In this document: positions 1-64,000 of the stretch, one piece after another | Layout: each line of letters opens with the position of its first letter | How positions within the stretch are numbered: the stretch's first letter is position 1 | Assembly (NCBI GenBank): GCA_016125275.1 | Contig: WGMB01000001.1 | Coordinates: 310,001-374,000, forward strand | Reading direction: 5' to 3' | Source: Acidobacteriota bacterium | Lineage (GTDB): Bacteria; Acidobacteriota; Terriglobia; Bryobacterales; UBA6623 | Length of the DNA stretch: 64,000 bases | Position numbers and translations under genes: made by a program | Notes under the pieces: model-generated | Told to the model about the DNA's origin: nothing | Database searches by the model: none | Seen by the model: only the letters and a program-made list of their open reading frames with translations

Positions 1-617
1 TTGACCTTCACCTGCCGCGTCACGGGTTCGTCGGCGGCGGCGGGAAAGCGTACGGCGTCAGCGCTGACCTGGTACATCTCGGCCAGGCTCTCAATGGTGG
101 GCCGTGGCGCCTGGGGCGGCGGCCGGAAGCCGCCGGGGGGCACGACCTCTTGGCCGGCCTGCATCTGTCCGAACGGCGTCGCCTTGACCGGAGCGTCTTC
201 GCTCATCTCGACGTCTTCCTTCTTGGTCAAGTGCATGAACCAGGAGTCGTCGTGGTAGCGCCAGTCGCTGGCCAGCGGCACCGCCAGCGGGGCCGAGCCG
301 AGCATGGGCACGATGGTGTGACAGGCGACGAGCACGTTGGCGGAACGGAAGTCCTCGGCCCACTTGATGGTCTTTACCTCGAAGGCCATGATGCGGTTCT
401 TCTTCGCGTTGTAGAAAGCGTCCTTGGATTCCTCATCGAGGTAGTTTTCGGCCTGTCGGAACTCGCCCTTCTGGAAGTGGGTGTAAAAGCCTTCCACGCG
501 CTGCCGCAGGGCTTCATCGACTTCCGGAGGCGCCGAACGCGCCAACTGCTGCAGTTGGGCCGGCGCAGCGGCTGCCGCGAGCAAGAACATGAAAACAAAC
601 GAGGTGATCCGTGTCAT
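1..617 (-). CDS. Secreted protein of unknown function, 3' end cut off by the window
   Basis: The reading frame opens at an ATG at 617 and stays open through base 1, so about 205 N-terminal residues are visible and the C-terminus is missing. The first 20 or so residues form a clear signal peptide (MTRITSFVFMFLLAAAAAPA), so the product is exported. Residues 25-130 are a compact region with a pattern of helix then beta strands (EALRQRVEGFYTHFQKGEF, later DSWFMHLTK), like small NTF2/SnoaL-type folds, but that is only an impression. A Pro-rich stretch follows, and the last visible residues (EPVTRQVKV) could begin a beta-sandwich domain of the DUF1573 kind. A GGGAG ribosome site sits 8 nt before the start, with a TATAAT upstream. 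Function unknown. Confidence 0.8.
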   Translation of the reverse strand, partial: MTRITSFVFMFLLAAAAAPAQLQQLARSAPPEVDEALRQRVEGFYTHFQKGEFRQAENYLDEESKDAFYNAKKNRIMAFEVKTIKWAEDFRSANVLVACHTIVPMLGSAPLAVPLASDWRYHDDSWFMHLTKKEDVEMSEDAPVKATPFGQMQAGQEVVPPGGFRPPPQAPRPTIESLAEMYQVSADAVRFPAAADEPVTRQVKV

Positions 618-633
618 GGCGAGAGCTCCCTTG

Positions 634-639
634 ATTATA
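634..639 (-). promoter_or_regulatory. -10 hexamer TATAAT of the leftward secreted-protein gene
   Basis: On the minus strand the hexamer is a perfect TATAAT, 16 nt upstream of the ATG at 617, with GGGAG between them. No convincing -35 box lies 17 nt further upstream; that stretch is a run of G. Confidence 0.5.
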
Positions 640-707
640 GGGCCTTAGACGCGCAGGCCCCCCCGTTCGGTAGGGGCTCGGGGCAAAGTCTGCGGAGGGG
701 GCGTGAC

Positions 708-1607
708 CTAGCCGCGGTGGAGGTCGCGGTGCAGCAGCTTGGTGGTGAAGCCGGCCTCGTCGAGGCGGCGCTGGATCTCTTCGGCGATCATCACCGAGCG
801 GTGCCGGCCGCCGGTGCAGCCGATGCTGACGGTGAGGTAGCTTTTGCCCTCGGCCACATAGTGCGGCAGGAGGTAGATGAGCAGCTCGCTGGTGCGGCGG
901 ATGAACTCCCCGGTCTGCGGAAAGGAGCTCACGTACTCGATGACCTTGGCGTCCTGCCCAGTGAGATCCTTGCCGCCGGGCAGGTAGTGCGGGTTGGGCA
1001 GGAAGCGGACGTCGAAGACTAAGTCGGAGCTGGTCGGCAGCCCGTGCTTGAAGCCGAAGCTCTCGATGGTGACCAACATCACGGGCGTGTTGGCGCCGCC
1101 GAAGCGGTCCACGATCAGCCGGCGCAGGTCGTGAATGTTGTAGGTCGAGGTGTCGATGACGCGGTCGGCCATGGCCTGCACGGCCGACAACTGCTCGCGT
1201 TCGCGCTGAATCTTCTCGAGCAGGGAACCCTCGCCCGCAAGGGGGTGAGGCCGGCGGGTTTCACTGAAGCGCCTTTGGAGCACGGAGTCCGAAGCTTCCA
1301 GGAAGAGCAGGAAAGCTTTGGTCTCCTGCTTGATCTCGGCAAAAATCTCAGGAAAACGCGACAGGGCGCGGCCTTCGCGTACATCCACCACCAGGCAGGC
1401 GCGGCGAATCTCGGCGGACTGCTGGCACAGCTCGACGAACTTGGGGATGAGCTCGAGCGGGAGATTGTCGACGGCGTAGTAGCCCAGATCCTCGAAGACG
1501 CGCAGGACTGTGCCTTTGCCGGACCCGCTCAAGCCGGTGATGATGACCAGCTCGGTGGGCGCCTGGGTTGGCGGCTGCGGTTCGGACGGACCTGGCGCGG
1601 CATCCAT
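708..1607 (-). CDS. rapZ: RapZ/YvcJ-family nucleotide-binding adaptor
   Basis: A 299-residue cytosolic protein from the ATG at 1607. Residues 20-33 carry the P-loop GLSGSGKGT, followed by FEDLGYYAVDNLP, which is typical of the family. The C-terminal half holds the signature GCTGGRHRSVMIAEEI. The family binds ATP/GTP. The E. coli member senses glucosamine-6-phosphate and guides RNase E to the sRNA GlmZ, tuning amino-sugar synthesis for the envelope; elsewhere the role is less clear. The P-loop has Gly where Ser/Thr usually follows the lysine, with Thr one place later. The frame is open far upstream, but the conserved region begins only about 20 residues after this ATG. No kinase/phosphatase (hprK) or PTS genes are beside it, unlike in many proteobacteria. 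Confidence 0.93.
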   Translation of the reverse strand: MDAAPGPSEPQPPTQAPTELVIITGLSGSGKGTVLRVFEDLGYYAVDNLPLELIPKFVELCQQSAEIRRACLVVDVREGRALSRFPEIFAEIKQETKAFLLFLEASDSVLQRRFSETRRPHPLAGEGSLLEKIQREREQLSAVQAMADRVIDTSTYNIHDLRRLIVDRFGGANTPVMLVTIESFGFKHGLPTSSDLVFDVRFLPNPHYLPGGKDLTGQDAKVIEYVSSFPQTGEFIRRTSELLIYLLPHYVAEGKSYLTVSIGCTGGRHRSVMIAEEIQRRLDEAGFTTKLLHRDLHRG

Positions 1608-1673
1608 GGATTGGCGGACTCCGGGGTCGCGGACCCCTGGGCTTGAGGTTACTCGATCGGACGGGGGGCGCGC

Positions 1674-4600
1674 TTGCTTCGCTTCGAGTCGAGCCCGATA
1701 ATAGAGCCCAAGTTGCGCTTCCAGAACGCTTTTTCGTCCCTCGCGCTGTCGTTCGGCCTGGTCGCCGTCGCAGCCGCCGCGCCGCCGATCGGGCCGGAGT
1801 CGAAGGTCTCGTTCAACAAGGACGTTCGGCCGATTCTGTCGGACAAGTGTTTCACTTGTCACGGTCCGGACGAGAAGAAGCGACTTAGCGGATTGCGCTT
1901 GGACAACTTCGAGGGCGCCACGCGCGACCTGGGCGGACGGGCGGCGATTGTGCCGGGCGATCCGGACGCCTCGGAGATCATCCGCCGCGTCACCCATGAG
2001 AGCGAGGCCCTGCGGATGCCGCCGGCCTATGCCGGGACCGGCAAGACGATCAGCGACGCCGAGCTGGGAGTGCTGCGGCGGTGGATCGCGCAGGGAGCGG
2101 AGTACCAGGGCCACTGGTCGTTTCTGCAGGTGAAGCGGCCGGTTCCGCCGGCCGTTGGCGGCGCGGAGCTGGCGCCGATCGACCGCTTCGTGCGGGCCCG
2201 CTTGGCCGCCGAAGGGTTGGAGGCTGCTCCCGAAGCCGGCCGGGAGACGCTGCTGCGGCGTGTGAGCCTGGACCTCACCGGCTTGCCGCCCACGCCGGAA
2301 GAGATCGACGCCTTTCTGGCGGATCGCTCGGAGAATGCCTACGAGACCGTCGTCGACCGGCTGCTGGCGTCGCCGCGCTACGGCGAACGCATGGCGATCC
2401 GCTGGCTCGACGGCGCGCGCTACGCCGACACGAACGGGTACCAGACCGATGCCTGGCGGGATATGTGGCGCTGGCGGGACTGGGTGATCGAGGCCTTCAA
2501 CAACAACAAGCCGTTCGATCAGTTCACCGTGGAGCAGTTGGCCGGCGATCTGCTGCCGAACCCGACCCGGGAACAGCGCATCGCCACGGGCTTCAACCGC
2601 AACCACCGCGCCAACTCCGAGGGGGGGATCGTGCCCGAGGAGTATCTGGTGGAGTACGTGGTGGACCGCGTGGATACCACGGCGACGGTCTTCATGGGGC
2701 TGACGCTGGGTTGCGCCCGCTGTCACGATCACAAGTTCGACCCACTGACGCAGAAGGACTTCTACTCGTTTTACGCGTTCTTTAACAACATTCCCGAGCG
2801 GGGCCGGGTATTCAAATACGGCAACACGCCGCCGATGATTCCGGCGCCGACGCGGGCGCAGCAGACCGAGCTGCAGGCCGCCGACGAACGGCTGGAGCAG
2901 GCGAGCCAAGCCTTCGACGCCCGGCGAGAGGCTATCGCAAAAGGCTTCCGTCGCTGGGAGAAGTCGCTAGCCGGCGAGAAGGATGAGGCTCGTTGGGAGC
3001 CGACGCTGGACCGCGTAGCCGCTTATGAGTTGGAGCAGGGCGAGGCGGGCTGGACCTTCGAGGGAGGGGAACCGGCCTTCGCCGAGGGCGTGAGGGGACA
3101 GGCCGTGGAGCTCGACGGGACGCGGCGCGTGAACGCCGGCGACACCGCCAACTTCGGCTACCTGGACGCGTTCACGCTTTCGGCCTGGATCAAGCCGTCC
3201 GGCCCGACCGGCGCCATCGTGGCCCGGACGAACAAGGAGAAGGACGGGCAGGACTTGGGCTGGGGCGGATATGGCCTGTATCTGGTCGACGGCAAGCTGC
3301 AATTCAACCTGATTCAGCGCTGGCTCGACGACGGTTTGCGGGTGGAGTCCGCCGAGGCGCTCCCGCTGAACGCCTGGAACCACGTGGCGGTGACTTACGA
3401 CGGTTCGCGCATGGCCGACGGCATCGAATTCTTCGTCAACGGCAAGCGCGTCGAGAAGACCGTAATTCTGGACCTGATGAACCAGCAGACGGGTGTGAAG
3501 GAGCCGCTGCTGATCGGCATGGGCGGCGGTCTGAACACGGGCTTCCAGGGGCTGATTGACGGCGTACGGGTCTTCGAAGCTGCGCTCGACGAGCCCGGCG
3601 TGGCCCTGCTGGCCGAGCCGGCGTCGCTCAACGAGCTGGCGCGACTGGAGGCCGATCCCAAACCGCAGGCGGCGCAGGATCTGCTGCGGCTGGCGTATTT
3701 GAACCAGTACGGTCCGGAGCCCGATCGTAAAGCCTGGGCCGATTTGGTGGGGCGCCGGAGGGAGCGCAAGACGCTGCTCGACAGCTTTCCGACCGTGATG
3801 GTGATGCAGGAGCTGCCCGAGCCGCGCGAGACGCACGTGCTCAACCGAGGAGCCTACGACCAGCCGACGGACCGTGTGGAGCGCCGGGCGCCGTCGTCTT
3901 TGCCGCCCTTGCCGGCGGACGCGCCGCGCGATCGGCTGGGCTTGGCGCGCTGGCTGGTGTCGCCGCAGCATCCGCTGACCTCGCGGGTGACGGTCAACCG
4001 CATCTGGGCGATGTTCTTCGGCCGCGGCATCGTCAAGACCGTGGAGGATTTCGGCTCGCAGGGCGAGTGGCCTTCGCACCCGGAGCTGCTGGATTGGCTG
4101 GCCGCGGACTTCATGGATTCGGGCTGGGACGTGAAGGCGCTGGTCAAGACGATCGTGATGAGCAAGACCTATCGGCAGGCCTCGATGGCGGACGCGGCGC
4201 TGCTGGAACGCGACCCGGACAACAGCCTGCTGGCTCGTGGCCCGCGCTTGCGGCTGCCGGCGGAGATGGTGCGCGACCAGGCGCTGCTGGCTTCCGGCTT
4301 GCTGGTGGAGAAGGTCGGCGGGCCCTCGGTGAAGCCGTATCAGCCGGCGGGCCTGTGGGAAGAGCTGGCGGGGCAGAAGTACGAGGCGGATACAGGCGAG
4401 GGGCTCTACCGCCGCAGCTTGTACACCTACTGGAAGCGCACCGCGCCGCCGCCGTTCATGATGAATTTCGACGCGGCCGGCCGGGAGACCTGCGTGGTTG
4501 GGCAGACGCGTACGAACACGCCGCTGCAGGCGCTGAACCTGATGAACGACGTGACCTACGTGGAGGCCGCCCGCATGCTGGCCGAGCGGATGATCCGTGA

Positions 4601-4865
4601 GGGCGGTAACGACGTGGACGGCCGCATCGCGCGCGGCTACCGGCTGCTGCTGGGGCGCGAGCCCCGTCCGGCCGAGCGGGCCACGCTGCACCGCAGCTAC
4701 GAGCACTATCTAGAGAGATTCCAGGGCGACCGCGCCGCGGCCTTGGAGCTGCTGAGCTCAGGCGAGCATCCGCGGGACGAGTCGCTCGACCCGGCCGAGC
4801 ATGCGGCGACGGCGACCGTGGCCAGCTTGCTGCTGAACCTGGACGAGGCCGTCACCAAACAATAG
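1674..4865 (+). CDS. PSD1 and planctomycete cytochrome C domain-containing protein with LamG domain
   Basis: A large exported protein. After a signal peptide ([15 protein letters not shown]) comes a PSCyt1 heme-binding segment with the single CxxCH motif [12 protein letters not shown]. Next is a PSCyt2/DUF1549 region ([17 protein letters not shown] ... [15 protein letters not shown], and [12 protein letters not shown], which is a second CxxCH). A LamG/concanavalin-like domain lies around residues 475-640, and a C-terminal PSD1/DUF1553 domain carries [17 protein letters not shown] and [13 protein letters not shown]. Proteins of this architecture are abundant in planctomycetes and Acidobacteria, and their genes often neighbour sulfatases and polysaccharide-degradation genes; the reaction is not known. 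A TTG at 1713 is the more likely true start, because GATAAT at 1697-1702 would put transcription initiation just before it and the signal peptide would then begin MRFQNAF. The longer TTG start at 1674 follows a G-rich stretch. Confidence 0.9.
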
Positions 4866-4868
4866 GGC

Positions 4869-5924
4869 TCAGGAGAGCCAGCGGTCGCGGTGCTCGGCGA
4901 CGAAGAGGTCGTCGGCCAAGTGCGGATAGGCCGCGTACACGCGGTCGATCTCGGCGGACTGTCCGCGCGAGAGGCCCTCGTTGGGATCGAGCGTCCACAG
5001 CCCTTCCAGCAGGCCCTGGCGGCGCAACACCTCATGCAGTCCGGCGATGCAGCCGTGGAAGCCGTTGTGCGGATCGAAGAAGGCCGCGTTGGCGTCCGTG
5101 ATCTCGTTGCCGAGCTGAACGAGCGCGCGGGGGATCGGCAGCCCCTGGAGAGAGACGCGCCGGCACTCCTTCCAGTGCTCCCAGGCGCGACGCGTCCAAA
5201 CCGACCAGTGGCCGAGCAGGCCTCCTACGAAGCGCAGGTCGGCCGGGTAGCCCGGAAAGCGCCAGACGCCGGTGAGGTCGCCGATGATGTTGTCGTCGTT
5301 ACCGGTGTAGAGGGCGATTTCGGCGGCTCGACCCGAGTCCGCCACGCCGCGTAGCAGGTCGAGCGTCTGATAGCGGTTGAAAGGGGCGGCCTTGATGGCG
5401 ACCACGCCCTCGATGCCGCAGAACCGCCGCCAGAAGTCATAGGGCAGCGCCCGGCCGCCCACCGCGGGCTGTAGGTAGAAGCCGAAGACCGGCAAGACCT
5501 CCGCCACGGCGCGGGCGTGCTCCAGCAGCTTGGGGACGGACGCCTTGGCCATGGCTCCGAGGCTGAGCAGCCCGGCGTGGTAGCCGAGATCGGCGGCCAG
5601 CCGAGCCTCGGCCACGGCCTGTTTGGTCTTGCCGCAGACGCCGGCGATGCGCAGAAAAGGGGGCTGGTCTGCGACCTCGCTCTGCCCAATCGTCTCGGCG
5701 GCGAGCTCCAGCACCGGCCGCGACAGGCCCACATCGCGGATGGCGAACTGGGTGGTGTGCACGCCGACGGCGACTCCGCCCGCGCCGGAAGCCAGGTAGT
5801 AGCGCGTCAGGGCCCGCTGGCGGCGCTCGTCGAGGCGGCGCTGGGCGTCGAGAGCCAACGGGTGAGCCGGGATGACGGCGCCTTCGAAAAGGCGCTGACG
5901 GACTTTCGGCGGAAGGTTTGGCAA
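4869..5924 (-). CDS. Dihydrodipicolinate synthase / N-acetylneuraminate lyase family protein
   Basis: A cytosolic (beta/alpha)8 aldolase of about 351 residues. The Schiff-base lysine is Lys178 in VVAIKAAPF, and the tyrosine that relays protons is Tyr150 in GFYLQP, both expected for class I pyruvate-type aldolases. The protein is longer than DapA (about 290 aa), has an extended C-terminus (WTLDPNEGLSRGQ...), and lies away from lysine-biosynthesis genes, so a catabolic aldolase or lyase acting on a sugar acid is more likely than DapA. The start is a TTG at 5924 preceded by GGGAG; the open frame upstream of it has no conserved sequence. It converges on the PSD1 gene with only 3 nt between stops and diverges from the DUF1080-like gene. 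Confidence 0.85.
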   Translation of the reverse strand: MPNLPPKVRQRLFEGAVIPAHPLALDAQRRLDERRQRALTRYYLASGAGGVAVGVHTTQFAIRDVGLSRPVLELAAETIGQSEVADQPPFLRIAGVCGKTKQAVAEARLAADLGYHAGLLSLGAMAKASVPKLLEHARAVAEVLPVFGFYLQPAVGGRALPYDFWRRFCGIEGVVAIKAAPFNRYQTLDLLRGVADSGRAAEIALYTGNDDNIIGDLTGVWRFPGYPADLRFVGGLLGHWSVWTRRAWEHWKECRRVSLQGLPIPRALVQLGNEITDANAAFFDPHNGFHGCIAGLHEVLRRQGLLEGLWTLDPNEGLSRGQSAEIDRVYAAYPHLADDLFVAEHRDRWLS

Positions 5925-6015
5925 GACGCTCCCATCGTAGCGATCCCGGCGGGTTGTGGTGTAAGCTACCGACGCCCGACCGATTCCAGCCCGAACGATT
6001 CCAGGAGGACCCGAG

Positions 6016-6606
6016 ATGCTTCGCTGCCTGTTGCTCGGCCTATTGGCCGCCGCCGTTTGCTTTCCAGCCGCCCTGGAGGAGGCTCTGCGCGACCCGTTCA
6101 CCAGCCCGGAGTTCGTGCACCGCCGGCTGATGCGCGGCGAGTGGACCTCCGCCGGCGGCATCCTGAGCGTGACGCAGGACGACGCACTGTACAAGAAGTA
6201 CAAGAACCACGGGCCGATCGTCTTCTACGATCTGCCGCTGGGCGACTCGAAGATCTCGTTCGAGGTGAAGCTGGCCGACGCCAAGCGCTTCGTCTTCACG
6301 CTGAACGGCGCCAAAGGGCACGTCTTTCGCCTGTTGCAGCAGGCCGACGGCGGCGTGGCGCTGGCCTTCGCGGACGTTGACGGCAAGCATGTCTCCAAGC
6401 GGATGGACGAGTCCGTTCCGGCTGTGGTCAACGGCGAGTGGGTGCGCTACCAGATCGAGAACCGCGGCGAGCAGGTCTCCATCCATGTGGGGGACGCTTT
6501 CCGCAAGACGGTCCGCGACGCGAGCTACGGCAAGGAGAAGACGAACCTGAGCTTGAGCTTCCACTTTGGAACGATGCAGGTTCGCAACCTCTCGGTCGAG
6601 CCGTGA
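6016..6606 (+). CDS. Secreted DUF1080-like (3-keto-disaccharide hydrolase fold) protein
   Basis: 196 residues starting with a signal peptide (MLRCLLLGLLAAAVCFPAAL) after a GGAGGACCCGAG ribosome site. The rest reads as a single beta-sandwich. The phrases LMRGEWTSAGGILSV, KISFEVKLADAKRFVFTLNG, NGEWVRYQIENRGEQVSIHVGD and LSLSFHFGTMQVRNLSV follow the strand order of DUF1080/laminin-like folds, where the last strand describes displacement of the ligand face. I see no definite catalytic residues. It lies 51 nt before the sulfatase on the same strand, which suggests a shared role in handling an exported carbohydrate substrate. Assignment to DUF1080 is by pattern only. Confidence 0.8.
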   Translation: MLRCLLLGLLAAAVCFPAALEEALRDPFTSPEFVHRRLMRGEWTSAGGILSVTQDDALYKKYKNHGPIVFYDLPLGDSKISFEVKLADAKRFVFTLNGAKGHVFRLLQQADGGVALAFADVDGKHVSKRMDESVPAVVNGEWVRYQIENRGEQVSIHVGDAFRKTVRDASYGKEKTNLSLSFHFGTMQVRNLSVEP

Positions 6607-6642
6607 GCCCCCCGGCCGCCCCTCGGAGAAGGCCGGGCGCCC

Positions 6643-6648
6643 TACAAT
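6643..6648 (+). promoter_or_regulatory. -10 hexamer TACAAT just upstream of the sulfatase
   Basis: TACAAT ends 9 nt before the ATG of the sulfatase gene. If it is used, the transcript would start only a few bases before the start codon and be nearly leaderless. No ribosome site separates the two, which fits. A CCGGCC/GGCCGG inverted repeat (6612-6617 and 6631-6636) lies just upstream, without a T tract. Confidence 0.4.
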
Positions 6649-6657
6649 GGCTGCTCC

Positions 6658-8109
6658 ATGCCGAGCACCCGTCGCCAGTTCCTGACCGCTTCCGCTGCCG
6701 CCGCGGCCGCCTCGTGCGCCGCGCCCGAACCCGCCGCCAAGGCGCCGAACCTCGTGCTGGTCTTTCCGGACCAGATGAGGGGTTCCGCGATGGGGTTCCT
6801 GGGTGAGGAGCCGGTGCAGACGCCTCGGCTGGACGCCTTTGCCAAGCAGTCGCTGGCATTGACGCAGGCGGCCAGCATCTACCCGGTATGCAGCCCTTAC
6901 CGGGCGATGCTGATGTCCGGTCTGTTCCCCCGCCAGAGCAAGGTGGTGAGCAACTGCACCAACCACAGCTACGCCTACGGGGTGGAGTTGCAGCAGGCGG
7001 ACCGTTGCTGGTCCGACGTGCTGGCCGACGCCGGCTACAGCCTCGGCTACATCGGCAAGTGGCACCTGGAAGGTCCCAAGGAGCCGTACGTCGAAAGCTA
7101 CAACAACCGCGCCGACATCGCCTGGAACGAGTGGACTCCGCCGGAACGTCGCCACGGCTTCGGCTTCTGGCACGCTTACAACACCTACGACCGCCACATG
7201 GCGCCGTGGTATTGGACGACCGAGATGGGGCGCGACGACCGCTTGAAGATCGAGCAGTGGGGGCCGGAGCATGAGGTCGACGTAGCGATCGAGTTCCTCG
7301 AAAACGCCGGCGGCAAGCGCCGCGATCCGGCCAAGCCTTTCGCGCTGGTCGTCTCGATGAACCCTCCGCATACGCCCTATACGCAGTATCCGGAGGACTA
7401 CCGAGGGGCCTACAGCGAGGTTTCGGACGAGACCCTGTTCAGCCGCCCTAACATCCCCGCGGCCGGCACGTCCAACGGCGACTATTACCGCAAGAACATC
7501 CGCGACTACTTCTCGATGACCACGGGCGTGGACCACCAGTTCGGCCGTCTGTTGGACGCGTTGGACCGGCTCGACCTAGCGGAGGACACGCTGGTCGTCT
7601 TCACGTCCGACCACGGCGACTGCATCGGCATCCACGAGGAGCAGCACAAGAACAATCACTTCGAGGAGTCGATGCGCGTGCCCTTCCTGGCTCGGTTTCC
7701 GGGGAGGATTGCGCCCCGGCGGGACTCGCTGCTGTTCTCGAATATTGATATCTATCCGACGGTGCTCGACCTGCTGGGTCTGGGAGACAAGATCCCGGCA
7801 GCGGTCGGCGGCGCGAGCCACGCGGCGGCGTTCCGAGGCGAAAAGGCCGGGGCGCCGGAGTCCCAGGTGTACCTGAAGATGCCGTTCGAAAACCCGGAGC
7901 GAGGCCGCAGGGGCCTGCGCACGGAACGCTACACGGTGATGCTCGACAGCGACACGGGACAGACGGAGCTCTACGACCGCCAGAAGGACCCGTATCAGCT
8001 CGAAAATCTAGCGAGCGAGAAGGCGGGTCTGGTCGCCGAGCTGCTGGAAGACGGCATCCAGCCCTGGCTCGACAAGGGCGACGACCCGTGGACCGCGCCG
8101 AAGGCCTGA
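6658..8109 (+). CDS. Exported type I sulfatase (formylglycine-dependent)
   Basis: 483 residues. The N-terminus carries a twin-arginine signal (STRRQFLTAS) followed by an Ala-rich core and a Cys at position 20 that could be lipid-anchored. The sulfatase signature is CSPYR at residues 78-82, in which Cys78 would be oxidised to formylglycine. Metal ligands appear in LVLVFPDQMRG near the N-terminus and in FTSDHGD in the middle. The IGKWHLEG motif of the family is also present. The substrate would be a sulfate ester, plausibly on a polysaccharide, given the PSD1 and DUF1080-like genes upstream. The genuine maturation enzyme is not obvious in the window: the SUMF1-like protein at 29290-30621 appears to lack the catalytic cysteines. 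Confidence 0.93.
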   Translation: MPSTRRQFLTASAAAAAASCAAPEPAAKAPNLVLVFPDQMRGSAMGFLGEEPVQTPRLDAFAKQSLALTQAASIYPVCSPYRAMLMSGLFPRQSKVVSNCTNHSYAYGVELQQADRCWSDVLADAGYSLGYIGKWHLEGPKEPYVESYNNRADIAWNEWTPPERRHGFGFWHAYNTYDRHMAPWYWTTEMGRDDRLKIEQWGPEHEVDVAIEFLENAGGKRRDPAKPFALVVSMNPPHTPYTQYPEDYRGAYSEVSDETLFSRPNIPAAGTSNGDYYRKNIRDYFSMTTGVDHQFGRLLDALDRLDLAEDTLVVFTSDHGDCIGIHEEQHKNNHFEESMRVPFLARFPGRIAPRRDSLLFSNIDIYPTVLDLLGLGDKIPAAVGGASHAAAFRGEKAGAPESQVYLKMPFENPERGRRGLRTERYTVMLDSDTGQTELYDRQKDPYQLENLASEKAGLVAELLEDGIQPWLDKGDDPWTAPKA

Positions 8110-8110
8110 G

Positions 8111-9121
8111 TTAGCCGTCGATCTTCTTCTTCAAGCGCTTGACCTCGCGATCGAGCTCCGGCAGACGGTTGTAGACGGCCGTGCAGCGCAGCCATTGGCG
8201 GTTGTCGATAGAGGGCGAGCCGGAGATCTTGCTGTTGTCCGGTATGTCGTGCCCGACGCCGGTTTTGGCCGTGATCAGGACGTTCGCGCCGATGTTCAGG
8301 TGGTTGATCACGCCGACTTGGCCGGCCAGGATACAGTTGGGGCCGAGCGTGGTGGAGCCGGCGATGCCGACCTGTGAGCAGATGATGTTGTTCTCGCCGA
8401 TCTCGACGGCGTGGCCGATCTGGACGAGGTTGTCGATCTTGGCGCCGCGGCGGATGCGGGTCTCGCCGACGGCGGCGCGGTCGATGCAGGTTCCGGCCTG
8501 GATCTCCACGTCGTCCTCGACGATGACGATGCCGGACTGCGGGATCTTGTGGTGCGAGCCGTCTCCGCGGCGGGCGAAGCCGTAGCCGTCGGTCCCCACC
8601 AGGACGCCGTTTTGCAAAATGACGCGGTCGCCGATGTGGCAGAACTCGCGCACCACCGCGTGGGAATGGGCCAGGAAGTCGTCGCCGATGGTGACGCCGT
8701 CGTAGATCGCCACGTGCGGGTGGAGCACGGCATTGCGCCCGAGGGAGCAGCGCGGACCGATGGTGACGTAGGCGCCGATGGAGGCCCCTTCGCCGACCGT
8801 GGACGAGGGGTCGATGACGGCGGTGGGATGGATGCCCGCCGGCGGCCGGGGCGGTTGGTAGAACAGCTCGAGGGCGCGGGCGAAGTCCAGATAGGGGTTG
8901 CCCGAGATGAGCTGCGCGCAGGGCAGATCGGTGTTGGGCCGGTCGATCAGGATGGCTGCGGCCCGGGTGCTCTTGGCTCCGGCGAGATAGCGTGGGTTGG
9001 AGAGGAAGGTGATCTCGGAGGGAGAGGCCTCGGCGACGCCGGCGACGCCGGTGATTTCGACGTGGCCGTCTCCGATGAGCTCACAGCCGAGCTTTTCCGC
9101 AATGTCTTGAAGATTCATCAT
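8111..9121 (-). CDS. lpxD: UDP-3-O-acylglucosamine N-acyltransferase
   Basis: 336 residues. Third step of lipid A synthesis: it transfers a hydroxyacyl chain from acyl-ACP to the 2-amine of UDP-3-O-acyl-GlcN in the cytosol. The N-terminal uridine-binding domain is followed by a left-handed parallel beta-helix of hexapeptide repeats (IGAYVTIGPRCSLGRNAVLHPHVAI ...). The catalytic histidine region is the HSHAVVREFCHIGD/DGYGFA segment, and the C-terminus ends in a charged helix (ELDREVKRLKKKIDG). The start ATGATG overlaps the stop of the prepilin peptidase gene by one base (TGATG), so the two are translationally coupled. It is the last gene of the leftward envelope operon. Its presence implies that the organism makes lipid A. 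Confidence 0.96.
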   Translation of the reverse strand: MMNLQDIAEKLGCELIGDGHVEITGVAGVAEASPSEITFLSNPRYLAGAKSTRAAAILIDRPNTDLPCAQLISGNPYLDFARALELFYQPPRPPAGIHPTAVIDPSSTVGEGASIGAYVTIGPRCSLGRNAVLHPHVAIYDGVTIGDDFLAHSHAVVREFCHIGDRVILQNGVLVGTDGYGFARRGDGSHHKIPQSGIVIVEDDVEIQAGTCIDRAAVGETRIRRGAKIDNLVQIGHAVEIGENNIICSQVGIAGSTTLGPNCILAGQVGVINHLNIGANVLITAKTGVGHDIPDNSKISGSPSIDNRQWLRCTAVYNRLPELDREVKRLKKKIDG

Positions 9122-9951
9122 CAGGCTCCCGCGCCGACGCTCTGCCAGTAGAGGTTGAAGAGACGATCGCCCCAGAGGGTGACGATCAAGGCCGCCGCGC
9201 CGAGATAGCTGCCGAAGGGCAGCTCGTGGCTCCACTTCTTGCCGCCGAGCACGATGATGGCGGTTCCGATGAGGGAGCCGCCGAGAGAGCCCAGCAGCAG
9301 GATGAGCAGCGTAGGTCCGACGCCCCAGAACGATCCCATCATGGCGGCCATCTTCACATCGCCCAGCCCCAGCCCGTCGACGCCCCGGATGCGGTAGTAG
9401 GCCTCCCGCATGGCCCACAGCAGGCCTCCGAAGACGGCCGCGCCGAGGGCCGACTCCGCCAGAGAGCCGAGGCGGGGGGACGGCGTGGACTCAGTGATCA
9501 GCCAGAACAGACTGCTGAGGCTGGGGGGCACGGCGACGACCAAGCTCAGCGCCAAGCCGATGGCGAGGCCCCCCCAGGTGAGCTCGTCGGGCAGGATGTA
9601 GTGCTCGAAGTCGGTAAAGATCAGCGCCAGGATCATGGAGCAGAACAGGGCGGCCTTAGCGGCTTCCGGCGTCAGCCCTTGGGTCGCGGCGAGCCCAGCG
9701 TAGAGCAGGCCGTTGAGCAACTCCACGAGGGGGTAGCGCCAGGAGATCGAGGCGCCACAAGCGCGGCAGCGCCCGCGCAGCAGGACGTAGCTGAGGAGCG
9801 GGACGTTGTCATACCAAGCGATCTGCCGCTTGCAGGACGGGCAATAGGAACGGGCTGGGCGAAGGATCGACTCGTCGATGGGCCAGCGGTGAATGCAGAC
9901 GTTGAGAAAGCTGCCGATCAGGAGGCCGAAGAGGAACGCGGCGACGATCAC
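9121..9951 (-). CDS. pilD: Type IV prepilin peptidase/methyltransferase (A24 family)
   Basis: 276 residues with about seven to eight hydrophobic segments. The cytoplasmic loop after the first segment holds two CxxC pairs (YCPSCKRQ and CRACGAS) around the family motif NVPLLSYVLLRGRC. The two catalytic aspartates are in IFTDFEHYILPDELT and GLGLGDVKMAAMMG. The enzyme cleaves the leader of type IV pilins or type II secretion pseudopilins and N-methylates the new N-terminus. It starts at a GTG 6 nt after the GT4 stop, in an operon otherwise devoted to surface glycans. No pilin genes are in view. Confidence 0.95.
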   Translation of the reverse strand: MIVAAFLFGLLIGSFLNVCIHRWPIDESILRPARSYCPSCKRQIAWYDNVPLLSYVLLRGRCRACGASISWRYPLVELLNGLLYAGLAATQGLTPEAAKAALFCSMILALIFTDFEHYILPDELTWGGLAIGLALSLVVAVPPSLSSLFWLITESTPSPRLGSLAESALGAAVFGGLLWAMREAYYRIRGVDGLGLGDVKMAAMMGSFWGVGPTLLILLLGSLGGSLIGTAIIVLGGKKWSHELPFGSYLGAAALIVTLWGDRLFNLYWQSVGAGA

Positions 9952-9957
9952 AAAGGC

Positions 9958-10851
9958 TTACCTGACGCGGCGGAGGACCTCTTGGTAGGCCGCCAGCGTC
10001 TGCTCGACCATCCTATCATCGCTGAAGCGTTCGACGGCCTGCGCGCGGGCCCCTCGGCCGCAGCGTCGGGCCAGCTCGGCGTCGTCGGCGAGGCGGCGCA
10101 GGGCGGCCGCGACGGCGTCCGCGTCGTTGTCGACAAGCAGGCCGGTGCGGCCGTCTTGCACGATCTCGGGAATCCCCCCGACGCGGCTGGCGACGATCGG
10201 CTTGGCGTGCAAGCCCGCGAGGATGAGCGCCGAACCGAGCCCCTCTTGTTGCGAGAGGTAGAGGAAGATCCCGGCGGCGGGCAGATCGCTTTCGAGGTTC
10301 TCGGTGAGATGCAGCGCCAGGCCCGCTCGTCGACAGGCCTCCGCGGCCAGGGCGGAACCCTTGCCGGGGTCGGAGGATTGTAGGGCGACCACGCCGCTGC
10401 GCGGGGCGACCTCCGGGCTCGTGGGGACGAGCGGAAGGCCGTCATGGACGACGCGAATCCGACTGTCGTCGACGCCTGCCTGCCGGAGCCGATCCGCGAC
10501 GTGCTCCGATACGGCTAGAAAGAGCGCCGGGCGGCGGTACTTCCAGCGGTGCGTCCAACCGTCGCGGACCGGAAAGGCGACGCGGCGCGAGACGACGAGG
10601 GGTTTGCTGGGGCAGAGCAGAGCCGCGAGCGAGTGGCTTCGGCCGTCGTGGGCGTGAATCAGGTCGCACGAACGCGCTGCACGAAGGACGCCGCGCGCGC
10701 CAAAGGGAGCCGGCGCGAAAGGGGCGAAGCTAGGGGCGCGGGCGAGCAGGCGCTGCTCGACGCCGCGGCAGGCCAAGCCGCGCAGCAGGATCTCGAGCTG
10801 AATTTGGCCTCCGCGGCGGCTGCGCCCGCTGTCGAGATGCAAAACCCTCAT
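9958..10851 (-). CDS. Glycosyltransferase family 4 protein
   Basis: 297 residues, GT-B fold. The N-terminus MRVLHLDSGRSRRGGQIQLEILLRGL contains the typical Gly-rich acceptor-binding turn. The C-terminal half has the nucleotide-sugar site with a shortened E(x7)E region (SQQEGLGSALILAGLHAKPIVASRVGGIPEIVQDGRTGLLV), characteristic of GT4. A retaining transferase that adds a sugar to lipopolysaccharide core or another surface glycan is the likely role. At about 300 aa it is shorter than usual for GT4 (350-400 aa); the first domain looks compact. Its ATG overlaps the stop of the upstream GT2 gene by 4 nt (ATGA). Confidence 0.92.
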   Translation of the reverse strand: MRVLHLDSGRSRRGGQIQLEILLRGLACRGVEQRLLARAPSFAPFAPAPFGARGVLRAARSCDLIHAHDGRSHSLAALLCPSKPLVVSRRVAFPVRDGWTHRWKYRRPALFLAVSEHVADRLRQAGVDDSRIRVVHDGLPLVPTSPEVAPRSGVVALQSSDPGKGSALAAEACRRAGLALHLTENLESDLPAAGIFLYLSQQEGLGSALILAGLHAKPIVASRVGGIPEIVQDGRTGLLVDNDADAVAAALRRLADDAELARRCGRGARAQAVERFSDDRMVEQTLAAYQEVLRRVR

Positions 10852-11594
10852 GGCGACGCGGTGAGCTCGCGCAGCTTGGCGTATTTGGCGTAGACGTAGA
10901 GGCCGGCCATCAAGCCGATCTGCAGGCCGGCGGCGCCGTCGAGGAAACCGGCTTGGAGCACGTAGCTGCGCAGAAAGGTCCAGGGGGGCGAGAGCAGTAG
11001 CCGAGAGGGACTCGCGCGGCGGCCCTGTGCGGCCATCTCCTGTGCGGCCAACGTCGTGTAGCGGTTGAGGGTGGCCAAATGTTCGGACAGGGAGTCGCAG
11101 GTGTAGTGCAGCAGATCGCCGTGCAGCTCGCCCACGGCGCCGGAGACCACGACACTCTCGTGCACGTAGTCGCCCACCCAGCGGGCTCGATCCCGCCGGT
11201 ACAGTCGCACCTTCCGATCCGGGTACCAGCCGGAGTGGCGAATCCAGCGCCCGGCGTAGCGGGCCAGGCGAGGAAAGGAGTAGCCGTCGCGGTCCGGGCC
11301 GTGTCCCTTCAGGCGGGCGAGCTCCTGCTGGAGAGGCGGGCTGACCTCCTCGTCGGCGTCCAGCGCCAGAATCCATTCGCAGGAGGCGGACGCTGCGGCG
11401 AAGTTCTTCTGGGCGGCGTAGCCAGGCCAGGGGTTGTGGAGGACCCGGGCTCCGGCGGCCCGGGCGATCTCGGCGGTTCGGTCAGAGGATCCAGAGTCCA
11501 CGACGACGACCTCGTCGCAGAAAGACAAAGAAGCCAACGCTCGCGGAAGATTGGCTTCCTCGTTGAGCGTGATCAGTGTGGCGGCGATGCGCAA
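10848..11594 (-). CDS. Glycosyltransferase family 2 protein, WaaE/KdtX-like
   Basis: 248 residues. It starts from a TTG (MRIAATLITLNEEANLPRAL), where the conserved N-terminus of the family begins. The GT-A motifs are clear: VVDSGSSDRTAEIA, then ILALDADEEV as the DxD, and later RKVRLYRRDRARWVGDYVHE, the stretch typical of the LPS-core beta-glucosyltransferase WaaE/KdtX group. A hydrophobic C-terminal region probably associates with the inner membrane. The partner genes (GT4 and lpxD) support a role in LPS inner-core assembly. The acceptor cannot be read from sequence. Confidence 0.93.
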   Translation of the reverse strand: MRIAATLITLNEEANLPRALASLSFCDEVVVVDSGSSDRTAEIARAAGARVLHNPWPGYAAQKNFAAASASCEWILALDADEEVSPPLQQELARLKGHGPDRDGYSFPRLARYAGRWIRHSGWYPDRKVRLYRRDRARWVGDYVHESVVVSGAVGELHGDLLHYTCDSLSEHLATLNRYTTLAAQEMAAQGRRASPSRLLLSPPWTFLRSYVLQAGFLDGAAGLQIGLMAGLYVYAKYAKLRELTASP

Positions 11595-11634
11595 AACCGG
11601 GTTGGCCCGCCGCCCATCTTAGCGCCGATGGCGA

Positions 11635-12156
11635 TCAGGCCGACACGCCGGCGGGCGCCGTGGCGCCGTCGGCCTCGAGGGCCTGCGGCTTCGCCGCCGA
11701 GCGGAAGAACCCCACCCAGGCCAACGTCGTCTGATTGACCGGAATGCCGGACGCGAGTTGCAGTCGCAGGCTCCAATAGATCGCATTGAACCGCACGGCG
11801 CGGCGGACGGCTTCGGCGGCAAGGTCCGGCCGATCCATGCGAGCCGCCAACTCCCGCAAGTTGCGCGAGGCATCGGCGTGCTCCACACGGAGCTGCTGCA
11901 GGTACTCGCCCAGCACCCGTTGGCGATTGCTCTTGAGCCGCCGCGACAAGCCGGCGGGGGCTCCCGGGAAGGATCGGACGTAGTGCAACTCCTCGCCGGC
12001 GAGCAGTCGGGAAAACGCCGCAGTCACGCGCCGACTCGCGTCGGGCGATCCATACTGCGGACGCGTCCGCAGCCGGGCGGAGCGAAAACGGCAGAGGAAG
12101 GCTGCCAGCCAAAAAGCGGCGCCAGCGGACATCAGACAGGCCATGGTCGTAGACAT
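11635..12156 (-). CDS. Hypothetical protein with N-terminal membrane segment
   Basis: 173 residues. The first 25 (MSTTMACLMSAGAAFWLAAFLCRF) form a membrane anchor or signal; the remainder is a basic, helical region rich in Arg (AFSRLLAGEELHYVRSFPGAPAGLSRRLKSNRQRVLGEYLQQLRVEHADASRNLRELAARMDRPDLAAEAVRRAVRF is the central helical block, residues 46-123 or so). A second hydrophobic stretch around LAWVGFFRSAA may contact the membrane. I do not recognise a family. An AAGGA ribosome site precedes the ATG. It lies between the polytopic protein at 12180 and the GT2 gene in the same orientation, so it is probably cotranscribed with the envelope genes. Confidence 0.75.
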   Translation of the reverse strand: MSTTMACLMSAGAAFWLAAFLCRFRSARLRTRPQYGSPDASRRVTAAFSRLLAGEELHYVRSFPGAPAGLSRRLKSNRQRVLGEYLQQLRVEHADASRNLRELAARMDRPDLAAEAVRRAVRFNAIYWSLRLQLASGIPVNQTTLAWVGFFRSAAKPQALEADGATAPAGVSA

Positions 12157-12179
12157 GAGGCTAGATCATCCTTCGTGGG

Positions 12180-12953
12180 TCACAGACTATCGAATGAACC
12201 ATCCAAGCGGTCCAAGCGATCCAGCGCCGCTTGAACCTCCTGATTCTCGGAATAGTTTCTGGAGCCCGGAAAGCCGGAATCAGCCGGGCATTCTGACCGG
12301 CAGGAACGCCACGCTAGATAGGCGCCCGCCGAATAGCACACGATGGTGAGACCGAGACCCAAGGGGAAGGCCCAGGCCGGCGGTACGACCGCCAAGATGG
12401 CCTCGCCGCCCCCAAGGACGGCAAGGATCCAACCGAACCACGACGCGTTGTTACGGTCACGCAGATGGAAGTAACGCGTGCCGAGCCAAAACAAGGCCCA
12501 GAGCACAACCATGCTCAGGCCGAAAGTCACCGATTGGGCGTGGTGAAAAGCGCGCCAGCCCGCAATCCACGGTTCCGGGACGAAAACGACGCCCACGGCC
12601 GCTAGGCCGGCCGCCATCAAGCCCAGTCGAGCCGCCCGATGGCCGGCCGCTTGAAAGCGGGGACGCCCATCGAGATGCAACGTCGCCAGCTCTAGAAAGG
12701 CGCTGACGACCAGCGCCAGCGCAACGAGTTGAACCGTGAAGAACGCAAAGCTGTAGGCCGTCCGGACGCTACGAAACAATCCGAAGAATCCGTGAGTGCG
12801 GATGACTTGCAGCGCAACGCCGGACAGGGATGTAAAAACTAGGTAAACCGTGAGAGCGGTCAGGCTACGAGCCTTTCCCCGCCACGCCAAACCGCCCGCC
12901 CAGAGGAGGGCAAGGGCGCTTGGAACTAGCCCGAGATAGGCCTCAGCAGGCAT
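12180..12953 (-). CDS. Polytopic membrane protein of unknown function
   Basis: 257 residues with about seven hydrophobic segments spread over residues 5-220 (for example YLGLVPSALALLWAGGLAW, SFAFFTVQLVALALVVSAFL, GLMAAGLAAVGVVFV, VTFGLSMVVLWALFWLGT, WILAVLGGGEAILAV, PLGLGLTIVCYSAGAYLAW). The C-terminal 40 residues are polar and end in LDRLDRLDG, a short acidic repeat. The family is not recognised; the arrangement is reminiscent of 7TM sensor-type modules but no output domain is present. It is the first gene of the leftward group and has a long inverted repeat (12961-13006) immediately upstream of its ATG. Confidence 0.78.
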   Translation of the reverse strand: MPAEAYLGLVPSALALLWAGGLAWRGKARSLTALTVYLVFTSLSGVALQVIRTHGFFGLFRSVRTAYSFAFFTVQLVALALVVSAFLELATLHLDGRPRFQAAGHRAARLGLMAAGLAAVGVVFVPEPWIAGWRAFHHAQSVTFGLSMVVLWALFWLGTRYFHLRDRNNASWFGWILAVLGGGEAILAVVPPAWAFPLGLGLTIVCYSAGAYLAWRSCRSECPADSGFPGSRNYSENQEVQAALDRLDRLDGSFDSL

Positions 12954-12960
12954 CGAGTAA

Positions 12961-13006
12961 GGGGCAATTTCCAGAGCGCGTCATGGATTTTCTGGAAATT
13001 CGCCCC
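12961..13006. repeat. Near-perfect 15/16-bp inverted repeat upstream of the membrane-protein gene
   Basis: The left arm is GGGGCAATTTCCAGA (12961-12975); the right arm TCTGGAAATTCGCCCC (12991-13006) is its reverse complement apart from one extra base. The loop is 15 nt. It begins 8 bp upstream of the ATG at 12953 and lies 65 bp downstream of the small Cys-rich peptide gene. There is no T tract on the leftward side, so a simple intrinsic terminator is unlikely; an attenuator, an RNA-stability hairpin or a protein-binding site is possible. Confidence 0.6.
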
Positions 13007-13070
13007 CATAGTCTAGCACGCGCCTAAGCAATGGAAACGGCGCTTACCCGAAAAACCGGCCGTCGAAGAA

Positions 13071-13235
13071 TCAGCACTCGCCCCAGCAAGGCTCGTCGGG
13101 ATAGCAGTCGGGCGGGGGGGCGCAGACGTAGCAATCGTCGTCGGCGACGGCCGTGCTGCCGGAGAGCAGGATGGCGCCCGCAAAGGTAAGCGCCTTGGCG
13201 CCGGCGATGAGCAGATAGATGGTGCGCTTGATCAT
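13071..13235 (-). CDS. Small secreted cysteine-rich peptide (54 aa)
   Basis: An ATG at 13235 preceded by a strong GGAGG ribosome site with 8 nt spacing opens a 54-codon frame ending in TGA. Residues 1-31 are a textbook signal peptide (MIKRT, then a hydrophobic core, then SGSTAVA). The predicted mature part is only about 23 residues, very acidic and Pro-rich, and has five cysteines (C35, C38, C44, C50, C54), three tyrosine/tryptophan residues and a C-terminal cysteine. This could form disulfides, bind a metal, or serve as a peptide precursor; an odd cysteine count leaves one free for dimerisation or attachment. It resembles no family I recognise. Leftward orientation matches the downstream envelope genes, but an inverted repeat separates them. 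Confidence 0.7.
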   Translation of the reverse strand: MIKRTIYLLIAGAKALTFAGAILLSGSTAVADDDCYVCAPPPDCYPDEPCWGEC

Positions 13236-13710
13236 GGTGTGAGCCTCCGTGTCGTGAAGTGAACGTTGTCGTGTTCTAAAAGAGATCCGAGTCAGGCGGT
13301 CTAGCGTTCCGTTGTGGCCGTTTGGCCGCCCTGACGCTGATCAACGTATCGAGGGTCAGACGGCTCATTCCGCCGACGCCGAAGAATTTCCGGGGTTGGA
13401 ACAGACCCTGCAGGTTTGGGCTGTCCATTTGGGCAGAGAGGAGGGACCTAGAGTCGGGCAGTTCGATCTGTTCTGATTTCGCAAACTCGTAGATCCATTT
13501 GTTCCGGATCGGCGCCCTGGCGCATGCCGGCAAGGAGCCGAAGATTGTGCTGGACGCAGGAAGGGGAGGGCCCGCGGGCCCCTGTCCATAGGCTGGAGAA
13601 GGGGACGGCCGTCGCTACACTTCGGGCGAACGACGCCGGATATACGGATTCGAAGCGGCCGATATTCCGAGCGCGGAGAGGGATTCTAGCCTTCTCTCGT
13701 CGAGCGCAAA
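13236..13710. other. Intergenic region, 475 bp, with a copy of the operator half-site
   Basis: No convincing gene. An open frame of 85 codons runs leftward from 13533 to 13276 (FQPRKFFGVGGMSRLTLDT in its middle), but it lacks a ribosome site and the GC content here is lower than in neighbouring genes. At 13467-13481 there is the 15-mer TCTGTTCTGATTTCG, which recurs exactly at 15026-15040 inside the palindrome upstream of the HTH regulator and ubiX. The region must also contain the promoter of the Cys-rich peptide; a weak -10 candidate (TAGAAC on the minus strand) lies about 40 nt before its start. Confidence 0.4.
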
Positions 13711-14199
13711 ATGACGGAGTGGCGAGTGGTCGATAAGATAATGGTTGTGAGCGACCCGAATACTGGCGCGATGCTGCGCCGTGAGGAGCGCCTCGAGCAA
13801 GTCTGGAACCGGACGCTCGAGCAGATCCCGACGCACTTCGGACGGCTGGCCTACCTGGCCAGCTTGCGGGATCACAATTCGGGCCGCTATCGCCACCACG
13901 GCCTAGCCCAATCCTTCGGAGAGGAAGAGGCCGCCAAGATTTTGCGGCTCAGCCACGAGACGGTGTTCAGCGAGTGGCTGAACTTCCGGCTCCAGGAGCA
14001 ACACGAGGACCTGGACCGCTATCTCAACAGCATGGGGCAGGACCGTCGCAGCGTCTTGGAGACGTGGGGCACGCTGGCTCCGTACCGAGTGTTGGCGCCG
14101 GCGGCGGCCGGGGGGGCCGAGCGATTGCTCTACGAGACGGATCTCGAGATTATTTTGGAGCTGTTGCGGGCCGAGTCCGCCGATTCCCGGTCCGTTTGA
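13711..14199 (+). CDS. Conserved hypothetical protein, helical
   Basis: 162 residues, cytosolic, rich in predicted helix. The central part (FGRLAYLASLRDHNSGRYRHHGLA, then SFGEEEAAKILRLSHETVFSEWL and LQEQHEDLDRYLNSM) has the look of a small conserved Acidobacterial family of unknown role; that recollection is not verified. There are no catalytic motifs and no transmembrane segments. An ATG at 13741 is an alternative start 10 codons in. The last 50 bp overlap, tail to tail, with the 3' end of the HTH regulator gene on the opposite strand, so the two could interfere at the RNA level. Confidence 0.72.
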   Translation: MTEWRVVDKIMVVSDPNTGAMLRREERLEQVWNRTLEQIPTHFGRLAYLASLRDHNSGRYRHHGLAQSFGEEEAAKILRLSHETVFSEWLNFRLQEQHEDLDRYLNSMGQDRRSVLETWGTLAPYRVLAPAAAGGAERLLYETDLEIILELLRAESADSRSV

Positions 14200-14962
14200 G
14201 GTTCTCGACCGGCCGCAATTGCATGGCCACGCCCACGACCTGACCCACGACGTCCACATCCTGCGGGTAGCGCAGGAGCTCGGGCGAGCAAGGAGACCCG
14301 GGATGAGGCTGGAGAATCAGATGATCGCCCGCCAGACTGCACCAGCAGCAGGCGAAGCCGTCGCGCATCTCCAGGAAGTAGATGGGCCGCTCGAACTCGT
14401 TGGCCCAGCCCGTATTGACGATCTCTTGAACCGAATCGTCGATCTGGACCAGCGCTCCGGGCTGCAGCATCGGCGACATCCGCTCGTCCTCCCAGCCGAC
14501 GAAGCCGAAGCGACGATTGGCGACGTCGATGCCGGCCAGCAGGCTCAAGGGGACGCGGCCCCACTCCTGGATGAAGCGGCTCAGGTACACCGTATCGTTG
14601 AGGTCCACGCCGGGGCTCAGCGACAGCGGCAGCAGGACTTCGCCGCGAGTGGGCTCGTGCAGGCCCAGGGCGTGCGTCTTGGAGGGCCGCACGTGCATGG
14701 CGTCGCGCCACATCTCGTCCAGGCTGACGCCGTACCAATCGAGCACCTGTGCGAAGTCGAGGCGGTAGATGGCGCAGAGGCTGTAGATGCGGTGAATGTT
14801 GGGCAGAACGCCCTTATTCTCAATGTCGGCGAGGCGGCTCAGGGCGATGGCGAAGTCGGAGCTCTTGCGGCGCTGCGCGATGAGCTCGCTGGCTTGCTGG
14901 ACCTCACGGTAACGCAAGCCGAGCTGTTCGCGGACGTTCTTGAGTCTCAGGCCAGCATCCAT
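14150..14962 (-). CDS. HTH (XRE-like) regulator with a catalytically dead S24/LexA-like C-terminal domain
   Basis: 270 residues. Residues 5-75 form a helix-turn-helix domain of the XRE/Cro type (LRLKNVREQLGLRYREVQQA ... SRLADIENKGVLPNIHRIYSL). Residues 145-250 follow the LexA/CI peptidase fold (WEDERMSPMLQPGALVQIDDS and DVVGQVVGVAMQL). In LexA-type proteins the nucleophile is the Ser of DSMxPTL; here the aligned residue is Arg161 (ERMSPML), and no lysine is present in the following strand where the general base would be. Self-cleavage is therefore not expected, and the domain may sense a ligand or dimerise. A perfect palindrome lies 63-86 bp upstream, between this gene and ubiX. The protein is the natural candidate to bind it. 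Confidence 0.85.
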   Translation of the reverse strand: MDAGLRLKNVREQLGLRYREVQQASELIAQRRKSSDFAIALSRLADIENKGVLPNIHRIYSLCAIYRLDFAQVLDWYGVSLDEMWRDAMHVRPSKTHALGLHEPTRGEVLLPLSLSPGVDLNDTVYLSRFIQEWGRVPLSLLAGIDVANRRFGFVGWEDERMSPMLQPGALVQIDDSVQEIVNTGWANEFERPIYFLEMRDGFACCWCSLAGDHLILQPHPGSPCSPELLRYPQDVDVVGQVVGVAMQLRPVENLKRTGNRRTRPATAPK

Positions 14963-15024
14963 GATAACCCTTAGTAGAATGGTCCAAGATCGGGCCCGGA
15001 AGCAAGGTCCGAAACCATCCGAAA

Positions 15025-15048
15025 GTCTGTTCTGATTTCGGAACAGAC
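15025..15048. promoter_or_regulatory. Palindromic operator candidate between the HTH regulator and ubiX
   Basis: GTCTGTTC (15025-15032), an 8-nt spacer TGATTTCG, then GAACAGAC (15041-15048): perfect 8-bp arms. It sits in the divergent intergenic region of the HTH regulator (leftward) and ubiX (rightward). The left arm plus spacer (15 nt) recurs at 13467-13481 near the Cys-rich peptide. The arrangement fits autoregulation by the HTH protein and perhaps control of a distant target; binding is inferred. Confidence 0.55.
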
Positions 15049-15073
15049 GACAATCTATTGTTCTGGGAGCGGA

Positions 15074-15643
15074 ATGGCATCGAGTCGAATCGTAATCGGG
15101 CTCAGCGGAGCCAGCGGCGCACAGTACGGAATCCGCCTGCTAGAGCGCCTGCGCGACCGGGGCGACGTCGAAACGCACCTTGTAGTGAGCAAGGCGGCGG
15201 AGAAAACGTTACATCAGGAAATGGGACTGCTGCTGGGGGACGTCAAGCCGTTGGCGACCCACTGGCACCCGATCGAAGCCGTCGGAGCCACGATCGCCAG
15301 CGGCTCGTTCTTGACCGACGGCATGGTGGTGGCGCCGTGCTCGATCAACACCCTGTCGGCCATCACCTACGGCGTGGCATCGAACCTCTTGGTGCGGGCG
15401 GCGGACGTGACGCTCAAGGAGCGCCGGCGGCTGATCCTGATGGTGCGGGAGTCGCCGCTGCACCTAGGGCATCTGCGCACCATGACGGCGGCGGCGGAGA
15501 TGGGTGCGATCATCGCCCCGCCGATGCCGGACTTCTATAACCGTCCGCAAACGGTGGACGAGGTCGTGGAGCAGGGCGTGGGCCGTTTGCTGGACCTGTT
15601 GAACCTGTCGCTCGACTCGACCAAACGCTGGCAAGGCGTCTGA
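15074..15643 (+). CDS. ubiX: UbiX-family flavin prenyltransferase
   Basis: 189 residues. The enzyme joins a dimethylallyl unit to FMN to make prenylated FMN, the cofactor of UbiD-type decarboxylases. Family motifs are present: the FMN loop GLSGASGAQYGIRLLE near the N-terminus, SGSFLTDGMVVAPCSINTLSAI, then a basic RESPLHLGHLRTM and APPMPDFYNRPQT. The ATG follows GGGAG by 4 nt. No ubiD gene is in the window, so the client decarboxylase (menaquinone/ubiquinone pathway or aromatic acids) is encoded elsewhere. The palindromic operator is 26 bp upstream. Confidence 0.95.
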   Translation: MASSRIVIGLSGASGAQYGIRLLERLRDRGDVETHLVVSKAAEKTLHQEMGLLLGDVKPLATHWHPIEAVGATIASGSFLTDGMVVAPCSINTLSAITYGVASNLLVRAADVTLKERRRLILMVRESPLHLGHLRTMTAAAEMGAIIAPPMPDFYNRPQTVDEVVEQGVGRLLDLLNLSLDSTKRWQGV

Positions 15644-15664
15644 CCGGTCCGCAGCAAAGTGCGT

Positions 15665-15670
15665 TATGAT
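15665..15670 (+). promoter_or_regulatory. -10 hexamer TATGAT of the dehydrogenase gene
   Basis: TATGAT lies 29 nt before the ATG at 15700; GGAGG at 15685-15689 is the ribosome site between them. This suggests that the dehydrogenase has its own promoter although ubiX is only 56 bp upstream. Confidence 0.4.
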
Positions 15671-15699
15671 TTGGACCGCTCAACGGAGGTCCCTAGCTC

Positions 15700-16710
15700 A
15701 TGCGAAAAATTGCGCTGCTGCTGCTGACGTTCACGCTCGTTCTCGGCGCTCAATCGAAGAAAAAAGTCCTCGTCCTGGGGCAGGATGAAGCCACGATCAA
15801 GGACTGGCAGGCTGCGAGCGACAAGGTCAAGCTCGTCGGAGTCACGCCGGACACGGTGATGAACGAGATCGCCGACGCGCAGGCCTTCGTCGGCGGCATC
15901 AAGCCGGAATGGGTGGTGGCCGGCAAGAAGCTCGAGTGGGTGCAGATCACCAGCGCCGGCGTCGAGCCGTATCTGCTCACGTCGGGCTCCAACGCGCTGC
16001 GCGACAGCAACATTGTGGTCACGAACAACCAGATCGTGCAGGGGCCGGAGATCGCCGACCACGCCTTGGCCATGCTGCTCTCGCTGACGCGCGAGATCCC
16101 CAAGTGGCTGCGCTACAAGGATGAGGAGAAGTGGCAGGGGCGTCCCTACGAGCTCTATGAGCTCAACACCAAGACGGCCGTGGTCATCGGCGTGGGCGGC
16201 ATCGGCACGCAGATCGCCATCCGCTGCTGGGCGTTCGGAATGAAGGTGATCGGCGTGGACCCGGAAGACATCCCGATGACGCCTTTCGTCAGCAAGGTCG
16301 TCAAGCCGGACCAACTCAACGAGGTGCTGCCGATGGCGGACGTGGTGTTCATGTCGGCGCCGCACACGGCCAAGAGCGAAAAGATGATGGGCCCGGACCA
16401 GTTCGAACGGATGAAGAAGGGATCGTGGTTCATCGCCGTCAGCCGCGGCAAGACCTACGACCTCGGCGCGCTGATGAAGGCTCTGGATTCCGAGCGGCTC
16501 AACGGCGCCGGCGTGGACGTGACGGACCCGGAGCCGCTGCCGAAAGGGCATCCGCTGTGGAAGTTCGACAACGTAATCATCACCCCGCACATTGCCGGCC
16601 GCTCGGATCTCGACCACGGCCGGATGTTGGGCACCGCGAAGGCCAACATCGTGCGGTTCGGCGAAGGCAAGCCGCTCATCAACGTGGTCGACAAGCAGAA
16701 GGGTTACTAG
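15700..16710 (+). CDS. D-isomer specific 2-hydroxyacid dehydrogenase with an N-terminal signal peptide
   Basis: 336 residues. The catalytic domain is complete: NAD-binding GVGGIG at 164-169 with Asp187 at the end of the second strand, and the active-site residues Arg249 (VSRG), Glu278 (DPEP) and His297 (PHIAG). Members oxidise or reduce D-2-hydroxy acids using NAD(P). What is odd is the start: MRKIALLLLTFTLVLGAQSKKK is a hydrophobic, positively led segment like a Sec signal peptide, with a good ribosome site (GGAGG) directly before this ATG, so it is not an artefact of start choice. NAD(H) is not normally available outside the cytosol. It may be membrane-tethered facing inward, or act on a bound nucleotide in the periplasm. 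A strong terminator follows. Confidence 0.9.
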   Translation: MRKIALLLLTFTLVLGAQSKKKVLVLGQDEATIKDWQAASDKVKLVGVTPDTVMNEIADAQAFVGGIKPEWVVAGKKLEWVQITSAGVEPYLLTSGSNALRDSNIVVTNNQIVQGPEIADHALAMLLSLTREIPKWLRYKDEEKWQGRPYELYELNTKTAVVIGVGGIGTQIAIRCWAFGMKVIGVDPEDIPMTPFVSKVVKPDQLNEVLPMADVVFMSAPHTAKSEKMMGPDQFERMKKGSWFIAVSRGKTYDLGALMKALDSERLNGAGVDVTDPEPLPKGHPLWKFDNVIITPHIAGRSDLDHGRMLGTAKANIVRFGEGKPLINVVDKQKGY

Positions 16711-16718
16711 GATGGTTT

Positions 16719-16757
16719 CGCCGGGCGACCGCGAAGGTCGCCCGGCGCGACGCTTTT
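16719..16757 (+). terminator. Intrinsic terminator after the dehydrogenase gene
   Basis: Perfect 12-bp stem CGCCGGGCGACC / GGTCGCCCGGCG (16719-16730 and 16736-16747) with a GCGAA loop, 8 nt after the stop codon, followed after CGACGC by TTTTG. The T run is short, but the stem is very stable. Confidence 0.65.
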
Positions 16758-16796
16758 GTCCGGCGGCCGGGCGCCGAGATCGTCGGTGGGCAAGGC

Positions 16797-16802
16797 TATA
16801 AT
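16797..16802 (+). promoter_or_regulatory. -10 hexamer TATAAT of the TtcA-like gene
   Basis: Perfect TATAAT, 27 nt before the GTG start at 16830 and directly after the terminator of the previous gene. No clear -35 match lies 17 nt upstream. Confidence 0.5.
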
Positions 16803-16829
16803 GGACGTTCAGCGTTCGCGCTGCGGGGC

Positions 16830-17627
16830 GTGAGGTTCGAAAAGCAGCTCTTCCGCAAGGTCGGCAAGGCGGTTCATGATTTTTCCATGATCCGTCCGGA
16901 TGACCGTATCGCGGTCGGCGTCTCCGGCGGGAAGGATTCCCTGGCGCTGCTGGACGCCCTTCTGCACCTGCGGGACCACGCTCCCATCTCCTTTCAAGTC
17001 GAAGCGTTCACCGTGGAGCAGGGGAAGTTCGTGCGGCCCATCGAGCCGCTGCGGTCCGAGATGGACGCGCGCGGCGTGCGATGGACCTACGAGCGCGACG
17101 AGGCTTCCTTCCAGTTGCTCGAGGACGAGCCACGGCACGGCTGCGACGTATGCAGCCGCTATCGGCGGCGGGCGGTGTATGACATTGCGCACCGTCTGGG
17201 CGCCAACGTGGTGGCGCTGGGTCACACCGCTGACGACTTCTGCGAGGCTCTTCTCCGCAATTCAATGTTCACGGGACGGTTGGCGGCCTTGCCGGCGACC
17301 ACTTCCAGCCGGTCGGGCGACTTCCGCTTGATCCGGCCGCTGGTCTACGTCTCCGAAGAGATCACGGCCGGCTACTGCGCGGAGGTCGGCTTGCCGCTGA
17401 CGCCGTGTGTATGCTCGTTCAAGACGGGGACCGTGCGCGAGTCCCTGCGAACCTTTTTGGGGACGCTGCGGCAGAGCAACCCGAACGTGATGGACAATCT
17501 ATTGGCCGCCATGGGGCGCGTCGACCACACTCGCCTCTTGGATCGTCGCTTCTTGGACACGGGATCGGATGCGGTCTCGACTGATTCGCGCGACTTGCTG
17601 CCGATCCTCGCGGAAGAGACCCTCTAG
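16830..17627 (+). CDS. ttcA: TtcA-like tRNA 2-thiolation protein (PP-loop ATPase)
   Basis: 265 residues, cytosolic. The PP-loop SGGKDS is at residues 32-37, where ATP adenylates the target base. Iron-sulfur ligands are expected from Cys105 and Cys108 (GCDVC), with a further cysteine from Cys193/Cys195 (PCVCS). This CxxC plus distal Cys layout is typical of TtcA, which makes 2-thiocytidine at position 32 of some tRNAs, and of related TtuA-type enzymes. The segment GHTADDFCEALLRNSMFTGRL corresponds to the family's GH(x)DD...FGGRL block. It starts at a GTG after GCGGGG. A TtuA/NcsA-type thiolase is the main alternative. Confidence 0.85.
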   Translation: MRFEKQLFRKVGKAVHDFSMIRPDDRIAVGVSGGKDSLALLDALLHLRDHAPISFQVEAFTVEQGKFVRPIEPLRSEMDARGVRWTYERDEASFQLLEDEPRHGCDVCSRYRRRAVYDIAHRLGANVVALGHTADDFCEALLRNSMFTGRLAALPATTSSRSGDFRLIRPLVYVSEEITAGYCAEVGLPLTPCVCSFKTGTVRESLRTFLGTLRQSNPNVMDNLLAAMGRVDHTRLLDRRFLDTGSDAVSTDSRDLLPILAEETL

Positions 17628-17652
17628 CAACTCCTGAACCGGTTTTCCGGGT

Positions 17653-18831
17653 ATGTCCATGACGCAGAAGCCCCGATCCGTTCCCGTGGAGGCCCCCGTA
17701 GAGGTCCGCTCCGACGCTTTTCGCGGTGTCCTGCTGGCGCTGTTCTACCTGCTGATCTTCTTGGCCGGCGTGCATGGGCTGGGCGACGGCTTCAAGATGT
17801 TGGGCCGGGACCTGCTGGATTCGTTCTTCTCCGCCACTGAAAATCCGCTGATCGCTCTGATGGTGGGCATCCTGGCGACCACGATCGTCCAGAGCTCGTC
17901 GGTGACCACGTCCATGGTGGTGGCGTTGGTGGCGGCGCCCGAGAATCCCTTGCCGCTGGCGAACGCCGTGCCAATGATCCTGGGCGCGAACATCGGCACG
18001 ACGGTCACGAACACCTTCGTCTCGATGGCCTACGTGGGCCGGCGGGATGAGTTCCAGCGGGCGTTCGCGGTGGCGACTTGTCACGACTTCTTCAACTTTC
18101 TGACGGTCGCGTTGCTGCTGCCGTTGGAGCTGCTGACGGGCTATCTGCAGAACACGGCCGCGATGGCCGCCCGCTGGCTGGGGCCGGCTGCGCCGGGGCT
18201 GGACTACGATTCGCCGCTGAAGGTCGTGCTGAAGGTCTTGCTGGCTCCGGTGGTGGGACTGGCGGAGTGGGCCCTCCCGGAGAACGCCCAGTGGCAGGGC
18301 GTGATCATCGCCGTGGTGAGCGTCGGGCTGATCTTCGTAGCGCTCGCGCAGCTCGTGCGAACGCTCCGTCGGCGGCTGCAGCGGCAGATGGAGCGGCTGG
18401 TGGAGGGCACACTGGCCAAGAGCGGCCTGCTGGGCATCCTGGTGGGAGTGCTGGTGACGGCCGCCGTGCAGTCGAGCTCGATCACGACCTCGCTGCTGGT
18501 GCCACTGGCCGGGGCCGGCATCCTCACGCTGAATCAGGCGTTTCCGGTGACGCTGGGAGCGAACATCGGCACGACGCTGACGGCGCTGCTGGCTTCGCTG
18601 GCCGTCTCCGGGCCGAACGCAACCGCCGGCGTCACCATCGCCCTGGTGCACCTGCTGTTCAACCTCACCGGCACCATCGTGATCTACCCGTTCCCGCCGA
18701 TTCGACGCATTCCGCTGGCCTTGGCCGAAGGACTGGCGGGCATTGCCGCCCGCTCCCGGCGCTGGGCCGTGGCCTACGTGGTGGTGCTGTTCTACGGCTT
18801 GCCGGCGTTGCTGGCGTTCTTCGATCGCTAG
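17653..18831 (+). CDS. Na+/phosphate cotransporter family protein (NptA/PNaS type)
   Basis: 392 residues, inner-membrane. Two inverted-repeat halves each contain the QSSS signature of the family (TTIVQSSSVTTSMVV at about residue 80 and AAVQSSSITTSLLVP at about 273) followed by GANIGTT (about 116 and 300). About eight to nine hydrophobic helices and an amphipathic Arg-rich loop (RRRLQRQMERLVEG) separate the halves. It would import phosphate driven by sodium. The C-terminal PhoU-like domain seen in some relatives is absent. It begins 25 nt after the TtcA-like gene and may be cotranscribed. Confidence 0.93.
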   Translation: MSMTQKPRSVPVEAPVEVRSDAFRGVLLALFYLLIFLAGVHGLGDGFKMLGRDLLDSFFSATENPLIALMVGILATTIVQSSSVTTSMVVALVAAPENPLPLANAVPMILGANIGTTVTNTFVSMAYVGRRDEFQRAFAVATCHDFFNFLTVALLLPLELLTGYLQNTAAMAARWLGPAAPGLDYDSPLKVVLKVLLAPVVGLAEWALPENAQWQGVIIAVVSVGLIFVALAQLVRTLRRRLQRQMERLVEGTLAKSGLLGILVGVLVTAAVQSSSITTSLLVPLAGAGILTLNQAFPVTLGANIGTTLTALLASLAVSGPNATAGVTIALVHLLFNLTGTIVIYPFPPIRRIPLALAEGLAGIAARSRRWAVAYVVVLFYGLPALLAFFDR

Positions 18832-18843
18832 GCCGCCGAGTCT

Positions 18844-20088
18844 TCAACGGGTCGGATTTTCGTACCAGATCACGCCGAGGTTGTCCCGCTCCTCGCAGGT
18901 GATCAGGTCCAGGTCGCCATCGGCGTCGAGATCCAACAGCTCGATGCGATCGAACTTGATCCCTTCCGGACCGCTGAGCGGATGCTCCTTCCAGACCGGA
19001 TCGAAGGGCGACTCCTCGAAGGAGAGCCACATCGCTCCGGCCTTGCCGTCTTCGGCGTGCTCGCAGGTGAAGGCCAGGTCGAGGCGGCCGTCGAGATCCA
19101 GATCCGCCACGGCGACGGCCTTGCCGGTCCCGGCCGATGCGGGCATCGCAATCTCATGGCGTTCCCACTCGGCCGTTCCGGGCAGCCGCCGGTAGAAGAG
19201 CAGGGGACCGTCCTTGCTCGCCGCCAGCATGTCGTCGAGGCCGTCCTGGTCGAGGTCGGCGATGGTCATGAACATGACCTCGTCGCGGTCGACGGGGCCG
19301 ACCCGATGCTCCGCCCAAGGCCCTTCCGCCTCAGCCGCGCCGGGATTCTCGAGCCAGAGCAGGCCGCGGCGGCCTTCGCGGCGATCGCTGGCGACCAGAT
19401 CCGGGTCGCCGTCGCCGTCCACGTCGTGCTGGATCAGAGACATCATCCAGCCGGCTTGGTAAAGCGGACGCCAAGTCCAGGCCTGTAGGTCGCGAGGGTC
19501 GTCCGGCGACTGCCACCAGCCGATGAAGGCCGGGGAGCCCTTGGAGCCGGCGAAGAAGTCGACGCCGCGTTGACCGTCGATCTGGGCGGGCAGGGCGAAC
19601 ATCCACTTCGTGAGCCCTTGCGAGGCGGGAATGGGTGCGGTCGTCCACGCGGAGGCGTCCAGGTAGCGCGCCGGGTCGGCGGGAGCCCAGTGTACGTAGA
19701 GGGCGTCGGTGTGGCCTTCGGTCGAGCTGATGACGTCCCAGGCGCCGTCGCCGTCCAGGTCCGCGAACACGGCGTCTTCAGGCGAGCCCACCTGCCCGAC
19801 GGTGACGGCCGGCCAACGCTGCGGAGCGTCTGAGGGGCCTGGGTTGAGATAGGCACGCACCGTGCCGCCTTCCTCCCAGCCGGTGGCGAAATCGAGTAGC
19901 CCGTCGCCGTTGACGTCTGCTGGGCGGACGCCGTCGGCGCCCTGACTGGAGGCGTCAATGGCATGCCGCTCCCAAGGTTGCTCGGGCTTCGTTTCGGGGC
20001 CGGGCGAGGAGGCGCAGGCGGCGGCGAGAAGCCCCAGACCGCACAGCGACAGTGCTGGGATGGAAAGGGGTTTTGAGGTCGGGCTCAT
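18844..20088 (-). CDS. VCBS/FG-GAP repeat lipoprotein
   Basis: 414 residues. The signal peptide ends in a lipobox (LGLLAAAC), so the mature protein is anchored by lipid at Cys26 or so. Six FG-GAP/VCBS-type calcium-binding blade motifs follow, with the pattern DxDxDGxxD: DVNGDGLLDF, DLDGDGAWDV, DVDGDGDPDL, DLDQDGLDDM, DLDLDGRLDL and DLDADGDLDL. Together they would make a beta-propeller on the cell surface or in the periplasm. Such proteins in this phylum are found with PSD1 and PQQ-type secreted proteins; ligands are unknown. It converges with the phosphate transporter gene, 12 nt apart. Confidence 0.88.
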   Translation of the reverse strand: MSPTSKPLSIPALSLCGLGLLAAACASSPGPETKPEQPWERHAIDASSQGADGVRPADVNGDGLLDFATGWEEGGTVRAYLNPGPSDAPQRWPAVTVGQVGSPEDAVFADLDGDGAWDVISSTEGHTDALYVHWAPADPARYLDASAWTTAPIPASQGLTKWMFALPAQIDGQRGVDFFAGSKGSPAFIGWWQSPDDPRDLQAWTWRPLYQAGWMMSLIQHDVDGDGDPDLVASDRREGRRGLLWLENPGAAEAEGPWAEHRVGPVDRDEVMFMTIADLDQDGLDDMLAASKDGPLLFYRRLPGTAEWERHEIAMPASAGTGKAVAVADLDLDGRLDLAFTCEHAEDGKAGAMWLSFEESPFDPVWKEHPLSGPEGIKFDRIELLDLDADGDLDLITCEERDNLGVIWYENPTR

Positions 20089-20166
20089 GGTTCAGCTACA
20101 GCCTAGCGTCCTTGCTTCCGCCTCTGCGACGTGCTGAGAATGAGGACCACAAAGGAGGCCCCCCCG

Positions 20167-20727
20167 ATGCTGTCCAAGAACCTCGTTCGTCAAATCGAAG
20201 ATCACGCCGATCAGCTCATGCAACAGATCCTGGAAAGGGTTCGCAGAGACCCTCGAACGGCCAACTACGCGCGTCTGCCGGAGCGGGAGATGCGCGGCGC
20301 CGTCCAGGCCGTACTCGAGAATCTGGGGCAGTGGCTGACTTCCCGCAGCGCCGGAGCCATCCAAAACCACTATCACAAGGTCGGCCTCAAGCGACGCCAT
20401 GCCGGGATCCCGATGAGCGAGATCTTTGCGGCGCTCAGCTTGGCCAAGCGGACCGTGCAGGACTTCATTCGTAAGTCCGTGCAGGCCGAGCCCGCCGAGC
20501 TGACCCTGGAGTCGGAGCTGCTGGTGGCCGTGGATGAGTTCTTCGATTCGGCCTGCTATGGAGCGGCCCTGGGCTTTGAGCATGGCGAGCGGGCCGCGAC
20601 CGGGATGCAGCCGCCGGCGCCGCGCGTGAGCTCTGAGTACTCCAAGCGCGAGCCGGCCACGGCGCCTTCGCAGGAAGAGTGGGACCCCACCAACCGCGCC
20701 GGAGAGATCGGCGAGCACGGCGGCTAG
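20167..20727 (+). CDS. RsbRD N-terminal-domain-like protein (stand-alone sensor domain)
   Basis: 186 residues from the ATG at 20167, chosen because a perfect AAAGGAGG lies 8 nt upstream (an in-frame ATG further up has none). Residues 1-135 are all-helical (LVRQIEDHADQLMQQILERVRRDPRTANY, then MRGAVQAVLENLGQWL, GLKRRHAGIPMSEIFAALSLAKRTVQDFI), resembling the globin-like N-terminal sensor of RsbR-type stressosome proteins and of related kinases. The usual STAS or kinase output domain is absent; instead a polar, Pro-rich tail of about 50 residues follows. The partner would have to be a separate protein, and no RsbS/RsbT homologue is beside it. Assignment is by pattern. Confidence 0.72.
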   Translation: MLSKNLVRQIEDHADQLMQQILERVRRDPRTANYARLPEREMRGAVQAVLENLGQWLTSRSAGAIQNHYHKVGLKRRHAGIPMSEIFAALSLAKRTVQDFIRKSVQAEPAELTLESELLVAVDEFFDSACYGAALGFEHGERAATGMQPPAPRVSSEYSKREPATAPSQEEWDPTNRAGEIGEHGG

Positions 20728-20771
20728 GGTCCGTCTTTTTTCTGAAGCCGATCCTCACCAAATCCACGCCT

Positions 20772-20795
20772 AGACGTCTCTGTACTAAGATGTCT
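20772..20795. promoter_or_regulatory. Repeated 8-bp palindrome upstream of padR, possible autoregulatory operator
   Basis: AGACGTCT (a perfect palindrome, 20772-20779) and AGATGTCT (20788-20795) are spaced 16 bp centre to centre, so they fall on nearly the same face 1.5 turns apart. The second copy ends 4 bp before the padR ATG. PadR proteins commonly repress their own operon; the assignment here is inferred. Confidence 0.4.
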
Positions 20796-20799
20796 TGGT

Positions 20800-21129
20800 A
20801 TGCCCAAAGCTGATTCCCTCCAAGGGTCGCTGGACCTGCTCGTTCTGAAAACCCTTTCGCGGCGGCCGGGTTTGCACGGCTACGCCATCATGACCGCCAT
20901 TCGCGAGCGCTCCGACGACGTTCTGCGGGTGGAGGAAGGTTCGCTCTACCCGGCGTTGCACCGCATGGAAGAGGCCGGCTGGCTGCGCGCCGAATGGGTG
21001 ACCAAGGACAACGGCCGCCGAGCGAGGGCCTACGCGCTGACGAAGGCCGGCGAAAAGCAGCTCGAGGCGGAGGAGTCCCGCTGGGAAGCGGTGACGGTGG
21101 CCGTGCAACGGGTTCTGAGGACGGTCTGA
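20800..21129 (+). CDS. PadR-family transcriptional regulator
   Basis: 109 residues, a winged-helix repressor made of the PadR core only. The conserved block LHGYAIMTAIRERSDDVLRVEEGSLYPALHRMEEAGWLRAEW is the recognition helix and wing, followed by a C-terminal dimerisation helix (EKQLEAEESRWEAVTVAVQRVL). It is separated by 1 nt from the first ADOP permease gene. In Acidobacteria this pairing of a PadR regulator and orphan permease is common, so the regulator likely controls the two permeases. The inducer is unknown. Confidence 0.93.
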   Translation: MPKADSLQGSLDLLVLKTLSRRPGLHGYAIMTAIRERSDDVLRVEEGSLYPALHRMEEAGWLRAEWVTKDNGRRARAYALTKAGEKQLEAEESRWEAVTVAVQRVLRTV

Positions 21130-21130
21130 C

Positions 21131-23767
21131 ATGTCGCTCTGGTCTCGCTTCGTCAACGTGTTTCGCGGCGACAGCCTACGGCGGGAGATCGCCGAAGAGC
21201 TCGAGTCCCACATCGAGGAGGCCGTCGAGCGCGGCCGCGATCCGCTGGAGGCCCGGCGGGCTCTGGGGCCGGCGCTGCGCCTGCGCGAGGAGAGCCGGGA
21301 CGTGCGGTTGCTGTCTTGGCTGGACTCACTGCGGGGCGACGCGGTGTTCGCCTGGAGGCAGATCGTCAAGAATACCGCGGCCACCGCGGCCGTGATCCTG
21401 TCGCTCGGGCTGGCGATCGGCTCCTGTCTGGCGGCGTTCCGCCTGGTGGACGCGTTGCTGTTGCGTCCATTGCCCATCGCCCATGTGGAACGCCTTCACT
21501 CGGTGGCGCACGAAGGCTTCAACGATCGGCACGAGCTGCAGGCGAGCCAAAGCTTTGAATACCCCCTGTTCCGCGAAATGCGGGCCGCCGTGGAAGCCGA
21601 CGCCGAGCTGTTGGCGCTGAGCTACGCGCAGCGAGCCGACCTGGCCTTCGGAGCCGGCGAGGAGACCGAAAAGGCCTACCGGCAGTTCGTACTCGGCGGG
21701 ATGTTCGACAGTTTTGGCCTGATGCCGGCCCTGGGGCGGCTGTTGACAGCGGCGGACGACGCAACGCCGGGCGGCCATCCCTACGCCGTCCTCTCCTACG
21801 ACTTCTGGAACCGGCGGTTCGGTCGGGACCCGGAGATCGTGGGGCAGACATTCCGGATGGATGACCAGGTCTTTGAGATCATCGGCGTGCTCGAGCAAGG
21901 GTTCACCGGCGTGGAACCGGGCGTGTTCGTCGACGTCTACGCGCCGCTCACGATGAACGGCGCGCTCTCCCGGCCCGGGCTGGGCTGGATTCGCGCGTTC
22001 GCTCTTCTGGGGCCCGACGCTTCCGCCAACGCCGTGCGCGACAAGCTGACGCCGATCTACCGGGCTTACCAGGAAGAGCAGGTGAAGGACTGGAAGGCGG
22101 CCAAGCAAGAGGTTGTCGACCGCTGGCTGAACCGGACGCTGCGGGTGGAGCCGGCGCCGACGGGCTCATCGGAGATCCAGCGAACCTATCGCACCGGGTT
22201 GACGGCCATCGCAGGGCTGGCCGCCCTGGTGTTGCTGATCGCCTGTGCGAATGTGGCGAATCTGATGTCGGCCCGGGCTGCGACGCGGTCGCGCGAAATG
22301 GCTCTGCGCGTCTCGATCGGGGCCGGCCGCCGGAGGCTGGTGCGGTTGGTACTGGTGGAGAGCGCGTTCCTGGCGTTGCTGGCAACGGCGGTGGGTGCGG
22401 CGTTCTGTAGCTGGGCCGCGCCGCAGGTGGTGGGCATGATCAGCCCACCGGACAACCCGACGCGGTTGACGCTGCCGGCGGACCTGCGGCTGTTCGGGTT
22501 CGGCATGGCGCTCTCCGTGGCCGTCACAGGGCTGTTCGGCGTGGCCCCGGCCCTACGCGCATCTTCGGTGCAACCGGTGGCGGCGTTGAAGGGCGGCGAG
22601 GCGCCACGCCTGCGGCAACGGCTGATGAAGGGGCTCGTCGGCGTACAGGCGGCTTTCTGCGTCGTTGTCACGCTGATGGCCGGGCTGCTCGTCGGTACTC
22701 TCGATCGCCTGAGGAACCAGGATATGGGCTTCTCGGCCCCAGGACTGCTGTTGCTGGAGGCCTCGTCTGATACGCCGCAGCCGTCCAGCGCTTGGCGACA
22801 GGCGATCGACGGGCTTGCCGCGACGCCAGGCGTGGAAAGCGCCTCGGCGGCGAGCTGGCCCCTGCTGTTTGGTATTTCCGGGGGGCTCGTGTGGACCGAC
22901 GGCCGGCCGGCCGAGGCGAGCTCGTATCTGCTGCGGGTCTCGCCGGGCTGGGCGGAGACCATGCAGATCGGCAGGGTCGAGGGCCGTGACCTGCGCGTGG
23001 GCGAGACCGACGGCGCGCTCGTCAACGAGGCTTTTGCCGAGACGTTTCTCGGAAAGGCGAGCCCGCTCGGACGGTGGTTCGAGATCGGCTCGCCCAATGG
23101 CTCCCGCTCGCGATTCCAGGTTGTGGGCGTGGTCCACGACGCCGTTTACCACGACCTGCGGGAAGGCTTTCGCCCGGCGGCCTACATCCCCTTCCATGCC
23201 GGTGATGGCGGCGAGAGCCCGCAGTCCTGGGGGACGTTCGTGGTGAGGACGAAAGGGGAGGCCGCCTCTGCCCTGGCGCCGGCGCTGCGCGAGGCGGTGT
23301 CGCGAGCGCGGCCCGAGTTTCGGGTGACCAATGTGCGGACCCAGCAGGAGCTGATCTCTCGCCAAACCGTGCGGGAGCGGCTGCTGGCGGCGCTGGCGTC
23401 GTTCTTCGCCGTGGTGGCGCTGCTGTTGGCGGGGTTGGGCCTGTATGGCGTGCTCGAGTATTCGGTGTTTCAACGTCGGCGGGAGATCGGCGTGCGCCGG
23501 GCCGTGGGCGCGCAGGCCGGCGACATCGCTTGGCAGGTGACGGCGAGCGTGGGGGCGACCGCGGCCGTCGGCGCGCTGATCGGGGTGGGCTTGAGTCTGC
23601 TGGCGGCGCGCTCGATCGAGAGCTTGCTCTACCAGGTGCGTCCCACGGACGCCGCGATGCTGGCGCCGGCGGCTTTGGCCGTGGGGCTGGCCGCCGTAGC
23701 GGCCGCCGCGCCGTCGGTGGCAAAGGCTGTCGGGATCGACCCGGCGGAGATTCTGCGGGCGGACTGA
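21131..23767 (+). CDS. ADOP family permease, first copy (MacB/FtsX-like)
   Basis: 878 residues. Residues 1-75 are the permease prefix domain found after PadR regulators (LRREIAEELESHIEEAVERG). Then come a transmembrane helix at about 85-105, a large MacB-type periplasmic domain (about 110-340), an FtsX core with helices around 375-480, a second helix and periplasmic domain (about 510-745), and a second FtsX core that ends the protein (GVLEYSVFQRRREIGVRRAVGAQ). Thus the polypeptide contains two FtsX units. ADOP proteins (acidobacterial duplicated orphan permeases) have no ATPase encoded next to them, and none is seen here. The exported substrate or signal is unknown. An almost identically built copy follows after 21 nt. 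Confidence 0.94.
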   Translation: MSLWSRFVNVFRGDSLRREIAEELESHIEEAVERGRDPLEARRALGPALRLREESRDVRLLSWLDSLRGDAVFAWRQIVKNTAATAAVILSLGLAIGSCLAAFRLVDALLLRPLPIAHVERLHSVAHEGFNDRHELQASQSFEYPLFREMRAAVEADAELLALSYAQRADLAFGAGEETEKAYRQFVLGGMFDSFGLMPALGRLLTAADDATPGGHPYAVLSYDFWNRRFGRDPEIVGQTFRMDDQVFEIIGVLEQGFTGVEPGVFVDVYAPLTMNGALSRPGLGWIRAFALLGPDASANAVRDKLTPIYRAYQEEQVKDWKAAKQEVVDRWLNRTLRVEPAPTGSSEIQRTYRTGLTAIAGLAALVLLIACANVANLMSARAATRSREMALRVSIGAGRRRLVRLVLVESAFLALLATAVGAAFCSWAAPQVVGMISPPDNPTRLTLPADLRLFGFGMALSVAVTGLFGVAPALRASSVQPVAALKGGEAPRLRQRLMKGLVGVQAAFCVVVTLMAGLLVGTLDRLRNQDMGFSAPGLLLLEASSDTPQPSSAWRQAIDGLAATPGVESASAASWPLLFGISGGLVWTDGRPAEASSYLLRVSPGWAETMQIGRVEGRDLRVGETDGALVNEAFAETFLGKASPLGRWFEIGSPNGSRSRFQVVGVVHDAVYHDLREGFRPAAYIPFHAGDGGESPQSWGTFVVRTKGEAASALAPALREAVSRARPEFRVTNVRTQQELISRQTVRERLLAALASFFAVVALLLAGLGLYGVLEYSVFQRRREIGVRRAVGAQAGDIAWQVTASVGATAAVGALIGVGLSLLAARSIESLLYQVRPTDAAMLAPAALAVGLAAVAAAAPSVAKAVGIDPAEILRAD

Positions 23768-23788
23768 ACGCCGAGGAGAGGTTCACGA

Positions 23789-26437
23789 ATGTCGTACTGG
23801 TCGCGTCTGGTCAACGTGTTTCGCGACGAACGGCTGCGGCGAGAGATCGCCGAAGAGCTCGAGTCGCACATCGAGGAGGCCGTCGATCGCGGGCGAGACC
23901 GCGAGGAGGCTCGGCGGGCGCTCGGCCCTTCGTTGCGGCTGCGGGAGGAGAGCCGGGATGTGCGGCTGCTGCCTTGGCTGGACTCGCTGCGCGCCGACGC
24001 CGTGTTCGGCTGGCGGCAGATCAGCAAGCACAAGGCGACCTCGGCGGCGGTGGTCTTGTCGCTGGGGCTGGCGATTGGATCTTGCTTGGCGGCGTTCCAA
24101 CTGGTGGACGCCCTGTTGCTGCGCCCGTTGCCGATCGCCCACGCGGACAGACTCTACGTGATCGAGCATGAGACGCTCAACTCCCAAGGACGCCCTGAAA
24201 CAGGGGACGCCAGCGAGTACCCCGTTTTCGAGCAGATGCGCGAAGCCGTGGACGGGGACGCCGAGCTCCTGGCCATCTCCTATGCCAGTCGCGCCGACAT
24301 TACCTTCGGCTCCGACGAGGACGTGGAGAAGGCCTACCGCCAATGGGTTTCCGGGGCGATGTTCGAGACATTCGGCCTGCGGCCCGCGGCTGGGAGGCTG
24401 CTGGCGCGTCACGAGGACGCCAAGCCCGGAGCAAGCCCGTACGTGGTGCTGTCGTACGACTACTGGAAGAGCCGCTTCGGCGGAGACCCGCAAGTGATCG
24501 GCAGGACGATGCGGATGGAGGGCCAGTCGTATGAGGTGATCGGCGTGGTCGAGTCGGGCTTTACCGGCGTGGAGCCTGGGGTCTTCGTGGACTTCTTCGC
24601 GCCCGTGATGATGAACCCGAATGTGGAGCGCAAGGCCGTGCGATGGTTCCGGGCCTTCGCGGCGCTGCGGGAGGGGGTGGCGCCCGAGGCCGTGCGGGTG
24701 CGGCTGGACGGCGTCCATCAGGCCATGCTGCAAGAGAGAGTGGTGGGGCTGCGGGCCGAAGGACGTCTGCCCTCCCACCACATCGATCGGCTCCTAAGGG
24801 ACAGGGTGCTGCTCGAGTCGGCTTCGAGCGGGACGTCGCGGACGCAGCGATCGTATCGTGAGGCGTTGTTCGTGATCAGCGCCCTGGCGGGATTGGCGCT
24901 GCTGGTCGGTTGCGCCAACGTGGCGAACCTCATGGCCGCGCAGGGCGTGGCGCGGTCGCGAGAGATGGCCCTGCGCGTTTCCATCGGCGCGGGGCGCCGC
25001 CGGTTGATTCAGCTCGTGATGGTGGAGAGCGGCTGGTTGGCTCTGTTGGCGACCGCGGTCGGCGCGGTCTTTGCGGCTTGGGCTGCGCCGCAGGTGGTCG
25101 GCTTGATCAACCCGCCGGACAACCCGGCCCGCTTGGCGCTGCCGCTGGCCGGCCGTCCGGCGCTCTTCGGGCTCGGGTTGGCCCTCACGGTGACGGGCCT
25201 GTTCGGCCTGATCCCGGCGCTGCGGGCGTCTTCCGTGCGTCCGGCGGCGGCGCTCAAGGGCGGGGCGGGGAGGCCTTCCAAGGGGCGGCTAATGTATGGT
25301 CTGATCGCCGCGCAGGTTGCCTTCTGCTTTGTGGTGACATTGGCGGCGGGGTTGTTCGTCGGTTCGCTGAACGGCTTGGCGGACCAGCCCCTGGGCTTTG
25401 AGGCCGAGCGGCTGGCGGTGGTCGACATGGCCGCCCGTAGCCCCACGGTTCCCGAGGCCTGGGAACAGGTAGCGGAGAGCCTGCGCGCGGTTCCCGGCGT
25501 GGAGAGTGTTGCGTTGGCGAGTTGGGCGCTAATGGATAGCACTGCTTGGACCGGGGCGGTGTGGATCGGCAACGAGCCGGCTGAGGATTTTCCCTTCTTT
25601 CTAGGGATTTCGCCCGGTTGGCTGGAGACGATGGCGATTCGCCGACTCCAGGGCCGGGATCTGCGCCGAGGCGACGCAAACGCCGCGCTGGTGAATGAAT
25701 CATTCGCTCGGGCTTACTTCGACGGCGCCGATCCCGTTGGCCAGTGGTTCGAGCGGACGGCTCTGGGCGGAGCCCGGGAGCGCGTTCAGATTGTCGGCTT
25801 GGTTGCGGACGCCCGCTACAACAGCTTGAAGGAGAGCATCCGGCCGACGATCTACCTGCCTTTTCTACCGGAGTCCGCCGAGGGACGCCTGACGCCGAAG
25901 TCCGGCGCGTTCATGGTGCGGACGAGCGGAGATCCCACTGTTCTGATGGCGGCCTTGCGGGAGGCGGGGTCTCGGCCGCGGCCGGAGCTGCGCGTAGCCA
26001 ACGTGCGGTTGCAGCAAGAGATCTTGCGCGGCCACACCATCCGCGAGCGGCTGCTGGCGCTGCTGGGTCTGTTCTTCGCCGGTGTGGCGCTGTTGCTAGC
26101 GGGCCTGGGGCTCTATGGAACGCTGACGTACTCGGTCGTCCAGCGGCGGCGGGAGATCGGGATTCGCAGGGCTGTGGGGGCTCAGGCCGAGGACGTTGCC
26201 TGGTCAGTCGCGGCCGGTGCGGCGGGCACAGCCGTACTGGGGGCTGCGGGCGGACTGGCGCTGAGCCTGGCGTCGGCCGGCTCCATCGAGGCGCTGTTGT
26301 TTGGCGTGAAGGCCACGGACGCGGCGATTCTAGCGCCGACGGCTCTGGCCGTCGTGGCTGTGGCGTTGCTCGCTGCCGCGCCTTCGGTGATCCGCGCCAT
26401 CCGCATCGATCCGGCCGAGATCCTGCGGGCGGAGTAG
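23789..26437 (+). CDS. ADOP family permease, second copy (MacB/FtsX-like)
   Basis: 882 residues, colinear with the preceding gene: prefix domain (LRREIAEELESHIEEAVDRG), first helix, MacB periplasmic domain, FtsX core, second periplasmic domain, FtsX core (GTLTYSVVQRRREIGIRRAVGAQ). The N-terminal 130 residues and both FtsX cores are closest to copy one; the central region after the second helix (NGLADQPLGFEAERLAVV) and the periplasmic domains diverge most, as expected if they face different ligands. A strong GAGGAGAGG site lies before the ATG. The pair is best explained by a tandem duplication within the padR operon. No ATP-binding subunit is present. Confidence 0.94.
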   Translation: MSYWSRLVNVFRDERLRREIAEELESHIEEAVDRGRDREEARRALGPSLRLREESRDVRLLPWLDSLRADAVFGWRQISKHKATSAAVVLSLGLAIGSCLAAFQLVDALLLRPLPIAHADRLYVIEHETLNSQGRPETGDASEYPVFEQMREAVDGDAELLAISYASRADITFGSDEDVEKAYRQWVSGAMFETFGLRPAAGRLLARHEDAKPGASPYVVLSYDYWKSRFGGDPQVIGRTMRMEGQSYEVIGVVESGFTGVEPGVFVDFFAPVMMNPNVERKAVRWFRAFAALREGVAPEAVRVRLDGVHQAMLQERVVGLRAEGRLPSHHIDRLLRDRVLLESASSGTSRTQRSYREALFVISALAGLALLVGCANVANLMAAQGVARSREMALRVSIGAGRRRLIQLVMVESGWLALLATAVGAVFAAWAAPQVVGLINPPDNPARLALPLAGRPALFGLGLALTVTGLFGLIPALRASSVRPAAALKGGAGRPSKGRLMYGLIAAQVAFCFVVTLAAGLFVGSLNGLADQPLGFEAERLAVVDMAARSPTVPEAWEQVAESLRAVPGVESVALASWALMDSTAWTGAVWIGNEPAEDFPFFLGISPGWLETMAIRRLQGRDLRRGDANAALVNESFARAYFDGADPVGQWFERTALGGARERVQIVGLVADARYNSLKESIRPTIYLPFLPESAEGRLTPKSGAFMVRTSGDPTVLMAALREAGSRPRPELRVANVRLQQEILRGHTIRERLLALLGLFFAGVALLLAGLGLYGTLTYSVVQRRREIGIRRAVGAQAEDVAWSVAAGAAGTAVLGAAGGLALSLASAGSIEALLFGVKATDAAILAPTALAVVAVALLAAAPSVIRAIRIDPAEILRAE

Positions 26438-26479
26438 CCGGGCTCACGGCTGTGGGCGATCGGGAATCGCGTGAGCGTC

Positions 26480-26485
26480 TATACT
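26480..26485 (+). promoter_or_regulatory. -10 hexamer TATACT of the PD40/CehA-like gene
   Basis: TATACT lies 23 nt before the ATG at 26509, after the stop of the ADOP pair, suggesting an independent promoter. No clear -35 box. Confidence 0.35.
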
Positions 26486-26508
26486 GGCCTTCGCCCCGAG
26501 GATTCCCG

Positions 26509-29034
26509 ATGGCTCGACTTCGTCCGCTGCTCCTGCTCTCCCTGTTTGCCGCCGCCGCGTCCGCCCAATGGACGGGCGAGGGTCCCTATCCCAACGCCAA
26601 GACCGGCGGCAACTACATGCACAACTACTACCTGCCGCCGGCGTCGTCCACGCCTTGGCGACCAGCCTTCTCGCCCGATGGCGAGGAGATCGCCTTCTCG
26701 ATGGCGGGGTCGTTGTGGAAGATCCGCATTGGCGAAACGACCGCGCACGAGCTGACCGCCGAGCCCACCGTCAATTCCTCGCCCGCCTACTCTCCTGACG
26801 GCCGTTGGATCGCCTATACGTCCGACCAAGGCTACAAGTCCATCAACCTCCGCCTGCTGGACCTGACCACCGGCGAAACGCATGCGCTGACGCAAGGGGA
26901 GTTCGTGAACCTCGACCCGGTGTTCGCGCCGGACGGGCGGAGCCTGTACTACGTCTCCACCGAGCCGGACGGGTGGTACAACCTCTTCCGCCTGCCGCTC
27001 GACGAGGCCGGCAACCCCGGCAAGCCGATCCGCCTGACGCTGGACCACGACTTTCACAACGCCCGGCTGTACTTTGGACAGGCGGATCTGCACATCGAGC
27101 CAACCATCTCTCCCGACGGTTCCGAAATGATCTTGGTCTCGAACCGGGATATCTCGTTAGGCTCCGGGGCGGTCTGGCGGGCCAAGATCGGCCCCAACAT
27201 GATGCAGGACGCCGAGATGGTCCTGCGCGAGGAGACCCTCTACCGCACGCGCCCGCAGTGGTCTCCTGACGGAACCCGCATCCTCTACAGCTCCCATCGC
27301 GGCAGCCAGTACAACAACCTCTACGTGCTGCCGGTGAAGGGCGGCGAGCCGTATCAGCTCACGTTCGGCTCTTGGGACCACTTCGAGCCGCGCTGGTCGC
27401 CCGACGGCGAGTGGATCGTGTACGTTTCGAACGAGCACGGCCTCTCGGACCTGCGGCTGCTGCGGACGTTCGGCGGCGAGGAGAAGCGCATCGAGATTCG
27501 CGAGCGGGTTTGGAAGCGGCCCATGGGCACTCTCGAGATCACCGTTCGCGACGGCGAAGCCGGGCCGCCCACCGAGGCCAAGGTGATGCTGACCGGTGCG
27601 GACGGCAAGGCCTGGGCTCCGCCGGACGCCTACCACCGCGTGGGCATTCGCGCGCTTTTCCCGGACTTCTTCCACACCACCGGGACGTTTCGTCTGCAAT
27701 TGCCGGTGGGCGAGGCCAAGCTGACGGTGATGAAGGGCTTTGAGAGGCTGCCGGTGGACCGCACCGTGGTCATCCCGGACGGTCGCGTGGCGCGGGCGGA
27801 GATCGTGCTCGAACGGCTCACCAACTTCAAGGCCGAGGGCTGGTATTCAGGCAGCGATCACGTCCACATGAACTATGGCGGGAACCTGCACAACACGCCG
27901 GAGAACCTGCTGTTCATGGCCGCCGCCGAAGACCTGGACGTTGTGGGCGAGAAGATCGCCAACAAGGACAACCGCATCTTCGACCACCAGTACTGGACGG
28001 GCGGCTACGACGAGAAGCGGTCCACGCCGGAACGGCTGCTGAGCTTCGGTGAGGAGTACCGCCCGCCGTTCTACGGGCACATCAACTTCATCAACCTCAC
28101 GCAGCACCTGCTCTCGCCCTTCACTACGGGCTACGAGGGGACAGCGATCGAGAGCTTGTACCCCTCCAACACGGATATGTTCCGGCTGGGCCGCAAGCAG
28201 GGCGCCCTCAGCGGGCACGTGCATCCGTTTCCGGCCGTTCCCGAGACCAACGACTGGGCCAACGCTCGGGGGTTCCCCATCGATCTCGCGCTGGGCTCGT
28301 TCGACTATCTGGAGGTGATGACCGGGGCGGGCTACTCCAAGTACAGTGCGCCGGTGTGGCACAAGGCGCTCAACTGCGGTTTTCGCGTGACGCCCACCGG
28401 GGGCGAGGATTCGATCTCGAACCTGCATTGGACGCCCGCCCTGGGGGCCGCGCGATTCTATGCCTACGTCGGCGACAAGCTGGAGTGGTCGCGCTGGTTG
28501 GACGCCATCCGCGAAGGGCGCACGTTCTACACCAACGGCCCGCTGGTGGGCCTGGAGGTCAACGGAGAGGGACCGGGCGGTGAGATTCGCCTGCCTGCCG
28601 GCGGCGGATCGGTGGAGGTGACAGCCAACATGCAAACGGCCTTCCCGGTGGAGCGGGTGGAGCTGATCTTTCGCGGGGAAGTCGTGAAGACGATCCCGCT
28701 GCAGAACGGCGGGCGTCAGGCCTTTTGGCGCGGGTCGGTCCCGGTGGAGCGCAGCGGCTGGTTTACTCTTCGCGCGGTGACCGATGAGCCGGTGCCGCCG
28801 ATCGACGACGCCAATCTGCATGCCGAGACGGCGGCGGTCTACACGCTGGTGGGCGAAGAGCCGATCCGGTCGCGGGCGGACGCCGAATACTTCGTGCACT
28901 GGATCGACGAGGTCACCAAGCTGGCCGAGGCTCACCCGGGATGGCGCTCCGAGAAGGAGAAAGCCCACGTGCTGGGGCAGTTCCGGGAAGCCCGGGCGAT
29001 CATGGAGCAGCGCGCACTCGAAGCCAAGGACTAG
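26509..29034 (+). CDS. Secreted TolB-like propeller fused to a CehA/McbA-type metallohydrolase domain
   Basis: 841 residues with a signal peptide (MARLRPLLLLSLFAAAASAQ). Residues 45-330 hold PD40/WD40-like repeats typical of TolB propellers: FSPDGEEIAFSM, YSPDGRWIAYTS, FAPDGRSLYYVS, ISPDGSEMILVS, WSPDGTRILYSS and WSPDGEWIVYVS. A carboxypeptidase-regulatory-like beta domain follows (MGTLEITVRDGEAGPPTEAKVML, about 340-440). Residues 440-690 look like the CehA/McbA PHP-type metallohydrolase (GWYSGSDHVHMNYGG, then GHINFINL, HVHPFPA), whose His residues would bind metal. A C-terminal beta domain ends the protein. CehA/McbA are carbaryl-hydrolysing esterases, but most homologues have unknown substrates. 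The start has a promoter-like TATACT upstream and the signal peptide begins at once. Confidence 0.88.
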   Translation: MARLRPLLLLSLFAAAASAQWTGEGPYPNAKTGGNYMHNYYLPPASSTPWRPAFSPDGEEIAFSMAGSLWKIRIGETTAHELTAEPTVNSSPAYSPDGRWIAYTSDQGYKSINLRLLDLTTGETHALTQGEFVNLDPVFAPDGRSLYYVSTEPDGWYNLFRLPLDEAGNPGKPIRLTLDHDFHNARLYFGQADLHIEPTISPDGSEMILVSNRDISLGSGAVWRAKIGPNMMQDAEMVLREETLYRTRPQWSPDGTRILYSSHRGSQYNNLYVLPVKGGEPYQLTFGSWDHFEPRWSPDGEWIVYVSNEHGLSDLRLLRTFGGEEKRIEIRERVWKRPMGTLEITVRDGEAGPPTEAKVMLTGADGKAWAPPDAYHRVGIRALFPDFFHTTGTFRLQLPVGEAKLTVMKGFERLPVDRTVVIPDGRVARAEIVLERLTNFKAEGWYSGSDHVHMNYGGNLHNTPENLLFMAAAEDLDVVGEKIANKDNRIFDHQYWTGGYDEKRSTPERLLSFGEEYRPPFYGHINFINLTQHLLSPFTTGYEGTAIESLYPSNTDMFRLGRKQGALSGHVHPFPAVPETNDWANARGFPIDLALGSFDYLEVMTGAGYSKYSAPVWHKALNCGFRVTPTGGEDSISNLHWTPALGAARFYAYVGDKLEWSRWLDAIREGRTFYTNGPLVGLEVNGEGPGGEIRLPAGGGSVEVTANMQTAFPVERVELIFRGEVVKTIPLQNGGRQAFWRGSVPVERSGWFTLRAVTDEPVPPIDDANLHAETAAVYTLVGEEPIRSRADAEYFVHWIDEVTKLAEAHPGWRSEKEKAHVLGQFREARAIMEQRALEAKD

Positions 29035-29038
29035 CCGC

Positions 29039-29221
29039 TCAGCGCGTATCGAACGGTCGCGTGCTGGGGCCGCGCTTGGCGAGCTTGAGAATGCCGACGC
29101 CCACCAGCACGACCACCCCGGCCGCAATCCACTGGGCGGAGATCCCCATCAGGGACGCCATGTAGGCGAGTCCGAGGATTACGATGATGAATCCGACGAT
29201 GTAGAGGGCGTTGGAAGGCAT
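29039..29221 (-). CDS. Small membrane protein, 60 aa
   Basis: 60 residues with two hydrophobic helices (NALYIVGFIIVILGLAYMASLMG and WIAAGVVVLVGVGIL) separated by a short turn, then a basic tail (KLAKRGPSTRPFDTR). It looks like a real inner-membrane protein: codon use matches its neighbours and the frame lacks alternatives. The family is not recognised. It ends 4 nt from the stop of the convergent PD40/CehA-like gene. Confidence 0.7.
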   Translation of the reverse strand: MPSNALYIVGFIIVILGLAYMASLMGISAQWIAAGVVVLVGVGILKLAKRGPSTRPFDTR

Positions 29222-29289
29222 GGCGATCAGCCCGCTGGGGCTTTGACCGTTGGATCGTCGATCGCCGGAAGCTGTTACGAGGGCGGCTG

Positions 29290-30621
29290 TTACGGGACCG
29301 TTCGAGCCAGTCGCAGGCCGTTCCAGCGATAACGCCGCTCGGGTCGCTCCGCGTGGCGCAGGGCCGGGTCCAGCAGGAAGGCCGGGTCCGCGAAGCCGCC
29401 GCCGCGGAGTACCCGTTGCCCACCGTCGTCAGGGGATTCCCGTCCGTCGGCGGCGTCGTAGGGATAAGGCTGAAACAGGCTCGAAGTCCACTCCCACACG
29501 TTGCCCAGCAGATCGTAAAAACCCCAGGCGTTGGGCGCTTTGGCGCCGGTCGGGTGCGCCCCGAAGTGCTCGATGCGCCGGAAGCCGTCCTCGCCGGGGG
29601 CCTGCACCTGCGAGTCCTCCCGGAACCAGGCGGCGCCGGCCAGATCGGAGTCGGAGAGACCTTCGCCGTCGGCGCGCGCGGCGTACTCCCATTCGGCTTC
29701 GGTGGGCAGGCGGAACCCTCCACCGGGGATGCGGGCGTTGAGCTTGGCCATGAACTCCTGGGCGTCGCGGAAGGAGACGTTCTCCACGGGCGAGTCCTCC
29801 CCAGGCCGGGCGCTGGGATTGGAACCCATCACCTGCGTCCAGACGGCTTGCGTCACCTCGCGAGCGCCCAGGTAGAAGGCCTCGATTCGGACCGAGTGCA
29901 TCGGTTTAGAATCGGGCAGTTCGTCGGAGCCGAGGTCCGCGAAGCCTCGCGGGACCAGGATCATTTCCAGCCCGAGGCTTTGGATTCGCACGCGGCGGGG
30001 CAGTCCGGAGACGGGGTCGAACTCGTCTCCGATCGGTTCGAAGCCGGGAAGCGAGGGATCGAGGCGGCGCTCGCAAAAGAGCACGCGGGCCTCCGTATCC
30101 GGATCGCCGGGGCGGAGCGCCAAGGCCTCCTTGAAGGCCTTCTTGGCGCCACTGTAGTCCCGGCTGTCCACCAAGGATTCGGCCCGCCCCACGGCTTCAC
30201 GGAACCGCTCGAGGCGCTCGACCTCGGCGTAGATGGGGTGCTGGGAGCGATCGCCTTGGTAGGACTCGATCTGCTCCGGGTTAGTGAGCGTGTGCTGACT
30301 GTGGCAGGTGAGGCAGCCGGCGGTCTTCTCCGTGGAGGGGCAGCCGGACGTATGGCAGCTTTCACACAGGCCGTCAGCGGCGGGACCGCGCGGAATGCGA
30401 TCGGGGCTGACCTCGTTGCGCTCGTTGGCGACGTGCGCCGCGCTGGGGCCGTGGCAGTTGACGCAGGCCGTACCGGCGGCGACGTGCCCGGAGATCTGCC
30501 ATTCCAGCACCGAGACGACGTGGCAGCGCGAGCAGACGCCGGCCTGCTTGAGGTCCGCTTGCTGCGCCGATGCCGCCGCCGCCAGCCAAAGGGCCACCAG
30601 CCCCGCGTGAAAAAGTCTCAC
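29290..30621 (-). CDS. Tetraheme cytochrome fused to a SUMF1-like domain
   Basis: 443 residues, exported (MRLFHAGLVALWLAAAASAQ). Residues 28-140 hold four CxxCH heme motifs (CSRCH, CVNCH, CESCH, CLTCH). A short helical region (about 150-205, VERLERFREAVGRAESLVDSRDYSGAKKAFKEAL, TPR-like) leads to a SUMF1/FGE-type fold (about 225-443) with MILVPRGFADLGS, FRLPTEAEWEYAARADGE, NVWEWTSSL and RVLRGGGFADPAFLL. In true formylglycine-generating enzymes two cysteines lie after RGG; none are seen, so this domain probably does not make formylglycine and may bind a ligand. The GTG start overlaps the aldo/keto reductase stop by 4 nt, so the two are coupled. Confidence 0.88.
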   Translation of the reverse strand: MRLFHAGLVALWLAAAASAQQADLKQAGVCSRCHVVSVLEWQISGHVAAGTACVNCHGPSAAHVANERNEVSPDRIPRGPAADGLCESCHTSGCPSTEKTAGCLTCHSQHTLTNPEQIESYQGDRSQHPIYAEVERLERFREAVGRAESLVDSRDYSGAKKAFKEALALRPGDPDTEARVLFCERRLDPSLPGFEPIGDEFDPVSGLPRRVRIQSLGLEMILVPRGFADLGSDELPDSKPMHSVRIEAFYLGAREVTQAVWTQVMGSNPSARPGEDSPVENVSFRDAQEFMAKLNARIPGGGFRLPTEAEWEYAARADGEGLSDSDLAGAAWFREDSQVQAPGEDGFRRIEHFGAHPTGAKAPNAWGFYDLLGNVWEWTSSLFQPYPYDAADGRESPDDGGQRVLRGGGFADPAFLLDPALRHAERPERRYRWNGLRLARTVP

Positions 30622-31721
30622 GCCCGGAACTCGCGGTCCAACCACTGGTAATGTCTTGGCAGCCAGCGCGGGCCTGCGGCCCAGGCCACCTGCCGGGCGG
30701 CGTCCAGCGCGGCCTGCTCCTCGCGGGAGAGCTTGAGCGACCGCTGCAGCGCCTGGTAGTTCTCCTCGATCATGTAGTCCTCGAACATGCCGGGCATGAC
30801 CGAGGTCAGGAACGGCCGCGAGTAGACGAACCGCAGAGCCGCCTGGCAAAGGGTCTCATCGGCGAGCCGATGGAGGCTCTTGGTGAGCTCACTGACCACG
30901 GCCGGGGGCAGAGGGCGGTGCTCGTCGCGGTACAGCCGCATCTGGCTGGATTCGGGCTTGGCGCCCGGACGGGCCAGAGGGTCCAGGTTGACGATCGAAC
31001 CGGCCGACAGCGGCTTGATGGCGATCAGCCCGACTCCTTTCGCGCGCGCCGCCGGCAGGAAGTCCGTGTAGTCGGTCCGCGCGTGAATGAAGTTGTAGGG
31101 GAACATGACGTAGTCGAGATCCTCGAACTCGTCGAGGGCGCTCATCATGATCGCTTCGCTGTGCGTGGAGATGCCGATGGCACGCAGCTTGCCCGCCTGC
31201 TTGCCCTTGCGCAGCATGTCCCAGTCTTCGAGGTCCTTGTCGCGCACACGCTCGCCCGCGCCGAGGTAGATGCGGTACATGTCGACGTGCCCGAACAGCT
31301 TGGCCGCCTGGTCGATGTTTTCGCCGACGAACATGTTGAACTGACGGCAAACCGAGACCAGGGCGCGGCTGCGCTGCCCCTCCAGCAGACGAGCGACCGG
31401 TTCCCACTGGCCGTTGTTTTCGTAGACGTCGATCATGTTGACGCCGAGGTCGAGCGCGCGAGCGACCTGCCGATCGCGCCGCGCCTGGCCTTCCTCGTTG
31501 AGCACTTGGCCGTGCGGAGCGGAGATCTTATAGCCGGGATCGGTGTGCGAGCCGAACGAGAGAAGGGAGACGAGCAGATCCGTGCGGCCGAGTTGGCGGT
31601 AGATCATGCCTCCGCGGTGGATCTCCCGGACCGGAGCGATCGAGGCGGCGCGGGACAGCAGGGGAGCGACGGCCAGTCCGCCTGAGGCGGCCAAAAAGCG
31701 TCGACGCGAGAGACAGCTCAT
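30618..31721 (-). CDS. Tat-exported aldo/keto reductase-like protein, catalytic residues partly lost
   Basis: 367 residues from the ATG at 31721; a longer frame adds 6 residues. The N-terminus LSRRRFLAASGG is a twin-arginine signal. The rest is a (beta/alpha)8 aldo/keto reductase-like domain (MIYRQLGRTDLLVSLLSFGSHT near the N-terminus, AIGISTHSEAIMMSALD in the middle). Of the usual Asp-Tyr-Lys-His tetrad, Asp98 and Tyr100 are present (NMIDVYENNG), but the lysine position reads VSVCRQF and the histidine strand reads MYRIYLGAGE, so Lys and His seem to be missing. Such proteins recur in Planctomycetes and Acidobacteria. It is translationally coupled to the tetraheme SUMF1-like protein, suggesting a joint periplasmic role. 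Confidence 0.87.
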   Translation of the reverse strand: MSCLSRRRFLAASGGLAVAPLLSRAASIAPVREIHRGGMIYRQLGRTDLLVSLLSFGSHTDPGYKISAPHGQVLNEEGQARRDRQVARALDLGVNMIDVYENNGQWEPVARLLEGQRSRALVSVCRQFNMFVGENIDQAAKLFGHVDMYRIYLGAGERVRDKDLEDWDMLRKGKQAGKLRAIGISTHSEAIMMSALDEFEDLDYVMFPYNFIHARTDYTDFLPAARAKGVGLIAIKPLSAGSIVNLDPLARPGAKPESSQMRLYRDEHRPLPPAVVSELTKSLHRLADETLCQAALRFVYSRPFLTSVMPGMFEDYMIEENYQALQRSLKLSREEQAALDAARQVAWAAGPRWLPRHYQWLDREFRA

Positions 31722-31765
31722 GCCCCAGGATTCTACCACTTGAGAATCGAGAATCCGCGACCGCG

Positions 31766-33559
31766 CTACTGCGAACCTTGATCGAACAACAGGACCAGAA
31801 CGTTGCTGGTGCGGTTTTCGACCACCAGGGTCACCGCCTGCTGACCGGCGCCGGCGAGCTCGGGCGACAGCTCGATGTTGGCTTGGTCCAGTCCGGGAAA
31901 CTCCGACTGGGGGCCTAGAAACAACAGCTCATGTGATGTTTCGCCCACACGGACTGCGGATTGCACCCCCGATCCGGCCCGAAAACCGGTGCCGAAAAAG
32001 GAGACGAACAGCCGGTCGCCGGGCCCAAAACGGATGGGCGCGGGCACGAACGCCCCCGCTTGGGAGTTGTATGTTCCGAGCAAGCTGACTTGCTGGCGCC
32101 CGTCGGCGCCAACCGTGGTGAGCAGCGCGGCGGGGGCTCCACGGCCGTCTCCGGCGGAGGAGAAGAGCGCGGGCGCCAAGCGACTCACGGTGATCTCGCC
32201 GCGGGCGGCGGTTTCTCCGTTGCGTACGACCTCGACGCCTGCCTTGCCCAAGGCCAAGTCTTCGGGAAGCAAGAAATTGATTTGCGTCGGGCTGACAAAA
32301 ACTAGCTGGGCGGCGGAAGAGCGTTGGAGAATATCCGTCAATATCACTTGAACGCCGCCTAGTTCCGTCGGCAACGGAAGGCTTTCGGCCCCTTTGGAAC
32401 CGGTCGCCAACTCGGCTCCAAACCCCGAAACGAGGGAGCCGGGAGAGGCCGCCGATTCGACAAAACTGGCTGCCGAGACCACTGTGACGTGGTCTACGCC
32501 GAGATGCTTTCGCAGAATTGCGAGTTGGGGCGGGTCTTGGTCGAAGTTGGGGCCCGGCTGAATGGACAGAGGATAATCTCCCCAAAACTCCCCGGCGGCC
32601 CAATAGGTCGCATCCATTTTGGCTTCGTCCAGGGCTGTCAAGAAGCGGTCGAGGGCCTCCAGCCAACCCGGGTCGCCGCCGGGAACGCCGAACTCTCCGA
32701 CGTAGCAGCGCACGCCGTTGCGGGAGCACCACTGCCGGAACGGCGCCAGCCGGGTTGCGCCGATGTCGAGCAGGTTCGGGTTGGCCGCGAGCTCGTTGGC
32801 GAACGTCTGGAGGTAGCGCCCGCTGGCGTCCTGATCGAAGTACAGGTGGGCCTCGTAGGCGACGTTGTCGGCCGGATCGTCGATCCAGGCGGTGGGCCCG
32901 TGCGTCGTTTCCCAGCGCTCGGCGGACGACCAAGAGTCGCCTGCGACCATCACCAGCTTGTCGTCTCCGGTGGCGCGGATGGCCGAGAGCACAGCCTGCG
33001 AGATCGCCTTCCAGTCGGCGGGGCCCATGTCGTGCGGCTCATTCATGAGCCCATAGGCGAGGACCGTATCTTGCTGGGCGAACAACGCGGAGAGCCGTGT
33101 CCAAAGATTGACGAGCGCGGAGCTCGGCACGAGAACCGACCCATTGTAGGGATTATCCAGTACGGCCGATTCCGTGCGCGAGTTCGCGGTCAGCGTATAT
33201 CGGCCGTAATTGTGAATATCCAAGACGACACGGCAATCATGCGCGGAGGCCCATTGAATATTTCGTTGGAGTCCCGCCAGGTATGTTTCGTCGAGGGCCC
33301 CAAAGAGGGTTGGTTGGAGTCTTTCCCAACGGAGCGGTATACGAATCAAGTTGAGCTTCTCCGAGGAGAAGAAGGAGAAGCTCCGCTCACTGTTGAATGT
33401 AAAGTCGACGCCTTCTTGTCCGGGTAGAGTCTCCTCGGAGAATTCCGGTCCGGCCAGCGCGACGCCCCGGCCGAACTGGGCCGGCGCTGCGCTAGAAACA
33501 GCCAGAACAAGGGCGCAGAGCAGAAGGCTCCGGGAGGATCGCGAACGGAAGGAAATCAT
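31766..33559 (-). CDS. Secreted GH5 cellulase-like protein with TIGR03437-like C-terminal domain
   Basis: 597 residues. The signal peptide is SLLLCALVLAVSSAAPA. A glycoside hydrolase family 5 barrel covers residues 30-370, with the acid/base Glu174 in GLMNEPH and the nucleophile Glu289 in VGEFGV; the substrate is probably a beta-1,4-glucan. From about 375 to the end is the TIGR03437-type domain (VSAASF, FVSPTQINFLLPEDLALGKAGVEVVRNGE, GFRAGSG, LGPQSEFPGLDQANIELSPELAG), common in Solibacter-like bacteria and of unknown function. It is transcribed away from the cellulose operon. The same kind of tail is on the protein at 44960-47062 at the operon's other end. The ATG at 33559 begins the best signal peptide; a TTG at 33604 is an alternative. 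Confidence 0.9.
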   Translation of the reverse strand: MISFRSRSSRSLLLCALVLAVSSAAPAQFGRGVALAGPEFSEETLPGQEGVDFTFNSERSFSFFSSEKLNLIRIPLRWERLQPTLFGALDETYLAGLQRNIQWASAHDCRVVLDIHNYGRYTLTANSRTESAVLDNPYNGSVLVPSSALVNLWTRLSALFAQQDTVLAYGLMNEPHDMGPADWKAISQAVLSAIRATGDDKLVMVAGDSWSSAERWETTHGPTAWIDDPADNVAYEAHLYFDQDASGRYLQTFANELAANPNLLDIGATRLAPFRQWCSRNGVRCYVGEFGVPGGDPGWLEALDRFLTALDEAKMDATYWAAGEFWGDYPLSIQPGPNFDQDPPQLAILRKHLGVDHVTVVSAASFVESAASPGSLVSGFGAELATGSKGAESLPLPTELGGVQVILTDILQRSSAAQLVFVSPTQINFLLPEDLALGKAGVEVVRNGETAARGEITVSRLAPALFSSAGDGRGAPAALLTTVGADGRQQVSLLGTYNSQAGAFVPAPIRFGPGDRLFVSFFGTGFRAGSGVQSAVRVGETSHELLFLGPQSEFPGLDQANIELSPELAGAGQQAVTLVVENRTSNVLVLLFDQGSQ

Positions 33560-33671
33560 GACGGACGTCCCGGGCCGACGGTTTCGGTCGGCGCTCTGCC
33601 TCAAAATCGCAGCATAGGTCCGAAGGCTTCATTTGGCAAGGCGGGCCTTGAGAGCGATCGCCGCATGGTTA

Positions 33672-33709
33672 TAGGTGCACCTAGAAGAGTAGTAAGTAAG
33701 TCGTACTTA
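33672..33709. promoter_or_regulatory. Two palindromic sites upstream of the cellulose operon
   Basis: A perfect 12-bp palindrome TAGGTGCACCTA (33672-33683) is followed by TAAGT-CGT-ACTTA (33697-33709), centres about 25 bp apart. They lie in the divergent region between the GH5 gene and the cellulose operon. They look like binding sites for dimeric regulators; the protein is unknown. Confidence 0.45.
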
Positions 33710-33805
33710 TGATGCCTCCGGTACATTCGTACTGAAAGGGGGGTACTCCGAAACCATTGTCAGGGTGTAGAGTGGTCGACATACTGAATTTGAGGAGCGT
33801 TCACG

Positions 33806-34024
33806 TTGCTTATGCGCCGCACGTTTTCCGCAAATTGCACCGGGATTCCCGGCGTGGGGCGGATGCTGGTCCGTAGCGGCCAGGGCGGCTTGGACGCGCT
33901 TCGGGCGAAGTGTTTGAGCGCGCCGGCGATCCGCAGAGAGCCTGAAAAGGCCGGGCCCGGCGCGCTCGGATATTGCGCGGGGCGCGGACCGAAATTCGTG
34001 ACGGCGGCGCACTGCAACCCGTAG
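33806..34024 (+). CDS. Possible small protein (72 aa) upstream of the cellulose operon
   Basis: Low-confidence frame starting at a TTG preceded by GAGGAG with 8 nt spacing (an ATG follows two codons later). Third codon positions are mostly G or C, in keeping with real genes here, but so are those of many spurious frames. The product is basic, with four Cys spread out and a Gly-rich first half (TGIPGVGRMLVRSGQGGLD). No homology recognised. It could encode a leader peptide or be noncoding leader sequence of the cellulose operon. Confidence 0.25.
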   Translation: MLMRRTFSANCTGIPGVGRMLVRSGQGGLDALRAKCLSAPAIRREPEKAGPGALGYCAGRGPKFVTAAHCNP

Positions 34025-34142
34025 AACGTTCCTGAAAAAGAAGGCAAGGCCGCCGCGCCTTGGAGCCAACCGTCACCCGTACGTCGTTGCGGGGCTCAGG
34101 TTGAGTTGTCCGGTGATGACGGCGCCGGCCTGGAGGCTGTAG

Positions 34143-35138
34143 ATGGCGACGAAGATTCAGAACCCGGACGATATCGATACGTTTTTCCACGGTCTGGCGC
34201 TCGAGTCCGACGGCTATCGCTCATTCAGCCGGAGGCCGCCCGTGCGGTCTCAGGAGAACGAGGGCGAGGACGAGCCCGCGTCGACGTCTTTGCAGGCCTT
34301 GGCGCCGCCGGTTCGGAAGGACAGGGAGCTTGCGTCGGAGCCCGCGCCCATCGATTCCACCGGGGCTGATTCCTTCTTTGCCGCGATGGACAACGCCCTG
34401 AGTCGTCCGTCCGCCGCGGGACCGAGGCGTCGCACGGCCTGTCTGCGAATGTACTCCGTCGCTGAGGGCGCCGGCGCCACGAGCCTGACGGCGAACCTGG
34501 GTCGGCTGTGGGCGGGAGAAGGCCGGTCCGTGGCGTTGGTCGACGACGCCAGCGACTCCCTGCTGCCGTTTTACTTTGGCGTCCGTCGGCAGGGGCTGCG
34601 GTTCTCGAGCGTGTTGGTGCAGCAGGGCGCATCCACCGGCGAGGTGCAACTGCTCGCGCGCAATGAATCTGAAGACAGGGTCGATGAGAGTGGGCGCCCC
34701 TGGTATGCCGGCGTGCTGGGGCAGATGGGCGTGGCGGCCGACTATGTGTTGCAGCGGGCGGGACGGCCCGGGCGCGAGACCGCCTCGGAGGGTTCGGGGA
34801 TATCGCTGCTGCTGATCGGCGCCGAGGCAAGCTCTATCTACAAGCTTCCAGCGGCTCTCGAGAGGCTGGGACGGCAAGAGATTCGCCTCGTTCTGACTCG
34901 ATTCCGCCCGGAGCTCGACCTCCACCGTCGGCTGCGGTCTTGGCTTTCGGAACGGTTCGGAGACCGCCTGGCGCCGGTGACCCTGCGCTGGGATGAGGCG
35001 GCGGACTGGGCTTTGACCGCCGGGCGTCCCGTGGTGGACTACGCGCCGAGCTGCCCGCTCAGTGCGGACTACCGGGAGTTGGGCGACTGGTTGGCGGAGA
35101 GCCCGGCCTTTCGGCGGACTGCGGAGACGTTGGCGTGA
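34143..35138 (+). CDS. BcsQ-like protein with BcsR-like N-terminus and degenerate Walker A
   Basis: 331 residues, first gene of the cellulose operon. Residues 6-30 (QNPDDIDTFFHGLALESDGYRSFSR) resemble BcsR, the small partner of BcsQ, with its DDI...F...Y pattern. Residues 30-95 are a disordered linker. Residues 97-331 fit the MinD/ParA-like BcsQ fold (RMYSVAEGAGATSLTANLGRLWAGEGRSVALVDD). BcsQ is an ATPase needed for cellulose secretion, and with BcsR binds the synthase. Here the deviant Walker A motif, normally KGGVGKTT, reads A107-E-G-A-G-A112-T-S: both lysines are Ala, so ATP hydrolysis is doubtful. It overlaps or abuts the synthase gene (a GTG overlapping the stop, or an ATG 12 nt downstream). 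Confidence 0.8.
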   Translation: MATKIQNPDDIDTFFHGLALESDGYRSFSRRPPVRSQENEGEDEPASTSLQALAPPVRKDRELASEPAPIDSTGADSFFAAMDNALSRPSAAGPRRRTACLRMYSVAEGAGATSLTANLGRLWAGEGRSVALVDDASDSLLPFYFGVRRQGLRFSSVLVQQGASTGEVQLLARNESEDRVDESGRPWYAGVLGQMGVAADYVLQRAGRPGRETASEGSGISLLLIGAEASSIYKLPAALERLGRQEIRLVLTRFRPELDLHRRLRSWLSERFGDRLAPVTLRWDEAADWALTAGRPVVDYAPSCPLSADYRELGDWLAESPAFRRTAETLA

Positions 35139-35149
35139 GGAGCGATGCG

Positions 35150-38100
35150 ATGGCGAATGTGAGCGTGCCGACCATGGAGCAGACGAAACCGGAGCCTTCG
35201 GCCAAGCCGGAGCTCTCCACGGGCCGGCGCGGAGCGCGCGATTCCAAGCGCCCGTCGATTCTCAGCGCCCTGGCGTTCCTGGTCTCACTGGTCGCCTTGG
35301 CCGGGTTTGTCACGTTGCCTCTCGATTGGGAGGGGCAGGCCTTGCTGGGGCTGTCACTGTTCGGAGCGGCTCTGGTGCTGTCGAAGCGCCTGGAGGGCTA
35401 TGGAGCCACGCTCACGCTGATGGGCCTGTCCGCGTTCGCCACCATTCGCTACCTCTACTGGCGCCTGACGAACACCTACGACTTTTTGGTGTTGAACAAC
35501 TTTCAGGACAGTTGGCTGAACCTGGCCAGCGTCGGTCTGCTGTTGCTGGCGGAGCTCTACGCGATTTTGATCCTCTGCCTGGGCTACTTCCAGGGGCTGC
35601 GACCCCTGGGCCGCAAGCCGACCCCGATGCCGGAAGACGTGTCGACCTGGCCGACCGTGGACGTCTTCATCCCGACCTATAACGAGCCGGTCGACGTGCT
35701 CAAACCCACGGTTCTGTCGGCGTTGACCTTGGATTGGCCGGCTGACCGCTTCAACGTCTACATTCTCGACGACGGTTCGCGTGAAGAGATGCGGGACTTC
35801 GCCGCCGCCTGCGGGGTGGGCTACATCACGCGCACCGACAACAGCCATGCCAAGGCCGGCAACATCAACAACGCGCTGCGGCAGACCGACGGGGAGTTCG
35901 TGGCGATCTTCGACTGCGACCACGTGCCGACGCGTTCGTTTCTGCAGGTGACGATGGGCTGGTTCCTGCAGGACCCGCGCATGGCGATGGTGCAGACGCC
36001 CCACCACTTCTACTCGCCGGACCCGTTCGAGAGGAACCTGGACGTTTACCGCAAGACGCCAAACGAGGGCGCGCTGTTCTACGGCGTCGTGCAAGACGGC
36101 AACGACTTCTGGAACGCGACTTTCTTCTGCGGCTCCTGCGCGGTGATCCGCCGCACGGCGCTCGAAGAAGTCGGCGGTATCGCCGTCGAAACGGTCACCG
36201 AGGACGCCCACACGGCTTTGCGGATGCAGGGCCGGGGTTGGAACACGGCTTACCTGAAGATTCCACAGGCGGCGGGGCTGGCGACGGCCAATCTGCGCGA
36301 TCACATCCGCCAGCGCGTCCGCTGGGCGCGCGGCATGGCGCAGATTCTCCGCGTGGACAACCCCTTGCTGTCCCGTGGGCTCGCGCTGCCCCAGCGCCTG
36401 TGCTATTTCAACGCCGCGCTGCACTTCTTGCATGCCGGTCCGCGGCTGATCTTCCTGACCGCGCCGCTAGCTTATCTGCTGTTGGGGTTGACGAACTTCT
36501 ACGGCTACTACGCCGCGATTCTCGCCTACGCCATTCCGCACATCCTGCTGGCGACCGTGACGAACTCCCGCATCCAGGGCCGTTACCGCTACACCTTCTG
36601 GAACGAGGTGTACGAGACGGTGCTGGCGCCGTTCATCATCCTGCCGACGCTGCTGGCGCTGGTGAACCCCAAGTACGGCAAGTTCAACGTGACGCCCAAG
36701 CAGGGGTTGGTGGAGTCCGACCGCTTTGACTGGGGCCTCGCGTGGCCTTACCTCGCGTTGCTGGCGCTGAACCTGAGCGGGATGGCGTTTGCAGGCTATG
36801 AGCTTCACGCGGGTTCGGAGAGGCCGGGCGCCCTGTGGATGAACGCCGCCTGGGCGGGCTACAACGTGTTGGTCCTGGGAGTGGCGGTGAGCGTGGCGTG
36901 GGAGAAGAAGCAGCGCCGTCTGAGCTTCCGGCTGCCGCTGCAGGTGAACGCGATGCTGGAGGTCGGCGACGACGTCAGCTATCGCTGCCGCACGCGCGAC
37001 ATCTCCCTGGGCGGCGTCTACGTGACGATGCCGGCCGGAATCCGCTTGGAGCCCGGCGCGCGGGTTCGATTCGCCTTCGCGCTCCACGACGGGTTGCACC
37101 GCGTCAGGGCCCGGGTCCGAGGCTCCGGGGGCCGGGGCGTGCGGGTCAGCTTCGAGGGGCTGACGCTGGACGATGACCAGCAGCTCACTCGGCTGATCTA
37201 CTCGCGGGCCGACGCCTGGATGGATTGGGACAAGGACTATGAGCGCGACCGGCCGTTGCGCAGCTTGGCCCAACTGGCGGGCCTGGCTGTCCGCGGCTGG
37301 CTGCTGATTCCGCGAGCGATTTTCGAGACCATGCGCGGTCCCGACGCCGCCACCAGAAAGCAGCTTCGCAAGCAGCCCGTGCTGCCGGTCGTAGCGATCG
37401 GAACGCTGGCCTTGCTGTCGTGGTTCGCCGCCGCGGGCCGCGCTCAGGTTGCCCCGGAGCAAGGCGATGCGCCGGTGTTCGAGGAGACCGTGGATCTGGC
37501 CTCGCTGGGCCACAAGCGCCCGCTGGCTCTGGAAGGCACGCAGGGCCGCGCGGAGGTGAGCTTCGGCGTCCCCATCACGAAGGTCGTCTCCGAGGCGCAA
37601 CTGTTCCTGCAACTCTATCCGGCGCCGGTGCTGGACCCACGGGTGAACACGCTCGATGTGTCGTTGAACGGCGTGGAGTTCGAGAGCATTCCGACCACCG
37701 GCGCGCTGCGCCAAGGCGTTCTGGTGACTTTGCCGGCGGAACTGCTGCTCCGAGACAACACGTTAACGTTTGCGATCGGCGGGGAGTGCGGCGCGCGTTG
37801 CGAGGGCGCCACGGGGTCGGCTCTGCGCTCGGAGCTGGACCCGGCCACGAGCATCCGCATGCAGGGCCGCATGCTGTCGATCTCGAGCGATTTCCGGCTG
37901 TTGCCGGCGCCGTTCTTCGATCGCTCGACCAGCAGCGCTCTGCACCTGCCATTCGTGTTCGACAGGGCTCCGGACGAGGAGACTTTGGAGGCCGCGGGCA
38001 TTGCGGCGTCGTGGTTCGGGGCTCTGGCTGACTACCGTGGGGCGCGGTTCCCGACGTCGGTGGGGACGATTCCGGCCGGCAACGTGGTGGTCTTCGCCCG

Positions 38101-39544
38101 ATATGGGTCGGAGCTGGCGCAGCAACTGGGCTTCGGCGCGGTCGGCGAGCCGGTCGCCGTGGTCCGGACCAACCCGGGCGACCCCTACGGTAAGGTCTTG
38201 GCCTTCGTGGGCGCTGACGCTCGCGATCTTCGGCTGGGCGTGGTGGCGCTGGCTGCCGGGCGGTTGCCGGCAACGGGATCGACGGCTGAAGTCGCGGGCG
38301 TGGTCGAACCGCAGGCCCTGCCGGCCTACGCGGCGTCACGCTGGCTCGAATCCAGCAGCCGTACCGTGCTGGCGGCGGGCGTTCCGCAGGCGCGCCTGCG
38401 GGTGTATGGCGGCGGCGCCGTCAACGTCTATTTCCGGCTGGCTCCGGATCTCCACTTCGGCGTGCGGAAGTGGGTGAACCTGCACCTGCGCTACCGCTAT
38501 GACGGCCTCGGGGAGAGCCTGTCCGGCCGGCTGAAGGTGCACCTCAACGGCGTGGAGGTCGATCAGTTCCAGGCCGACCAAGCGACCCAGGACGGCGTCG
38601 ACAAAATCATTCACGTGCCGGTCGAGCTGTTGACCTTCAACAACACGTTGACGGTGGAGTTCGGCTTCGACCAGGTGCAGTCCGCCGATGAGGCGCGCAG
38701 CTACCCGGTAGGCGAGGTGCTGCCCGATACAGCTCTGGATCTGGGCGACACGCCGCATTTCGCCGAGCTGCCGCGCCTGGATCTGTTCGCCAACGCGGGC
38801 TACCCGTTCACGCGCTACGCAGACCTTTCGCACACCGCGATCGTGTTGCCGCCGAACCCGAGCATCGAGCAGGTCTCGCTATTTCTCGACCTGCTGGGAT
38901 TCTTCGGTTCGCAGACCGGCGTGCCGGCCTACAAGGCCACCGTTGCGGCCTTCGGCGGAGGCGGAGAGATCCCCGAGGGGATGGACGTGTTGCTGATCGA
39001 CTCTCCGGCCGACCTTGGCGCGTCCGAGCGTTGGCACGGCGAGATGGAGGTGGATGTCGACTCGCATCCGTTCGTGCTCCGCGACGCGGGCGCCTGGGGC
39101 GCTCTGTCGAGCCTTGCGCCGTGGTCGCACCTCCGCGCCGACCGCCGAGCGTTGCGTTCGCTGCTGGCGTCGTCCGAGCTGCCGGAGGCCATTCTGCAAG
39201 GCTTCTCGACCTCGAACGGCGGCACGCGAAACGTGGTCTCGCTGACGACGATCGACTCGGCGAACGTGGAGCCCTTGGGCACGTTGCTCACCGACCTGCA
39301 GCATGCGAACGAGATCTACGGCGACGTTTCCGTGCTCAGCGACGGGCAGTTCCATTCGTTTCAACTCAGCGAGGCGTCTCGTCCCGTGGGCGAGGGGTCT
39401 TGGCGGACCGCCGCCGAGGCCTGGCTTCAGCGGCATGTGCTGCTGCTGGTCGGGATGATTCTGGCGGCGGTTGCGGTGTTCGCGTGGTCGATGCGGCCTT
39501 GGATCGATCGCCACGTGCAGCAGCGGCTCCACCTCGAGGCCTGA
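35150..39544 (+). CDS. bcsAB: Cellulose synthase BcsA-BcsB fusion with PilZ domain
   Basis: 1464 residues. The BcsA half (about 1-740) has several transmembrane helices flanking a family 2 glycosyltransferase: YNEP near residue 181, DCDH (DxD) near 255, TEDAH near 350 and the QRVRW acceptor motif near 388. The PilZ domain (about 590-690) has the c-di-GMP motifs RLSFR (RxxxR) and DISLGG (DxSxxG), so it should be allosterically switched on by c-di-GMP. From about 744 a further hydrophobic segment (VVAIGTLALLSWFAAAGRAQ) begins the periplasmic BcsB half: tandem carbohydrate-binding and flavodoxin-like domains, closing with a membrane helix (HVLLLVGMILAAVAVFAW). Fusion of A and B also occurs as AcsAB in Komagataeibacter. 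An in-frame GTG at 35135 is an alternative start. Confidence 0.94.
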   Translation: MANVSVPTMEQTKPEPSAKPELSTGRRGARDSKRPSILSALAFLVSLVALAGFVTLPLDWEGQALLGLSLFGAALVLSKRLEGYGATLTLMGLSAFATIRYLYWRLTNTYDFLVLNNFQDSWLNLASVGLLLLAELYAILILCLGYFQGLRPLGRKPTPMPEDVSTWPTVDVFIPTYNEPVDVLKPTVLSALTLDWPADRFNVYILDDGSREEMRDFAAACGVGYITRTDNSHAKAGNINNALRQTDGEFVAIFDCDHVPTRSFLQVTMGWFLQDPRMAMVQTPHHFYSPDPFERNLDVYRKTPNEGALFYGVVQDGNDFWNATFFCGSCAVIRRTALEEVGGIAVETVTEDAHTALRMQGRGWNTAYLKIPQAAGLATANLRDHIRQRVRWARGMAQILRVDNPLLSRGLALPQRLCYFNAALHFLHAGPRLIFLTAPLAYLLLGLTNFYGYYAAILAYAIPHILLATVTNSRIQGRYRYTFWNEVYETVLAPFIILPTLLALVNPKYGKFNVTPKQGLVESDRFDWGLAWPYLALLALNLSGMAFAGYELHAGSERPGALWMNAAWAGYNVLVLGVAVSVAWEKKQRRLSFRLPLQVNAMLEVGDDVSYRCRTRDISLGGVYVTMPAGIRLEPGARVRFAFALHDGLHRVRARVRGSGGRGVRVSFEGLTLDDDQQLTRLIYSRADAWMDWDKDYERDRPLRSLAQLAGLAVRGWLLIPRAIFETMRGPDAATRKQLRKQPVLPVVAIGTLALLSWFAAAGRAQVAPEQGDAPVFEETVDLASLGHKRPLALEGTQGRAEVSFGVPITKVVSEAQLFLQLYPAPVLDPRVNTLDVSLNGVEFESIPTTGALRQGVLVTLPAELLLRDNTLTFAIGGECGARCEGATGSALRSELDPATSIRMQGRMLSISSDFRLLPAPFFDRSTSSALHLPFVFDRAPDEETLEAAGIAASWFGALADYRGARFPTSVGTIPAGNVVVFARYGSELAQQLGFGAVGEPVAVVRTNPGDPYGKVLAFVGADARDLRLGVVALAAGRLPATGSTAEVAGVVEPQALPAYAASRWLESSSRTVLAAGVPQARLRVYGGGAVNVYFRLAPDLHFGVRKWVNLHLRYRYDGLGESLSGRLKVHLNGVEVDQFQADQATQDGVDKIIHVPVELLTFNNTLTVEFGFDQVQSADEARSYPVGEVLPDTALDLGDTPHFAELPRLDLFANAGYPFTRYADLSHTAIVLPPNPSIEQVSLFLDLLGFFGSQTGVPAYKATVAAFGGGGEIPEGMDVLLIDSPADLGASERWHGEMEVDVDSHPFVLRDAGAWGALSSLAPWSHLRADRRALRSLLASSELPEAILQGFSTSNGGTRNVVSLTTIDSANVEPLGTLLTDLQHANEIYGDVSVLSDGQFHSFQLSEASRPVGEGSWRTAAEAWLQRHVLLLVGMILAAVAVFAWSMRPWIDRHVQQRLHLEA

Positions 39545-39551
39545 AAATGTT

Positions 39552-40697
39552 ATGTCTCTCCCTTCCCATTTCTGCTGTTTTGCCTTCCTCCTGCTCGCCG
39601 TCGCTCCCGCGCTTGCGTTCGCGGGTGGAGGCTGGCCGCTTTGGGCGGCCTACGTCGATCGCTTCATGACCGACGAAGGCCGTGTCGTCGACCCGCAGGC
39701 CGGCGATCACAGCACATCGGAAGGGCAAGCGTACGGCCTCTTCTTTGCGTTGGTGGCTAACGACCGGCCTGCCTTCGACAGGCTGCTGGCTTGGACCGAG
39801 GCGAATCTGGCCGATGGCGACCTGGGCAAGAATCTGCCGAGCTGGCTGTGGGCCCGCGGCGACGACGACCGCTGGGGTGTACAGGACCCCAACGCCGCCG
39901 CCGATGCGGATGTCTGGATGGCCTACACCCTGCTCGAGGCGGGGGAGCAGTGGTGCGATCCGGCGCTGTCGCTGCGGGGCGCGAAGCTGGCGGAGCAGAT
40001 CGTCGTCCGGGAGGTGCGGACGTTGCCGGGCCTGGGGCCGATGCTGTTGCCCGGTCCGAGAGGGTTCCGGCCCGCGCCCGACGTTTGGCAGCTCAACCCG
40101 AGCTACTTGGCGCTGCAGCCCTTGCTGGGTTTGGCGAGTCGGCTGCCCGCCGGACCCTGGGCCGAGATCGCCGCCAACGGACCGCGCGTGATTCTGGAGT
40201 CCCGTTTGCACGGCTTCGCCGCCGACTGGACCGCTTATCGCAACGACCAGGGTTTCTTGTTCGACCCCTTACCGGTGGCCGCGCCGACGGCTTCGTACGA
40301 CGCGATTCGAGTTTATCTGTGGGCCGGCATGTTGGCCGAAGAGAGTAAGGGGCGGTCCGAACTGCTGGCGGGGCTTGGACGCATGAAGGACTACGTGGGG
40401 GAGAACGGCGCGCCGCCGGCGGTGGTCGGCGCGGACGGAGGGGTCCAAGACCCGAACGGAAGCGTCGGTTTCTCGGCCGCCTTGCTGCCCTTTGTGCAGG
40501 CTCACGGCGACGAGAAGGCGGCAAAGACGCTGCGGAACCGCCTGAGCGCAGAGTATTTCCCCGAGGACGGTCTGTATACGGCCGACCCCGGGTACTACGA
40601 CCACAACCTGGTGCTGTTTGGCCTGGGCTGGAGCGAGGGGCGGTTTGCCTTCGAGGCCAACGGACGCCTGCGGACTCCCTGGAAAGATTCTCAATGA
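39552..40697 (+). CDS. bcsZ: Periplasmic endo-beta-1,4-glucanase, GH8 (BcsZ)
   Basis: 381 residues with a signal peptide (FAFLLLAVAPALAFA). The GH8 (alpha/alpha)6 barrel shows the acid residue Glu57 in HSTSEGQAYGLFFALV, and a DPNAAADADVWMAY motif at residues 112-124 that lines the cleft; the tail QDPNGSVGFSAALLPF and YYDHNLVLFGLGW match the family. BcsZ trims cellulose chains during synthesis and export. It starts 7 nt after the bcsAB stop and its own stop overlaps the start of the bcsC gene by 4 nt (ATGA), so the three are coupled. Confidence 0.94.
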   Translation: MSLPSHFCCFAFLLLAVAPALAFAGGGWPLWAAYVDRFMTDEGRVVDPQAGDHSTSEGQAYGLFFALVANDRPAFDRLLAWTEANLADGDLGKNLPSWLWARGDDDRWGVQDPNAAADADVWMAYTLLEAGEQWCDPALSLRGAKLAEQIVVREVRTLPGLGPMLLPGPRGFRPAPDVWQLNPSYLALQPLLGLASRLPAGPWAEIAANGPRVILESRLHGFAADWTAYRNDQGFLFDPLPVAAPTASYDAIRVYLWAGMLAEESKGRSELLAGLGRMKDYVGENGAPPAVVGADGGVQDPNGSVGFSAALLPFVQAHGDEKAAKTLRNRLSAEYFPEDGLYTADPGYYDHNLVLFGLGWSEGRFAFEANGRLRTPWKDSQ

Positions 40698-43600
40698 CAC
40701 GCAAAGCTGCAATCCTCTTTCTCTTGCTGGGCCTGCTGGCCGGGGCGCCTGTGGGGGCAGCGGACCGCGCAGTGCAACTGCTGCTGGACAAAGCGCAGGC
40801 GCTGGAAGGGCGCGGCCGGCTCGACATGGCCGCCGAGGCCTGGCGGCAGGTGCTGCTGGCGGACCCCGATCAGCCGGACGCTCTGGCGGGTTTGGCCAAG
40901 GCGGCGCGCCTGGACGGTCGTAACGCCGAGGCCGAGCAATACCTGTCGCGCCTGCGTCAGGTCGCGCCGGGCCATCCGGCGTTGCAGAGCATCACCGACG
41001 TCAAGGCGCTCGGCCCTTATCAGGCCCAGTTGGATGAAGCGTCCCGGCTGTCGAAGGAAGGCAAGAAGGAAGAGGCCATGCGGATCTACCGCGACGTCTT
41101 CGGCGAAGCGCCTCCGGCCGGGGGCTGGGCGATCGCTTACTACGAGACGTTGGCGGCCACGGCGGACGGCTGGAAGCCCGCTGTGGACGGACTGCGCAAG
41201 CTGTCGGCGAAGTATCCCGAGGCTGACGAGTACCGCCTGTCGCTGGGGCGGCTGCTGACCTATCGCCCGGAGACGCGGACGGAGGGCATGCAGATGCTCG
41301 CTGCGATCGGCGAGGGGCCCGACGCCGCTCCGGCGCGGCAAGCTTGGCGGCAGGCGCTGGTGTGGGCCGGTCCGAACCGGGAGTCCCTGGATTCGCTCAA
41401 CGCCTACCTGTCGCGTTATGACGACTCCGAGCTCGCAGCCCTGCGCGACAGCGTTCCGGCGGCCGGCCAGGCCCGTAGCGCGCCCACGGCGGGCCGCGAG
41501 ATCGAGCTCGGCTACAAGGCTCTGCGGGAGAAGGATCTGGAGGAAGCCGAGCGCCAGTTCCGAGCGGCGCTCGAGACAGCGCCCTCGAACGCGAAGGCGC
41601 TGGCCGGCATGGGCTTCGTGCGGATGCAGCAGGAGCGCTTCCGGGCGGCGGTGGAGTCGCTGACGGCGGCGTCGCAGGCGGCGCCCGGCGATGAGGTCAT
41701 CCTGGACGCCTTGGCAACCGCGCGCTTCTGGACGTCGATGGACGACGGCAAGACCGCTCTCGAAGAAGGGCGCACGGCGGACTCCGTGGCGGCTTACCAG
41801 ACGGCCCTGAGCATGCGGCCGAGCGAGGCGGACGCCCTGAGGGGGCTGGCCGGGGGACTGATGAAACTCGGCAAGCCGGCCGAGGCGGCGCCGGTCTACG
41901 AGAAGCTGCTCGGCGTGGAGCCTCTCAACGATCAGGCCTGGGCTGACCTGGTCAACGCGCGCTACGAGGCCGACGGCGCCGTCGCGGCTCTGGCCGCCTC
42001 GCGGGACATGCCCCCGGCGGCGCGTGAACGGCTGGACCAGAACGTGAGCCACCTCGCTCTGATGGCGGTGATCTATGCCGATACCGGCCGGGAAGAGCAC
42101 TCTCGCGAGACCTTGCAGCGCGCCATGCAGTTGGCCGCCCCCAACAGCGTGGACCTGCCCGAACCCATCCGGTTGCGGCTGGCGGGCTTGCAGTTGCGGC
42201 ACGGTGACGCGGCCCGGGCCGCCAAGGAGTTCGAAGACGTCTTGCAGGCCGACCCGAGCAATCTCGACGCGTGGGAGGGGGCCCTGGCGGGCTTCGTGCA
42301 AGCCGGCGACCTGGCGCACGCCCGCGTGCTGCTGAGCTCCACGCCGGACGACGTCTACTATCGCGCCATGCAGCGTCCGAGCTTCCTGTATGCGGCCGCC
42401 AAGCTGCATCAGGCCGTCGGACAGCTCGATACGGCGGAAGGGTTCCTGCGCAAGGCGCTCGAGGCGCAGCCCGACCCGAAGTCCAAGGAAGCCCTCGGCA
42501 TTCGTCTGGAGCTCGCCTACTTGCTGCGGGACAGCGGCGAGACGGACGCCGCCGAGCGGCAGATCCGCTCGCTGGTAGACGCCAATCCCGAGAGCGCCGA
42601 CGCCCACAAGGCTCTGATCGGGCTGCTGGCCTCCGCCGGGCGGTACGAGGAGGCCTCGGCGGCCTTCGCGAAGCTGCCCTTGGCGGTCAGCTCGCGGCTG
42701 CTCAACGATCCGGACTTCATCACGATCCTCGCCGGCATCTACAAGGAGACCGGGCGCAGCGAGGAGGCCCTGCGGATGGTCCGCGAGGCGCTGGCGACCC
42801 TGGCGATCGAGAAGAAGGAACCGTCTCCGGCGCTGCGCCTGCAACAGGCCTGGTTGCTGCTGGACCAGGGTGGCGAGGACCAGAAACTCTTTGAGCTGCT
42901 GCAGGCGGCGAGGGAGGACCCCAATCTATCCACCGCGCAGCGCAAGGAGTTCGGCGAGATCTGGCTGATTTGGAGCCTACGGGAGGCGGACCGGTCGCGC
43001 GAAGCGGGCAACGTGCAGCGCTCAGCCTCGATTCTGGTGGCCGCCGCCCGGATGTTTCCGGAGGACGACCGGGTGCGCCGCGCTCTGGCCGGGACGCTGC
43101 TGGAGGCCGGCTACGCAGGTCAAGCCCTGGTGGTCTACAAGAGCTGGGGGCTGCGGGGAGCAGAGGCCGCCGACTACGCCGGCGCCATCGGCGCGGCGAT
43201 GACCGTGCAGGATCGTGCGGCGACCAACCAATGGTTGCGCGAGGGACTGCAGAAGTGGCCCCAGGACGCCGACCTGCTCACGATGGCCGGCCGCGTGGCG
43301 GCCTCGCGCGGCGACTACAAGCGCGCCGAGGCTTATTGGAAGGCCGCGTTGCAGAACATGCCGACCCAGAACCCGGCGCCGGGCTTTCCGTTCGACGCCC
43401 AGATGGGCGGCCCGCAAGGCGCCGGCCAACAGGACCCGGCTGGGGACCTGGGGCGGCTGTTGCTGGCTGACGCCGGCGGCTCCTCCAGCTCCTTGAGCGA
43501 CATGAGCTGGCTGAGCCCCGTAGGACAGGCCGCGCGCCAGACGCCGTCGCCGGGCGGCTTCGCGCCGTCGGCGCAGCAGGCCGGCCCACTGCCCTTGTTC

Positions 43601-44923
43601 GACGAGGCGCCGGAGACCCGTACGGTCGCCTCGGCCCAGCGTCCCATGACGGCGCCGCGTCCGGCTCCGCCGTCGGCCCGCACCCAAGGCTGGGACAACT
43701 TCGAGCTGCCGGACATGGAGGCCCTGGACAACCAGATGGCCGCGCTGGTCCAACAGGAGCGCCCGCGCTCGCGCCGCAGCGAGATCGAAGACCAAATCGC
43801 GGCGATCGAGGCCCGCAATACTCCGACGGCCGGCATGGGAGGCAGCACCCGTGGCCGCAGCGGCCGCACGGGCTTTGAGAGCCTGCGCGTGCAGGAAGCC
43901 GATTTTCGCGCCAGCGCGGTGGTCGGCAACCGGGTCCGCTTCAGCATGTCGGCGCGGCCGACCTACCTGGACGCCGGTTCTTGGGACGGCCAGAGCGACC
44001 TGCGCCTGGGCCTGTTGCCGGCCGGCAGCCAGTTCGGCGATCTGACCGCCAACGGCGTGGCGGGCGACCTGGAGATCGGCACGAAGACCTTCGGGCTCCG
44101 CTTCGGAACCACGCCGAGCGGCTTCCTGGTCGAGAACCTGACCTACGGCTTCCGCTTCACGCCGGGGGGCGGGCCCTTTACGGCGAGCTTCAATCGCGCG
44201 CCGGTCACCGATACGATGCTGTCTTTCGCCGGCTTGCGGGACCCCGTGACCGGGCAGGTCTGGGGCGGCGTGATGGCCGACGAGTTCGCCCTGCGCGGCG
44301 ACTGGGGCGGCGCCAAGCGTGGGGCCTATGCCAAGGCGGGCTACCAGAAGCTGACCGGCGACGGCGTGGCCGACAACAAGCGCATCGAAGTGACGGCCGG
44401 AACCTACTTCGAGGCGTTGCGCACCGACGAGGGCGCGCTGACGCTGGGCTTCAATCTCACGGGGCTGTCCTACGACAAGAACCTGCGCTACTTCACACTC
44501 GGCCAAGGCGGCTACTTCAGCCCCCAACGCTACATGCTGCTGAACGTGCCGGTGCATTGGCGTGGGAGCTGGCAACGGCGGTTCCACTACGACATCGGCG
44601 GCAGCATCGGCACGCAGTACGTGCGCGAGGACGCCTCGCCGTACTTCCCGACCTCGATTGCGCTGCAAGGCCGCTCGGGACCGCAGTACGCAGCGCTGTC
44701 TCGCACCGGCGCGCACTTCAGCCTGGACGCTCGCGGCGCCTACCACCTCGCCCCCAACTGGGTGATCGGCGCCTTCGTGACGGCCAACAACACCCGGAAC
44801 TTCACGGCGGGCTCGGCCGGCTTCTTTTTGAACTATTTGGTCAAGCCGCGCCCGATCGGCCAGGAGACCGACATCCCGCCGGTCCCGGACTGGACCGGAC
44901 AGCGGCCCTACTTCCTGCCGTAA
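40694..44923 (+). CDS. bcsC: Cellulose export outer-membrane protein BcsC (TPR plus barrel)
   Basis: 1409 residues. After a signal peptide (AAILFLLLGLLAGAPVGA) residues 25-890 are tetratricopeptide repeats (for example LLADPDQPDALAGLAKAARLDGRNAEAEQYL), a periplasmic superhelix that guides the glucan. A disordered Pro/Gln-rich linker occupies about 890-1070 (AQQAGPLPLFDEAPETRTVASAQ). The BcsC C-terminal domain (about 1075-1409) alternates polar and hydrophobic strands and contains ARPTYLDAGSWD, GGPFTASFNRAPVTDTMLSFAG and GGYFSPQRYMLLNVP, the 16-strand pore. The linker is longer than usual in E. coli. Confidence 0.93.
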   Translation: MTRKAAILFLLLGLLAGAPVGAADRAVQLLLDKAQALEGRGRLDMAAEAWRQVLLADPDQPDALAGLAKAARLDGRNAEAEQYLSRLRQVAPGHPALQSITDVKALGPYQAQLDEASRLSKEGKKEEAMRIYRDVFGEAPPAGGWAIAYYETLAATADGWKPAVDGLRKLSAKYPEADEYRLSLGRLLTYRPETRTEGMQMLAAIGEGPDAAPARQAWRQALVWAGPNRESLDSLNAYLSRYDDSELAALRDSVPAAGQARSAPTAGREIELGYKALREKDLEEAERQFRAALETAPSNAKALAGMGFVRMQQERFRAAVESLTAASQAAPGDEVILDALATARFWTSMDDGKTALEEGRTADSVAAYQTALSMRPSEADALRGLAGGLMKLGKPAEAAPVYEKLLGVEPLNDQAWADLVNARYEADGAVAALAASRDMPPAARERLDQNVSHLALMAVIYADTGREEHSRETLQRAMQLAAPNSVDLPEPIRLRLAGLQLRHGDAARAAKEFEDVLQADPSNLDAWEGALAGFVQAGDLAHARVLLSSTPDDVYYRAMQRPSFLYAAAKLHQAVGQLDTAEGFLRKALEAQPDPKSKEALGIRLELAYLLRDSGETDAAERQIRSLVDANPESADAHKALIGLLASAGRYEEASAAFAKLPLAVSSRLLNDPDFITILAGIYKETGRSEEALRMVREALATLAIEKKEPSPALRLQQAWLLLDQGGEDQKLFELLQAAREDPNLSTAQRKEFGEIWLIWSLREADRSREAGNVQRSASILVAAARMFPEDDRVRRALAGTLLEAGYAGQALVVYKSWGLRGAEAADYAGAIGAAMTVQDRAATNQWLREGLQKWPQDADLLTMAGRVAASRGDYKRAEAYWKAALQNMPTQNPAPGFPFDAQMGGPQGAGQQDPAGDLGRLLLADAGGSSSSLSDMSWLSPVGQAARQTPSPGGFAPSAQQAGPLPLFDEAPETRTVASAQRPMTAPRPAPPSARTQGWDNFELPDMEALDNQMAALVQQERPRSRRSEIEDQIAAIEARNTPTAGMGGSTRGRSGRTGFESLRVQEADFRASAVVGNRVRFSMSARPTYLDAGSWDGQSDLRLGLLPAGSQFGDLTANGVAGDLEIGTKTFGLRFGTTPSGFLVENLTYGFRFTPGGGPFTASFNRAPVTDTMLSFAGLRDPVTGQVWGGVMADEFALRGDWGGAKRGAYAKAGYQKLTGDGVADNKRIEVTAGTYFEALRTDEGALTLGFNLTGLSYDKNLRYFTLGQGGYFSPQRYMLLNVPVHWRGSWQRRFHYDIGGSIGTQYVREDASPYFPTSIALQGRSGPQYAALSRTGAHFSLDARGAYHLAPNWVIGAFVTANNTRNFTAGSAGFFLNYLVKPRPIGQETDIPPVPDWTGQRPYFLP

Positions 44924-44959
44924 GGCGAGCAGCCGGTTCTGATTCGCGGAGAGTCTTCG

Positions 44960-47062
44960 ATGTTCGAGCGCATGAAAACGCCTGGGTCAGCGGGGAAGGG
45001 AGCCGAGCGAAACGTACGGTTGCTGATCGCCGCGGCCGTGCTGGTCGCCGCGCCTGGGTTGCGGGCGCAGATGAGCTGCGCCTCGGCCGCCACTCCGGTC
45101 GCGGTGCGGGACCAAGGAGGGGCGGAGCTCACGGCGGATTTGACGCTGACCTGTACCGGCGGGCTGCCGGCCTTCGCCGGAGCGGATCTACCTCGCTTTC
45201 AGATCCTCGTGGTAGCAAACGCGGCGATCACGAGTAAGGACCTCGATCCCACCGTGGGCCGCTCGGCGGGTTGGAACGAGGCGCTGCTGCTGGTCGATGA
45301 TCCGGCGGCGGCGGCGCAGAGGCCCTGCGCGCCGCTGGACGCCGGGCCGCCGTGCGAAGCGATCCAGGGGAAGCCCGGGGCGCCGAATGTCTTCCCGGCG
45401 CGACGGGTGCAGGACAATGCCGTCGTTTTCTCGGGCGTGGCCTTCGACCCACCGGGACCGGAGGGCTCGCGGAAGCTGCGCATCACGAATGTGCGGGTGG
45501 ACGCAGCAGGCCTCGACGATCCGTTCTTTCCCGATGAGGTGCGCCTTACCGTGCAGATCTTTCCGGCGGGCGGCGGGACGATCGCCGTGAACCCCGCCGA
45601 GACGCTGGCTGCGCGAGTCGCGCCGGGGCTCACCTTTGGGTTGCGGACGGCCGAGGACGAGCCCGCGCCGGCCGCCGAGGCCGCGCTGGTGACCACGCCG
45701 GCGATGCTGCCGGAACAGACGCCCGACACCGAACAGTCGTTGCTGGTGCGCTTTACCGAGGGCTTTGCGAGCGCCTTCCGGCGGCGCAATCTGGCCACCA
45801 GCTCCGGCTCGCCGGCGATGCTGGTCGGGCAGGCGCTGCCCGGCGCGAGCTACGGCACGGAAACCGGCTTCTACAACCCGACGTTCGGGGCCGGCAGCGG
45901 CTTGGACCAGGCCGGTCTGGCGGATACGGGGACTCGCCTGAAGGCGGTTATCGAGTCGATCCCGGCGAATGTGGACGTCTGGGTCAGCCAGGCCGATGTT
46001 TCGCCGACCGGCGTCACGCACGCTCTGCTCACCTACACCGACGCTGACGGCGGGGGCGCCTTTACGCCCGCCACGGGGGCCAAGAACGGGTTCGTGAAGC
46101 TGGACGAGACCAACGGGATCGCCGTGGCGGTGTGGGAGGTGCTCAGCTCCGACGCGACCCGCATCGAGGATCTGACGTTTCGCGTGCTGCTCACGGCCGG
46201 CGACGGGGCCCCTGCGTCCGGCGTCGCAACGGTCTTCGGCGCGATGACGCCGTCGTCGTCGGCCAGCGCCGTGCTGGCGCCGCGCTTCGAGGAGACGTTC
46301 GACAAGCAGCGGGCCTTCGAGGTGAAGGACGTGGTGACGAGCGCCTTCTTCACGGTGGTTTCCGCGGCGAGCTATGACGGCGTCGCGGTGGCCCCGGACT
46401 CCCTGGCGGCAGGTTTCGGCGACAACCTTGCGCCGGGGCTGGCGGTGGCCCAAGGCTCGTTGCCGCTCGAGCTCGCCGGCTCGTCGATCGAGATGATCGA
46501 TTCGGCCGGAATGCGCTGGAACCCCCGGCTGATCTTCGCTTCGCCCGGGCAGATCAACTTCTGGATCGAGCCCGGCGTGACGGTCGGTCCGGCGGTGCTG
46601 AACGTGCTGCGGAACGGTCGTCTGGCGGCTTCGGGGCAGATCGTGGTGGCGGCCTATGCGCCTTCGGTGTTCTCGGCGAACGGCGATGGAACGGGCGTCG
46701 CGGCGGCGGAGCTTCTGCGCGTCTCCAATGGTTCGACCACGCCGGAGCCGGTGGGCGTGTACGACGCGGAAGAAGGCCGCTGGCGGCCTCGGCCCGTGTC
46801 GCTGGGCCCCGACGGCGAGTTGCTGTTCCTGACTCTGTATGGGACCGGGATTCGCGGCCGCGCGAGACTGGCGGACGTCCGCGCCGAAGTGGGCGGCCAG
46901 GTCGTGCCGGTGATCTACGCCGGAGCCCAGTCCGAGTACGCCGGGCTGGACCAGATCAATCTGGGACCCCTGCCGCGGTCTCTGGCCGGCAAGGGCGAGG
47001 TGGACATCGTGCTGCGCGTGGCCGGCCGCACTTCGAACCGGGTAACCGTCGCCTTCGAGTAG
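44960..47062 (+). CDS. Secreted protein with TIGR03437-like C-terminal domain
   Basis: 700 residues with an Arg-led signal peptide (LLIAAAVLVAAPGLRAQ). Residues 40-460 consist of beta-sandwich modules (AVRDQGGAELTADLTLTCTGGLP, YGTETGFYNPTFGAG, NVDVWVSQADVSPTGVTHALLTY) whose family I cannot name. Residues about 465-700 form the TIGR03437-type domain (VSAASYDGVAVAPDSLAAGFGDNLAPG, FASPGQINFWIEPGVTVGPAVLNVLRNG, LFLTLYGTGIRG, YAGAQSEYAGLDQINLGPLP), matching that of the GH5 protein. It lies 36 nt after bcsC with a GGAGAG site, so it is probably cotranscribed and might interact with the exported glucan. That link is inferred. Confidence 0.85.
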   Translation: MFERMKTPGSAGKGAERNVRLLIAAAVLVAAPGLRAQMSCASAATPVAVRDQGGAELTADLTLTCTGGLPAFAGADLPRFQILVVANAAITSKDLDPTVGRSAGWNEALLLVDDPAAAAQRPCAPLDAGPPCEAIQGKPGAPNVFPARRVQDNAVVFSGVAFDPPGPEGSRKLRITNVRVDAAGLDDPFFPDEVRLTVQIFPAGGGTIAVNPAETLAARVAPGLTFGLRTAEDEPAPAAEAALVTTPAMLPEQTPDTEQSLLVRFTEGFASAFRRRNLATSSGSPAMLVGQALPGASYGTETGFYNPTFGAGSGLDQAGLADTGTRLKAVIESIPANVDVWVSQADVSPTGVTHALLTYTDADGGGAFTPATGAKNGFVKLDETNGIAVAVWEVLSSDATRIEDLTFRVLLTAGDGAPASGVATVFGAMTPSSSASAVLAPRFEETFDKQRAFEVKDVVTSAFFTVVSAASYDGVAVAPDSLAAGFGDNLAPGLAVAQGSLPLELAGSSIEMIDSAGMRWNPRLIFASPGQINFWIEPGVTVGPAVLNVLRNGRLAASGQIVVAAYAPSVFSANGDGTGVAAAELLRVSNGSTTPEPVGVYDAEEGRWRPRPVSLGPDGELLFLTLYGTGIRGRARLADVRAEVGGQVVPVIYAGAQSEYAGLDQINLGPLPRSLAGKGEVDIVLRVAGRTSNRVTVAFE

Positions 47063-47064
47063 CC

Positions 47065-50000
47065 TTAGGGCTCCTTGCGCGGGGTCAGCCGCATCCAGCC
47101 TTCACTGACGCCTGCACGGGCCGGCGGAACCGCGCCGACCGGCGGCAGCGGAGGCACGAGGGACGACAACCATTCGCCGGGCTGGCCGTCCTCGCCGGGC
47201 TCGTAGCGGACCCATTCCACGTCGTGGCCCTCGACCTGGGGCGTCGGCAGAATCGGGTTGAGCGCCCCCAGTGACGGGATCGACAACAACGGCCCGACCC
47301 GAAACGTCGGCTGAAGCCGCTCCACGCCGGCGAGGAACTCCTTGGGGACGACGATCTTCTTGCGGGGCAGGGCGCCGCAGACCGCATGAAGACCGGCCCC
47401 CGCTTCCACCAAGACCGTGAGATCGAGCTTGTCTCCCAGTGCCACCGGGAAGGCGCACTCCAGCCCCGCCACGAACGGATGATTGGCGGGCTTTTCGGTG
47501 ATTCCGCCGGAGGGTAACTCGTTGAGGATGGCCTTCTCGGCCGCTTCGGCGTCGACGGGGGCGAACCGGCCCGCGGCGGGTTCGGGGCCGGGCAGGAAGC
47601 AGCCGAGCACGCCGTCGTCAGGACGGCTCTGATCCCCAATGCGCACCTGCAATGTGGGAAGGGCGGGCGGCTGAGCCGGAGGCGGCGGATCGCCCTTGAG
47701 GGCCTCGGCGGCGGTCTCGCCGGTCGCCTCCAACCAAACCCCGGCGGCGAGAACGGCGATGGGATCGCCGGTGAGCCGGACCTTGCGGTCCTTGACCTTC
47801 TGCTTGGGGTCGATGGAAGGCCGCAGCGTGTCGATGATACGCATCAGTGCGGTGAGCCCGGTCTCAAACAGCTCCGTCTTGGGCTGGCTAGGCGGAACCG
47901 AGACGCCGCCTTGTGCCGCCACGCCTTCCACCAAGCTGCGCAGCCGCTGGTTCTCGATCACGGCAAGGGGATCGTCCGCGGCCCCCAAGCCCATCTCCGC
48001 GAGCGTCCAAGGGTGCGCTTCGAACCAGCAATTGAGCGTGGCGGACTGCTGGCTGCCCCGCTGCGGCGGATCGCTGCGGACCTGCCCCAGGGCTCGGCCG
48101 GAGGCGTCGTAGACCTCCAGGGCGTGCTCGAAGAGATCGGGCACGAGGAAGCCGCACAGCGGCGTGTCCTTGAAGGTGGCGTCCTGGTTCGGGTCGTCGG
48201 CGGACAGCAGCCGAAACCGCAAGCGACTCCAGTACGGCAACCGAGGGCTCAGGGCCGTCCACCACGGCAGCGTGTCGTCGCCGGCCGGGGAAGAGGGGTC
48301 GGCGATCTGCGAGATCCAGGAGCGGCGGGCGCCGAACGCGTCGATGAGGTCGAGCTTGTTGAGCCGCAGCGCGCCGGTCCGTTGGCGCTTGCCGCGCTCG
48401 TAGAGCGCCTGATCGAAGCCGGTGAGCGGCGCCGACAGGACGGCCATCTTCTTGAAGGTCTGGCCGTCGACGCCGTTCGGCGGCTTGCCGACCTTGACGG
48501 GGTTGCCGTACTTGTCGAGGGTGAGCTGCGTGACCAGGGCGCTTTCGAGCGTGTGCACGATCGTGCTGGTCAAGAACGAGCGCTCATCGAACACCTCGAC
48601 TTGGCCGGCCGGTGGCTCCGTGGCGGCTTCGGTGAGCGGGCGGAACTCTACGCTCGGCGGTTTGTCTCCCAAGCCGTCGAGGGTCCAGTCGGTCTCGAGC
48701 GACGAGAAGGGGTGGGCGTAGTTGACGTCGGCGAACAGAGGGTCCCAGGGATCGCGCCAGGGCAGATAGGCGACGGGGCTCGGCTCGCGGCCCTGTACCA
48801 TCGACAGGATCTGGGTCTTGGCGGCCGGCTGCAAGTCCGGCTCGCGCAGCAGCCACAAGGCGTGGGAGGCTTCTTGGAAGGACTTCTCGGCGGCGTTGAG
48901 CGCGGCGGTCGCGGCGCCGGGCAGGCTCTGGAAAGCCATCTCGTCGGCGTTCGAGGAGTCGAACAGCGTCGTCTCCTCCACTAATGCCCGGGCTTCGGGC
49001 GGCAGGCCGGCGTTGGAGCCCAGTGCGGCCGTGTTGTTGACGATGTTGCGCGCCAGGACGATCTTGCCCGAGCCGGTCTTGATGCTGGTGAGGGTCTCCC
49101 CGCTGACGCGGCAGCGCAGCATGCCGCTGGCTTCGAAGCGCCCGTCCTCGCCGAAACGGAAGGAGCGGCCCTGGCCGGTGACGACAATCTGCGGGGACCA
49201 GGGGCGGTACCAGCGAGGGCCGGGTAGCTCATAGAGGCGATCGGCGTCCGGCAGGCTGACGCCGGCTCCGTGGACCGCGATCAGGAAGCGCCGCATGGCG
49301 TCCGCGTCGGTGACATCGAGCCAGTAGCCTGCGCCGTCGGAACCGCGACCACCGGCGGCCGGACCCAGCAGCATGGGCTGGGCGGTCGGGCGGCTGTCTC
49401 GGACGCGAACGATGGCGGGGTCGATGGGCGAGCCCTTGGCCTCCGCTTCGGAAGCTGCCGAAGCCAGCGCGGACTGCACGTCCGCCATCCAGGCGCCCAG
49501 CTCGGCCGGCGTCGGCTCATAGGGCTTGGCGGTCTGGGGTTTACGCTGCAAGGAATCCTTCAGCTTGTCCTTGGACAGCGCGCTGGATTGCACCGCGGCC
49601 GAGCGCGTGCTGATGGCCGGCCAGTGCCCCGAGGCTTGCCGCGTCATCGCCGTGTTGACGTTGCTGAGCGCTTTGGAGAGATCGAGCTTGGGGGCCTTCT
49701 GTAGGACCGCGGCGCGCGCGAAGACGTCGATCTGGGCGTAGAACCGGCTCTTGCCCGGCGCGCTCTGAAAGCTCAGGGCGTGCAGCGCCGCAGGCAGGTC
49801 GAGGACGCCGCTCTGCGTCTTGGCTTGCTGGCCGTCGAGACTCTGCAAGAGAGCCTCGACCATCTCGACCTTGTTGGCGTCGTCGAGGCTGGCGACGGCG
49901 GCCATCGCCGTCTTGACGGATGGATAGACCTGGATGTCGCCGTGCTCGAACGAGGGGGGCGCGGCGGCGGGGGGCTTCAAGGGGACTTCCACGACGGCGC

Positions 50001-50976
50001 CGTGGCAGACGATCTCGCTCGGTACGGTGGAGGTCAGGACCTGTCCGGCGCCCGTGGAGAGGCCGGGCTGGACCTGCGCCGCCGAGACCGCGATGGCTTG
50101 CGCGCTGCGTTGCATCGCCTCGGCGCGTCCAGTCTGCCGCATCTGCTCGCTGATGCGTACGGCGTTGCGGGTCTGCAGGGAGGCCTGCACCGTGCGGGAG
50201 GCCGGCGCTTGCGCGACCTTTGCCGATGTCGGGATGAACTGCACGGCGGACTGCGCCGCGGCGCTCGTCACCAACGTGGGCAGGAGGTGGAATGGACGAG
50301 CCTTCCAGGCGAACTTCCAGGCCTTCATCCGGGCCTTGCGATCGGGCGAGCGATGGAGGGGGTCCTGGGACGGTGCGGCGAACCAGCCGACGACGGAGTA
50401 GCTGACCGGCCCGGCGGAGGTTCCCAGGTCGGCCAGATCGTCGTGGAAGCCGAACCGACCGCGGGCTGTGGGATAGTAGGCCGCCACGGCCGGGTTGAAG
50501 GAGCCCTGCTCGTTGTTGTTCCACACGCCCCAGCCGGGCTCGCCGAGGGATTCGGCCGACGGCAGCAGGCCGGCGAAGGTGTGGACGGAGGCTGCGTCGA
50601 CCGACGTGGGCGGCGACCAATCGTCGAGGCGCACGTTCGTTTGCGTTCGCGAATCGACCACCCAGGCTCGCCAGCTTCGCTTGACGTGGCGGGGCAGTTG
50701 GCCCACACGCCCGATCGCGGCGCGGCCGCTGGGCGGCGGATTGAATCGCACCACCAGCCAGAGGTCCGGGACGCCGGGGAAGAGAGTGCGGCGACCGCCC
50801 TCGGCGTCGATGAAGCGAGCCCGAGTGAGGGCGTCGGGCAGCGCCCAGTGGACGTGTACGCCCGGCTCGAGCGTCGCGTCGAGGTTGAACGCGCCGCCGC
50901 CGAGGGACGGGACGGGAGTCGCCTGAGCGACCACCTTCGCCTCCACATGGACCGGGACCAGGATGGAAAGCGACAT
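47065..50976 (-). CDS. Giant unknown protein of the five-gene operon (1303 aa)
   Basis: 1303 residues, last gene of the operon. There is no signal peptide or membrane helix. The N-terminus is SLSILVPVHVEAKVVAQ, then a stretch FNLDATLEPGVHVHWALPDALTRARFIDAEGGRR. The middle is Ala/Gln/Ser-rich and probably helical (about 225-480, MRQTGRAEAMQRSAQAIAVSAAQVQPGLS). The C-terminal half has beta-rich blocks (WRDPWDPLFADVNYAHPF, YWSRLRFRLLSADDPNQ, PLCGFLVPDLFEHALEVYDASGRALGQVRSDPP). Four or so cysteines only. The ATG overlaps the stop of the 350-aa gene by one base and has GAGGAG 8 nt upstream. I do not recognise a family. It converges with the TIGR03437-like protein gene, 2 nt between stops. Confidence 0.85.
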   Translation of the reverse strand: MSLSILVPVHVEAKVVAQATPVPSLGGGAFNLDATLEPGVHVHWALPDALTRARFIDAEGGRRTLFPGVPDLWLVVRFNPPPSGRAAIGRVGQLPRHVKRSWRAWVVDSRTQTNVRLDDWSPPTSVDAASVHTFAGLLPSAESLGEPGWGVWNNNEQGSFNPAVAAYYPTARGRFGFHDDLADLGTSAGPVSYSVVGWFAAPSQDPLHRSPDRKARMKAWKFAWKARPFHLLPTLVTSAAAQSAVQFIPTSAKVAQAPASRTVQASLQTRNAVRISEQMRQTGRAEAMQRSAQAIAVSAAQVQPGLSTGAGQVLTSTVPSEIVCHGAVVEVPLKPPAAAPPSFEHGDIQVYPSVKTAMAAVASLDDANKVEMVEALLQSLDGQQAKTQSGVLDLPAALHALSFQSAPGKSRFYAQIDVFARAAVLQKAPKLDLSKALSNVNTAMTRQASGHWPAISTRSAAVQSSALSKDKLKDSLQRKPQTAKPYEPTPAELGAWMADVQSALASAASEAEAKGSPIDPAIVRVRDSRPTAQPMLLGPAAGGRGSDGAGYWLDVTDADAMRRFLIAVHGAGVSLPDADRLYELPGPRWYRPWSPQIVVTGQGRSFRFGEDGRFEASGMLRCRVSGETLTSIKTGSGKIVLARNIVNNTAALGSNAGLPPEARALVEETTLFDSSNADEMAFQSLPGAATAALNAAEKSFQEASHALWLLREPDLQPAAKTQILSMVQGREPSPVAYLPWRDPWDPLFADVNYAHPFSSLETDWTLDGLGDKPPSVEFRPLTEAATEPPAGQVEVFDERSFLTSTIVHTLESALVTQLTLDKYGNPVKVGKPPNGVDGQTFKKMAVLSAPLTGFDQALYERGKRQRTGALRLNKLDLIDAFGARRSWISQIADPSSPAGDDTLPWWTALSPRLPYWSRLRFRLLSADDPNQDATFKDTPLCGFLVPDLFEHALEVYDASGRALGQVRSDPPQRGSQQSATLNCWFEAHPWTLAEMGLGAADDPLAVIENQRLRSLVEGVAAQGGVSVPPSQPKTELFETGLTALMRIIDTLRPSIDPKQKVKDRKVRLTGDPIAVLAAGVWLEATGETAAEALKGDPPPPAQPPALPTLQVRIGDQSRPDDGVLGCFLPGPEPAAGRFAPVDAEAAEKAILNELPSGGITEKPANHPFVAGLECAFPVALGDKLDLTVLVEAGAGLHAVCGALPRKKIVVPKEFLAGVERLQPTFRVGPLLSIPSLGALNPILPTPQVEGHDVEWVRYEPGEDGQPGEWLSSLVPPLPPVGAVPPARAGVSEGWMRLTPRKEP

Positions 50977-52028
50977 CAGTCTTGCTCCTCGGTTGTCAGC
51001 AGCGACGACGCCCGGGTGGTGATCTTGTCGATGTGCACGAAGCGCCCACGCCGCAATTGAAGGGCCGGCTTGCCCTGCACCACGCCGAACTGCCGGGCGG
51101 ACTTGGAGCCGTCGCTCTCGGGCTCGGCGTTGGTGAAGACCTGCACATAAGGCAGTTGCTCGAGAGTCAAGGCCACGTCTCGTGCGCCCGGCTTGCGGCC
51201 AGGCTTGCCGGGCGTCCACTGCGCGCTGGCGCCGATGTTGGCGGCGGTTTGCTGGACGTTCAGCGTCCTCTTGGCGCTGTCGCGCCAGGGAACGTTGATG
51301 TTGACCGGGTCGCCCTGCGGAGTCTTCGCGAAGACTCCGTCGAAGCCGCGGAGGTTGACCTTGTTGCCCGGCTCGACGCCGAAGCGCATGGCCACATCGG
51401 GCTCGCGGACCTCGACCTGGGTCGGCAGGCCCGCAAACAGCGCGATCATCACGTCGCGGGAGACGGGCTCCTTGCGGAGGATGGCCATGGACTTGTTGAG
51501 CAGCCCCTGCTTCTTCTTGGCTCGGACGACGAGATCGGGCCAGCGGCGCACCAGCTCGGAGCGGATCAGCATGCCGGTCATGGGCTCCTTGCCGGCGGTC
51601 CAAGGGACGCCCGGGTTTTGTTCCTTGACGATGGCTTCGAGTTGGTGGTCCAGGCCGTCGCGGATGAGCGTCAGGGCGGCCGCTGCAAAGGTCAGGTCGC
51701 TGGTCCCGATGCCCGCAACGGAGAGAGCGCCGTCCACGAGGCGGTCGGTCCAGGTAGGGTCCACATAGAAGAAGCGGATGGACTCCGGAGGGAGCAAAGC
51801 CGGGTCGGGGACCAAGTGGGTGAGCGGCACGCCGCGCAGCAGACGCAAGCCCACCAGCCAGGTGCGCAGGCGTTCCGGGATGTCCACGTAGTAGTCGAAC
51901 GGCCCTTCGAAGTGATCGGGAGGAGTGACGACCAAACCGTCCGGTCCGGATTCGAACTGGAACTTCTGCACCCAGTCCTGCAACTGCTGGACGGAGGTCT
52001 TGTCGGAAAGCGGTTGGTACATAGCCAT
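50976..52028 (-). CDS. Unknown protein of the five-gene operon (350 aa)
   Basis: 350 residues, cytosolic by appearance. The first part, about 15-120, contains FEGPFDYYVDIPERLRTWLVGLRLLRGVPLTHLVPDPALLPPESIRFFYVDPTWTDRLVDGALSVAGIGTSDL, which breaks up (over 20 residues, positions given only) into an N-terminal domain with strongly conserved-looking aromatic and Pro residues; a helical region with KKKQGLLNKS and a C-terminal domain (MIALFAGLPTQVEVREPD) follow. No cofactor motif. The ribosome site AGGAGG overlaps the stop codon of the upstream gene, so the genes are read in sequence. Family unknown; related phrases (VPLTHLVPD, PESIRFFYVD) suggest to me a conserved partner protein of the same cluster elsewhere, not checked. 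Confidence 0.83.
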   Translation of the reverse strand: MAMYQPLSDKTSVQQLQDWVQKFQFESGPDGLVVTPPDHFEGPFDYYVDIPERLRTWLVGLRLLRGVPLTHLVPDPALLPPESIRFFYVDPTWTDRLVDGALSVAGIGTSDLTFAAAALTLIRDGLDHQLEAIVKEQNPGVPWTAGKEPMTGMLIRSELVRRWPDLVVRAKKKQGLLNKSMAILRKEPVSRDVMIALFAGLPTQVEVREPDVAMRFGVEPGNKVNLRGFDGVFAKTPQGDPVNINVPWRDSAKRTLNVQQTAANIGASAQWTPGKPGRKPGARDVALTLEQLPYVQVFTNAEPESDGSKSARQFGVVQGKPALQLRRGRFVHIDKITTRASSLLTTEEQD

Positions 52029-52041
52029 GCTTCGATTCCTC

Positions 52042-53553
52042 CTAGTGGGACTTCGTGATCGCCACGACCTCGGCGAACGCCTCGTGTAGGACCTGTTCGC
52101 CGATCGAGCCGATCTCGATCTGGCCGATGGGGGACTGCTCGATGCCGGCGAGCTGTTCGATCTGGTTCATCACGCTCTGCTTCCAAGGGGCGCTCTGGGC
52201 GGCGATGCCGGTGAAGTCGGCCTGGCCCGGCTGCAGCAGTTGCAACTCGTTCTTGAGCATCTGCTGGTTGCCTGGCAGGGTGTAGGGATCGTCCCACCAC
52301 TCGGGGTCCACCACCCAGTCGGGCCGCCGCAAGGCGTCGGGCAGCTTGTCGATGGCCACGGGAACCTCGATCTCGGGCAGGATCGGCCCGAACTTGATCT
52401 GGTGCAGGTCCTCGGCCAAGCCTTCGCCGGCGAGGGTGGACAGGCGGCCGATCTCGAAGGCGGCGGCGTGGGAATAGTCCGGCGGGTCTCCATGTTGCGC
52501 GCCGTCGAACTCTTCGGGCGCCGGCCGGACCGCGAAGCCCCGGCTGCGTAGCGGCGGCGCGAAGGGCCGCAGCGGCCCGCGGTACTCCACTTGCGTGCCG
52601 TCCTGCTGCAATTGCGCGGGAGGCAGCAGGTAGCCCGCGTCGTCGAGCATGGCGGCGAAGCCCCCCGAGAGCTCCGGCTCACCTGCGGCGTGACCCTTGG
52701 GCAGGTTGCCGAAGCGCAGCACGCCTCCGTGTGGGCGCACCCGGATGGCCTTGATGACCTCCTCGAAGTCGCCTCCCGTGCTCGGCGTGAAGCTCCAGTA
52801 GTGCAGCACGATCAACGGCGTGGTGGCGCCGGAGGGGTTCTGGAGGTCCGTGCGCTGCTCCAGGGAGACCAAGTACGCGTAGTGCGGCTCGGGCTTGTCG
52901 CCCGAGGCGTCGGGCAGCCTGCCGCTGACCACCACGGCCAGGTCGCGGTCGTCGTCGAGCTTCGCCAGGGGATTGTCCTGCGCGGCTCGGCGGACGTGGC
53001 ACAGCAGAGGGACGTCGTCGAGTGAGAGGACCTTTTGGAGCGTCGTCGTGGGGGCGAAGACGACGTCGATCGCGGTGGAATCGGTGAGTCCGGCGGCCTT
53101 GAAACGGGCATAGGCCTTAGGATGGGTGGTCTTGACCCCGGCTACGGTGGTCGGCGTGATCGGCTGGGCGTCGCCGCCCCGAGCGAAGCGGCGGCCGATC
53201 TCGGATTGCTTGAGCAGCAGCAGCGCCAGCCAAGGCGAACCGGGCTTGGGCCCGACGCGCTCCCATGGCAGCGTGCGTCGTTTGAGGGCGATGTGCGGCA
53301 GAAACTCGTCGGGGGAGGTGTCGCTCCCGGGCGAGGGGAAAACGCCGACGATGTCGGAGTCGAGCAGCGTCGTCTGCGGCCCTTCCACGCGCAGGTGGAC
53401 GGAGGCGCTCCCGGAAACGTTCAGCAGATCGACCTTGCCGCCGCCGTTCTTGGGGCGCGTGAGCGTTTGCGAGATGTCGATCTGGATCTGCTGGCCCGAA
53501 TCGACGAGCGGATCGCAGGCGTTGAAGACTTGGGTGGCGTCGGGGTTGCTCAT
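52042..53553 (-). CDS. Unknown protein of the five-gene operon (503 aa)
   Basis: 503 residues without signal peptide or membrane helices. The first 100 residues are beta-rich (QQIQIDISQTL, SGSASVHLRVEGPQTTLLDSD, VFPSPGSDTSPDEFLPHIALKRRTLPWERVGP), followed by a mixed domain (PWLALLLLKQSEIGRRF, VVVSGRLPDASGDKPEPHYAYLVSLEQR, LIVLHYWSFTPSTGGDFEEVIKAIRVRPHGG) and a helical C-terminus (AAAFEIGRLSTLAGEGLAE ... KQSVMNQIEQLAGIEQSPIGQIEIGSIGEQVL). No enzyme motif is evident. The ATG overlaps the stop of the giant upstream gene by 4 nt and lacks its own strong ribosome site, so it depends on coupling. Family not recognised. Confidence 0.83.
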   Translation of the reverse strand: MSNPDATQVFNACDPLVDSGQQIQIDISQTLTRPKNGGGKVDLLNVSGSASVHLRVEGPQTTLLDSDIVGVFPSPGSDTSPDEFLPHIALKRRTLPWERVGPKPGSPWLALLLLKQSEIGRRFARGGDAQPITPTTVAGVKTTHPKAYARFKAAGLTDSTAIDVVFAPTTTLQKVLSLDDVPLLCHVRRAAQDNPLAKLDDDRDLAVVVSGRLPDASGDKPEPHYAYLVSLEQRTDLQNPSGATTPLIVLHYWSFTPSTGGDFEEVIKAIRVRPHGGVLRFGNLPKGHAAGEPELSGGFAAMLDDAGYLLPPAQLQQDGTQVEYRGPLRPFAPPLRSRGFAVRPAPEEFDGAQHGDPPDYSHAAAFEIGRLSTLAGEGLAEDLHQIKFGPILPEIEVPVAIDKLPDALRRPDWVVDPEWWDDPYTLPGNQQMLKNELQLLQPGQADFTGIAAQSAPWKQSVMNQIEQLAGIEQSPIGQIEIGSIGEQVLHEAFAEVVAITKSH

Positions 53554-56500
53554 GCTTCGAAGTCCAGGTCGAGAGTGGAGGTCGCCGGACGGGCGGGCTC
53601 CGGCTGCCGGTCGTCGGTCATGTCCCAATGGGCCGAGGAGCTCAGCCAAGCGAAGGTTTCGCGCTGGCTCTGAGGCCGCCACACCGCGGCGCAAAGCCGC
53701 CATTGCGGGCCCAGATCGACGTCGAGGGTCCAGGGCTCGTCCGCCCGGACGGCCATCGTGAGCGCCAGCCGGTCCGGCCGCGTGACGGTGAGTAGCGAGC
53801 CGAGCTCTGCGTCGAGGCTGCGCCAGCGGATTTGCGTCGGGTCGGGCTCGGCTTCGCCTCCCACCGGCTCGCAGTAGACGACCAGCGTCCCGTTGGGCGG
53901 CACGGCCGGGAAGTGGACACGCATGTTCGGCGCCGCACGCAACAGGTCCGCGCCGACCCAGGGGTCGAGCGCAGCGACGGGCTCGCCGACGGAGCTGGAG
54001 GCCTCCACCACGCAGCCGTGCCCGGCGAAGGAGCGGGCGCTCAGAGCGGTCAATAGCGAATCCAGCTCGACGCCGACGGCTTCCACAGCGCGCGCCGGGC
54101 CCGCGGCGCCTGTCAGGACCGGGCGGGCCGGGGCGACCGGAGCCGCGACGCCTTCGCCGAAGAACACCGCCTGCCGTGCGCGCGGCGGGATCGGCCCGGA
54201 GTGGTTCGCGGGCAGGTAGAGGTCAGCCACCGGCTGGCCCTGGGTTCCCAGGAAAACGGCGCGCACGATCTGGGCGCCCTTGAGGGTCAGCGAGCCGCGG
54301 ACGGCCCGCTCGGCCGCCATTTCGAGGTGAACGGCCTCGCCGGTTGTTACCTGAGCCTGCGACTGGTCCCGGGCGCCCACTCGCTGCAGCGGCAGCCGGA
54401 CGGACTTGGCCAGCGTCAGGGAAGGCCGCAAACCGACCGCGACGGGCCGAATCGTCGGCCGCGGCGCTGCCGGAACGCGTGGCGGAACCGTCCGCAAGGC
54501 GATGTCACGCATCTCGATGCGGCGGACCGGCGACGGCGGCGGCGTGACGACAGGGATATTCGCCGGGCGCGTGGCAAAGCCTGAGCCTGCCAGGGCGGCC
54601 AGCTTAGTCGGCCTATCGAGCGTGACGCTGCGGATCGCCAATTGCAGGGGCTTGGCGACGCGGGCCTGGATGCGCTCGCGCACCAGCAGCTTGCGGTTGA
54701 GCGTCAGGCTGGGACGCTGCGAAGGCGCTTTGAAGACTCTGCCTCCCGCGCCCAGAATGAGCTGGGGCTTCGGCGCGCGCAGCGTGAGCGTCCTCGATGG
54801 AGCCGCCAGCGGCAAGGGGTAACGCTCATCGCCCAGCGACGGCTCCTCGGTGGTGAGGATGTCCCAGTCCTTGGCCTCCGCCGGCTCGAACTTCGGTAGG
54901 TAGGTGAACGACAGCCCCTCGGTGAGGTCGACGACCGCTTCGTCGGTCTTGACCTGCCCGATCAGGGCCTTGGCGAACGAGTCCGGCTGGGCCACTTGGA
55001 TCTCCGCGCCGAACTGCGCCGCGGGGAAGGCGTCGTCGAGCAACGCGGGGAGGGCCTGGCCGACCTGCGGACCCTCGATGCGCAGGGTCGAGTCAAGGTC
55101 GTCGGCGTTGGGGCACAGCGGCAGGTCGACGCTGGAACTGATCGAGACGGCGTTGGGCGGGAACGGCCCGACCAGCGCCTGGATTGCGCCCAACGGGAGC
55201 CGGGTGCGGACGGAGAAAGCGAACTCCGAGCCGACGCGGATCGGGTCGGAAGCGCTGACGCCTTCCTGCGCATCGCTCTCGGACTCGGCCTTGGCCGTGC
55301 GTCCCCACAGCAGATCCAGACGGAACAGGCCGGCCCGATCGGCAGTCGAAAGAGCCGCCACACGGGCGCCCTCGGCGCTCCACGGATCGGACTCCACGCC
55401 GAGCTGCTTCTCGAAGAAGTCCGGGATCGGCAGCGGCGGCGTACCGTTGAGCTGGTCGCCGAACTCGATGTCGAAACTCACCAGCAGCAGGTCGATCGTG
55501 GCGACGCCGCCGAGCGGGGGAGTGTGGATCTCGAGCTTGACGCCGATCTCATGGCGGCCCATGAACTCGAACCAAACCACGACGCCGAGCCGCCCTTGGA
55601 TGAAGAACGGGTCCCACTGGATGTAGACGTCGATATAGACGTCCAGCCCGGCGCCGATGCCGGCGAACTCGGCCGACAGAGACACCGACGCGCCCGCCAT
55701 CATCGCCTGGGGCGTGGTGGCGAAGTAGCACTGCACGGACATCTTGATGAAGCCGTACACGGTGGCCGTCACGCCCACCCGGTCGAGCTGCGGATAGTGC
55801 TCGGGGACGGGGAAGGAGTTGTGGTAGCCGCCGATCGAGAACACGAAGTCGCCGGCGTGCTGGCCGCTGTGCCAAGCGGCCAAGCCGAACTGCCCGTGCA
55901 GGCTGAAGATGTCCGGGTGGATGACGTAACTGTTGTGCGACAGCCCGGCGATGAGCTCGAAGACTTCCTGGTTGGCCGTAGCCTGAATTTCGAGCTCGAA
56001 GTAGGCCACCGGATTGATGCCGAAGGCGGCCGAACCGAGGATCTGCAGCGAGAAGCTCGGGAACCCGATGACGACGACTAGCTTGCCCTGGATGAAGCCG
56101 AAGGAGAGGAACTGGACGCCGGCGGCGATCCAGTTTTGCCCTTGGGCGGGGAGGAACTGCTTGCCCAAGGTCTTGAGCGCTTCGCTCGGCCCGCCGCCCA
56201 GCGCGATTTCGCCGCGCATCACCCGCATGAAGGGGTTGTCCGAGATCGGACCCGGCGGGGGCAGCAGGCGATTGTAGCCGAAGCCGCCGGCGATGCCTGT
56301 GATGAACAGGTAGGGCGGTCCGCCCAACGGGGCCACCAGCGAGGCGAACAGGAACAGCGACTCGGAATCGTTGGGCAGCTTGGTGTAGCCGCCGATGGCC
56401 GAGAGCTCGAAGAAGTCGACGACCGAGACGACCGCCGCTCCTACATAGTCGTTGTCGATCTCGGCGAAATGGCCCGCCAGCTTGATGCCGCCGACGTCCA

Positions 56501-58541
56501 TGCTCAGCCCCAGGCCATGCAGAAAGGGCGTGGGCGCGGTGTTGCTGAACGGGATGCGAACGCCCAGCTCATAGGGCGTGACGCTCACCGGGCCAAGCGT
56601 GAATGCCGCGTCGAGCGCGATCTCCAGGGCGTTCTGATCGACCTCCACGTAAAGGGTGCTCAGCTCCAGCGGGCCGATGGTTTGCTGGATCGGAATCTGA
56701 CCGCCGCCGCTCGGGATGATCTTGTCGGGCGGTTGCCACTCGACGGCGAGGGAGAAGCCCGGAGCCTCGGTCATGTCGCCCAGCAAGGCGCCGGCGACAC
56801 CGCCCGCGCCCGCGCCGGAGGGGTCGATGCGGACGTCCTCGAGACGGAACTTCACTGACTGCAGGGGCTCGGCGTTGGCCAGCGAGAGCTTGGCGTCGAG
56901 CCCCGCCTTGCCGATCCGCACCGGCGAATCCTTCAGCGCCTCGGCGACCTTGTCGAGCTTCAGCTCGGCCTGGACGACCGCGCCGGATTCGAGGTCGATC
57001 ACAAAGAGGTCGCCCAACTCCAGCGCGTCCTGGTCGCCGACGGCCGCCAGAATGGCCGCCACGATCGCCTGCGGGTCCGGGCTCTGGTTGCGAATCGCGG
57101 CGCTGAGAATGGACTGCAACGCGGCGACGATGTCCTGCGCCGGCGTGCCGCTAGAGGCCGCCGCGATCAGCGACAGCACTTCGTCGAAGGCTTGCTCGGG
57201 CGTGTTGGGCGAAGGGATGGGGCCGCCGCCCGTGGGCGGAAACGCCAAGCCGAGGGGGGGCGTGGTCGGCAGCGTAATTTCGTAGCCGACAGGCAGCCCT
57301 TGCGTGAGCAGCAGGTCGAACTTGAGCGGGCCGCCGAAGCCGGCCGTGGCCGTCAGGGTTTCGCTGAAGAGCGTGAGCTTGGTGGGATTGGTTCCCGAGG
57401 CGGACATCCAGCCCGGCAGGGGGTAGGAGCTGAGGTTGGCGGGATTGTCGAGCAGGTTCGGCCGTGTCAGCGTCCCGCCGGAGCTCTTTGCCAGCGGAAT
57501 GGTCAGCTTGGACTGACCGTTCTGCAGGCGAATGACCAGTTGCAGCTTGTTGCCGTCGAGCGCGTCTTCCTCGATGCCCAAGAAGGCGCCGGGAGTGGTG
57601 GGCGCCAGTGAACCGGCGCTGTCGGCCAGACTGGGCAGGCTGCCGGCGGAAGGCGGCTCGTCGATGGGGAAGAACAGGGAGCCGTCGAGGAAACTGGAGC
57701 TCTCGTTGCCTGTCAGCAGGGCGCGCAGATGCCACAGGCACGTCAGCGCCCCTTGCGCCCCGCCGTCGAACTTGAGCACGGAATCCACCCAGGGGTCGAA
57801 GTCCGGCGCTTGGCCCATGTTGGCCGCCCCGAAGAAGGGGAAAGGCGCGATGGGGCCGCCCGGAGGGCCTCCGAAGATGGGGAAGAGGTGCTTGTCGATC
57901 CGGTCGAAGAAGGTGTCGCCGCCGGTGGTCTGGTCGCGCACCCAGGCCTGCAGGATGAAGACCGCCAAGCGAACCGAATCCCAGGCGAGCTGCGGGCCGG
58001 GGATGGTCAGCGTGCGGGCGTTGCTTGCATCGGCGTTGACCGTCAGGCCGACTTGGGTGGGGTTGGGGACCTCCCCTTGCAGCGACGCCGAGTGCAGAAA
58101 GTCCGGAACGGGGATCTTGCCGCCGAAGACGAAGCCCGGCAGGTCTCCGGCGATGTCTCCGTTCTGGATGGTGAGCAGCCGGGCCAGCACCGCGAGGTCG
58201 ATGCTCTGTCCCCCCACCGGAAAATTCGCCGCCGCCCCCAAGCCCAGTCGCAGCGGGTCGGTCTTGCCGCCGGCATTCCAGGCGAAACCGACGCCGACGG
58301 ACGAGCCGAGGTTGATGGGTTCCCATTCGAGCCCAGCCAGGGGAAAAGGCGGCTTCTGTCCGCTCGGTCCCTCCTGGAGGATCGACTGCAAGAGATCGTG
58401 CAAGCGGTCGCGATGCTCGGGCATCGACAGCAGCGACAGATCGAGCGGATCGCCGAACCACGCGAACTGCACGACGCCGTTGTCGTCAAAAAAGGCGATG
58501 AGCTTGCCGAACGCCAACAGGGCCTGAGTAGGGTTCGGCAT
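53550..58541 (-). CDS. Giant DUF6603-like protein of the five-gene operon (1663 aa)
   Basis: 1663 residues, the largest in the window; AAGGAGG lies 6 nt before the stop/start overlap TGATG. There is no signal peptide and no membrane helix. Residues 1-600 alternate amphipathic helices and strands. About 600-1150 is a long beta-rich region of hydrophobic and aromatic strands (ESLFLFASLVAPLGGPPYLFITGIAGGFGYNRLLPPPG, FGFIQGKLVVVIGFPSFSLQILG, FSIGGYHNSFPVPEHYPQLDRVGV, DVYIDVYIQWDPFFIQGRLGVVVW), which resembles DUF6603 proteins of bacteria and fungi; that match is from memory. About 1250-1420 is an Arg/Pro-rich linker, and 1430-1663 a beta domain ending in ATSTLDLDFEA. Function unknown; a scaffold, shell or tail-fibre-like protein is conceivable. 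Confidence 0.85.
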   Translation of the reverse strand: MPNPTQALLAFGKLIAFFDDNGVVQFAWFGDPLDLSLLSMPEHRDRLHDLLQSILQEGPSGQKPPFPLAGLEWEPINLGSSVGVGFAWNAGGKTDPLRLGLGAAANFPVGGQSIDLAVLARLLTIQNGDIAGDLPGFVFGGKIPVPDFLHSASLQGEVPNPTQVGLTVNADASNARTLTIPGPQLAWDSVRLAVFILQAWVRDQTTGGDTFFDRIDKHLFPIFGGPPGGPIAPFPFFGAANMGQAPDFDPWVDSVLKFDGGAQGALTCLWHLRALLTGNESSSFLDGSLFFPIDEPPSAGSLPSLADSAGSLAPTTPGAFLGIEEDALDGNKLQLVIRLQNGQSKLTIPLAKSSGGTLTRPNLLDNPANLSSYPLPGWMSASGTNPTKLTLFSETLTATAGFGGPLKFDLLLTQGLPVGYEITLPTTPPLGLAFPPTGGGPIPSPNTPEQAFDEVLSLIAAASSGTPAQDIVAALQSILSAAIRNQSPDPQAIVAAILAAVGDQDALELGDLFVIDLESGAVVQAELKLDKVAEALKDSPVRIGKAGLDAKLSLANAEPLQSVKFRLEDVRIDPSGAGAGGVAGALLGDMTEAPGFSLAVEWQPPDKIIPSGGGQIPIQQTIGPLELSTLYVEVDQNALEIALDAAFTLGPVSVTPYELGVRIPFSNTAPTPFLHGLGLSMDVGGIKLAGHFAEIDNDYVGAAVVSVVDFFELSAIGGYTKLPNDSESLFLFASLVAPLGGPPYLFITGIAGGFGYNRLLPPPGPISDNPFMRVMRGEIALGGGPSEALKTLGKQFLPAQGQNWIAAGVQFLSFGFIQGKLVVVIGFPSFSLQILGSAAFGINPVAYFELEIQATANQEVFELIAGLSHNSYVIHPDIFSLHGQFGLAAWHSGQHAGDFVFSIGGYHNSFPVPEHYPQLDRVGVTATVYGFIKMSVQCYFATTPQAMMAGASVSLSAEFAGIGAGLDVYIDVYIQWDPFFIQGRLGVVVWFEFMGRHEIGVKLEIHTPPLGGVATIDLLLVSFDIEFGDQLNGTPPLPIPDFFEKQLGVESDPWSAEGARVAALSTADRAGLFRLDLLWGRTAKAESESDAQEGVSASDPIRVGSEFAFSVRTRLPLGAIQALVGPFPPNAVSISSSVDLPLCPNADDLDSTLRIEGPQVGQALPALLDDAFPAAQFGAEIQVAQPDSFAKALIGQVKTDEAVVDLTEGLSFTYLPKFEPAEAKDWDILTTEEPSLGDERYPLPLAAPSRTLTLRAPKPQLILGAGGRVFKAPSQRPSLTLNRKLLVRERIQARVAKPLQLAIRSVTLDRPTKLAALAGSGFATRPANIPVVTPPPSPVRRIEMRDIALRTVPPRVPAAPRPTIRPVAVGLRPSLTLAKSVRLPLQRVGARDQSQAQVTTGEAVHLEMAAERAVRGSLTLKGAQIVRAVFLGTQGQPVADLYLPANHSGPIPPRARQAVFFGEGVAAPVAPARPVLTGAAGPARAVEAVGVELDSLLTALSARSFAGHGCVVEASSSVGEPVAALDPWVGADLLRAAPNMRVHFPAVPPNGTLVVYCEPVGGEAEPDPTQIRWRSLDAELGSLLTVTRPDRLALTMAVRADEPWTLDVDLGPQWRLCAAVWRPQSQRETFAWLSSSAHWDMTDDRQPEPARPATSTLDLDFEA

Positions 58542-59029
58542 CAGGCGCCTCCTTCGGCTTCGATGTCGACGTGGAGCTGATCGGAACCGCAGGAGAAGCC
58601 CAGGATGTTCAACGAGCGGCCGGGCAGGCGGCGCTCGGCCAGCGCCAGGCAACCTTCTAGAACGTCGAGCACCCCGTCCCAGAGCACGCGTTGGAGCTCG
58701 CTGCCCCAGAGCTGGGCAAGTTGGGCGGCCTCACGGCTGTCGGTGTGGATGGTGGCGCCGGCCTGACTGCCGTCGCCCTCGCCGTCCGAGCCGAGAAAGA
58801 AGACGAACTGAAGCAGGCGGCGGCCGGTGGGCTCGGTCTCGACAAAGAGGTCGGCGAGCAGCCAGCCGTCCTTCACGCTGACGCGCAGCGTGGTCAGGTG
58901 CACTAGCAGGAGTTGGCCGTCGCGCTGCCACAGCGCCGAGCGGGCGTTGCTCGGGGCGCCGGCCCGCAGGCGAAACGCCAGCCGCTGGGTGAGCTCGGCC
59001 GAAGGGGTCGACCAGCGCGCTACCGCCAC
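58541..59029 (-). CDS. Small first protein of the five-gene operon (162 aa)
   Basis: 162 residues from a GTG preceded by GGAGGG. It has a mixed alpha/beta pattern (TQRLAFRLRAG, GQLLLVHLTTLRVSVKDGWLLADLFVETEPTGRRLLQFVFFLGS, then helices EAAQLAQLWGSELQRVLWDGVLDVLEGCLALAERR). No family recognised. Its stop overlaps the ATG of the giant gene (TGATG). The reading frame just upstream is closed, but a neighbouring frame (from an ATG at 59102 or GTG at 59123) encodes a coding-like peptide MTFAQKPLSALLRAAPKTSLLG that would lead into this protein if one base were shifted near 59030, so the true N-terminus is uncertain. Confidence 0.75.
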   Translation of the reverse strand: MAVARWSTPSAELTQRLAFRLRAGAPSNARSALWQRDGQLLLVHLTTLRVSVKDGWLLADLFVETEPTGRRLLQFVFFLGSDGEGDGSQAGATIHTDSREAAQLAQLWGSELQRVLWDGVLDVLEGCLALAERRLPGRSLNILGFSCGSDQLHVDIEAEGGA

Positions 59030-59381
59030 GGCGCCCTCCGAGCAGGGAGGTCTTGGGCGCCGCTCGCAACAACGCGGAGAGCGGCTTTTGGGCGAACGTC
59101 ATCTCGTCCGCCGAAGCGGACACGAATCCAAACGGGAGTGGCGGGCATGGGGGGACCTCGCTGCTTCCTGGCTGAAATTCTCGATTTGGGCGCTAGTCGG
59201 TCGCTACATTCAGGGCAACTGTACACGCGATCCCGCGGGCGATCAAGGGAAACTTCGGGGGACCGGAGCGAGGCTTCGAGGTCCGGTGCGAGAAACACCA
59301 CGAAAGGCCCCTTAAACGCAAGAAACCCCGGCGCTTTCGCACCGGGGCTCTTTGCTTCTCCAACCAACCTGGCGTGAGGCT
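59030..59381. other. Intergenic region upstream of the five-gene operon
   Basis: 352 bp. It holds the shifted-frame coding-like stretch (59035-59102), the presumed promoter of the leftward operon (TTGCCC near 59213 on the minus strand is the best -35 candidate, with no clear -10), and the terminator of the radical SAM gene at 59316-59350. No complete gene otherwise. Confidence 0.45.
59316..59350 (-). terminator. Intrinsic terminator of the radical SAM gene
   Basis: Stem CCCCGG (59326-59331) with CCGGGG (59342-59347), extended by GC/GC across one mismatch around a short TTTC/GAAA loop. On the minus strand the stem is followed by TTTCTTGCGTTT. It lies 35 nt beyond the stop of the radical SAM gene and separates it from the five-gene operon. 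The plus-strand side is also T-rich (CTCTTTGCTT). Confidence 0.7.
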
Positions 59382-61514
<2,133 letters not shown>

Positions 61515-61697
61515 TGTGTCTCGCGTCTCCTGGGGCGGACAACCGTCCGCGGATCTCGATGAGTGTAGATTAGGCCGTCGATTTGGCGCGCGCTAGCGGG
61601 CTCTGTCGAATGGCAGTTATTTGCAGCGGATGGCGACTTGGCGGGTTGAATGGGTGCGGCGGCGGAACATTGTGTCGGTTCGATGTAGCGAATGGCG

Positions 61698-63476
61698 CTA
61701 CCGGACCGGCGAACGGGTTCCTGCCCGCAGGTAGAAGATGGCGATGCGGTCGTCCTCGAAGGCCGCCGCGCCGGCGTGCTCTTCGAGCTGTCGGCGGACT
61801 TCGGCGAGCTTCTCGTCGGGGACGCCGCCCAGCCGCAGGGCTTCTTTGCGCTCCAGTAGATGATCGCGTGGGACCGCCGCGACGGCCTTCTTGCCGTAGC
61901 TGTCGGCGCGGTATTTGTGGAGGATGATGGTGTCGAAGCCGAGCTGGATGAGCCGGCGGAAGTCGATGGGCCGCTCGAGCTTGGGGACGTCGGCCAAGTC
62001 CGACAGCGCCGGATCGTTGGCGATGAAGGCGTCGTCATCAGGCGGAAACGTGCTCAAGTAGCCGGCGGCGATCGGTCGGCCGTGAACGGTCTGCGCCGCC
62101 ATGTTGTGGACGGTCCGGTTGCGCTGGTGAAACGGGATGTCGAGCACGGCGCCGATGCGCAGCAAAGGGCCGTCGAGCATCTGCTGGTAGGACGGCGCGA
62201 AGTCGACCTTCTGCATCGGGAAGGGCAGCCAGGCGTACTCGAGGAGAATCAGGCCGCCGACGAGCAGAAAGCGTCCGTCGGACCGCTTGCGTAGAGACGT
62301 CCAGCCGATTGCGGCCAGGACGCCTAGCGCCAGGCTGGTAAGAATCAAGAAACGGTTTGCGACGCGCAGGACGGACAGTCCCGGGGCGTGGCGCAACAGG
62401 TCGAACGGCAGCCAGAGGCCTTCGAGCAGGCGGCCGTTCCACCACATCGGCGAGCCGAGCGCGAAGATCAGGGAGCCCAGCGCCAGTCCGCCCCACAGCA
62501 GGACTCCGCGACGGCGGCGCGCCACCGCCAGCGCCGCCAGGGCGAGCGGTACGAAGCCGAGGTAGCAGATGAAGCCCGAGGCCTGATAGGCGCGGTCGAT
62601 GTAGCGGCCGGTCACCAAGCCGCCCCACAGGGGCTGCCCGAAGTGAGGCGTGAGTAGGTAGGCGGGATCGATGCCGCGGTCCGCCGGCGGTTTCTGGTAG
62701 TAGCGGGCGCCTTCGCCAATCTCCACGATCAGCGGGGCCACGAACGGGCCGACGACCAGCGCCGCGGTGAAGGCCGCCAGCAAAAGCTCCCGGAAGACCT
62801 TGCCGGCCGGCCGTCGGGAACTGCTCCAAACCGCGGCGGCAACCACCAGGCAGGTGGCGGCCAGCTTGATGCCCAGGTGCCAACTGCACAGGGCGTTGAG
62901 GCCGAACGTGATGCCCAACCCCAGCGCCGGCCGCAGACCGCCCTGCCGAACCAAGCGCACCAGGTAGTAGAGGGCCCAAGGCAGGAACTGCGTGGAGAAC
63001 AGGTTGATGTGCTCGAGCGTCTGCTCCAGATGCTGCGGGAAGAAGGCGAAGATCAACCCGCTCAAAAAGCCCGCACGGGCGTCGCCGGTGATCTCCCGGC
63101 CGAGCTTCCAGCCGCCGTAGCCGGACAACGTGAGCGCCAGCAGGACGCTCGCGTTGTAGGCCGCGGCGAGGCCGAAGTACCAGTTCACCGGCATCGTCGC
63201 CAGCATGTTGAACGGCGAGTGCGTGTGAAAGATCAGGTCCGCCCCGTGGGGGTAGAACAGCAGATTGGTGTGATAAGGGTGGACGTGGAGGTCGAACAGG
63301 GCCTTCTTCCACCACCAGAGGTTCCAGTAGTTCTGCCAGACGTCGCCGGAGCCGTAGGGCAGGGCGCTGGTGAACCGGAATGCCAGCGGCAGCGTAAGCA
63401 GAACCGAGAGGAACGCGAAGAGCGCCAGCACGACGGCGCGGCGCTCTAGGAATCGCTCGATTCGGGAGTCTTCCAA
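61698..63476 (-). CDS. Polytopic membrane protein, GT-C glycosyltransferase-like
   Basis: 592 residues. About 11 hydrophobic helices occupy residues 15-430 (VLALFAFLSVLLTLPLAF, AYNASVLLALTLSGYGGW, FLSGLIFAFFPQHLEQTLE, LGITFGLNALCSWHLGIKLAA and others). The first extracytoplasmic loop carries YGSGDVWQNYWNLWWWKKALF, with an Asp before a run of aromatics, as in GT-C enzymes that use lipid-linked sugars. The last 150 residues are soluble (MLDGPLLRIGAVLDIPFHQRN ... RRQLEEHAGAAAFEDDRIAIFYLRAG). The acceptor is unknown. It starts at a TTG with GGGAG directly adjacent, a poor spacing, so the start is uncertain. No partner gene is evident. Confidence 0.82.
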   Translation of the reverse strand: MEDSRIERFLERRAVVLALFAFLSVLLTLPLAFRFTSALPYGSGDVWQNYWNLWWWKKALFDLHVHPYHTNLLFYPHGADLIFHTHSPFNMLATMPVNWYFGLAAAYNASVLLALTLSGYGGWKLGREITGDARAGFLSGLIFAFFPQHLEQTLEHINLFSTQFLPWALYYLVRLVRQGGLRPALGLGITFGLNALCSWHLGIKLAATCLVVAAAVWSSSRRPAGKVFRELLLAAFTAALVVGPFVAPLIVEIGEGARYYQKPPADRGIDPAYLLTPHFGQPLWGGLVTGRYIDRAYQASGFICYLGFVPLALAALAVARRRRGVLLWGGLALGSLIFALGSPMWWNGRLLEGLWLPFDLLRHAPGLSVLRVANRFLILTSLALGVLAAIGWTSLRKRSDGRFLLVGGLILLEYAWLPFPMQKVDFAPSYQQMLDGPLLRIGAVLDIPFHQRNRTVHNMAAQTVHGRPIAAGYLSTFPPDDDAFIANDPALSDLADVPKLERPIDFRRLIQLGFDTIILHKYRADSYGKKAVAAVPRDHLLERKEALRLGGVPDEKLAEVRRQLEEHAGAAAFEDDRIAIFYLRAGTRSPVR

Positions 63477-63530
63477 CTCCCGATGATGCCATACAACGAG
63501 GGCCGCGACAGCCCGGTTGGCCCGAGGGTT

Positions 63531-64000
63531 CTACTCGAAGTAGGCGCCTTCTTGTGAGCCCACGAAGCCGGGGACGTCGTAGCCGAGGATCTTACGGATG
63601 GCCGTGATCTGCCCGACGTGTACGTAGTAGTGGCCGAACACGCGCATCATCAGCGAGCCGATGTTCTCGATCTCGAAGAAGCGCCGCCCCGGAAAGTGCC
63701 CGCGCAGGTCGTCTTCGGTGAGGCCGTCGAGCCAGGCGTCCGTGGCGGCCGTCACCTGTTCCCAAGCGGCGAAGAGCTCCGCGAAGGACGGCGCACAGGG
63801 TTCGCAGCCGTTCTTGTACGGCGCCAGGTCGGCAATCGGCTCCATGCCACGGGAGGTTAGCCAGTAGGCTTGCTCCTGCCAGGCTAGGTGGCCGGCCATC
63901 CAAGCGATGGAGTTGACGCCGCCGACGCGCTTTTCGAGATCCGCCTCGCTCATGCCTTCGATCGCTCGACGGAATTCCTGTCGAGCCAGCCGCACGCAGC
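63531..64000 (-). CDS. DinB-like superfamily protein, 5' end cut off by the window
   Basis: The frame is open from the TAG at 63531 to at least the window edge; a GTG at 63995 could start it, but family members usually have about 10 to 20 more residues, so the true start is probably beyond the window. It is a four-helix bundle of the DinB/YfiT type: metal-binding histidines appear in IAWMAGHLAWQE and in MMRVFGHYYVHVGQI. These enzymes are metal-dependent thiol transferases (bacillithiol, mycothiol or others) or have unknown substrates. CEPCAPS (residues 62-68) is an unusual pair of cysteines. Confidence 0.85.
   Translation of the reverse strand, partial: CVRLARQEFRRAIEGMSEADLEKRVGGVNSIAWMAGHLAWQEQAYWLTSRGMEPIADLAPYKNGCEPCAPSFAELFAAWEQVTAATDAWLDGLTEDDLRGHFPGRRFFEIENIGSLMMRVFGHYYVHVGQITAIRKILGYDVPGFVGSQEGAYFE

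Follow-up and report, generated by a model that had tools for sequence, protein, structure and literature searches.

The five leftward genes at 47065-59029 of the window (the whole 64,000-nucleotide stretch of DNA that was analysed), here named A to E, represent in simple form a cassette of several genes that is widespread though rare and is organised around a DUF6603 protein. In every assessable locus with a DUF6603 match above cut-off, the gene for this protein was followed by a C-D or X family gene and then, as far as the sequence extends, by either E or Y, the latter with Z. We propose, with a probability of roughly 0.42 and on the basis of gene content and order, that these giant proteins would co-assemble into a scaffold that carries an interchangeable enzyme toward a target.

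Gene organization and borders of the window operon

The features of the operon are listed in Table 1. The lengths, overlaps and gap of the five ORFs given in the first-pass annotation were exact, and the total of about 3,980 residues stated there was 3981, all encoded on the minus strand. A overlaps B by 1 nt (TGATG), B overlaps C by 4 nt (ATGA), and D overlaps E by 1 nt; the ribosome site described as overlapping a stop codon was located at the C/D junction.

Table 1 Features of the DUF6603 operon and its 5′ border in the window.
Feature	Position	Strand	Remarks
Intrinsic terminator	59313-59350	minus	Upstream of the cassette; marks its 5′ border
Gene A	58541-59029	minus	162 aa, starts with GTG; small protein, encoded first in the cassette
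Gene B	53550-58541	minus	1663 aa; DUF6603 protein
DUF6603 domain within B	55401-56690	minus	B residues about 618-1047
Gene C	52042-53553	minus	503 aa; counterpart of the N-terminal portion of the C-D fusion found in many relatives
C/D gap, 13 nt	52029-52046	minus	AGGAGG overlapping the TAG stop of C
Gene D	50976-52028	minus	350 aa; counterpart of the C-terminal portion of that C-D fusion
Gene E	47065-50976	minus	1303 aa, giant; Y-Z in its place in the other cassette type

The operon had been described as a self-contained unit between a terminator and a convergent gene. Both elements were found: the terminator is strong (12-bp stem at 59323-59350, −29.9 kcal/mol, z −5.24), and the convergent gene stops at 47062, leaving two bases before the end of E. 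The terminator is placed upstream of the operon, where by position it would close the preceding radical-SAM gene. A single promoter-like site was detected in 46900-61600, where 0.6 were expected by chance, and it lies within the radical-SAM gene. The cassette is convergent with a cellulose synthase operon. One window neighbour gene carries a Solibacter C-terminal domain (TIGR03437), which points to an acidobacterial source. No sheath, tube, baseplate or ATPase Pfam family was found in A–E or in the ten window neighbours scanned.

Sequence features of the five proteins

The DUF6603-like core read earlier in the 1663-aa protein was recovered at full significance by Pfam, with B matching PF20248 over residues 618-1047 (E 6e-99, 332 bits, cut-off 27). 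A, C, D and E had no Pfam match up to E 1 and nothing convincing in NCBIfam or PHROGs, where the sole rows were for D (E 0.12 and 0.29). PADLOC anti-phage defence models gave 0 families for A–E. A sequence search of the PDB with A, B, C, D, E, Y, Z and F yielded no credible match, rows at E 0.077-1 being noise. AlphaFold2 predictions of the B core and of C, made with two sequences each (window and L014, the closest copy), had mean pLDDT values of 28.2 and 30.8, too low for a usable fold.

As the first-pass annotation had stated, hydropathy profiles of A–E showed no membrane helix, the highest mean over 19 residues being 1.78, and neither these profiles nor a reading of the N-termini revealed a signal peptide. 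Cysteine made up 1.2% of A and 0.0-0.5% of B–E. The absence of a recognised catalytic motif was also borne out: of 11 catalytic or metal motifs tested in A–E, eight were absent, SxxK occurred six times against 7.8 expected, and DxDx[TV] three times against 2.0. GxSxG exceeded expectation (five occurrences against 2.0 in shuffles), but of the four places traced in alignments none was kept beyond L014, and the fifth (B79) was missing already in L014. Neither a Walker A motif nor an NTPase Pfam domain was found in A–E.

The closest copy of the operon

When E was used as the query against 84,980 species genomes by short peptide patterns, an approach that detects close relatives only, a single locus was obtained: L014, on a contig of a Gemmatimonas MAG whose phylum placement rests on binning and on the title of its record. 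L014 has all five genes in the same order as the window, with 63-69% identity over aligned codons, and its B is likewise 1663 aa (63% identical to the window B). Its junctions are TGATG, ATGA and TAATG, with a short C/D gap and TAGGAG over the stop of C, as in the window; its copy of A has an ATG start at the residue where the window A has GTG. Between the two loci dN was 0.24-0.27 and dS 1.1-1.5 per gene, the dS being high and therefore rough, and dN/dS was about 0.2 in each of the five genes. The similar dN values indicate a similar purifying constraint on all five, and the retention of five ORFs and their junctions under purifying selection indicates that the operon is more than a chance arrangement.

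Distribution and gene order of the DUF6603 cassette

Whole genomes were sampled from two phyla, those of the window and of L014, and plasmids were added. The DUF6603 family search was positive for 10 of 396 genomes of the window's phylum and for 6 of the 249 sampled from that of L014. E was found in 3 of the 396 genomes, all three with DUF6603. A tblastn search of 72,556 plasmids with E returned eight records, from Streptomyces (three of them S. clavuligerus), Embleya and Paenibacillus, and the Embleya C-D query returned the same eight; the B core returned 12, including Rhizobium and two haloarchaea. Relatives of the cassette occur in Actinomycetota, Bacillota, Alphaproteobacteria and a haloarchaeon. 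Neighbourhoods were taken for all genome hits and for 9 of the 12 plasmid records, leaving out two S. clavuligerus copies and Natrinema, and scoring of their six-frame ORFs with profiles gave 28 DUF6603 ORFs. L024 (the same record as L018) and L020 and L021 (superseded by the longer L063 and L062) were excluded from the counts, and L056, where the DUF6603 ORF ends its contig, lies outside the 27 loci with downstream sequence.

The next gene after DUF6603 on the same strand belonged to the C-D or X family in all 27 loci (the window and 26/26 others). The third gene was E in 12 and Y in 13, two contigs ending earlier. Z followed Y in 12 of the 13 Y loci, the 13th reaching the edge of the fetched stretch, and E and Y occurred together in none of the 27. 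The B-C-D-E core was present in 14 loci from four phyla and the full A-B-C-D-E order in five loci from two phyla. A was found in five loci, namely the window, L014, L045, L046 and L057. Two weak DUF6603 matches had no partners: G305 (L047; E 2e-8, above the Pfam cut-off) and G694 (L081; E 8e-5, below it) were set aside as probably another family and are outside both the 27 loci and the six described below.

Since many of the 27 loci had fed the profiles, new loci were needed as a test. Among 150 genomes of the window's order, DUF6603 was found in eight, seven of them above cut-off including the window's own, which left six held-out loci outside all profiles. C-D or X was the next gene in 6/6; the third gene was E in L077 and L078 and Y-Z in L075, L076, L079 and L080, and A was found in none of the six. 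Searches of the 150 genomes with X only (four genomes) and with E only (three) jointly returned exactly the seven above-cut-off genomes, at the same places; judged by the listed handles, the DUF6603, X and E searches were seemingly made on one genome draw. Neither X nor E was found without DUF6603 in these 150 genomes, for which only some candidates were scored per genome.

The view of the operon as a self-contained set whose members stay together in order was thus strongly supported by the five full loci, the 14 core loci, the 150-genome co-occurrence and the trees described below. In the neighbourhood comparison that had been suggested, homologues were neither single nor scattered, the one exception being Paenibacillus sonchi, where C-D and a split E are present and DUF6603 is missing from the record.

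Relatedness of the parts and their inheritance

C aligned with the N-terminus of X at an hhalign probability of 97% (E 2e-11). D aligned with the X C-terminus in the same order at E 1.6e-4 and 50% probability, which fell to E 0.005 and 7% with fewer X sequences, so that homology of D to this part of X is suggestive only. Profile comparison of E with Y gave no detectable relation, and a homology between them, considered on a similar short start motif seen by eye, was dropped. Three B relatives with ORFs of 3326-3657 codons showed no internal repeats at BLAST E 1e-3. Hydropathic segments were seen in some relatives: a membrane helix in one A protein (L045) and long hydrophobic stretches in two X proteins (L040 and L044).

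C and D formed one ORF in 8 of 15 E-type loci (L015-L019, L025, L058 and L077) and two ORFs in the other seven (window, L014, L026, L045, L046, L057 and L078), which is the pattern of physical partners. Trees of B, C, D and E from 12 E-type loci shared 7-8 of nine splits, and their distances were correlated with Mantel r values of 0.79-0.96, reached by 0 of 5000 permutations. The pairs window plus L014 and L046 plus L057 recurred in all four trees. Both pairs cross phyla, provided that L014 is placed rightly, so the set has probably moved as a unit. The sequences point to a cassette whose genes were largely passed on together and which seems to have moved between phyla.

Genes at the two ends of the cassette

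The upstream end could be assessed in 32 loci (the 27 and the six held-out, less L009, whose upstream sequence is missing). A recognised enzyme was the next recognised same-strand gene upstream of DUF6603 in 12 of them: a PhoD-like phosphatase (L038, L062 and L076), a trypsin-like protease (L044, L040 and L054), a metallo-beta-lactamase-fold protein (L016, L017 and L026), a subtilase (L053), a phospholipase D (second copy of G348) or a tyrosinase (L055). The trypsin-like match of L054 is below the Pfam cut-off and about 0.8 kb intervenes; of the tandem proteases of L040 the nearest is below the cut-off and the next above; and in L016 a separate ORF matching the N-terminus of B sits between the enzyme and DUF6603. 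No upstream enzyme was recognised in the remaining 20 of 32 loci, where not every upstream gene was scanned. These 20 had A, an unfamiliar protein or no recognised adjacent same-strand gene. The upstream genes of L075 (SxxK-like) and L078 (GDFNxDP and SDHxP; nuclease-like) also resemble enzyme genes, going by their motifs; they had no Pfam match and were left out of the 12.

The trypsin-like and subtilase members end in a common tail of about 110 residues (25-38% identity, BLAST E 1e-5 to 2e-14), found on enzymes in four loci only (L040, L044, L053 and L054). When 396 genomes were searched with this tail, three strong matches turned up in two genomes, each of them upstream of DUF6603 and two in tandem, together with one marginal match away from DUF6603 (G318, E 9e-4). 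The strong matches are the loci from which the query was built, so the information lies in the absence of the tail elsewhere, within the limit of 11 candidates scored per genome.

At the other end, an F family gene lay downstream of E in five of six Actinomycetota loci (L016, L017, L019, L025 and L058; not L026). The F protein of L016 has a discoidin F5/8C domain (PF00754, E 1e-12), and one of the two F proteins of L017 a PLAT domain (PF01477, E 9e-16). The F proteins look fibre-like, with repeats read by eye. The S. clavuligerus plasmid pSCL4 combines a metallo-beta-lactamase-fold gene with B, C-D, E and F. In the window cassette the front gene is A; there is no F gene, and no enzyme was recognised.

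Proposed function and alternative explanations

The fixed order, translational coupling, C-D fusion, exclusive co-occurrence and similar trees make it likely that B, C-D and E or Y form a physical complex. That this complex carries an enzyme towards a target is suggested by the diversity of enzymes found in a single position, by the tail that some of them share and by the domains for ligand binding encoded downstream. We suggest that the giants B, C-D and E, which have no signal peptide, would assemble in the cytoplasm into one scaffold or particle. The product of the front gene, which is A in the window and an enzyme in other loci, would be its cargo or an accessory subunit, and in one subset the cargo enzyme would attach through the shared C-terminal tail. 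Fibre-like proteins, where encoded, may aim the assembly at a surface. Its likely role would be to deploy the enzyme, carried or displayed, against a target that is extracellular or lies in a neighbouring cell, and it would be set free by lysis or in some other way; no release or secretion gene was identified. The helix in the A protein of L045 and the hydrophobic stretches in the X proteins of L040 and L044 are as compatible with a complex bound to the membrane as with a released particle.

An intracellular immunity or conflict system is a rival explanation that we regard as unlikely. In it, the giants would act as sensors or scaffolds, and the hydrolases encoded upstream, among them the proteases and phospholipase D, would serve as suicide effectors. 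NTP-dependent conflict systems of multicellular bacteria resemble the cassette in having exchangeable trypsin and subtilisin effectors and effector-associated domains, according to PMC7159879, so that the enzyme classes partly overlap. The tail common to different proteases recalls such effector-associated domains, genes for CATRA and CHAT lie about 5-10 kb upstream in one Streptomyces locus, and the distribution of the cassette is patchy and in part plasmid-borne. A–E nevertheless have neither Walker A, an NTPase Pfam domain nor a PADLOC match, and the MoxR, vWA, STAND and GTPase Pfam matches of the NTPase core of conflict systems are missing from them. The downstream discoidin and PLAT domains, moreover, are ill-suited to a purely intracellular sensor.

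Those two domains, present in two Actinomycetota loci, would instead fit a surface or matrix assembly, that is, a cell-surface or biofilm layer with bound enzymes and without an attack function. The same can be said of the convergent cellulose synthase operon beside the window cassette, of the membrane helix in one A relative, and of the haloarchaeal Y and Z proteins, which are annotated in their records with a BGTF surface domain and a lamin-tail domain, respectively. The window proteins, however, have no visible signal peptide or membrane helix, and such a layer seems to us improbable.

An ordinary operon of separate, non-interacting large enzymes is very unlikely. Coupling in an operon proves by itself no complex, and the excess of the hydrolase-like GxSxG would suit this explanation, but no conserved catalytic motif was found in A–E, and the fusion of C with D in some relatives, the exclusive co-occurrence and the similar trees argue against it. 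Least plausible is a remnant or domesticated phage or tailocin structure, which the large structural-looking proteins, the fibre-like downstream genes and, in one P. polymyxa plasmid, two genes labelled ‘phage baseplate assembly protein V’ that lie 9-14 kb upstream might recall, but which was rejected as unsupported by PHROGs (nothing beyond E 0.29 for A–E, and nothing beyond E 0.01, in families of unknown function, for eight relatives), by 50,697 phage records (no match to the B core) and by four scans in which patterns from B, D and E were run against viral contigs (no relative).

Comparison of the proposed enzyme-carrying scaffold with known systems

Extracellular contractile injection systems and tailocins consist of large sets of proteins without signal peptides, with possible cargo and fibres. 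A–E differ from them at the sequence level, having no sheath, tube or baseplate family and no similarity to phages or PHROGs. Encapsulins and other cargo-loaded shells take up different cargo enzymes with a common C-terminal tail; the tail of the DUF6603 cassette is in contrast about 110 residues long and present in four loci only. The umbrella toxin particles of Streptomyces, as described in PMC11062931 and PMC13274773, are multi-protein particles of soil bacteria with exchangeable toxic and binding parts, and their likeness to the cassette is by analogy only. Umbrella complexes are secreted, whereas A–E have no visible signal peptide, and the Pfam and PDB searches, which bear only indirectly on likeness to Umb proteins, gave no credible hits.

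The cassette therefore appears new in the sense that no known kind matched in the tests made, and it may still have a remote structural relation to a known machine. No paper naming DUF6603 or PF20248 was found in open-licence PubMed Central full text, and among the matches listed for giant genes, large proteins and Acidobacteria, titles and opening lines of abstracts contained nothing on the cassette. It is possible, and we put it forward only tentatively, that the cassette encodes a previously undescribed enzyme-carrying machine with all of these parts: a cytoplasmic scaffold (B, C-D or X, and E or Y-Z), an interchangeable enzyme, a hydrolase or another, whose gene lies at the 5′ end, fibres that aim it in some lineages, and passage among bacterial phyla and an archaeon as a package.

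Pfam describes PF20248 as a single domain of unknown function, whereas here it is part of a fixed cassette with two alternative halves. What was an orphan domain now marks a multi-gene system with a strict grammar, and the five genes in one operon provide a concrete, testable set. Should the parts prove to form a complex, bacteria and archaea would possess a new kind of protein machine whose enzymes can be exchanged; such a machine could be important in competition among microbes and as a scaffold for engineering.

Variation of the DUF6603 cassette and its neighbors in relatives

One of the sampled genomes (G348) carried three DUF6603 cassettes (a DUF6603 gene, then C-D or the related protein X, then E or Y(-Z)) within 55 kb of contig 77 (10000–65000; loci L041–L043), and a phospholipase D gene preceded one of the three. 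The DUF6603 ORFs of three other relative loci (L045, L046, and L057) comprised 3326–3657 codons, with no internal repeats detectable by BLAST. Weak DUF6603-like matches were obtained in L047 and L081, in ORFs of approximately 2400 codons; no cassette partner was found beside them, and they probably represent a separate family. A Paenibacillus sonchi plasmid (L015, 10809–16217) encoded C-D and E, the latter as two ORFs, with no DUF6603 anywhere on the record, and is perhaps a decaying copy.

Upstream of the cassette, the P. polymyxa plasmid p-YT9A (L024, 13611–18606; record shared with L018) encoded two genes annotated as “phage baseplate assembly protein V”, together with pentapeptide-repeat and nuclease genes. 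In Streptomyces sp. NBC_01276 (L019, 1933–6989), CATRA conflict-system and CHAT-domain genes occupied the upstream side.

The relative of the small 5′ protein A in L045 (976–1656) begins with a strong membrane helix, whereas A of the window shows none by hydropathy. The X proteins of L044 (10990–14184) and L040 (6190–8118) contain a long, hydrophobic, membrane-helix-like stretch in mid-protein.

Genomic surroundings of operon A–E

The cellulose synthase operon was ordered as BcsQ-like, BcsA-BcsB fusion (a single 1469-aa protein), GH8 (BcsZ), BcsC, and a 700-aa protein with a Solibacter C-terminal domain, whose gene converges on gene E.

Features surrounding operon A–E in the window
Feature	Position	Strand	Basis or location
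GH5 cellulase	31769–33604	−	near cellulose synthase operon
Cellulose synthase operon	34143–47062	+	convergent with operon A–E
Radical-SAM protein, 710 aa	59382–61514	−	best NCBIfam match, tetraether lipid synthase Tes
Two proteins, 186 and 484 aa	61478–63492	−	upstream of radical-SAM gene

Neither the 186-aa nor the 484-aa protein had a Pfam match at E 0.001. The radical-SAM protein scored 321 bits against the NCBIfam Tes model, under its cut-off of 450; it may possibly be a bacterial membrane-spanning-lipid enzyme.
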